A stretch of DNA of 32,502 nucleotides, taken from NCBI GenBank assembly GCA_029260635.1, contig JAJDCW010000127.1, forward strand, positions 1 through 32,502, read 5' to 3'. Positions 1 to 32,502 of the stretch are shown piece by piece. The notes below the pieces were generated by a model. The model saw only the letters and a list, made by a program, of their open reading frames with translations, ran no database searches and was not told the DNA's origin. How positions within the stretch are numbered: position 1 is the stretch's first letter; the number at the start of each line of letters is the position of its first letter. The position numbers and the translations under genes are program-made. The DNA is from Phycisphaeraceae bacterium. GTDB taxonomy: Bacteria; Planctomycetota; Phycisphaerae; Phycisphaerales; Phycisphaeraceae.

Positions 1-514
1 GGGCCACGGCGAACGTCTCCGCGTCCTTGTCCGCATCGACCGCGAGCAGGGTGTCGTGGATGTCAAAATCGTCGCAGCGTACGGCGATCGTGTGCCCGGC
101 CTCCTTGGCTTTGGGCGAGAAGCGGACCTTGAAATCAAACGCGCCGGGTGATTCATCCTTGACTTCAATGCCGATGAGTTTGGCGAGCGATTCACTTGCC
201 GACAGCGTGGACGCGGCCTGGTGGAGTGTGACCAATCCGCCGCCGGCCTGGACGAATTTGACCAGACCTTGGGCGTGGGCTTCGGGCAGCGGGTCGCACT
301 GCCCGGTGATGGCGAGGACGGCCTTGAAGTCACTATCGAGGAGGTTCGCTAACGCCGGTGCGCCGTTGCTGGTGATGCTGACGACGCTGACGGTGAATCG
401 GCCGGTGGCTTCGAGCTGCTCGACCCAGCGGGTGAGTGCGTCTTTTTCGGGGCGGTTCGCCCCCGGGCCGGTGAGCAGGAGGACGGGGTACGGCGTGCGT
501 GCGGGCTCGGGCAT
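1..514 (-). CDS. ThuA-like domain protein, C-terminus truncated by the window edge
   Basis: Reverse-strand reading from the ATG at 514 is open to the window edge (MPEPARTPYPVLLLTGPGANRPEKDALTRWVEQLEATGRFTVSVVS...GLVKFVQAGGGLVTLHQAAST...), resembling ThuA-like proteins. It is absent from the ORF track because it has no stop in the window. Confidence 0.7.
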   Translation of the reverse strand, partial: MPEPARTPYPVLLLTGPGANRPEKDALTRWVEQLEATGRFTVSVVSITSNGAPALANLLDSDFKAVLAITGQCDPLPEAHAQGLVKFVQAGGGLVTLHQAASTLSASESLAKLIGIEVKDESPGAFDFKVRFSPKAKEAGHTIAVRCDDFDIHDTLLAVDADKDAETFAVA

Positions 515-1112
515 CGGGGACTCCGGGGGATCCAGGTCAATCTTTGAACAACTTCCAATAGCTTCCCATCATAGATAGATGCGCGGGCCAGTGACAGGCC
601 CTTCGGGACTGATCCGATTAGCGTGAAAGCCCGTGAGTCAAGGCGAGGGCTTGATTTATGACCTATTTGCGCCAAAACAGACACAATCTACTTGGCGCAG
701 GTGTACCCGGGGCGTTATAGTTATCGGAGCATCGTGATTTATTTGATATCACGTCTCGTTTCATGTTTTCAGGCCGTTTTTGGCCATGTTTTTCAGGCAG
801 TACCCAAGACACGCATAACTACAGGCGAATTTGATCGGCAAAGGGGCGGATCGGAGGAAGCTCTCGCACTTGTAGCTAGTGAGCATGGGGGTGAGTTGAG
901 GGGCTCACCCCCGGTCTGCTTGGATCGCCCCCACCAAGGGCGAGGGGAGGCTCTATAGCAGAGCCGGAATCGTCGGGATCACTTGGAGGAACCTTCCGGG
1001 GGTTCGAGGGGAGCCCGGGGTTCAGGGGTTGCGAGGTTCGGGTATTTCGAGGGGCTGAGATTCCGGGGGCCGGGTTTCCGGGGGGGGACGCGGGGCGAGC
1101 ATCCGTCCTATC

Positions 1113-2507
1113 ATGCGGCTGATGAATTGCGAAAGCTCACTATTAACCTGGCGGTTCAGTCCGCTTGAGGCGCTTGGCCGTTGGCCCAGCGACCGGGGCG
1201 TGCTGATGCTGCACTCCGGGCGGGACGATTCGCGGTGGTCGCGCTACACCATCCTGACCTCGGCCACGGGGGCGTACTGTTACACCGCAGGGCAAGGCGG
1301 ATCGGGTCGCGGGGCCTGGCTGGGAGACACGCAGGACTGCCCGGGGGATGACACCGCTTGGTCGTCAAGCCCGTTGCGTGATCTGGAGCGCGTGTTCGCC
1401 GATCGGGATGCGCTGTGGGTGGGGTATCTGAGTTACGACCTTGGGCGTTACATCGAGAAACTTCCGAGCCAGGCCGTGGATGACCGGGGCTGGCCGATCG
1501 TGCAGATGCACCGCTGCCCGGGCTGGCTGGTACATGACAACCAGTCAGGGCAGTGGCGTGCCTGCGGGACGTGGCGAGGCGGCGTGGATACCGGGATGCC
1601 GGACCTGTCGGCCGAGCCGTTGATGCAGCCCGTGTTCCGTGCGGATGAACCGGTGCCGTGTGTGACGCGGGCGGAGCACGAGTCGGCGGTCGCACGTGCG
1701 ATCGAGTACATCGCGGCGGGTGACGTGTTTCAGGTCAACATGACGCAGCGATTCACCGCTTCATGCGAGGGCGACCCGCGTACGCTTTATATCGCGTTAG
1801 CAAAACAATCTCCGGCCTGGTACGGGGCGTATCTTGAATTGATGTCGGACACGAGCCACTCACAACAGGGTGAGCCAGATCGAACGATCGCCTGCACATC
1901 GCCGGAACTGTTTTTCAGCCTGGATGAAGATGGCCGTGTCGTGACTCGCCCGATCAAGGGGACGCGCCCCGCCGACATCGACCCGAGCGTGCTATTAAAT
2001 AGCGCCAAAGACACCGCCGAGCTGACGATGATCGTGGACTTGCTGCGGAACGACCTGGGCCGGGTGTGTGCGTATGGCTCGGTCAAGGTGCCCCAGCCGC
2101 GCGTAATCGAGAGCCACCCCACCGTCCACCACACCACCGCCACCGTCACCGGCACGCTGCACCCCCGAAAGACCCTGATGGACCTGGTCAAGGCCGTCAT
2201 GCCCGGCGGGTCGATCACCGGGGCGCCGAAAGTCCGTGCGATGCAGATCATCGACGAGTTGGAACCCGTAAGGCGTGGGCCTTACACCGGAGCGGTCGGC
2301 TACGTCCACGACGGGACCGCCTGCTTCAACATCGCGATACGCACCTTGTTGTGCGAGATGACCGACGGCGTCGGGCGTGTGGACTACTCGGTCGGCGGCG
2401 GGATCGTCGCGGACTCGACCCCCGCCGGGGAGTATCAGGAATCGCTGGATAAGGCCGTCGCCATGCGGGCCGCGCTGGCGGCGAGCGGGAAACCGCAACC
2501 GGTCTGA
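1113..2507 (+). CDS. pabB: Aminodeoxychorismate synthase component I / anthranilate synthase component I family
   Basis: Chorismate-binding motifs: GDVFQVNMTQRF, SPELFF, IKGTRP, DLLRNDLGRVC, GGSITGAPKVRAMQIIDELEPVRRGPYTGAVGY. PabB versus TrpE is not certain from sequence alone. Confidence 0.85.
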   Translation: MRLMNCESSLLTWRFSPLEALGRWPSDRGVLMLHSGRDDSRWSRYTILTSATGAYCYTAGQGGSGRGAWLGDTQDCPGDDTAWSSSPLRDLERVFADRDALWVGYLSYDLGRYIEKLPSQAVDDRGWPIVQMHRCPGWLVHDNQSGQWRACGTWRGGVDTGMPDLSAEPLMQPVFRADEPVPCVTRAEHESAVARAIEYIAAGDVFQVNMTQRFTASCEGDPRTLYIALAKQSPAWYGAYLELMSDTSHSQQGEPDRTIACTSPELFFSLDEDGRVVTRPIKGTRPADIDPSVLLNSAKDTAELTMIVDLLRNDLGRVCAYGSVKVPQPRVIESHPTVHHTTATVTGTLHPRKTLMDLVKAVMPGGSITGAPKVRAMQIIDELEPVRRGPYTGAVGYVHDGTACFNIAIRTLLCEMTDGVGRVDYSVGGGIVADSTPAGEYQESLDKAVAMRAALAASGKPQPV

Positions 2508-2573
2508 TCCCCGCTCAGACAGATACCACTTCCGGGCAACCCGCCCGGCAGGTTCCCGGTTATCCTGTGTGGC

Positions 2574-3386
2574 ATGACAACACTCCTCACGATCGCGGGC
2601 CTGGTCATTGTTTCTCTGCTTGTCGGCGCGGGCGTCCTGCACCTGCTGCCCAGGCTCGGCGCACCGGGAAAAGCACTGTCGCGCTGGTTCTGCCACGGCA
2701 TCGGGCTTGACCTGATGATCACATACTTCACGGTCGCGCCGATGATCGTCGGGTTCGCCGTCGGCTGTTGGTTCGGGCTGCTCGCCGCGATCGCCGGACA
2801 GGTGATCGGGCTATTGATCTGGACCCGGCTGCACGAATTTGCCAACCCCGAGGCGCGCAAAGGCCCGAGGATCGTGCACACGCTGAACCGCTCGGTCGGC
2901 CGGTGGCGAAACCACACCGCGGTCTGGATCACCGCCCTGGCCGTGCCGTTGTTCTGGCTGGTACGCATCGCCGAGTGGGTCGTCTACCCGCCGCTGACCT
3001 GGATCGTGAAGCTGCCGCCCTACAAGAGCGCTGACTGGGTCAACGTCTCCCGTCAGAAGTTCGACGGCCTGGTCGGCCACGACCTGATCTGGTGCCTCTA
3101 CTGCGACTGGATGACCGGCGTCTGGTCCCTGGGCACCGAGATGCTCCGCAACGTCGAGAGCTACTGGTGCCCGATCCGCTTCTACAGCGACAAGAAGTGC
3201 GAGAACTGCAAGATCGACTTCCCCGACATCGACAACGGCTGGGTCCCCGCGGACGGGAACATGGGGGATGTCGTGAAGGTCATCGAAGAAAAACAGGCCG
3301 GGGGGGATCACTCGTGGTTTGGGCACCCCAGGCGGGTGACGGTGGAGGGGGAGCCGCAGAAGGAAGATAGCGAAACTTCTGAGTAA
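2574..3386 (+). CDS. Conserved hypothetical membrane protein with Cys-rich C-terminal half
   Basis: Hydrophobic N-terminal segments, then WCLYCDW...YWCPIRFYSDKKCENC. Good codon bias and starts just after pabB. Confidence 0.7.
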   Translation: MTTLLTIAGLVIVSLLVGAGVLHLLPRLGAPGKALSRWFCHGIGLDLMITYFTVAPMIVGFAVGCWFGLLAAIAGQVIGLLIWTRLHEFANPEARKGPRIVHTLNRSVGRWRNHTAVWITALAVPLFWLVRIAEWVVYPPLTWIVKLPPYKSADWVNVSRQKFDGLVGHDLIWCLYCDWMTGVWSLGTEMLRNVESYWCPIRFYSDKKCENCKIDFPDIDNGWVPADGNMGDVVKVIEEKQAGGDHSWFGHPRRVTVEGEPQKEDSETSE

Positions 3387-3414
3387 GGGAATACATCCCT
3401 AACGAGGATTAGAT

Positions 3415-3918
3415 ATGAATGTGGAGCGGAAGAAACGTGGATGGATCTACCGAACCGCGCTAGTTTTTGTGACGCTCTCAGCGGTCGCACTCAACGCATT
3501 ATTATTAGTATCGATAGTTTGGAAATGCTCGGTTTATTATAGAGATACTGACGATTCATCGGGCGTACTAATCGATTTATATGACGGTTGCATAGGCATC
3601 TCCTACATTAATATTGATCCAGCAATGCAGATGGAAGGCATGGATATTCATCGTAGAAGTGAACCATTGCCCTTGGGTGATATTTTCTGTGGGGTTGATT
3701 ACTTTTACCTTGCAGATTATTTCCCGTATCTACAACTACCGCTCTGGCTACCAATAGTATTACTGTATATATGGCCCTTGATTGAAGTAATCCGCTGGAA
3801 TCCTTATAGACGAGCCCGAGGCCACTGCCCCGCCTGCGACTACGACATGAGGGGCTCCCCGTCCGGCGTGTGCCCGGAGTGTGGGGCCGATTCATCGCCG
3901 TCCGACACAGACCGCTAA
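3415..3918 (+). CDS. Hypothetical membrane protein with C-terminal zinc ribbon
   Basis: Two hydrophobic segments and terminal CPACDYDMRGSPSGVCPECG zinc ribbon. Confidence 0.65.
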   Translation: MNVERKKRGWIYRTALVFVTLSAVALNALLLVSIVWKCSVYYRDTDDSSGVLIDLYDGCIGISYINIDPAMQMEGMDIHRRSEPLPLGDIFCGVDYFYLADYFPYLQLPLWLPIVLLYIWPLIEVIRWNPYRRARGHCPACDYDMRGSPSGVCPECGADSSPSDTDR

Positions 3919-3936
3919 AGCAGAGTGATACAACGC

Positions 3937-4119
3937 ATGGACGAAACCGCCGAATACCTCTGCCCGCACTGCGGCGAGTCGATCCAGATCGTCGTGGATG
4001 CCAGCGCGGGGGCGGAGCAGGATTACGTCGAGGACTGCCCGGTGTGCTGCAACCCCAACACGCTAAAGGTGAGCTTCGACCGCGAGGGGAACGCGGACGT
4101 GTGGGTGGGTGATCGGTGA
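3937..4119 (+). CDS. CPXCG-motif cysteine-rich small protein
   Basis: MDETAEYLCPHCGESIQIVVDASAGAEQDYVEDCPVCCNPNTLKVSFDREG; matches the CPXCG-type Cys-rich family pattern. Start taken at the MDET methionine inside ORF 3925..4119. Confidence 0.75.
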   Translation: MDETAEYLCPHCGESIQIVVDASAGAEQDYVEDCPVCCNPNTLKVSFDREGNADVWVGDR

Positions 4120-4144
4120 CGTCGAGCTATACGCGAGAGGCCGC

Positions 4145-5290
4145 TTACTCTGTTGGAACTGATGCGGCCGACGTTGTCTCTGTATGCTGCTGCACGTCCT
4201 GTACGTTAGTGAATGCGTGGAAGTACTTGGTGTAGGCCCCGTGTAGCCGGACTGCTACGGGGTTGGGGGACTGTTGGCCCATCGCGTTGAGATAATCCGA
4301 GGCGATCGTCTGGTCGGCAAAGCGGGTCGCGATCGACAGGGAGCGGACCAACGCGCCCAGTGAGAAGGGTTTGCCTGGGGCTTGCCCGTCGCTGTTATTC
4401 TTCATCTGCTGGGTTTCGACCACGGTCCAGTAGGACTTGTCGAACTCGTGGGCGAGGTCGCGTGCCCAGCGTTGGGCCATGGCTGTGTGGTCGAGTGTGG
4501 AGAGGCGTGAGCCCAGCCCGTCGATGACCATCCATGTGTCCACGCCTGATAGCTGTTGGACCCATGGGCGCCAGAACAGCTTAAGGTCTTGCGCTGAGGT
4601 GTAGAGGTACCCGCCCTTGCCGTTTGGTCGTTGGTAGAGGCCGATGGGCATGACGATATCCAGACCGGGATTCGCGGACTTAACCGCGTTGACCACGTCG
4701 GCGGTGGCTGTGAGCAAGCAGTCGGGGTCGCATCGGTTGGCGATCAGCACCGAAGGGTCCGGCGTGTTGGGGACGTAATACCCGGCAAAGGAGCGGTAGC
4801 CGGCGTATCGCTCGATAAACTCTTGACGATACTGGATAGCGCGGGGCGAGGACCATTGATCAATATTGGCCTCGTAATCCTGTTCGATAGGCTGCTTGAA
4901 AGGCAGCCCGCCCAGATAGACGCGCATATCGTGCTGGACGGCTGCACGGAAGATGGCACTGAAAGGTTTGCGGTCTTTGAACGCCGGGTGCGTGGGGAAA
5001 ACACTGCTGCTGATATAAGCAACGTAGTCTTCCTGGCCATCATCCCGGGCGGGGTCGGCTATATACCGGATGATCAGGACCCGCATGCCCAGATCGTGCA
5101 TGTCCTTGACCTGGGCTTCCAGGTCCTCATCTGTATATCGCGCAAGCGTATCCGGACTCAATTCCCAGACAGCACCATTAAGAACTGGAGGCTGATCCGC
5201 TTTTTCGGCTGTGGCAGCCTCGTTAGCAAGCGCCGGGCTGAAGAAAAAGGTCATCAGTACGGCTACTAAGAGCACGCGAAGTGTATCCAC
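4145..5290 (-). CDS. Secreted DUF4434-like (TIM-barrel/glycosidase-like) protein
   Basis: GTG start at 5290 preceded by AGGAG (gataggagctcaattGTG). Signal-like VDTLRVLLVAVLMTFFFSPALA, then NGAVWELSPDTLARYTDEDLEAQVKDMHDLGMRVLIIRYIA. The track's longer ORF runs through a tRNA gene. Confidence 0.65.
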   Translation of the reverse strand: MDTLRVLLVAVLMTFFFSPALANEAATAEKADQPPVLNGAVWELSPDTLARYTDEDLEAQVKDMHDLGMRVLIIRYIADPARDDGQEDYVAYISSSVFPTHPAFKDRKPFSAIFRAAVQHDMRVYLGGLPFKQPIEQDYEANIDQWSSPRAIQYRQEFIERYAGYRSFAGYYVPNTPDPSVLIANRCDPDCLLTATADVVNAVKSANPGLDIVMPIGLYQRPNGKGGYLYTSAQDLKLFWRPWVQQLSGVDTWMVIDGLGSRLSTLDHTAMAQRWARDLAHEFDKSYWTVVETQQMKNNSDGQAPGKPFSLGALVRSLSIATRFADQTIASDYLNAMGQQSPNPVAVRLHGAYTKYFHAFTNVQDVQQHTETTSAASVPTE

Positions 5291-5343
5291 AATTGAGCTC
5301 CTATCTCGGCGATTCTCATCGCCCGGTGCCCAACCCTGCTTAA

Positions 5344-5416
5344 CGCGGGCGGGAGGATTCGAACCTCCAACCGTCGGTTCCGAAGACCGGTGCTCTATCC
5401 GTTGAGCTACGCCCGC
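5344..5416 (-). tRNA. tRNA-Arg, anticodon TCG
   Basis: Minus strand: GCGGGCG TA GCTC AACGGATA GAGC A CCGGT CTTCGGA ACCGA CGGTT GGAGG TTCGAAT CCTCC CGCCCGC G. Full cloverleaf with one C-A mismatch at 27-43 of the anticodon stem; loop CTTCGGA gives anticodon TCG. Confidence 0.92.
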
Positions 5417-5554
5417 TGCGGCGGCTGACCGCCAGGGGCGTATGTTAGCAAAGTCCGAGGACCTGTGGTTGGGTGTGTTGGGCATTAATTAATGCCACGA
5501 CCCATTGGCCGTGGAGTTTCAATAAAAAGTTTGCTGGTTACGAATAGTCATGAG

Positions 5555-7642
5555 TCATGCGCCAGCCTTGCTTAGCTGGCCAACCTGTCGGCGGGCGGCG
5601 TCGGTGACGGCGTCGGTGGTGATCCCAAAGTGGGTCAGCAGGTCTTCGATCGGGGCGGAGGCGCCGAAGGACCGCATACCGACGACGTGCCCGGTCATGC
5701 CGACGTAGCGTTCCCAGCCGAAGATCGAGCCGAGTTCCACCGCAACGCGGGCGGTGACCTGTGGCGGGAGGACCTGGTCGCGGTAAGCCTGGTCCTGCTT
5801 CTCGAATAGCTCCCAGCTTGGCATGCTCACGACACGGGCCTCGATGCCCTCTGACTTGAGTTGGCGGTAGGCCTCGACACACAGGTGAAGCTCGCTGCCG
5901 GTGCCGATGAGGATGACGTCGGGATCGCCCACGTCCGCGTCGGTCAGGATGTACGCGCCCTTGGCCAGGCCCGACGCGGCGGCGAATTCGCTGCGGTCCA
6001 GCGTCGGCAGGTTCTGGCGGGACAGGATCAGGTTCGAGGGCTCTTCCTTGAGTTGCGCGATGACCTTCCAGGACTCGACGACTTCGTTGGCATCCGCCGG
6101 ACGGATGTTGATGATGCCGGGCATCGCACGCAAAGAAGCGAGGTGCTCGATGGGCTGGTGGGTCGGGCCGTCTTCGCCGACGCCGATGGAGTCGTGGGTG
6201 AAGACGTGGACGACGGGCAACTCCATGATGGACGACAGGCGGATCGCCGGTCGTGCGTAGTCGCTGAAGATGAAGAAGCCGGCGGCGTAGGGGCGGATGC
6301 CGCAGAGGGCCAGGCCGTTGCAGATCGAAGCCATGGCGTGTTCGCGGACACCGAAGTGGAAGTTCCGGCCGCCGGGCTGGCCGGGGCCGAAGACGCCGGC
6401 GTCGTCGAAGGTGAGCGTGGTCTTGGTCGAGGGTGCGAGGTCGGCTGCGCCGCCAATCAGCCAGGGGAGGTTCTTGGCTAAGGCGTTGAGCACCTTGCCA
6501 CCGGAAGCACGGCTGGCCATGCCCTTGGCGTCGGCCTCGAAGACGGGCAGGTCCTTGTCCCAGCCGTCGGGCAGCTCGTTGGCCTGCATCGCCTCGAGTT
6601 GGGTGGCCAGTTCGGTGTGCTCCTGCTTGTACTTGGCAAACTGGGCCTTCCACGCGTCGCTTGCGGCCCTGCCGCGTGCGCCGATACCCTGCTGGTAGTA
6701 TTCGAGAACCTCATCGGGGACGAGGAAGGTCTCATCGGCGGGCCAGCCGTAACCCTGCTTGGTGAGCTTGATCTCTTCATCACCCAGCGGCGCGCCGTGC
6801 GCCTCGGCCGTGTCCTGGAGATTAGGCGCACCGAAGGCGATGTGGCTCACGACGATGATGAGCGTCGGGCGGTTCTTCTCAGCCTTGAATGCCTTGATGG
6901 CTTTGTCGATCGCGCCCAGGTCGTTGGCGTCGTCGACCTTCAGGACGTTCCAGCCCAGTGCGGTGAATCGCCCGCCGACGTCTTCGGTGAAGGCCAGGTC
7001 GGTCGAGCCCTCGATGGTGATGCGGTTGCTGTCGTAGATCCAGCAGAGGTTCGAGAGCTTGTGGAAGGCGGCGAGGCTGGCGGCCTCGTTGGAGATGCCC
7101 TCCATCATGCACCCGTCGCCGCAGACGGCGTAGGTGTTGTAGTTGAACAGCTCGAAGCCTGGCATGTTGAAGTGCCCGCCGAGCCAGCGCTGACCCATCG
7201 CAACGCCGACACTGTTGGCGAGTCCCTGGCCCAGTGGGCCGGTGGTGGTTTCAACGCCGCTGGTCCAGCGATACTCGGGGTGGCCCGGGCAGAGGCTTTC
7301 CAGTTGGCGGAAGTTCTTAATCTGATCGAGACTGACGGCGGGCTCACCCAGCGGCTTGCCGTGGTGGTCGGTCTTCTGCACGCCGGTGACGTGGAGGGTG
7401 GAGTACAGCAGCATCGAGGCGTGGCCTGCAGACAGGATGAACCGGTCGCGGTTGGCCCACGATGGGTCGGCCGGGTCGTAGTCCATGTGCTCGTTCCAGA
7501 GCCGGGACGCCAGCGGGGCCAGCGCCATGGCCGTCCCGGGGTGCCCTGAGTTGGCGGCCTGGACGGCGTCCATGCTAAGGGTGCGGATGGTGTTGATCGC
7601 TTTCTGCTGGATCTGGTCGCTCGGTGCGGTGAACTTGGACAT
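5555..7642 (-). CDS. tkt: Transketolase
   Basis: 695 aa; MDAVQAANSGHPGTAMALAP, GPLGQGLANSVGVAMGQRWL, VCGDGCMMEG, GVREHAMASICNGLAL, THDSIGVGEDGPTHQPIEHLASLRAMPG. Confidence 0.97.
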   Translation of the reverse strand: MSKFTAPSDQIQQKAINTIRTLSMDAVQAANSGHPGTAMALAPLASRLWNEHMDYDPADPSWANRDRFILSAGHASMLLYSTLHVTGVQKTDHHGKPLGEPAVSLDQIKNFRQLESLCPGHPEYRWTSGVETTTGPLGQGLANSVGVAMGQRWLGGHFNMPGFELFNYNTYAVCGDGCMMEGISNEAASLAAFHKLSNLCWIYDSNRITIEGSTDLAFTEDVGGRFTALGWNVLKVDDANDLGAIDKAIKAFKAEKNRPTLIIVVSHIAFGAPNLQDTAEAHGAPLGDEEIKLTKQGYGWPADETFLVPDEVLEYYQQGIGARGRAASDAWKAQFAKYKQEHTELATQLEAMQANELPDGWDKDLPVFEADAKGMASRASGGKVLNALAKNLPWLIGGAADLAPSTKTTLTFDDAGVFGPGQPGGRNFHFGVREHAMASICNGLALCGIRPYAAGFFIFSDYARPAIRLSSIMELPVVHVFTHDSIGVGEDGPTHQPIEHLASLRAMPGIINIRPADANEVVESWKVIAQLKEEPSNLILSRQNLPTLDRSEFAAASGLAKGAYILTDADVGDPDVILIGTGSELHLCVEAYRQLKSEGIEARVVSMPSWELFEKQDQAYRDQVLPPQVTARVAVELGSIFGWERYVGMTGHVVGMRSFGASAPIEDLLTHFGITTDAVTDAARRQVGQLSKAGA

Positions 7643-7971
7643 AGGACTTGCCTCGGGTACTGGGTTTCGTGTCGGGCGACCGGCTACTGGCCGGCCAGGG
7701 GTATTCCGCGGGATTCTCTATCTATCGTCGGTATATAGCAGGTTTAGGTAAACCAGGAAGTGTGGAATGATAGCGTTATTGACCAGTTTAGGGGTAGCCG
7801 GATCGATGCGAAGGGCAGGAGAATAGGGGCACTATCGGACCAGAGAAAGAAGATTGTCCTTGCCGGTCTGTAACCACCTGTTAATGTTATAGTTCGAAAA
7901 GAGCGATCCGAGGGGCTCTCCAAGTTCCGCTTTGAACAGCCGCTTTGCAATCGAGATGAAGGCGTGCGGGA

Positions 7972-9279
7972 TCAGTTATTGCCTACCGACGTGATCAGGC
8001 TGTGATGCCGGTCGATGAAGCCGGTGAGTGCTTGCCTGGCCCGGTCGAGGTGTAAGTCGTTCATGGGTAGCGACAGGAACAGGTCGCCGCGGCTACAGAT
8101 CAGGACGCCGTCCAGCAGCAGTTCCATGTGAAGCAAGGCATTCAAGGCGTGGGCGTCGGCGCTTCGCACGACCATGCGCTCGAGCGGCTTGGGAGAGAAG
8201 TGGATCGCAAACATCGAGCCTAAGCCGTTGCAGACCATCGTGACCGATTTCTCTATAAACAGCGCATTGAGTGATTGGCGGTAGGCTTCGGTGTATTCAA
8301 AGAACTCATTGGCGCGTTGCGGCGTGAAGACTTTACCCATCGCGGCGATGCCGGCGGACATGGAGCAGACGTTGTTGTTGAACGTGCCGGCGTGCTTCCA
8401 GCTGCCTTCTTTCTTGGGGTTGAAGCAGGCCATCAGTTCCGCGCTGCCGCCGAACGCACCGGTCGGCATGCCGCCGGCGATGATCTTGCCCAGGGTGGTC
8501 AGATCGGGTTGGATGCCGATCCTGCCTTGGACGCCGGCGGGGCCGAGGCGGGCGGTTTTGACTTCGTCAAAGATGAGGACCGCGCCGATCTCGCGCGTGG
8601 TGTCACGGAGCATCTGCATGAAGGCGGACGAGCCGGGGATGCTGCCGCCGGCCCCGAGGATCGGTTCGACGATGACGGCGGCGAGATGATCACCGTGTTG
8701 CTTGATCAGATCAGCAGTGCCTTCGATGTCGTTGTATTCGGCGAGAACAAAGTCGTAGGGCGCGTTGAATCGGGACAGGCCTGTGGGGAACTTGAGGACG
8801 CCGCCGTGGTACGCGCCGTTGAAGACCAGGACCTTGTCTCGGCCGGTCGCAAGCCGAGCGGTGGTGATCGCCATCAGCCCCGCCTCGGTGCCCGAGTTGC
8901 AGAAACGCAGCTGATCGATGGAAGGGAAGCGTTCGCAGAGGAGGCGTGCCAGTTCGCGTTCGTAGTTTGTTGACCCGCCGATCGCGATGCCGTGGTCCAG
9001 ACCCTTGTGGATGGCGGATTTGATATCGGGGTCGGAGTGCCCGAACAACCCAGCGGAAAACTCGCCGACGAAGTCGGCGTACCGGTGGCCATCCAGATCG
9101 GTCAGTTCCGCTCCTTCACCACCAACCATGGTCAGGGGAAACGGCTCGTGGTAGAGGACGTTGCGTGTGTTGCCGCCGGGCATGTATTGCTCGGCCTGCT
9201 TGTCCGCCTCCCGGCTGTTGGGGTTGGCGGCGGCGTAGCGTTGCCGGGCGTCGTCGAGGGCCTGGTATAAAGCGTCCAT
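7972..9279 (-). CDS. Class III (glutamate-1-semialdehyde aminomutase-like) PLP aminotransferase
   Basis: YMPGGNTRNVLYHEPFPL, RFCNSGTEAGLMAITTARLATGRDKVLVFNGAYHGG, VLIFDEVKTARLGPAGVQ, TTLGKIIAGGMPTGAFGG. Start at the internal ATG 9279 (MDALYQALDDARQRY), since the longer ORF overlaps the upstream thiolase. Confidence 0.88.
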   Translation of the reverse strand: MDALYQALDDARQRYAAANPNSREADKQAEQYMPGGNTRNVLYHEPFPLTMVGGEGAELTDLDGHRYADFVGEFSAGLFGHSDPDIKSAIHKGLDHGIAIGGSTNYERELARLLCERFPSIDQLRFCNSGTEAGLMAITTARLATGRDKVLVFNGAYHGGVLKFPTGLSRFNAPYDFVLAEYNDIEGTADLIKQHGDHLAAVIVEPILGAGGSIPGSSAFMQMLRDTTREIGAVLIFDEVKTARLGPAGVQGRIGIQPDLTTLGKIIAGGMPTGAFGGSAELMACFNPKKEGSWKHAGTFNNNVCSMSAGIAAMGKVFTPQRANEFFEYTEAYRQSLNALFIEKSVTMVCNGLGSMFAIHFSPKPLERMVVRSADAHALNALLHMELLLDGVLICSRGDLFLSLPMNDLHLDRARQALTGFIDRHHSLITSVGNN

Positions 9280-9286
9280 GGCGGTG

Positions 9287-10489
9287 CTACTCGACTTTCT
9301 CGATAGCCATCGCGATCCCCTGGCCGACGCCGATACACATGGTGCACAGCGCACGCTTGCCCTCGCCTCGGCGCAGCTGGTCCATCGCGGTGATGGCCAA
9401 ACGTGCCCCACTCATCCCAAGCGGGTGGCCCAACGCGATCGCGCCGCCACGTTTATTCATGCGGGGGTCGTCGTCCGGCAACCCCAACTCGCGGGTGCAC
9501 GTCAACGCCTGCACCGCGAAGGCTTCGTTTAGCTCAATGATGTCGAAGTCGTCGAGCGTCATATTGAGCCGGGCAAGCAGCTTGTTCGTGGCCGGCACGG
9601 GGCCGATGCCCATGACGCGCGGGGGCACGCCTGCGACGGCCATGCCGACGACGCGTGCGACAGGTGTCAGGCCGTGGCGTTTTGCGCCGGCCTCGGAAGC
9701 GATCAGCAGCGCGGCGGCACCGTCGTTGATGCCCGAAGCGTTGCCGGCGGTCACGGTCCCGCCGGGGATCAGCGGCTTGAGTGTGGCGAGTTTTTCCAGC
9801 ACAGTTTCGCGCGGCTGCTCGTCCTTATCGACGATGATCGGATCTTTCTTCCGCTGCGGCACGGTAACAGGACAGATCTCACCGGCGAGTCGGCCGTCGG
9901 CCTGAGCGGCGGCGGCTTTGGACTGACTCCAGAACGCGAATTGGTCCTGGTCCTCACGGCTGACGTTGAATTCTTCATAAAGGTTCTCCGCCGTCTCGGT
10001 CATCGTCTCGGTGCCGTACTGATCATCCAGCTTGGGGTTCTTGAACCGCCAGCCCATGGTCGTGTCTTCCAGGACCTGCTGCCGGCCGAAGGCGTGCTCG
10101 GGCTTGCCCATGACGAAAGGTGCACGCGACATACTCTCAACACCGCCTGCGATCATCAGGTTGCCCTCGCCGATGCGTATCGCAGCGGCGCAGTTGCCGA
10201 TCGCGTTAAGCCCTGAGGCGCAGAGCCGGTTGACCGTGCTGGCGGGGACTTCCGGGGGCAGGCCCGCCAGCAGGCTGCTCATGCGCGCGACGTTGCGGTT
10301 GTCTTCGCCCGCCTGATTTGCGCAGCCCAGCACGACGTCGTCCAATTCCGCCCAGTCTAGCTTGGGATAACGATCCATCAGCGCGCGGATCGGGATGGCC
10401 GCCAAGTCGTCCGCGCGGACGGACGAGAGGCTGCCGCCGTATCGTCCGACGGGTGTTCGCAGGCCGTCACATATATAGACTTCGGTCAT
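9287..10489 (-). CDS. pcaF: Acetyl-CoA C-acyltransferase / 3-oxoadipyl-CoA thiolase-like
   Basis: MTEVYICDGLRTPVGRYGGSLSSVRADDLAAIPIRAL, VNRLCASGLNAIGNCAAAIRIGEGNLMIAGGVESMSRAPFVM, NKRGGAIALGHPLGMSGARL. PcaF-like, but substrate is not proven. Confidence 0.9.
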   Translation of the reverse strand: MTEVYICDGLRTPVGRYGGSLSSVRADDLAAIPIRALMDRYPKLDWAELDDVVLGCANQAGEDNRNVARMSSLLAGLPPEVPASTVNRLCASGLNAIGNCAAAIRIGEGNLMIAGGVESMSRAPFVMGKPEHAFGRQQVLEDTTMGWRFKNPKLDDQYGTETMTETAENLYEEFNVSREDQDQFAFWSQSKAAAAQADGRLAGEICPVTVPQRKKDPIIVDKDEQPRETVLEKLATLKPLIPGGTVTAGNASGINDGAAALLIASEAGAKRHGLTPVARVVGMAVAGVPPRVMGIGPVPATNKLLARLNMTLDDFDIIELNEAFAVQALTCTRELGLPDDDPRMNKRGGAIALGHPLGMSGARLAITAMDQLRRGEGKRALCTMCIGVGQGIAMAIEKVE

Positions 10490-10519
10490 GGGTAGTATCT
10501 CTTGATTCATTCGGCTCGA

Positions 10520-11185
10520 TCATGCACCGTCGGTTGGGGGAATGTCCGGGGGCAGGACCTGGGCACCGGTCTTGTTCTTTACATCGTCAAACGACACGCC
10601 GGGCGCTAACTCGATTAATCGAAAACCTTCCGGGGTGATGTCGATCACCGCCAGGTCGGTGTAGACCCGCGACACGACACCAACCCCGGTCAAGGGGTAG
10701 GTGCAGCGTTCCACCAGTTTAGGTTCGCCGGTCTTGGTGATGTGCTGCGTGACAACGAAGATCTGCTTGACGCCCTGGACCAGGTCCATCGCGCCGCCCA
10801 CAGCGGGGATGGCTCCGGGCTCACCGGTGGACCAGTTGGCGATATCGCCGTTGGCCGCGACCTGCATGGTGCCCAGCACGCAGACGTCCAGGTGGCCGCC
10901 GCGGATCATGCTGAAGCTGTCGGCGTGGTGGAAGTAGGCCGCACCCGGCACGGCGGTGACGTATTTCTTCCCCGCATTCATCAGGTCCAGGTCACGCTCG
11001 TTTTCACTTGGTGGCGGGCCCATACCCAGCAGGCCGTTCTCCGTGTGATAGATAAACTCACGCCCCTCGGGGACGAATTTCGCGACCAGCTCGGGGATGC
11101 CGATCCCGAGGTTGACGTACGAGCCGTTGGGGATGTCCTGCGCGGTGCGGGCCGCGATCTGTTCTCTTGTCCATCCGGTGGTCAT
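10520..11185 (-). CDS. 3-oxoacid CoA-transferase subunit B
   Basis: MTTGWTREQIAARTAQDIPNGSYVNLGIGIPELVAKFVPEGREFIYHTENGLLGMGPPP; SENERDLDLMNAGKKYVT. ATG at 11185 overlaps the end of subunit A. Confidence 0.93.
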   Translation of the reverse strand: MTTGWTREQIAARTAQDIPNGSYVNLGIGIPELVAKFVPEGREFIYHTENGLLGMGPPPSENERDLDLMNAGKKYVTAVPGAAYFHHADSFSMIRGGHLDVCVLGTMQVAANGDIANWSTGEPGAIPAVGGAMDLVQGVKQIFVVTQHITKTGEPKLVERCTYPLTGVGVVSRVYTDLAVIDITPEGFRLIELAPGVSFDDVKNKTGAQVLPPDIPPTDGA

Positions 11186-11892
11186 GGGTAACACCGCCCT
11201 TCCGCGATCAGGGTGTCTTCGTGTACCGGTTCGGGGACGTGGATAACACGGTTGACAAAGATACCTGGGGTGACGACGTGTTCGGGGTCGATGCCACCGC
11301 GATCGACCAGCCGACCTACCTGCACGATCGTGGTGGTGGCGGCCATGCACATCAGCGGGCTGAAATTACGGGCCGTCTTGTTGTAGGTCAGGTTGCCTAA
11401 CGGGTCGGCGGTGTCGCACTTGACCAGAGCGTATTCAGCCTTGAGCCAGCGTTCTAAGACGAACGTGCGCCCATCGAATTCACGTTGCTCCTTGCCCTCC
11501 GCCAAGACGGTTCCGACGGTGGTCGGGGTGTAGAACGCGGGGATGCCGGCCCCGGCGGCGCGGATGCGTTCGGCGAGCGTGCCCTGGGGGACCAGGTCTA
11601 ATTCGATCTTACCTGCCTTGTAATACTCCGGGAAGACTTTGGACTGGCTGGAACGCGGGAACGAGCAGATCATCTTGCGGACCTGCCCGTTGCCGATGAG
11701 CGCAGCCAGGCCGACTTCGCCGTTGCCCGTGTTGTTGTTAATGACGGTCAGGTTTTTCGCACCGTGGTCAATCAGCGCATGGATCAACTCGATCGGGCTG
11801 CCCGACGCGCCGAAACCGCCGAGCATCACCGTCGCACCGTCCGGGATGTCTGCCACCGCCTGCGCAACGGATGGGCACACCTTATTAATCAC
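11182..11892 (-). CDS. 3-oxoacid CoA-transferase subunit A
   Basis: DGATVMLGGFGASGSPIELIHALIDHGAKNLTVINNNTGNGEVGLAALIGNGQVRKMICSFPRS; TYNKTARNFSPLMCMAATTTIVQV. Confidence 0.93.
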   Translation of the reverse strand: MINKVCPSVAQAVADIPDGATVMLGGFGASGSPIELIHALIDHGAKNLTVINNNTGNGEVGLAALIGNGQVRKMICSFPRSSQSKVFPEYYKAGKIELDLVPQGTLAERIRAAGAGIPAFYTPTTVGTVLAEGKEQREFDGRTFVLERWLKAEYALVKCDTADPLGNLTYNKTARNFSPLMCMAATTTIVQVGRLVDRGGIDPEHVVTPGIFVNRVIHVPEPVHEDTLIAEGRCYP

Positions 11893-11913
11893 CTGCGGTC
11901 ACTCCGTTGGCTG

Positions 11914-12750
11914 TTATTGAAAAAACGTCTCGGTCGATTCCCATAATGACTCTATTCGGTCGATCCGCTCGGTGGCCTTGTCTTTAAGCTCACGCGCGAT
12001 CTTCGAGACCAACAGCTCGGCGATCGCCACCACGGGGACGGAGCTGTCGAACGGGCCGACGGCGGGCACGGCGATCTCGCACCAGGCATCGGCAAGCTCG
12101 ACGAGCGGCGACAAAGGGCCGTCGGTTATGGCGACGACATCGACGCCGGCCTCAGACAGCAGGCGGGTCGCATTCACAACGAAACGGCGGTAGCGGTAGA
12201 AATCGAAGACAACGGCGGTATCGTCTGGCCCGGCGTTGCTCAGTTCATTACCGATGGAGCGGTCGTCCAGCAGGTGGACATCGGGGCGGATCATCGACAA
12301 CCCGCTGTGGAAGGCGATAGCACCAGCACGCGAGGTCTCGCCGGAAAGGACCCAGACGTGGTTGGCCTCCACGACCGGATTCACCAGCCGGTTAATGTCC
12401 TGCCCCTGAACGACCTCGAAGACGGAATCGATGGCTTTATTGATGGCCTGACGGGCCGACGTATCTGTTTTTTCACCTCCCCGGATGCGCTCGCTCGGCC
12501 GGACGAGTTGGCGGGAAACCTCAGTTTGTACCTGGCTTTGCAGCTCGGTGTAGCCTTGAAAACCCAGCTTGTGGGCGAACCTCACGACAGAGGGCCGGCT
12601 GGTCCCGACGCGGTCGGCCAAGTCGGAAACCGTCCCGAACGCCAGCAACGTAGGCTCGGCCAGGACGGCTTCGGCGATCCGTCGGTCGGTTGGCGTCAGC
12701 TCGGCACCGGCGGAGGCCACTAACTCAGTCAGTGTGGAGGGCGATTTCAT
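11914..12750 (-). CDS. RpiR/MurR-family transcriptional regulator (HTH + SIS)
   Basis: N-terminal HTH: LTPTDRRIAEAVLAEPTLLAFGTVSDLADRVGTSRPSVVRFAHKLGFQGYTELQ; C-terminal SIS-like segment. Confidence 0.88.
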   Translation of the reverse strand: MKSPSTLTELVASAGAELTPTDRRIAEAVLAEPTLLAFGTVSDLADRVGTSRPSVVRFAHKLGFQGYTELQSQVQTEVSRQLVRPSERIRGGEKTDTSARQAINKAIDSVFEVVQGQDINRLVNPVVEANHVWVLSGETSRAGAIAFHSGLSMIRPDVHLLDDRSIGNELSNAGPDDTAVVFDFYRYRRFVVNATRLLSEAGVDVVAITDGPLSPLVELADAWCEIAVPAVGPFDSSVPVVAIAELLVSKIARELKDKATERIDRIESLWESTETFFQ

Positions 12751-12753
12751 GGC

Positions 12754-12799
12754 TGTACAGTATGTTACACTATTGATTTGTATTGTTCAATATGTTACA
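12754..12799. promoter_or_regulatory. Two near-identical 16-bp motifs, candidate operators
   Basis: TGTACAGTATGTTACA (12754-12769) and TGTTCAATATGTTACA (12784-12799), 14/16 identical, 30 bp start-to-start, between the divergent rpiR-like and kamA-like genes. Site 1 is TGTA-N8-TACA. Confidence 0.55.
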
Positions 12800-12854
12800 G
12801 TCTTATTTGTATGGGAAGTTATGTCGAAATAATCAGGTAGAAACGAGGTGCGAC

Positions 12855-14321
12855 ATGGTCAGCTCAGACGGTTACGAAATGACGGCTCGCCAGCGGGCTT
12901 TTCTGGACTCCATCGAGAACGCCCGATACGAACGGGAGATCATCAACGGCCTGAAGCCGTTCTTCAGCAATCACGTCCCGGATGATATGAAGGGCTTCTA
13001 CTCCGCGCAGGAACTTGAAGTCCTCAAGTCCCTCAGCGGCACCGACCGAGACGTCGAAGCCCGCATGCCCGTGAAGGTGACACGGCATTACTTCGACCTG
13101 GCACGGCAGAGCGCATCGCTACAGACTCTGGTTAAAGCCAACCCCGACGAGACGCTGAACCTGGTGGGGTCGGAAGACCCCGGCCATCAGATGGACTTCT
13201 CGCCGGTCGAGGGGCTGCTCCATAAGTACGAGATGGGGCTGCTGTACACCATCTCCACATGCTCATCACACTGCCGGTTCTGCTACCGCGAGGAATTGAT
13301 CGCACGCAAAGATATCGAGCGTCAGGACGGGACGGTTGCCAAGAAGGGTCTGGCCAAGATCAAGGACGTGGTCGCCTACATCAAGTCACACAACAAGAAG
13401 GTAGAAGACAACGGCGGGCTACATCCGACGACCGGGCGGGAGAAACTGCGCGAGATCCTGATGTCCGGCGGCGACGCGATGATGCTCTCCAATAAGAACA
13501 TCGGCGAGTGGCTTTCGTCGCTGGCCGAGGCGGGCGTCGAGGCGATCCGTATGGGCACCAAGGAGATGGCCTTCTACCCCAAGCGGTTTGATGCGACCTT
13601 CCTGTCGATGCTCGACAACTTCCACAAGACCTACCCCGACGTCAGCCTTCGGCTGATGGTCCACTTCAACCACCCCGACGAGTTCCTCCAGAAAGCTCCG
13701 GATGGCGAATACCTGACCAACCCCAACGGCTCGCTGATGTGGCACGAAGACACGCAACGGGCGATGGAGGGCGTCGTTCAGCGTGGCTGGATGCATGTCG
13801 AGAATCAGGCACCGATCATCAAGGGCATCAACGACAACGCCGAGGCACTCCGCATCCTCCAGCGGTCGCTGTACCACAAGGGCATCAACAACCACTACTA
13901 CTTCTGCGGCCGGGATATCGTCGCCTATAAGGCTTTTAACGTGCCGATCGAGACGGCTTGGAACCTGCTGAACGAGTCACAGAAGGGTTTGTCCGGCGTT
14001 GAGGCCCATGCCCGGCTGTCCATCACCCACTACAAGGGCAAGACGGAGGTTGCGGCGGTCACCAGCAAGCCGATCCCCGGCGTGAAGCACGCGGAGAACG
14101 GCGTGCTGATCTTCAAGAACCTGCGCAACGCATTGGACGCCCCGGACCGCGGCAAGACCTGCATCGTGGGACGCAACCCCGAGGCGATCTGGTTCAACGA
14201 CTACGAGGACCGGATCATCTGCGACGAGGTCGGTCTGTTCGACTACAAGCGGGTCGACAACAAACTCCTTAAATGCGACGGGCACTCCCTGAACGTTGTG
14301 CAGCCTACGGGATGCCCTTAA
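12855..14321 (+). CDS. KamA-family radical SAM aminomutase-like protein (lysine/glutamate 2,3-aminomutase family)
   Basis: CSSHCRFCYRE (CxxxCxxC radical SAM cluster motif) in a KamA context (KYEMGLLYTISTCSSHCRFCYR; ILMSGGDAMMLSNKNIGEWLSSL; NHPDEF; IIKGINDNAEALRILQRSLY). Start at ATG 12855 (MVSSDGYEMTARQRAF). Confidence 0.85.
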   Translation: MVSSDGYEMTARQRAFLDSIENARYEREIINGLKPFFSNHVPDDMKGFYSAQELEVLKSLSGTDRDVEARMPVKVTRHYFDLARQSASLQTLVKANPDETLNLVGSEDPGHQMDFSPVEGLLHKYEMGLLYTISTCSSHCRFCYREELIARKDIERQDGTVAKKGLAKIKDVVAYIKSHNKKVEDNGGLHPTTGREKLREILMSGGDAMMLSNKNIGEWLSSLAEAGVEAIRMGTKEMAFYPKRFDATFLSMLDNFHKTYPDVSLRLMVHFNHPDEFLQKAPDGEYLTNPNGSLMWHEDTQRAMEGVVQRGWMHVENQAPIIKGINDNAEALRILQRSLYHKGINNHYYFCGRDIVAYKAFNVPIETAWNLLNESQKGLSGVEAHARLSITHYKGKTEVAAVTSKPIPGVKHAENGVLIFKNLRNALDAPDRGKTCIVGRNPEAIWFNDYEDRIICDEVGLFDYKRVDNKLLKCDGHSLNVVQPTGCP

Positions 14322-14374
14322 GCTGACGCCGTCGGCCTAACACAGTCGCCTCAATCATAACCGGAGACCGGATC

Positions 14375-16060
14375 ATGCGTGTCCGCTTTGGCGTCCTGGC
14401 TGTTTTGTCATTTCTGTTGATAGCCCCCCCCTGCTCGGTTGCGGAAAGCACCCGATCCGATCGGATGGTCGGGTTTCATATCGATATGAACATGGCCCAG
14501 TACCGGGCGGACTACCTCAAGCGTTGGCTGACGGAGTTGGCGGGCCGGGGCTTCAACACGATCATCTGGGAACTGGAGGATGGCGTTGAATGGCAGACCG
14601 TCCCGGAGGCGCGTCAGCCCGACGCGTTGACCAAGGCACAGTTCCGGGACGTTCTGGACCATGCACGAGAACTTGGGCTTGAAAACATCCCACTATTGCA
14701 GACGCTGGGACACGCTGAGTATGTCCTGGTCCATGAGCGTTACGCGCATCTTAAGGCCAACCCCGAGGACATCCGGCAGTACGACCCGCTTCACCCGGAG
14801 GTGCTGCCGCTGCTAAAGGCGTGGATCGAAGAGTATCTGGACCTGTTCGGCGAGGTCCGTTATTTCCACATCGGCGCGGATGAGGCCCGGCAGCTTGAGT
14901 TCGTCGCGCAAAGTGACCGAAACGTTGAGGGGCTGAGTGTTTCGCAGATATTCATGCGGCATGTCAATGCGGTGTCACAGCCACTGCTAAACAGGGGGAT
15001 CACGCCGATCATCTGGGCCGACATGGTGCTGCACCACCACGAGGCGATCGATGAGTTGTCGCGAGACATCATGCTCTTCGACTGGATGTACGACATCTGG
15101 CGGGGCAATGGGAAGGTGTATCTCTGGGGCGAAAACCGTGGGCTGCGGACGAAGGCGGAACTGACGCCGGGGAACCTGGAACTCTTTGGCAAGTACTTTT
15201 TCCCCGAGGGTGACGGCCCGGATATACAGCCCGAGACTTTCTACTCGGCAGACTTCATGGCCGACAAGGGCTTCGCAGTGGTGACATGTCCGGCTTCCAG
15301 CAGTTACGGCGACAACGTCTTTACGCCCCGACACGAAAGGCACCTGCGTAACACCTGGGACTCGACCGAAAAAGGACTGACGGGGTCGCGCTTAAGAGGC
15401 GCGGTGCTGACCAGTTGGTCCGTCCACCTGCACCCGTGGGAATTGCAGCACGCGCATATCGCAGCAACGGGCTACTTGTCAACGCATCACGGCTCCACGA
15501 TGGATGAATTCCGTTCCTGGTATGTGAATGATACTTTTGGACTTGCTGACGCACGGTTCTGGGAGGCGGCCGAGCTTCTGTCTGAACCGTGCCTTTTCAC
15601 TTACACAAGCTCGCTGGGTTATGGCAAGGCCTGCCTGCCCGTTCCGAAGGACCATGTCGCCGTCACCATCCAAAAGATAAAAGACGAGGGTCGACTCGAT
15701 GCCGAGATTGTGAAGGCCCGACAGCGAATCAATGATTACAACCGTGGCCTGACCTTGTTCAGAGCATTAAGTAAAGAAGTCTCCCGTAATCAAGAACTCA
15801 TAACGACCTGGGAACTGGCTGCAAGCATGTTGATAAACCGTGCCCGCGCGACAGAACTGGTCTTACTTAGTATGCAAAATGACGACAAAGATGCTACGAA
15901 CACCGAAACTGCGGCGGATATCCTCGCCGAGATGCGTACGCTGCGTGATGATTACCAGGCTCTTTACACGCCGATGATCCGTCCCGCGCGTCGTGCACAG
16001 ATGATCGGTTACATGTTCGATGGCATCGAAACAGAGTTGGCCCGCCTCGCCGATCAGTAG
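14375..16060 (+). CDS. GH20-like beta-N-acetylhexosaminidase, probably exported
   Basis: Signal peptide MRVRFGVLAVLSFLLIAPPCSVAES; GFNTIIWELEDGVEW, IPLLQTLGHAEYVL, RYFHIGADEARQL (GH20-type H-x-G-A/G-D-E). Confidence 0.8.
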   Translation: MRVRFGVLAVLSFLLIAPPCSVAESTRSDRMVGFHIDMNMAQYRADYLKRWLTELAGRGFNTIIWELEDGVEWQTVPEARQPDALTKAQFRDVLDHARELGLENIPLLQTLGHAEYVLVHERYAHLKANPEDIRQYDPLHPEVLPLLKAWIEEYLDLFGEVRYFHIGADEARQLEFVAQSDRNVEGLSVSQIFMRHVNAVSQPLLNRGITPIIWADMVLHHHEAIDELSRDIMLFDWMYDIWRGNGKVYLWGENRGLRTKAELTPGNLELFGKYFFPEGDGPDIQPETFYSADFMADKGFAVVTCPASSSYGDNVFTPRHERHLRNTWDSTEKGLTGSRLRGAVLTSWSVHLHPWELQHAHIAATGYLSTHHGSTMDEFRSWYVNDTFGLADARFWEAAELLSEPCLFTYTSSLGYGKACLPVPKDHVAVTIQKIKDEGRLDAEIVKARQRINDYNRGLTLFRALSKEVSRNQELITTWELAASMLINRARATELVLLSMQNDDKDATNTETAADILAEMRTLRDDYQALYTPMIRPARRAQMIGYMFDGIETELARLADQ

Positions 16061-16070
16061 CGTGCGGTGC

Positions 16071-16691
16071 TCAGGTGAGGTTACGATAATCCTGCGGCGT
16101 GTTGATGTTACGCACGACCGCTGATGAAGCGATTTCAACGGCAACGACAGCCTGTGAGTGCTGGTTAGGGAGTTCGCGAAGTCCGGTATCGCATGCGCCG
16201 GACATGATGAACGGGATGTAAGAAGCGGGGAAGATCATAGGGTGGCCGGTCTTGCCGTTGTGGGCGGCGATGATGATTTTATTGGGGGTATCCAGGAAGG
16301 CTTTGCAGCACTGTTGGATGTCCCCGGTACGTAGGCCGGGCTGGTCGCCGGGGCAGATGAGGATACCGGTATGGGGATCAAGTTCATATCGTTTTTGTAA
16401 GTCTGTAATGCCCAGCCTCACCGAGTCGATCATCTCGGCGTCCGGTTCATCGTTGAGTACGACGCCGACACCTGAAATAGATAAGTCTAGTGTCGAAGCG
16501 ACAAGGCTGTTGGTAACGACGATGGTTGAAGTAACCTGCTCACACGCGACGATCGGCTCGATCACCGCCTGCAACATCGGCTGGCCGTCTACATCTAGCA
16601 GTTGCTTCGGCTGACCCATGCGCGAGGATCGACCGGCGGCGGGGACGACGGCAAACAGACTCCCCTGCGTGTTGATCGGCTGGGAGGTCAT
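16071..16691 (-). CDS. MocA/YgfJ-like nucleotidyltransferase (molybdenum hydroxylase cofactor maturation)
   Basis: LFAVVPAAGRSSRMGQPKQLLDVDGQPMLQAVIEPIV; LICPGDQPGLRT; NGKTGHPMIFP. Adjacent to the molybdenum hydroxylase gene. Confidence 0.85.
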   Translation of the reverse strand: MTSQPINTQGSLFAVVPAAGRSSRMGQPKQLLDVDGQPMLQAVIEPIVACEQVTSTIVVTNSLVASTLDLSISGVGVVLNDEPDAEMIDSVRLGITDLQKRYELDPHTGILICPGDQPGLRTGDIQQCCKAFLDTPNKIIIAAHNGKTGHPMIFPASYIPFIMSGACDTGLRELPNQHSQAVVAVEIASSAVVRNINTPQDYRNLT

Positions 16692-16718
16692 AGGCCCTGC
16701 CCGGTAAGGTTGATCGGG

Positions 16719-19382
16719 TTATTTGCGTTTTGGTTTAGCGATCGCTTTGCCCGCCGGTGAATCGGTCATCGGTAGCTGTCGGCGGATCACGTGGTCGAAC
16801 TGGTACATCGCGCCTGCGATGGCGGGCGCGGTCGGGACCAGGCCGATCTCGCCAACACCGCGTGCACCGTGGGGGCACTCGGGGTCGGGCTCTTCGATGA
16901 ATATCAGCTCCATCTCAGGCATCTGATGGGCACGCAGCACGCCGCAGTCGTTGATCTTCTCGGCCTTGATGATAGAGCCTTCGACCTCGAAATCTTCTGA
17001 AAGCGCGTAGCCAATGCCCATGTGTAAAGAGCCGTACATCTGACCCTGGAGTTGAACGGGGTTGATGACCTTGCCAACGTCGTGGCAGGCGATCATCTTC
17101 TCCAATGCACCTTCGTCGTCGAGGATTGCGACCTGGGTGGCGAAGCCGTACGTGATGTGCGTCTTCGGCCCGCCGGGCTTATCCATATCCTTGCCGAGCT
17201 TGCTGGTGTAGTCGCAGATCCACTCGCCTTGGAATACCTGGCCGACCAGATCAGATAGCTGCTTGCCCTGATCGAGCGCGGCCTTGAGTCCTTTAGCCGC
17301 CTCGGCGATCGCGTTGCCAGCCAGGACAGTGGCGCGGCTGGCGGTCGTCTGGCCGCAGTCGAGCATCAGCGTGGTGTCGGTCTGACACTCGAAGAGTTCC
17401 GGGGGCAGGCCGGTCGCCTCGTGGGCGAACTGGATGCAGAGGGTGAACATCCCCTGGCCCATCTCAGTGAACCCGGTGCGGATGCGGATGGTGTTTTCAT
17501 CTTCGATGGAGAACGCGGCGCGCCCGATGTCCGGCATGCCGTTGCCGATGCCGACGTTCTTGATGCCGCAGGCGATGCCTGCGTATTTCGCGTTTTTATA
17601 CTGATCCTTGACCGCTTCGAGCGTACGACGCAGCCCAAAAGGTTTATCGAGGACTTGGCCGGTCGCGAAGGCCTCACCTGGCTCGAGGATGTTACGGTCG
17701 CGGATGTCGTAGCCATCGATCCCGCACTTCTCGGCGAGGCGGTCCAGCAAACCCTCAATCGCAAACGCGGCCTGGTTCGCGCCGAAACCACGCATGGCAC
17801 CGCAGGGCGGGTTGTTGGTGTAGACGGCCAACGAACTCATATCGATGTTGGGCACGCGGTACGGGCCGGTACAGTGACCGCCCGCGCGTTCGAGCACCTT
17901 GGCACCGACGGAGGCGTACGCGCCCTTGTCGCCGATGATGTTGGCTTTGACCGCCATGATGTGGCCCTCGGCGTCGCAGCCGATCTTGTAGGTCAGCGTG
18001 ATCGGGTGCCGCTTCACGTGGATGCGGAAGCTCTCGGGCCGGGTGAGCGTCATCTTCACCGGCTTGCCTGAGAGGAAGGCCAGCAGCGAGGTCTGCCCCT
18101 GGATGGACATGTCTTCCTTGCCGCCGAACGCCCCACCGTTGCTAACGAGTTCCACCTCGACACGCTCTTCGCTAAGCCCCAGCATCGACGAGATCTGACG
18201 GCGGTCATCGAAGACACCTTGACCTTGGGTATAAACTTTCAGCCCAGGGCCCGCATCGGTCTCTGTCGGTAAGGCAATACAGGCCTCGGGTTCGAGGAAC
18301 AGGTGCTCGATGTGCTGGGTGTGATAGGTGTCTTCCAGGACGTGGGCGCACTTAGCAAACGCGGCCTCGGCATCGCCCTTGACTAGCTTCGATTCACTCA
18401 GCAGGTTTGTTCCGCGCTCGGGGTGGACCAGCGGCGCATCGGACGCGAGTGCCTTGACCGGGTCGGTGACAGGCTCCTTGACGTTATATTCGACCTCGAT
18501 CAATTCGGCGGCCTTGCGGGCCAGGCGCTGGTCGTCCGCGACGACTGCGGCGATGACGTCGCCGGTGCATCGCGTGTCCTGCCCGATCGCCACAAAGGTC
18601 GGCCAGTCCTTGACGATCAGCCCGACATAGATCTCGCCGGGGACGTCCTTGGCCGTGACGACCTTGTGGACGCCTTCGAGTTCCAACGCTTTGCTCGCGT
18701 CGATCTTCACAACCGTCGCGCGGGGGTGGTCCGCCAGGCGCAGCGCGCCGTAGAGCATGCCCGGGACGGTCATGTCGTCCACGTACTTGCGGTCGCCGAG
18801 CACGGCGTCGTGGCCGGTGTAACGCTTAAGACTGGTCCCGACCTTGCCGGAGCCGTCTGCAGCGGACGTCTCAGGCAAAGCCTCGCCCGCGCGGACCTTG
18901 CTATACAGCTCGATGCTGTCGATGACCTGCTTGTACCCGGTGCATCGGCAGAGGTGCGGACGACAGGCCTTGGTGATCTCGTCACGGCTTGGCGTCGGAT
19001 TACTGTTGCACAGCCCGACGCCCCGCATGGCGAAACCGGGGATGCAGAAGCCGCACTGGACGCCGCCACATTGCACGAAGCTCTCGGAGATCTGATTGCG
19101 GTGCTCCTCGTCCAGCCCTTCGAGAGTTGTGATGGATTTGCCCTCGACCCGGCTTGGCTTCATGGTGCAGGAGAGCATCGGTTTGCCGTCCACCAGGACC
19201 GTGCAGCAGCCGCACTGGGCCTGGGGCTGGCAGCCGTTCTTAGGCGACGTGATCCCCAAACCGTCCCGCAGGACATCCAGCAGGGTCAGCCCATCGTCGG
19301 CGAGATCGACGGACACCGGCTTGCCGTTGACGGTGCAACTTAAAGTCTGAGTGGTAGTAGACATAGAGGATAATGTACTCAT
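16719..19382 (-). CDS. Xanthine dehydrogenase-family molybdenum hydroxylase, fused 2Fe-2S and molybdopterin domains
   Basis: N-terminus: NGCQPQAQCGCCTVLVDGK, CGFCIPGFAMR, CRPHLCRCTGYKQVIDSI. Mo domain: GGAFGGKEDMSIQGQ, NNPPCGAMRGFGANQAAFAIE, GARGVGEIGLVPTAPAIAGA. ATG at 19382 preceded by GGAGG. Confidence 0.93.
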   Translation of the reverse strand: MSTLSSMSTTTQTLSCTVNGKPVSVDLADDGLTLLDVLRDGLGITSPKNGCQPQAQCGCCTVLVDGKPMLSCTMKPSRVEGKSITTLEGLDEEHRNQISESFVQCGGVQCGFCIPGFAMRGVGLCNSNPTPSRDEITKACRPHLCRCTGYKQVIDSIELYSKVRAGEALPETSAADGSGKVGTSLKRYTGHDAVLGDRKYVDDMTVPGMLYGALRLADHPRATVVKIDASKALELEGVHKVVTAKDVPGEIYVGLIVKDWPTFVAIGQDTRCTGDVIAAVVADDQRLARKAAELIEVEYNVKEPVTDPVKALASDAPLVHPERGTNLLSESKLVKGDAEAAFAKCAHVLEDTYHTQHIEHLFLEPEACIALPTETDAGPGLKVYTQGQGVFDDRRQISSMLGLSEERVEVELVSNGGAFGGKEDMSIQGQTSLLAFLSGKPVKMTLTRPESFRIHVKRHPITLTYKIGCDAEGHIMAVKANIIGDKGAYASVGAKVLERAGGHCTGPYRVPNIDMSSLAVYTNNPPCGAMRGFGANQAAFAIEGLLDRLAEKCGIDGYDIRDRNILEPGEAFATGQVLDKPFGLRRTLEAVKDQYKNAKYAGIACGIKNVGIGNGMPDIGRAAFSIEDENTIRIRTGFTEMGQGMFTLCIQFAHEATGLPPELFECQTDTTLMLDCGQTTASRATVLAGNAIAEAAKGLKAALDQGKQLSDLVGQVFQGEWICDYTSKLGKDMDKPGGPKTHITYGFATQVAILDDEGALEKMIACHDVGKVINPVQLQGQMYGSLHMGIGYALSEDFEVEGSIIKAEKINDCGVLRAHQMPEMELIFIEEPDPECPHGARGVGEIGLVPTAPAIAGAMYQFDHVIRRQLPMTDSPAGKAIAKPKRK

Positions 19383-19579
19383 AACGTTTGGCCTCCGCGC
19401 GGCTTCTAAGCCCGCGATCCCGGTTTTCGTGTTTAACCGGTGGCCAACTCGTGCCCGGCTTCGCCGGACTATCCTTCCACCAATCGTCATTGTCGCCGGT
19501 ATAGCGTAAATCACCAAGAGAAAAGTACGAGAATATTTCGCTTTGTGACATCGGGCTTGTCGTGTATAAAGACATATCT

Positions 19580-20839
19580 ATGCCAAAAACCTCCCCGTTC
19601 GTTTCCCAAGCCGAAAAATATAAACCCAAAATGATCCGCTTTTTGCGGGACATGATCGCTATCCCCTCGGAATCCGCCGAGGAGGGCAAGGTTATCGCCC
19701 GCATCAAGCAGGAACTCAAGGCCACCGGGGCCTACGACAAGATCTGGACCGACAAGATGGGCAACCTCTTCGGGCAGATCGGCAAGCCCGGCAAGGGCAA
19801 GAAGCTGATCGCCATCGATGCCCACGTCGACACCGTCGGCGTCGGGGACCGCTCGGAGTGGAAGCACGACCCCTACCAGGGCAAGGTCGCGGATGGCAAG
19901 GTCTGGGGCCGGGGCGCCGGCGACCAGGAAGGCGCGATCCCAGCGATGGTCTACGCTGGCAAGATCATGCGTGACCTGAAGCTGAACCTCTCCGAGTACT
20001 ACGTCCTGCTGACCTTCACCGTGATGGAGGAAGACTGTGACGGGCTCTGCTGGCAGTACATCGTCAACGAGGGCAAGATCAAGCCCGACGCCGTGGTCGT
20101 GACCGACTCGACCAACTGCTGGATCCTCCGTGGCCACCGCGGGCGGATGGAGATCGGCGTGACCGCCAAGGGCAAGAGCTGCCACGGCTCGATGCCCGAG
20201 AAAGGCGACAACGCGATCTACAAGATCGCCAAGGTCACCAACGAGATCGAAAAACTCAACAAGCGGCTCAAGGCTGACAAGTTCCTGGGCAAGGGGACGA
20301 TCACCGTCAGCTACGTCGACTGCAAGACCCCCAGCATGTGTGCCGTGCCCGGCGAAGCGTTTATCCACCTTGACCGCCGCCTGACAGTGGGCGACACAAA
20401 AACCTCGGCCGTGAAGGAAGTCAAAGACGCGGTCAAGCGGGCCGGGGTGAAAGCCAAGGTCGAGGTGCTGCGCTACGCACGCCCCAGCTACACCGGCTTA
20501 ACATACGAAACCGAAAAGTACTTCCCCACCTGGTGCGAAGACGAGGACGACTTGCAGATCCAGGCCGCGATCAAGAACCACCGTGATGTGCTGGGTGCCG
20601 CCCCGACGCTGCACCGCTGGACGTTCAGCACCAACGGCGTCTCCATCGCCGGGATGTATGGCATCCCCTGCGTCGGGTTCGGGCCGGCTCCCGAAAACGT
20701 CGCCCACACCGTCAACGACTCCGTCCCGATCGACCACCTGGTCAAGTGCGCCGCGTTCTACGCCGGCTTCGGCCAGTCCTACTGCGATCTGGCACACAAA
20801 CGACCCAACGACACCAATATGAACGTCAAGCGAAGATAA
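19580..20839 (+). CDS. ygeY: YgeY-family M20-type amidohydrolase/deacylase
   Basis: MPKTSPFVSQAEKYKPKMIRFLRDMIAIPSESAEEGKVIARIKQEL; IDAHVDTVGVGDRSEW; WGRGAGDQEGAIPAMVYAGKIM; FTVMEEDCDGLCWQYIV. Confidence 0.92.
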   Translation: MPKTSPFVSQAEKYKPKMIRFLRDMIAIPSESAEEGKVIARIKQELKATGAYDKIWTDKMGNLFGQIGKPGKGKKLIAIDAHVDTVGVGDRSEWKHDPYQGKVADGKVWGRGAGDQEGAIPAMVYAGKIMRDLKLNLSEYYVLLTFTVMEEDCDGLCWQYIVNEGKIKPDAVVVTDSTNCWILRGHRGRMEIGVTAKGKSCHGSMPEKGDNAIYKIAKVTNEIEKLNKRLKADKFLGKGTITVSYVDCKTPSMCAVPGEAFIHLDRRLTVGDTKTSAVKEVKDAVKRAGVKAKVEVLRYARPSYTGLTYETEKYFPTWCEDEDDLQIQAAIKNHRDVLGAAPTLHRWTFSTNGVSIAGMYGIPCVGFGPAPENVAHTVNDSVPIDHLVKCAAFYAGFGQSYCDLAHKRPNDTNMNVKRR

Positions 20840-20897
20840 TAATTCGGCGAGGCTGCATCAGCGGCCGTGCCTGTATCAATGAAAGGTAAAGCTTCAG

Positions 20898-21935
20898 ATG
20901 ACCGTGAGCCTCAAAGGAAAGAACTACATCGAGACCCAGGACCTGAGCCTGGACGAATTGAACCTGCTGCTGGAGACCTCGGACGAGCTGAAAGCCAAGT
21001 TCCACCGGGGCGAGCCGACCGTGGTCCTGAATAACCAGACGGCTTACCTGCTGTTCTTCGATAAATCGACAAGGACGCGTAACGCTTTCGAGGCCGGGAT
21101 GACTCAGCTAGGCGGGCATGCCCACTTCCTGGACGCCGACGTCACTCAGATCAGCCACGGCGAGACCCCCGCCGACACCGGCAAGATCCTCGCGGCGATG
21201 GGCCACGGCATCTGCGTCCGTCACGACCTGGTCCTGGACGAGGGCAACAAGTACATGCGCGAGATGGCCGCGGCTTGCAACGTCCCGATCATCAACATGC
21301 AATGCGATGTCGACCACCCGACGCAGACGCTGGCCGACATCATGACCATCCGAGAACACTTCGGGAAAGACAATGTCGCGGGCCTGAAGATCGCGGTCAC
21401 ATGGGCGTTCGCCCCCAGCTACGCCAAGCCGTTGAGTGTCCCGCAGGGTTTGATCACGCTGATGACCCGGTTCGGGATGCACGTCTCGCTGGCCCACCCC
21501 GAGGGCTATAACCTGATCGAGCGCACCGTCGAGTCCGCCAGGTCCAACGCCAAGGCATCCGGCGGATCGTTCGAGATCGTGGACGATATGGACGCCGCCT
21601 TCGCCGATGCGGATATCGTGTACCCCAAGAGCTGGGGCGTCTACGACCTGATGCTCGAGCGTCAGAACGCGACCACCAAGGCAGAGATCGACGCCAACCA
21701 GCTGGCTTGTCTGGAGATGAACCACAAGCACAAGGACTGGATCTGCGACGAGCGTCGGATGAAGCTCGCCAAGGACTCGGCCGTCTACATGCACTGCCGC
21801 CCCGCCGACCGGGATGCGGAAGTCACCGACGCCGTGATCGACGGCCCGCAGTCGATCGTCTTCCAGGAGGCCGAGAACCGCCTGCACACCGCCAAAGCCA
21901 TCATGTCCTGCACGATGCGCGAACGGCCGTTCTAA
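20898..21935 (+). CDS. ygeW: Knotted carbamoyltransferase, YgeW family
   Basis: FFDKSTRTRNAFEAGMTQLGGHAHFLD; QISHGETPADTGKIL; MQCDVDHPTQTLADIMTIREHFG; TWAFAPSYAKPLSVPQGLITLMTRFGMHVSLAHPEGYNLI; KASGGSF; YPKSWGVYDLM. Close to recalled E. coli YgeW segments. Confidence 0.9.
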   Translation: MTVSLKGKNYIETQDLSLDELNLLLETSDELKAKFHRGEPTVVLNNQTAYLLFFDKSTRTRNAFEAGMTQLGGHAHFLDADVTQISHGETPADTGKILAAMGHGICVRHDLVLDEGNKYMREMAAACNVPIINMQCDVDHPTQTLADIMTIREHFGKDNVAGLKIAVTWAFAPSYAKPLSVPQGLITLMTRFGMHVSLAHPEGYNLIERTVESARSNAKASGGSFEIVDDMDAAFADADIVYPKSWGVYDLMLERQNATTKAEIDANQLACLEMNHKHKDWICDERRMKLAKDSAVYMHCRPADRDAEVTDAVIDGPQSIVFQEAENRLHTAKAIMSCTMRERPF

Positions 21936-21952
21936 GAATCGAAACACATACC

Positions 21953-21986
21953 AACCGCAGGGGCCACAAGCCTTTGCGGTTTTTTA
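21953..21986 (+). terminator. Rho-independent terminator-like hairpin between ygeW and carbamate kinase
   Basis: aACCGCAGGGGCcacaaGCCTTTGCGGTTTTTTA: imperfect hairpin followed by a T run. Confidence 0.65.
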
Positions 21987-22000
21987 CTGGGTGAATCGTT

Positions 22001-22960
22001 ATGGGAAAGGCCGGACCAACCGTCATCGCTCTGGGGGGCAACGCGATCAGCGTGCCCGGGGAGCAGGGGAACATCCCCCAGCAGTTCGCGCACATGTCCG
22101 ATACCGCGCGGTACCTGACGGACGCCATCGCGGGTGGCCGGCACGTCGTCCTGACCCACGGCAACGGCCCGCAGGTCGGCAACGTCCTGCGCCGCGTCGA
22201 GCTGGCGTCGTCGGAGATGTACCCCCTGCCGTTGGAGGTCTGTGTGGCCGACACGCAGGCGGGGATGGGCTACATGATCGGGCAGTGCATGATCAATGCG
22301 CTTAAGAAACGCGGGATCGAGACCGATGTCACGACGCTGGTGACCAACGTCCTGATCGACCAGGACGACGCCGCATTCAAACGACCGACCAAGCCGATCG
22401 GCTCGCAGATGTCCAAAGCCCAGGCCGAGGCCCACCGGGACAACGATGGCTGGTCGATCACGGAAGTCGCGGAAGGCATCTACCGGCGGATCGTCCCGTC
22501 GCCGATCCCTCAGGAAATCATCGAGCTGAACACCATCCAACGGCTCGTCGAGGATGGCGAGCTGGTCATCTGCTGCGGCGGAGGCGGCGTGCCGGTGGTC
22601 CGCGATGAACTCGGGATGCTGCGAGGGGCGGCCGCGGTGATCGACAAGGACCGCACCTCCGCCCTGCTCGCCAAGGAACTGAACGCCGAGGCGTTGGTGA
22701 TCCTCACCGCCGTGGAACGCGTCTGCCTGAACTTCGGCAAGCCGGATCAGAAGACCCTGGACACCCTGACCGTCACCGAGGCGAAGACCTACCTGAAAGA
22801 CGGCCACTTCGCCGAGGGCTCGATGAAGCCGAAGGTCGAGGCCGCGGTGGATTTCGTGGAAGGGTCAACCAGCCCCGACGTCGTAGCAATCATTGCGGAG
22901 TTGAGCCGATTGAGTGATGCGCTTGAGGGGAAGAGTGGGACGCGGATAACGCGAAGTTGA
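22001..22960 (+). CDS. arcC: Carbamate kinase
   Basis: VIALGGNAISVPGEQGNIPQQFAHM; VLTHGNGPQVGNVLRRVELAS; CVADTQAGMGYMIGQC; CCGGGGVPV; VIDKDRTSALLAKELNAEALVILTAVERV; GSMKPKVEAAVDFVE. Confidence 0.96.
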   Translation: MGKAGPTVIALGGNAISVPGEQGNIPQQFAHMSDTARYLTDAIAGGRHVVLTHGNGPQVGNVLRRVELASSEMYPLPLEVCVADTQAGMGYMIGQCMINALKKRGIETDVTTLVTNVLIDQDDAAFKRPTKPIGSQMSKAQAEAHRDNDGWSITEVAEGIYRRIVPSPIPQEIIELNTIQRLVEDGELVICCGGGGVPVVRDELGMLRGAAAVIDKDRTSALLAKELNAEALVILTAVERVCLNFGKPDQKTLDTLTVTEAKTYLKDGHFAEGSMKPKVEAAVDFVEGSTSPDVVAIIAELSRLSDALEGKSGTRITRS

Positions 22961-22991
22961 AATAGGCGGCAAGAATAAAACCGCATCGTTT

Positions 22992-23213
22992 CTACGGAAT
23001 CAACTTATAATCTGCTCGCATTCGGCCAATAATATAATTAAGGTTCTTGTAATCACCTTCATTTACAAGATCAATAATTGATCTGCCGCCGACGAGGGGC
23101 AACTTCATAGTTACCCACTTTTCGGGTTCTGGCAATGCTCTCTCGCCTATCTCCAAGATACGAGTTCGATAAGGATCAGGGATATCAGCAAGTGTTTTAG
23201 CTATATCAGCCAC
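22992..23213 (-). CDS. Small hypothetical protein (73 aa, GTG start)
   Basis: MADIAKTLADIPDPYRTRILEIGERALPEPEKWVTMKLPLVGGRSIIDLVNEGDYKNLNYIIGRMRADYKLIP; same strand and 27 bp downstream of ssnA; less GC-rich than neighbours. Confidence 0.5.
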   Translation of the reverse strand: MADIAKTLADIPDPYRTRILEIGERALPEPEKWVTMKLPLVGGRSIIDLVNEGDYKNLNYIIGRMRADYKLIP

Positions 23214-23240
23214 AGTTACATCATTTCGGTACCGTGATCA

Positions 23241-24560
23241 TTACTCGCACGGAATCTCACCCATCCGCTCATGCAGCGCACGGGAAACCTCCACGCTCTT
23301 CCCCCGGACTTCGGCTTCGTCGCAACTCACCACTTCCCCGCCTCGTAGTTTCCAGTCGCCGCCGATCATGACGTCGGAGACAAACTCGGGGCCCATGGCG
23401 TAGATGAGGTGGCCGGCGAGGTTGTCGGCGCTCAGCGGGGTCGCCGGGGTGTACTTCGTCAGCACGAGGTCGGCTTCGGCGCCGGGTTCCAGGACGCCGA
23501 GTTTGACGCCCAGGGCCTTTGAGGCGTAGCGGGCGGATTCGCCGATCATGGCGAGCGGTCGGCCGAACGGCAGCGGGATGTCGCCATCATGGCTCTTGAA
23601 CTGTGCGGTGCGGGCCTCGCGCCACATGTCGGCCCCGATGCCGTCGGTCCCGAGCATCGGGGGTCGGTCGAACCGGGCGACCGGAGCGTAGCCGACGGCG
23701 TTGTTCATGTTCGAGTTAGTGTTGTGGGCCATCGTGATGGTGTCACGCTCGTTGATCGCCTGGATATCGGCGTCGCTTAGGTGCGTGCCGTGGGCGAAGA
23801 TGGTGTCTGGATGATCCAGCAGGCCGTGCTCCTTGAAACGGTCGAACAGGGTCTGCCCGTAGCCTGCCTGGGTCATCGCTTCATCGCAGCCATCCTCGGC
23901 GACGTGGATGTGTATACCGACCTGTAATTCCTTGGCGAACGAGACGCAGGCCGCCAGGGACTTTTCGTTGAGGGTGAAGCTGGCGTGTGCGCCGACCATC
24001 CCGGCGAACCGGCCGTTGTTGCGTTTCTTGCAGAGGACGACGAAGCGTTCGTTCTCATCAAGGCCACGCAGGGCCTCGTTCTTATGATTGCGGTCGGTGG
24101 CTTCGTAGCAGAGGACGCCCCGGCAGCCGGCTTGGGCGATCCCGCCTTCCAGATCAGACAGGCTGCCCTCAATCGCGTTGGGCGAGGCGTGGTGGTCAAT
24201 CAGCGTCGTTGTGCCGCAACGCAGCGCGGCCAGCGCGCCGACGACCCCGCTGGTACGGATGCTCTCCACATCATGAGCGAGGTCCAGCCGCCACCAGACA
24301 TACTTAAGAATCTCAAAAAAGTTGGTCGGCGTCTTGGGCGGCGCGGGCATCCCCGCGGCGAGGGCGGAGTACAAGTGAGTGTGCCCGTTGACCAGGCCTG
24401 GCATAAGGACCGCCCCGCCGCAATCGATCATCTCGTCGCCCTGCTCGGGGGTGATGTCTCCCACCGCGACGATCTTGCCATCCACCACGTGGAGGTTGCC
24501 CTGCTGGACCATCGGCGGGTCGAGCTGGACGAGGGTCGCGTTGGTGAAGCAGGTGCCCAT
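23241..24560 (-). CDS. ssnA: Putative aminohydrolase SsnA (amidohydrolase superfamily)
   Basis: DCGGAVLMPGLVNGHTHLYSALAAGMPAP; CGTTTLIDHHASPNAIEGSL; GIHIHVAEDGCDEA; IFAHGTHLSDADIQAI; MLGTDGIGADMWREA. Confidence 0.9.
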   Translation of the reverse strand: MGTCFTNATLVQLDPPMVQQGNLHVVDGKIVAVGDITPEQGDEMIDCGGAVLMPGLVNGHTHLYSALAAGMPAPPKTPTNFFEILKYVWWRLDLAHDVESIRTSGVVGALAALRCGTTTLIDHHASPNAIEGSLSDLEGGIAQAGCRGVLCYEATDRNHKNEALRGLDENERFVVLCKKRNNGRFAGMVGAHASFTLNEKSLAACVSFAKELQVGIHIHVAEDGCDEAMTQAGYGQTLFDRFKEHGLLDHPDTIFAHGTHLSDADIQAINERDTITMAHNTNSNMNNAVGYAPVARFDRPPMLGTDGIGADMWREARTAQFKSHDGDIPLPFGRPLAMIGESARYASKALGVKLGVLEPGAEADLVLTKYTPATPLSADNLAGHLIYAMGPEFVSDVMIGGDWKLRGGEVVSCDEAEVRGKSVEVSRALHERMGEIPCE

Positions 24561-24620
24561 GGTTGTTGGTCAATTGTGCCCACGTTCAGTAAACGAGGGC
24601 GTCTTTATGTGATAGTTATA

Positions 24621-26072
24621 TCACAGAAGATCGAGGACGCCGGTCTGCTGGTTGAATCCTTCGATCAGGGTATCCCATTCATCGACCTGGGCGAAGGTCT
24701 TCGTCCAGAAGTCCGGGTCCCAGAGCTCGTTGAGTTCTTCGATGGTTCGGCCCTGCTGCTCAACCCAGGTGAAGTACTTGAAGTTGTGAAGGGCCTTGCG
24801 GTCTGCGTAGTTCAGCTCACGCACGTGGTCGGTGACGATCCCGTCCAGGTAGCGGGCGCGGTCGGCGATGGCCTGGTCACGGGTGTAGGCCCCGCGTTCT
24901 TCGGTGAGCTCGGCGAGCCGGCTGCCGTAGAGTTCCGACGAGTCGGTCAGGCAGGTGAAGATGACATCCTTGCCGTTCATGTCGTAGTGCTGCGCGGTCT
25001 TGATCGCGGCGGCCAGGTTGCAGATGCAGGAGATGCCCAGCAAGGGCAGCTGGTCAACGAGTTCACCGGGCAGCGTGGATTTCAGGTATTCCTGGCCCGC
25101 GGGCTCGTTGAACAGACGTAACAGCGACATGCATTGCTCATCATCGATCGCTGAGATCATGTCGGTGTTTCGGACGTTGTGGACCCATGGGACGTGCTTG
25201 TCGCCGATGCCCTCGATGCGGTGCCCGCCGAAGCCGAACTGGTAGAGCGTCGGGCATTGCAGGGCTTCGGTGGCGACAACGCGCACCCCCGGATGCAAGG
25301 TTCGTAAATAATCCCCGGCGGCGATGGTTCCCGCGCTGCCGGTGGCTGAAACGTAACCTGCCAGGCGTTTATCGTCGCCGAGTGTCTCGAAAACCTCCTG
25401 GATGATGGAGCCGGTGACGTGGTAATGCCAGGTCGGGTTCCCGAATTCTTCGAACTGGTTGAAGATCACGCACTCGGGGCGGGTATTGCGGATCTCCCAG
25501 CACTTGTCGTAGATCTCTTTGACGTTGGACTCGCAGCCGGGGGTCGCGATGACCTCCGAGCAGATGCCGTTGAGCCAGTCGAAGCGTTCCTTACTCATTT
25601 CTTCGGGGAGGATGGCGACCGCGTCACAGCCCAGCAGCGCCGAGTCGAACGCGCCACCACGGCAGTAGTTGCCGGTGCTGGGCCAGACCGCCTTGTTCTG
25701 GGTGGTGTCGAATTCACCGGTGACGAGGCGCGGGGCCAGGCAGCCGTAGGCCGCGCCGACCTTGTGTGCGCCGGTTGGGAAGTACTTGCCGACGATCCCG
25801 ATGATGGTGGCGTCCACGCCTGTCATCTCCGGCGGGAAGACGACGTAGTTGCCATTGTTGTAGAGGCCGCCCTTCTCGGTCGGTTCGTTCTTCCAGCTGA
25901 TGCGGAACAGGTTTATGGGGTCGACATCCCATAGCCCGACCTGCTTAAGCCGGTCCTTGACCTTATCGGGGACAAGCCCGGGATCGCGCATCTGCGCGAA
26001 GGTCGGCAGCAGGACCTTGCGATCGCGGCACTGGTTTACGGTTCGATCTAATACGTCCTGATTCACCTTCAT
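24621..26072 (-). CDS. Fold-type-II PLP-dependent enzyme (cysteine synthase/ammonia-lyase-like)
   Basis: FPTGAHKVGAAYG (candidate PLP Lys), WPSTGNYCRGGAFDSALLGCDAVAILPEEMS, SATGSAGTIAAGDYLRTLHPGVRVVATEA. ATG at 26072 overlaps the upstream stop (ATGA). Confidence 0.85.
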   Translation of the reverse strand: MKVNQDVLDRTVNQCRDRKVLLPTFAQMRDPGLVPDKVKDRLKQVGLWDVDPINLFRISWKNEPTEKGGLYNNGNYVVFPPEMTGVDATIIGIVGKYFPTGAHKVGAAYGCLAPRLVTGEFDTTQNKAVWPSTGNYCRGGAFDSALLGCDAVAILPEEMSKERFDWLNGICSEVIATPGCESNVKEIYDKCWEIRNTRPECVIFNQFEEFGNPTWHYHVTGSIIQEVFETLGDDKRLAGYVSATGSAGTIAAGDYLRTLHPGVRVVATEALQCPTLYQFGFGGHRIEGIGDKHVPWVHNVRNTDMISAIDDEQCMSLLRLFNEPAGQEYLKSTLPGELVDQLPLLGISCICNLAAAIKTAQHYDMNGKDVIFTCLTDSSELYGSRLAELTEERGAYTRDQAIADRARYLDGIVTDHVRELNYADRKALHNFKYFTWVEQQGRTIEELNELWDPDFWTKTFAQVDEWDTLIEGFNQQTGVLDLL

Positions 26073-27373
26073 CAATTTGCTCCGTCCAATACACCCCGGA
26101 CACCCCGGACACCCCGGACACCCCGGATACCCCGGGGTTCTAATGCGTTTGCGAGGCTGTCCATATCGGGTTTGATGCTGATCGGTTTGCCGCCTGCCTG
26201 GATGGCGGCTTTGGTGTCCTTCAATCCGCTGCCGGTGACCATGCTCAGGACCCGGTCGTTGGCCGAGATCACGTCGACTTCCCGGGCGGCCATGACCCCC
26301 GCCAAAGCTGCGGCGGCCGCGGGTTCTGCATAGATGCCGTGCCGCCCGCCGAGCTTCATCGCGTCGAGTATCTGGTGGTCGTCCACACAGACCAGCACGC
26401 CGTCGGCTTCCTTCAGTGCGTTGACCGCCTTGCGCCAGTTGCGGGGGACCGGGACGTTGATGCTGTCGGCGATGGTCCCGCCGTCCTGGAGTTTGTCCGG
26501 TAGTTTGCCGTGCTCAAGGACGTACCCGATCGGAGCGACGCCGTCGGCCTGCACGCCCAGCAGGCGAGGCAGGCGGTCGATCTGGCCTAGCTGGTGCATC
26601 TGCTTTAAGCCCTTCCAGATGCCAGCCACCGTGCAGCCATCCCCGACGCTGACCGCGACCCAGTCGGGCACCCCGCCGAAGCTGTGGGACTGTTCTGCGA
26701 TCTCCAACCCGCCGGTTTTCTTACCCTCGACCAGTACGGGGTTGATTGCGCAGTTGCGGTTGTACCAGCCGAACTTCGTGCAGGCCGCCGAGCAGAGGTT
26801 GTAGGCCTCGTCGTAGCTGCCTTGCACGGCGACGACATGGGCTCCGTAGACCAGCAGTTGGGCGAGTTTGGGCTGCGGCGCGGTTCGGGGGACAAAGATG
26901 ACGCAGGGCATGCCCGCCAGTGCGGCGTGGCCTGCGAGGCTGGTCGCGGCGTTGCCGGTCGAGGCGCAGGCGATGGTGCTGGCTTTGCACTGCAAAGCAT
27001 GGGCGACGCCCACCGAGCTTGCGCGGTCTTTGAAGCTGGCGGTGGGATTCCGGCCGTCGTCTTTGAAAAGCAGCTGCTTGAGGCCCAGCTCACCGGCGAG
27101 CCGTTGCGTGTCGATCACCGGGGTCCAGCCGACCTGCCAGTCTTCGCGGATACTCGATTCGGCCAGCGGCAGCAGCTCGCGGTATCGCCAATGGTTCAAC
27201 GCTCGGCCGTGCAGGGGGTTTTCCTGCCAGGCGTGACGGACGGCATCAAGGTCAAAGTTGATGTCCACAATACCCTCATCGGGGCCGCAGTCTTCACACG
27301 CAATCCAGGGCTTGTCCGCCCCGTAGGTTCGGCCGCAAGCCACGCATGTCAGGCCTGTGATAAATCTGCTCAT
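26072..27373 (-). CDS. Threonine synthase-like fold-type-II PLP enzyme with N-terminal zinc ribbon
   Basis: CVACGRTYG...CEDCG; LLFKDDGRNPTASFKDRASSVGVAHAL; ACASTGNAATSLAGHAALAGMPCVIFVP; SVGDGCTVAGIWKGLKQM. Confidence 0.88.
   Translation of the reverse strand: MSRFITGLTCVACGRTYGADKPWIACEDCGPDEGIVDINFDLDAVRHAWQENPLHGRALNHWRYRELLPLAESSIREDWQVGWTPVIDTQRLAGELGLKQLLFKDDGRNPTASFKDRASSVGVAHALQCKASTIACASTGNAATSLAGHAALAGMPCVIFVPRTAPQPKLAQLLVYGAHVVAVQGSYDEAYNLCSAACTKFGWYNRNCAINPVLVEGKKTGGLEIAEQSHSFGGVPDWVAVSVGDGCTVAGIWKGLKQMHQLGQIDRLPRLLGVQADGVAPIGYVLEHGKLPDKLQDGGTIADSINVPVPRNWRKAVNALKEADGVLVCVDDHQILDAMKLGGRHGIYAEPAAAAALAGVMAAREVDVISANDRVLSMVTGSGLKDTKAAIQAGGKPISIKPDMDSLANALEPRGIRGVRGVRGVRGVLDGAN
26091..26135 (-). 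repeat. 9-bp tandem repeat (ACACCCCGG x4 + ATACCCCGG) coding RGV repeats
   Basis: + strand: ACACCCCGG ACACCCCGG ACACCCCGG ACACCCCGG ATACCCCGG; encodes GIRGVRGVRGVRGV at the C-terminus of the threonine synthase-like protein. Confidence 0.95.
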
Positions 27374-27532
27374 CAGAGAATAATCCCAAAAGGTCTATTG
27401 TACCGCGCGGGGCTGAATGCACCTAACATAAACAATCCACAAAGATTATGGTTGGTCATATCCACCCCGTCGATTACGCTAAAGGGCTGGCACCGCGCCC
27501 TGTGACCTTGTGAAAACCCGTCGAAGCATCCC

Positions 27533-29560
27533 ATGGTAGACCTTTACTGCTCCCCTTTCGTGGACCTGATCGACCGCATGCGTCTGGAATACCAGACCCG
27601 GTCGAGCATGTTCGACCTGCCCGCCAAGAAGTGGTTCCACCCCTCGGCAGACCCGGATGCGCCGGACCTTTCAACCACGTTCCACGGCCGACCCGCGGGC
27701 AACCCCGTTGGCCCGGCCGCCGGGCCGCAGACGCAGATGGCTCAAAATCTGGTCCTGGCGTACCTGGCGGGGTCGCGGATCTTCGAGCTGAAGACCGTGC
27801 AGATCAACGACCGGCTTGAGATACCCCGGCCCTGTATCGACGCGACGAACATCGGCTACAACGTCGAGTGGTCCCAGGAACTCTTGCTGCACGAATCTCT
27901 GGATCAGTACGTCCAGGGGTGGATGCTTTTGCACATGCTCCGGCAGAGCCCGGAGACGTTTGGCAATCCGTTTAGCGATTCACCCATCGCTGGCCCAGCG
28001 GGCGATTTCCTGTTCGATATGTCCGTCGGGTACGACCTCAAGGGCATCCAATCGGACACAGTCCGACGGTTCCTTAGCGGGATGCTGGACGCCTCCAAAG
28101 ACATCGAAGCACTCAAGGCCCTGCTGCCCGACCGGTTAATGCACCTGCGCGATCTGGATTACCCGTCAGCCCTGAGCAGCAGCATCACGCTCTCGACATT
28201 CCACGGTTGCCCGGCCGACGAGATCGAACGCATATGCGAATTCCTGCTCACCGAAATCGGCGTCGACGTCATCGTGAAGATGAACCCCCCGATGCTCGGC
28301 GCCGAGCGGCTGGAGTACCTGCTGCACGACGTGATGGGGTATCACGAAGTCACGGTCAACCCCGAGGCCTACACCAGCGGGCTCTTGTTCGATGAATCGA
28401 TCGAGATATGCAGGCGGCTGGACACACTGGCGAAAGCCAACGGACGTTCGTTTGGGGCGAAGTTCTCAAACACGCTGGAAGTGGTCAATCACAAGGATTT
28501 TTTCACCCCGGATAACAAGGTGATGTACCTGTCCGGGCCGCCGCTGCATGTCATCACGCTGACGCTGGCGGCCGAGTTCCGCAAAGTCATGGGTCACGCC
28601 ATGCCGATCACCTTTTCCGCGGGTGTGGACCGCAAGAACTTCCCGAACATGGTGGCCTGCGGCTTCAAACCGATCACGACCTGTACCGACCTCTTAAAAC
28701 CCGGCGGCTACGGCCGACTGCCCGGCTACCTCGGCGACCTGACCGCAGGGATGACCAAACTCGGCGCGAAGACGATCGATGAGTTCATCCTCAAAGCAAA
28801 CAGTCACGGAGACGAAGCGGGTGGCGACCCGGTTCTGGCGGGCTTCCTGAACATGGCGGACATCGTCAAGGAAACCCAGGCCGACCCACGCTACACCCAG
28901 GCGAAGAACCAGATGGTGCCCAAGCGGATCAACTCGCACCTGGTGGTCTTCGATTGCGTAACCTGCAACAAGTGCATCCCGGTCTGCCCGAACGACGCAA
29001 ACTTCTTGTACGAAACACCGAAGGTTGACCTGTTGTATCGGGATATCGCGGTGCAACCGGACGGGACCATTAAAGAGGTGGGTGAAGAGAAGGAATTCAA
29101 GGTCGAACGCACCGAGCAGATCGCGAACTTCGCGGACTATTGCAACCACTGCGGCAACTGCGACACGTTCTGCCCGGAGTACGATGGGCCTTACATCAAG
29201 AAGCCGAGTTTCTTTGGCAGCCTCAAGGCGTTTGAGGACGGGGCTCCGCACGACGGGTTTTATGTGGATGCCCAGGGCGAGAGGTATGCGTTACTGGGCC
29301 GAATGGATGGCGTGGCGTGCAGGCTTGACAGCCTGGACGAGGCGGGCAAGTCGTACGAGTATGACGATGGCGTCGTGACGCTGATTATTGAGGATGGACG
29401 CCCGACCGAACTGGCTGGATTGTGCTCCGGTCAGCCGCACCCCCCGCACATTGTCGATCTTGGACGATTCCATACGCTCGCCGTACTCCTAAACAGTATC
29501 ACCAGCTCCTCTCGGGTCCATCAGGTCAACGCCCCACTGGTCGCTTCCGGAGCGCCCTAG
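27533..29560 (+). CDS. ygfK: YgfK-like protein: DHOD-like domain plus 4Fe-4S ferredoxin domain, short form
   Basis: GNPVGPAAGPQTQMAQNLVLAYLAGSRIFELKTVQINDRLEIPRPCID; LSTFHGCPADEIERICEFLL; TDLLKPGGYGRLPGYLGDL; CVTCNKCIPVCPNDAN; YCNHCGNCDTFCPEYDGPYIKKPSFFGSL. Colinear with recalled E. coli YgfK apart from a missing central block. Confidence 0.9.
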   Translation: MVDLYCSPFVDLIDRMRLEYQTRSSMFDLPAKKWFHPSADPDAPDLSTTFHGRPAGNPVGPAAGPQTQMAQNLVLAYLAGSRIFELKTVQINDRLEIPRPCIDATNIGYNVEWSQELLLHESLDQYVQGWMLLHMLRQSPETFGNPFSDSPIAGPAGDFLFDMSVGYDLKGIQSDTVRRFLSGMLDASKDIEALKALLPDRLMHLRDLDYPSALSSSITLSTFHGCPADEIERICEFLLTEIGVDVIVKMNPPMLGAERLEYLLHDVMGYHEVTVNPEAYTSGLLFDESIEICRRLDTLAKANGRSFGAKFSNTLEVVNHKDFFTPDNKVMYLSGPPLHVITLTLAAEFRKVMGHAMPITFSAGVDRKNFPNMVACGFKPITTCTDLLKPGGYGRLPGYLGDLTAGMTKLGAKTIDEFILKANSHGDEAGGDPVLAGFLNMADIVKETQADPRYTQAKNQMVPKRINSHLVVFDCVTCNKCIPVCPNDANFLYETPKVDLLYRDIAVQPDGTIKEVGEEKEFKVERTEQIANFADYCNHCGNCDTFCPEYDGPYIKKPSFFGSLKAFEDGAPHDGFYVDAQGERYALLGRMDGVACRLDSLDEAGKSYEYDDGVVTLIIEDGRPTELAGLCSGQPHPPHIVDLGRFHTLAVLLNSITSSSRVHQVNAPLVASGAP

Positions 29561-30002
29561 CCTTCTCTATGGCTAAAATGCGTAATTGCAACCAATTATA
29601 GTAGTTATGTGTATATTGACTCAGTTGCCTGGAATCGCAAGCCTTGTATGGCCGACCAGTCTGTGCAACGAAAGTCCAGTTATTTTAAGATTACCCCGCT
29701 TTTCCACTTGTCACAGCCCCTATAACTGTTTAATCTGGACCTGTTCTTTCGTGGCGTATCCGATGGGATACGGGCGAGCGATGCTGGAGAAAGACGGGTA
29801 AATCTGGAGCGTTCTGCGAAAGGCCCGTGAAGTTCACCCCCAGTGGTAACTTAGGAAAGGAGAGGGAGAAAGAAAGACCGATAATAATCTTAGATTTTTA
29901 ACGTGAAGCTATTGCATTTCACGGCTAATCGGCTATCCTTGTTCTGTCGAAGAGAACATAGGTAGCTGTTGTTTTGCTGCCGCAAAATAGTGTATAGGAG
30001 AG

Positions 30003-30040
30003 GAGAAAGTGTGGACCCAGGTCCGTACTTTCTCTTTTTT
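30003..30040 (+). terminator. Strong terminator-like hairpin upstream of the PEP-CTERM gene
   Basis: GAGAAAGT GT GGAC CCAG GTCC GT ACTTTCTC TTTTTT: long stem with two internal G-U pairs, followed by six T. Confidence 0.8.
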
Positions 30041-30089
30041 GTGCGCCATCTAGCGGACCTCGGCAACAGCCTTTTCTTATACAGGAGAG

Positions 30090-30785
30090 ATGAGGATGTT
30101 TTACCGAAGTGCCGCAGGTTGTTTGATTGCCGGGGTCATCGCTTTCACAGTCAGCGGGGCTCAAGCCGCCCCGATCAACTACGGTGATTTCACCTTAGAT
30201 AGTGGGATCGCGCTGGACATCACAGAAACCTCTGTGACCGATCCAACGCCCCTGTTCGGTGTGCCGACCGTTTACGGCAATTCAATTACGTTTTCCACCG
30301 GCCTTTTCGCGGCGGCACAGGCCGGCACGGGGGCGGATATTACTTCCGGAAAGCTTACGTTTATTATCCAGGCCGACCCGGGTCTGTTCATTGAATCCAT
30401 TAGCCTAGAAGAGATCGGCGACTTCCTCATGTTGGGAAGCACCGCCGAGGTCACCGCGGGAGGGACACTTGTGGCTACGGTTCTTAACCCCCTGATTGGG
30501 GGGTTCGTCAGCGATCCGATCGATATCGATCCGGATATGCCGCAGGCGGGGACAGGCTCGGGAATCTGGTCTGGTATCGCCGGCGTGGTGCTGACCCAGC
30601 TGGACGCGACCCGTGTACGGATCGACCTGGATAACAACCTGATCGCCTCGGCGGAAGCCCCGGCGGATGCGGCCCTGATCGATAAGAAAGCCCTGACTAT
30701 TCAGATAGAGTTCAGTGAGATCCCTGAACCCGCGAGCCTGGCCCTGATGGGGATCGGCCTGCTGGCGATCGGCCGTCGGCACTGA
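30090..30785 (+). CDS. PEP-CTERM sorting-domain secreted protein
   Basis: N-terminal signal (MRMFYRSAAGCLIAGVIAFTVSGAQA); C-terminus IPEPASLALMGIGLLAIGRRH, a canonical PEP-CTERM signal. Confidence 0.9.
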   Translation: MRMFYRSAAGCLIAGVIAFTVSGAQAAPINYGDFTLDSGIALDITETSVTDPTPLFGVPTVYGNSITFSTGLFAAAQAGTGADITSGKLTFIIQADPGLFIESISLEEIGDFLMLGSTAEVTAGGTLVATVLNPLIGGFVSDPIDIDPDMPQAGTGSGIWSGIAGVVLTQLDATRVRIDLDNNLIASAEAPADAALIDKKALTIQIEFSEIPEPASLALMGIGLLAIGRRH

Positions 30786-30816
30786 GCCAGATAAAACCGA
30801 CTTCTATTATCCTCTA

Positions 30817-30845
30817 AGCCCCGCCTGATACGGCGGGGCTTTTTG
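30817..30845 (+). terminator. Rho-independent terminator downstream of the PEP-CTERM gene
   Basis: AGCCCCGCC-tgatac-GGCGGGGCT-TTTT: perfect 9-bp stem plus T run. Confidence 0.9.
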
Positions 30846-30995
30846 TATCGGTCCCAGCCACAACCCGCTCAACCGGCTTCGGCCCGAGTAGGCACGGGGG
30901 CGGCACGCCGTTAAACTGCGCCCTGCCCGCGGCGTCCTGTGGGGCACCCAGGCCGCCGTTGATGTCGTACCGACCTGTTTTACCGATGTTGCATT

Positions 30996-32502
30996 ATGGA
31001 TATAACTGGGAAGATACAGACCGACGCAGACAGCTTCCGGGCAAGCACCGAGGAGGGCTGGTCGGTACAAAACGCGCAGACGCTTTACGGGCTGGACCGC
31101 TGGGGGCGGGATTACTTTTCTATTAATGACGCCGGCCATCTTTCGGTCCACCCGACGCACGATCCCGGTGTGCAGATCGACCTGAAGGACCTGGTCGAGC
31201 AGCTCAAGCAACGCGACGTGCAGCCGCCGGTCCTGATCCGGTTTACCGATATCCTGCGCCATCGTATTACCGAGATGGCGCAGGTCTTTCAGACCGCCAT
31301 CCGCGAGATGGATTTCAAGGGCGGCTACCGCTGCGTCTACCCGATCAAGGTTAACCAGCAGCGGCACGTCGTCGAGGAGACTCTGGCGTTCGGCAAGGAG
31401 CACGGCTTCGGCCTGGAGGCGGGCAGCAAGCCCGAGCTACTCGCGGTCATGGCGATGGTTGAGGACGAGACCACCCCCATCATCTGTAACGGCTTCAAGG
31501 ACGACCAGTTCATCGAGGCGGTGATTCTGGCAACCAAGCTGGGCAAGAACATCATCCCAGTGGTTGAGAAGTTCAGCGAGTTGAAGCTGATCGTCCATCA
31601 CGCCAAGGAACACGGCGTGCGTCCGCAGATCGGCGTGCGCGTCAAACTCGCCACCAAGGGCTCGGGCCGATGGGAGCAGTCAGGCGGGGTCCACTCCAAG
31701 TTCGGGCTGTTCATCAACGAGGTGCTCGATGCAACCGCGTACCTCAAAGAACACGACATGCTTGACTGCCTGAACCTGCTGCACTTCCATCTGGGCAGTC
31801 AGATCACCACGATCGCGCCGATCAAACGGGCGATCACCGAGATGGTCCGTATCTACTGCGAGCTTCACAAGTCCGGGGCCGGGCTGAAATACATCGACGT
31901 CGGCGGCGGGCTGGGCGTGGACTACGACGGCAGCAAGACCGATGTCAGCTCGAGCATTAACTACTCGCTGCAGGAATACGCCAACGACGTGGTGTATCAC
32001 ATCAAGGAACTCTGCGACGACTCAGACGTGCCGCACCCCACGATCATCAGCGAATCGGGCCGGGCGATGGTCGCGTACCACAGCATGTTGATCTTCAACG
32101 TGCTGGGCTCGTCCGGTTTTGACGGGTTTGAACCGCCGACCGAGATGCCCCGCGACGAAGTCGACGAGCTGCCACACCCGATCCGGTCGCTGTACGACGC
32201 CTACTTCGACCTGGATGAGAAGACTTTTGCGCAGTCGTACCACGACGCTCAGGTTGCGCGTGATGAAGCCATGAACGTGTTCAACCTGGGGTACTGCTCT
32301 CTGGATCTACGGGCGCTTGCCGAACGGCTCTACTACGCGGTCTGCTTCAAGGCGTTGAGTTACATCCGCGAAATACCCGACCCGCCGCAGGATTTTAAGG
32401 ACTTGGAATCCCTGCTCTGCCGGACCTATTTCTGCAACTTTTCAATCTTCCAGTCGATGCCCGACAGCTGGGCGATCGACCAGCTGTTCCCGATCATGCC
32501 GA
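30996..32502 (+). CDS. speA: Biosynthetic arginine decarboxylase, 3'-truncated by the window edge
   Basis: MDITGKIQTDADSFRASTEEGWSVQNAQTLYGLDRWGRDYFSINDAGHLSV; GGYRCVYPIKVNQQRHVVEE; GLEAGSKPELLAVMAM; LNLLHFHLGSQI; YIDVGGGLGVDYDG; ISESGRAMVAYHS. Open to the window end. Confidence 0.95.
   Translation, partial: MDITGKIQTDADSFRASTEEGWSVQNAQTLYGLDRWGRDYFSINDAGHLSVHPTHDPGVQIDLKDLVEQLKQRDVQPPVLIRFTDILRHRITEMAQVFQTAIREMDFKGGYRCVYPIKVNQQRHVVEETLAFGKEHGFGLEAGSKPELLAVMAMVEDETTPIICNGFKDDQFIEAVILATKLGKNIIPVVEKFSELKLIVHHAKEHGVRPQIGVRVKLATKGSGRWEQSGGVHSKFGLFINEVLDATAYLKEHDMLDCLNLLHFHLGSQITTIAPIKRAITEMVRIYCELHKSGAGLKYIDVGGGLGVDYDGSKTDVSSSINYSLQEYANDVVYHIKELCDDSDVPHPTIISESGRAMVAYHSMLIFNVLGSSGFDGFEPPTEMPRDEVDELPHPIRSLYDAYFDLDEKTFAQSYHDAQVARDEAMNVFNLGYCSLDLRALAERLYYAVCFKALSYIREIPDPPQDFKDLESLLCRTYFCNFSIFQSMPDSWAIDQLFPIMP

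Follow-up and report, generated by a model that had tools for sequence, protein, structure and literature searches.

Does the locus at positions 16071-29560 of a Phycisphaeraceae contig encode a route for the breakdown of urate, and which enzyme would carry out the final step of such a route? The reductive urate pathway, elucidated in 2025, has been discussed mainly as a trait of gut microbes, and urate may be an overlooked source of carbon and nitrogen in environmental phyla. The stretch of DNA analysed here (the window; 32,502 nucleotides) is the entire contig C127 of a 3.9 Mb genome that consists of 344 contigs and is 92% complete. A preliminary description had recognised eight genes in this region. 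All genes that it named were recovered in place with highly significant family matches, but family profile searches raise the count to nine, and two overlapping PALP genes (ThrC-like and PALP484) between those for SsnA and YgfK had been overlooked. The cluster comprises, in order:

16071..16691, minus strand: MocA-like nucleotidyltransferase for molybdenum cofactor maturation (PF12804; TIGR03310, 127 bits, cut-off 186; 25% identity to E. coli MocA)
16719..19364, minus strand: XdhAC, a fused Fe-S and Mo-binding xanthine dehydrogenase homologue (TIGR03311, 940.8 bits, cut-off 830)
19580..20839, plus strand: YgeY, an M20-family ureido hydrolase (TIGR03526, 522.6 bits, cut-off 321; 49% identity to E. 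coli YgeY)
20898..21935, plus strand: YgeW carbamoyltransferase, short subtype, 345 aa (best family PRK07200, 308 bits, cut-off 453; 43% identity to E. coli YgeW)
22001..22960, plus strand: carbamate kinase, YqeA/ArcC type (above the PRK12352 cut-off; TIGR00746, 354 bits, cut-off 358; 45% identity to YqeA)
23241..24560, minus strand: SsnA amidohydrolase (PRK07203, 393 bits, cut-off 444; 40% identity to E. coli SsnA)
24621..26075, minus strand: PALP484, an uncharacterised PLP enzyme and candidate YgeX replacement (PF00291 only)
26072..27373, minus strand: ThrC-like PLP enzyme, the other candidate for catalysing the YgeX step (threonine synthase fold; above the TIGR00260 cut-off)
27533..29560, plus strand: short YgfK, 675 aa (TIGR03315, 398 bits in two stretches, cut-off 835; 37% identity to E. 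coli YgfK)

Curated cut-offs are passed by XdhAC and YgeY and missed by YgeW, SsnA, the MocA-like protein and YgfK, though for the latter four these families are the best match. Translation of YgeY likely starts at the ATG at 19580, and a comparison of starts makes the ATG at 19364 or 19382, not the TTG at 19517, the likely start of XdhAC. The ORF at 19511-20368 on the minus strand is a shadow of YgeY with no family match and was discarded. Promoter and terminator scans gave no clear excess over chance. The synteny survey called for in the preliminary description showed that the other genomes sampled from the genus (G001-G005, Phycisphaeraceae) have the cluster in the same order as far as their contigs extend, and this genus-wide synteny rules out a chance grouping of genes, contamination or a chimeric contig. 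The planctomycete origin guessed earlier agrees with the closest named records, which are Phycisphaeraceae MAGs.

Two further features of the window lie outside the cluster. Positions 7972-14321 carry genes for a class III aminotransferase, a PcaF-type thiolase (above cut-off), the CoA-transferase subunits PcaJ and PcaI, an RpiR-family regulator and a divergent KamA-family radical SAM protein that stays below all aminomutase cut-offs; their order is repeated at locus L047, and they possibly represent a beta-amino acid route to 3-oxoadipate. A tRNA-Arg gene (5344-5416) overlaps the 5' part of the ORF at 4145-5485, whose first residues resemble translated tRNA and whose true start is probably downstream.

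The urate pathway was rebuilt in vitro by Li and co-workers with enzymes of E. coli and C. difficile (PMC12507026). XdhD converts urate to yanthine, YgfK and SsnA reduce and open the ring to yield ureidomethyl-hydantoin, HyuA produces diureidopropionate, from which YgeW and YgeY strip the ureido groups, and YgeX forms pyruvate (PMC12507026). In C. sporogenes, the first step is performed by XdhAC according to a commentary (PMC12990295). Most parts of our cluster match the pathway reconstituted by Li and co-workers (PMC12507026), which lends good support to the urate reading; the window holds candidates for every step except those of HyuA and YgeX. Family membership, conserved purine-site residues in the xanthine dehydrogenase homologue and the match to a biochemically solved pathway all point to urate or purine breakdown, as had been suggested in the preliminary description.

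The cluster probably specifies a modified form of the reductive urate pathway, which would proceed as follows. XdhAC would convert urate to yanthine (2,8-dioxopurine), the short YgfK would reduce the purine ring, and SsnA is predicted to open the reduced ring to give ureidomethyl-hydantoin. A hydantoinase, probably the dihydropyrimidinase encoded on contig C258, would open the second ring to 2,3-diureidopropionate. YgeW would then transfer one ureido group to phosphate, giving carbamoyl phosphate from which carbamate kinase would make ATP, YgeY would hydrolyse the other ureido group to leave 2,3-diaminopropionate, and PALP484 and/or the ThrC-like protein would, in place of YgeX, convert this compound to pyruvate and ammonia. 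Ferredoxin is the probable electron source, and selenium is probably unused in the genus.

With respect to the upper part of the pathway, which requires a xanthine dehydrogenase homologue clustered with SsnA and with either YgfK or UacX, genes for the homologue, YgfK and SsnA are found together here, SsnA and YgfK being best matches to their families at scores below the cut-offs. XdhAC is the predicted urate-to-yanthine reductase, and its Glu (in FGGKE) and Arg (in MRGFG) align with the substrate-binding residues of the bovine xanthine dehydrogenase purine site. The short YgfK consists of an FMN-type N-terminal part and a 4Fe-4S C-terminal part, and its alignment with E. coli YgfK is confined to residues 9-405 and 904-979 of the latter; in this alignment the NAD(P)H/FAD part of the E. 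coli protein is missing from it, and it is for want of this middle part that it scores below the TIGR03315 cut-off. A phmmer search of the short YgfK against the PDB returned no match. Lack of the NAD(P)H/FAD domain suggests a ferredoxin-fed variant of the enzyme and, since there is also no FAD subunit beside XdhAC in the cluster, electrons are probably derived from ferredoxin. Two other loci (L066, 4000-6600; L077, 3600-6000) show YgfT-like and PydA-like matches where related loci carry the short YgfK, an arrangement that parallels UacX.

For the second ring opening, the pathway requires a HyuA hydantoinase, and none was found within the window, nor was a urate permease. The search for hyuA homologues proposed earlier turned up no dedicated gene: the only hydantoinase above cut-off in the genome lies on contig C258 (L137), in a cluster at 2114-10350 whose other ORFs read as PydA, beta-ureidopropionase, a nucleobase permease, an aminotransferase and an aldehyde dehydrogenase, and which is a probable reductive pyrimidine breakdown cluster. 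We infer that this dihydropyrimidinase, which shares 35% identity with E. coli HyuA, probably serves the urate pathway as well as the pyrimidine pathway.

Removal of the ureido groups depends on YgeW (or UacY) and YgeY, and both YgeW and YgeY are encoded in the cluster. Among solved structures, E. coli YgeW (3q98) matches the carbamoyltransferase best, by a wide margin over ornithine carbamoyltransferases. Judged from the presence of both YgeW and carbamate kinase, ATP would be gained from carbamoyl phosphate, in line with the preliminary description. Two subtypes of YgeW occur beside PALP484, namely a short one of about 326-350 aa, as in the window, and an E. coli-like one of about 380-400 aa. 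Matches to PydC-like proteins (ureidopropionase) were noted near SsnA, PALP484 or ThrC-like genes at L043, L089, L127, L173, L174, L175 and L179, mostly at loci without YgeW and YgeY, and these proteins are perhaps another way of removing ureido groups.

A second gap concerns the final step. The pathway requires YgeX, and no YgeX above cut-off was detected in this genome or in ten relatives; neither PALP484 nor the ThrC-like protein reaches the cut-off of the YgeX family model, and in both the Asp of the YgeX motif TDGN is missing, the sequence being STGN instead. The start of PALP484 overlaps the stop codon of the ThrC-like gene (TGATG). The ThrC-like protein has the same fold as the threonine synthase family (fold type II PLP enzymes) and differs from it by lacking the Arg of the NPxRxEGQKT motif, which is absent from all 30 members aligned and present in the five solved threonine synthases matched. 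A role as housekeeping threonine synthase was rejected because of this missing Arg and because the genome contains further thrC genes, of which one carries that residue. PALP484 is closest, in both its profile and its structural model (pLDDT 88.6), to cysteine synthase, beta-cyanoalanine synthase and cystathionine beta-synthase; it shares the core of the cysteine synthase/CBS family (also fold type II) and differs by its longer chain and by matching no named family beyond PF00291.

Among 393 Planctomycetota genomes, SsnA is present in 25 and PALP484 in 29, and the two occur jointly in 19 where 1.8 would be expected (Fisher p = 2.9e-20); by genus the association is 17/20 (p = 1e-17), both p values being too small since the genomes are related. 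In the single-contig genome G205, the genes for PALP484 and SsnA are megabases apart, and the association is therefore more than operon linkage. Four of the 25 genomes with SsnA carry YgeX; they belong to one genus and lack PALP484. YgeX was found in none of the 19 genomes with both SsnA and PALP484; this alternation between YgeX and PALP484 within the phylum may reflect a single evolutionary event. Both enzymes are missing from two SsnA genomes that are 59% and 77% complete, and in three of the ten PALP484 genomes without a counted SsnA an SsnA-like gene adjoins PALP484.

We also inspected 80 named PALP484 loci, using tblastn with known proteins instead of clustering of longest ORFs, which had yielded mainly shadow ORFs in this GC-rich DNA. 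Pathway genes are located nearby at 47 loci (upper and lower part at 24, upper part only at 8, lower part only at 15), and ygeX is near none. At one of these loci, L092, the cluster resembles that of E. coli and includes PALP484, hyuA and ygfK, but not ygeX. At 25 of the 80 loci no pathway gene is visible within the fetched DNA; given such loci, the function of PALP484 may be broader. The observed distribution is most simply explained by a non-orthologous replacement of YgeX. As a tentative proposal, for which our confidence stays somewhat below even, PALP484 and the ThrC-like protein might form a new enzyme pair that cleaves diaminopropionate or its monoureido form and replaces YgeX in a selenium-free, ferredoxin-driven urate pathway of several environmental phyla.

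We regard it as rather unlikely that the urate pathway is correct but the ThrC-like protein alone is the terminal lyase, PALP484 acting elsewhere, perhaps on a monoureido intermediate or in a different pathway. The alignment to YgeX does extend over 172 residues for the ThrC-like protein and over only 47 for PALP484, the ThrC-like gene of G104 is found inside the cluster (L169) with PALP484 on a different contig, and there are PALP484 genes without pathway neighbours. However, the full clusters at L092 and L117 include PALP484 with no ThrC-like gene nearby, and PALP484 tracks SsnA genome-wide even when the two are unlinked. A related N-heterocycle or another purine as the substrate, instead of urate, appears improbable: although molybdenum hydroxylases of the XdhAC family vary in their substrates (PMC2276186) and XdhAC shares only about 26% identity with E. 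coli XdhD, the purine-site Glu and Arg are kept, and SsnA, YgfK, YgeY and YgeW jointly fit the urate route.

The cluster genes bear selenium names in databases, and a link to selenium-dependent molybdenum hydroxylases, to be checked by searching for selD and yqeB, had been drawn before. It was not borne out for the genus: 15 of 101 genomes searched have selD above cut-off, but no genome of the genus does (six examined, four of them 92-95% complete), and TIGR03309, the yqeB marker proposed by Haft and Self for such enzymes (PMC2276186), was found in none of 11 genomes tested. By the criteria of these authors (PMC2276186), selenium dependence is unlikely in the host genus, and a selenium-dependent system of the kind that the family names suggest is very improbable even though XdhAC passes the cut-off of a family named selenium-dependent xanthine dehydrogenase and selD is present in three more distant relatives with cluster genes (G053, G066, G072).

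Returning to the reductive urate pathway as the preferred reading, the recovered loci assign the pathway, or modules of it, to Planctomycetota, Sumerlaeota, Krumholzibacteriota, Gemmatimonadota, Pseudomonadota and further groups, mainly in environmental MAGs, which are incomplete; an occurrence outside the usual gut taxa, as already noted for this locus, thus extends to several environmental phyla. In a published survey the YgeX step was scored by the broad domain PF00291 (PMC12507026, figure 3 legend), and such scoring would count enzymes of the PALP484 or ThrC-like type as YgeX. The proposed replacement of YgeX can be tested directly.

Compared with the reductive urate pathway of E. coli (xdhD-ygfM, ygfK, ssnA, hyuA, ygeW, yqeA, ygeY, ygeX; PMC12507026), homologues of the xanthine dehydrogenase, YgfK, SsnA, YgeW, carbamate kinase and YgeY are likewise clustered in the planctomycete. 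However, the xanthine dehydrogenase is of the XdhAC type and not XdhD-YgfM, YgfK is devoid of the NAD(P)H/FAD part, the cluster has two other PALP enzymes but neither hyuA nor ygeX, and the host genus lacks both selD and yqeB. The name XdhAC is shared with the enzyme of C. sporogenes (PMC12990295). In C. difficile, as here, the xanthine dehydrogenase has no adjacent FAD subunit and the reductase no FAD domain (PMC12507026), two absences from which Li and co-workers suggested ferredoxin for that organism (PMC12507026). C. difficile differs in that it uses UacX and UacY instead of YgfK and YgeW and retains YgeX, whereas the planctomycete has YgfK and YgeW but no YgeX.
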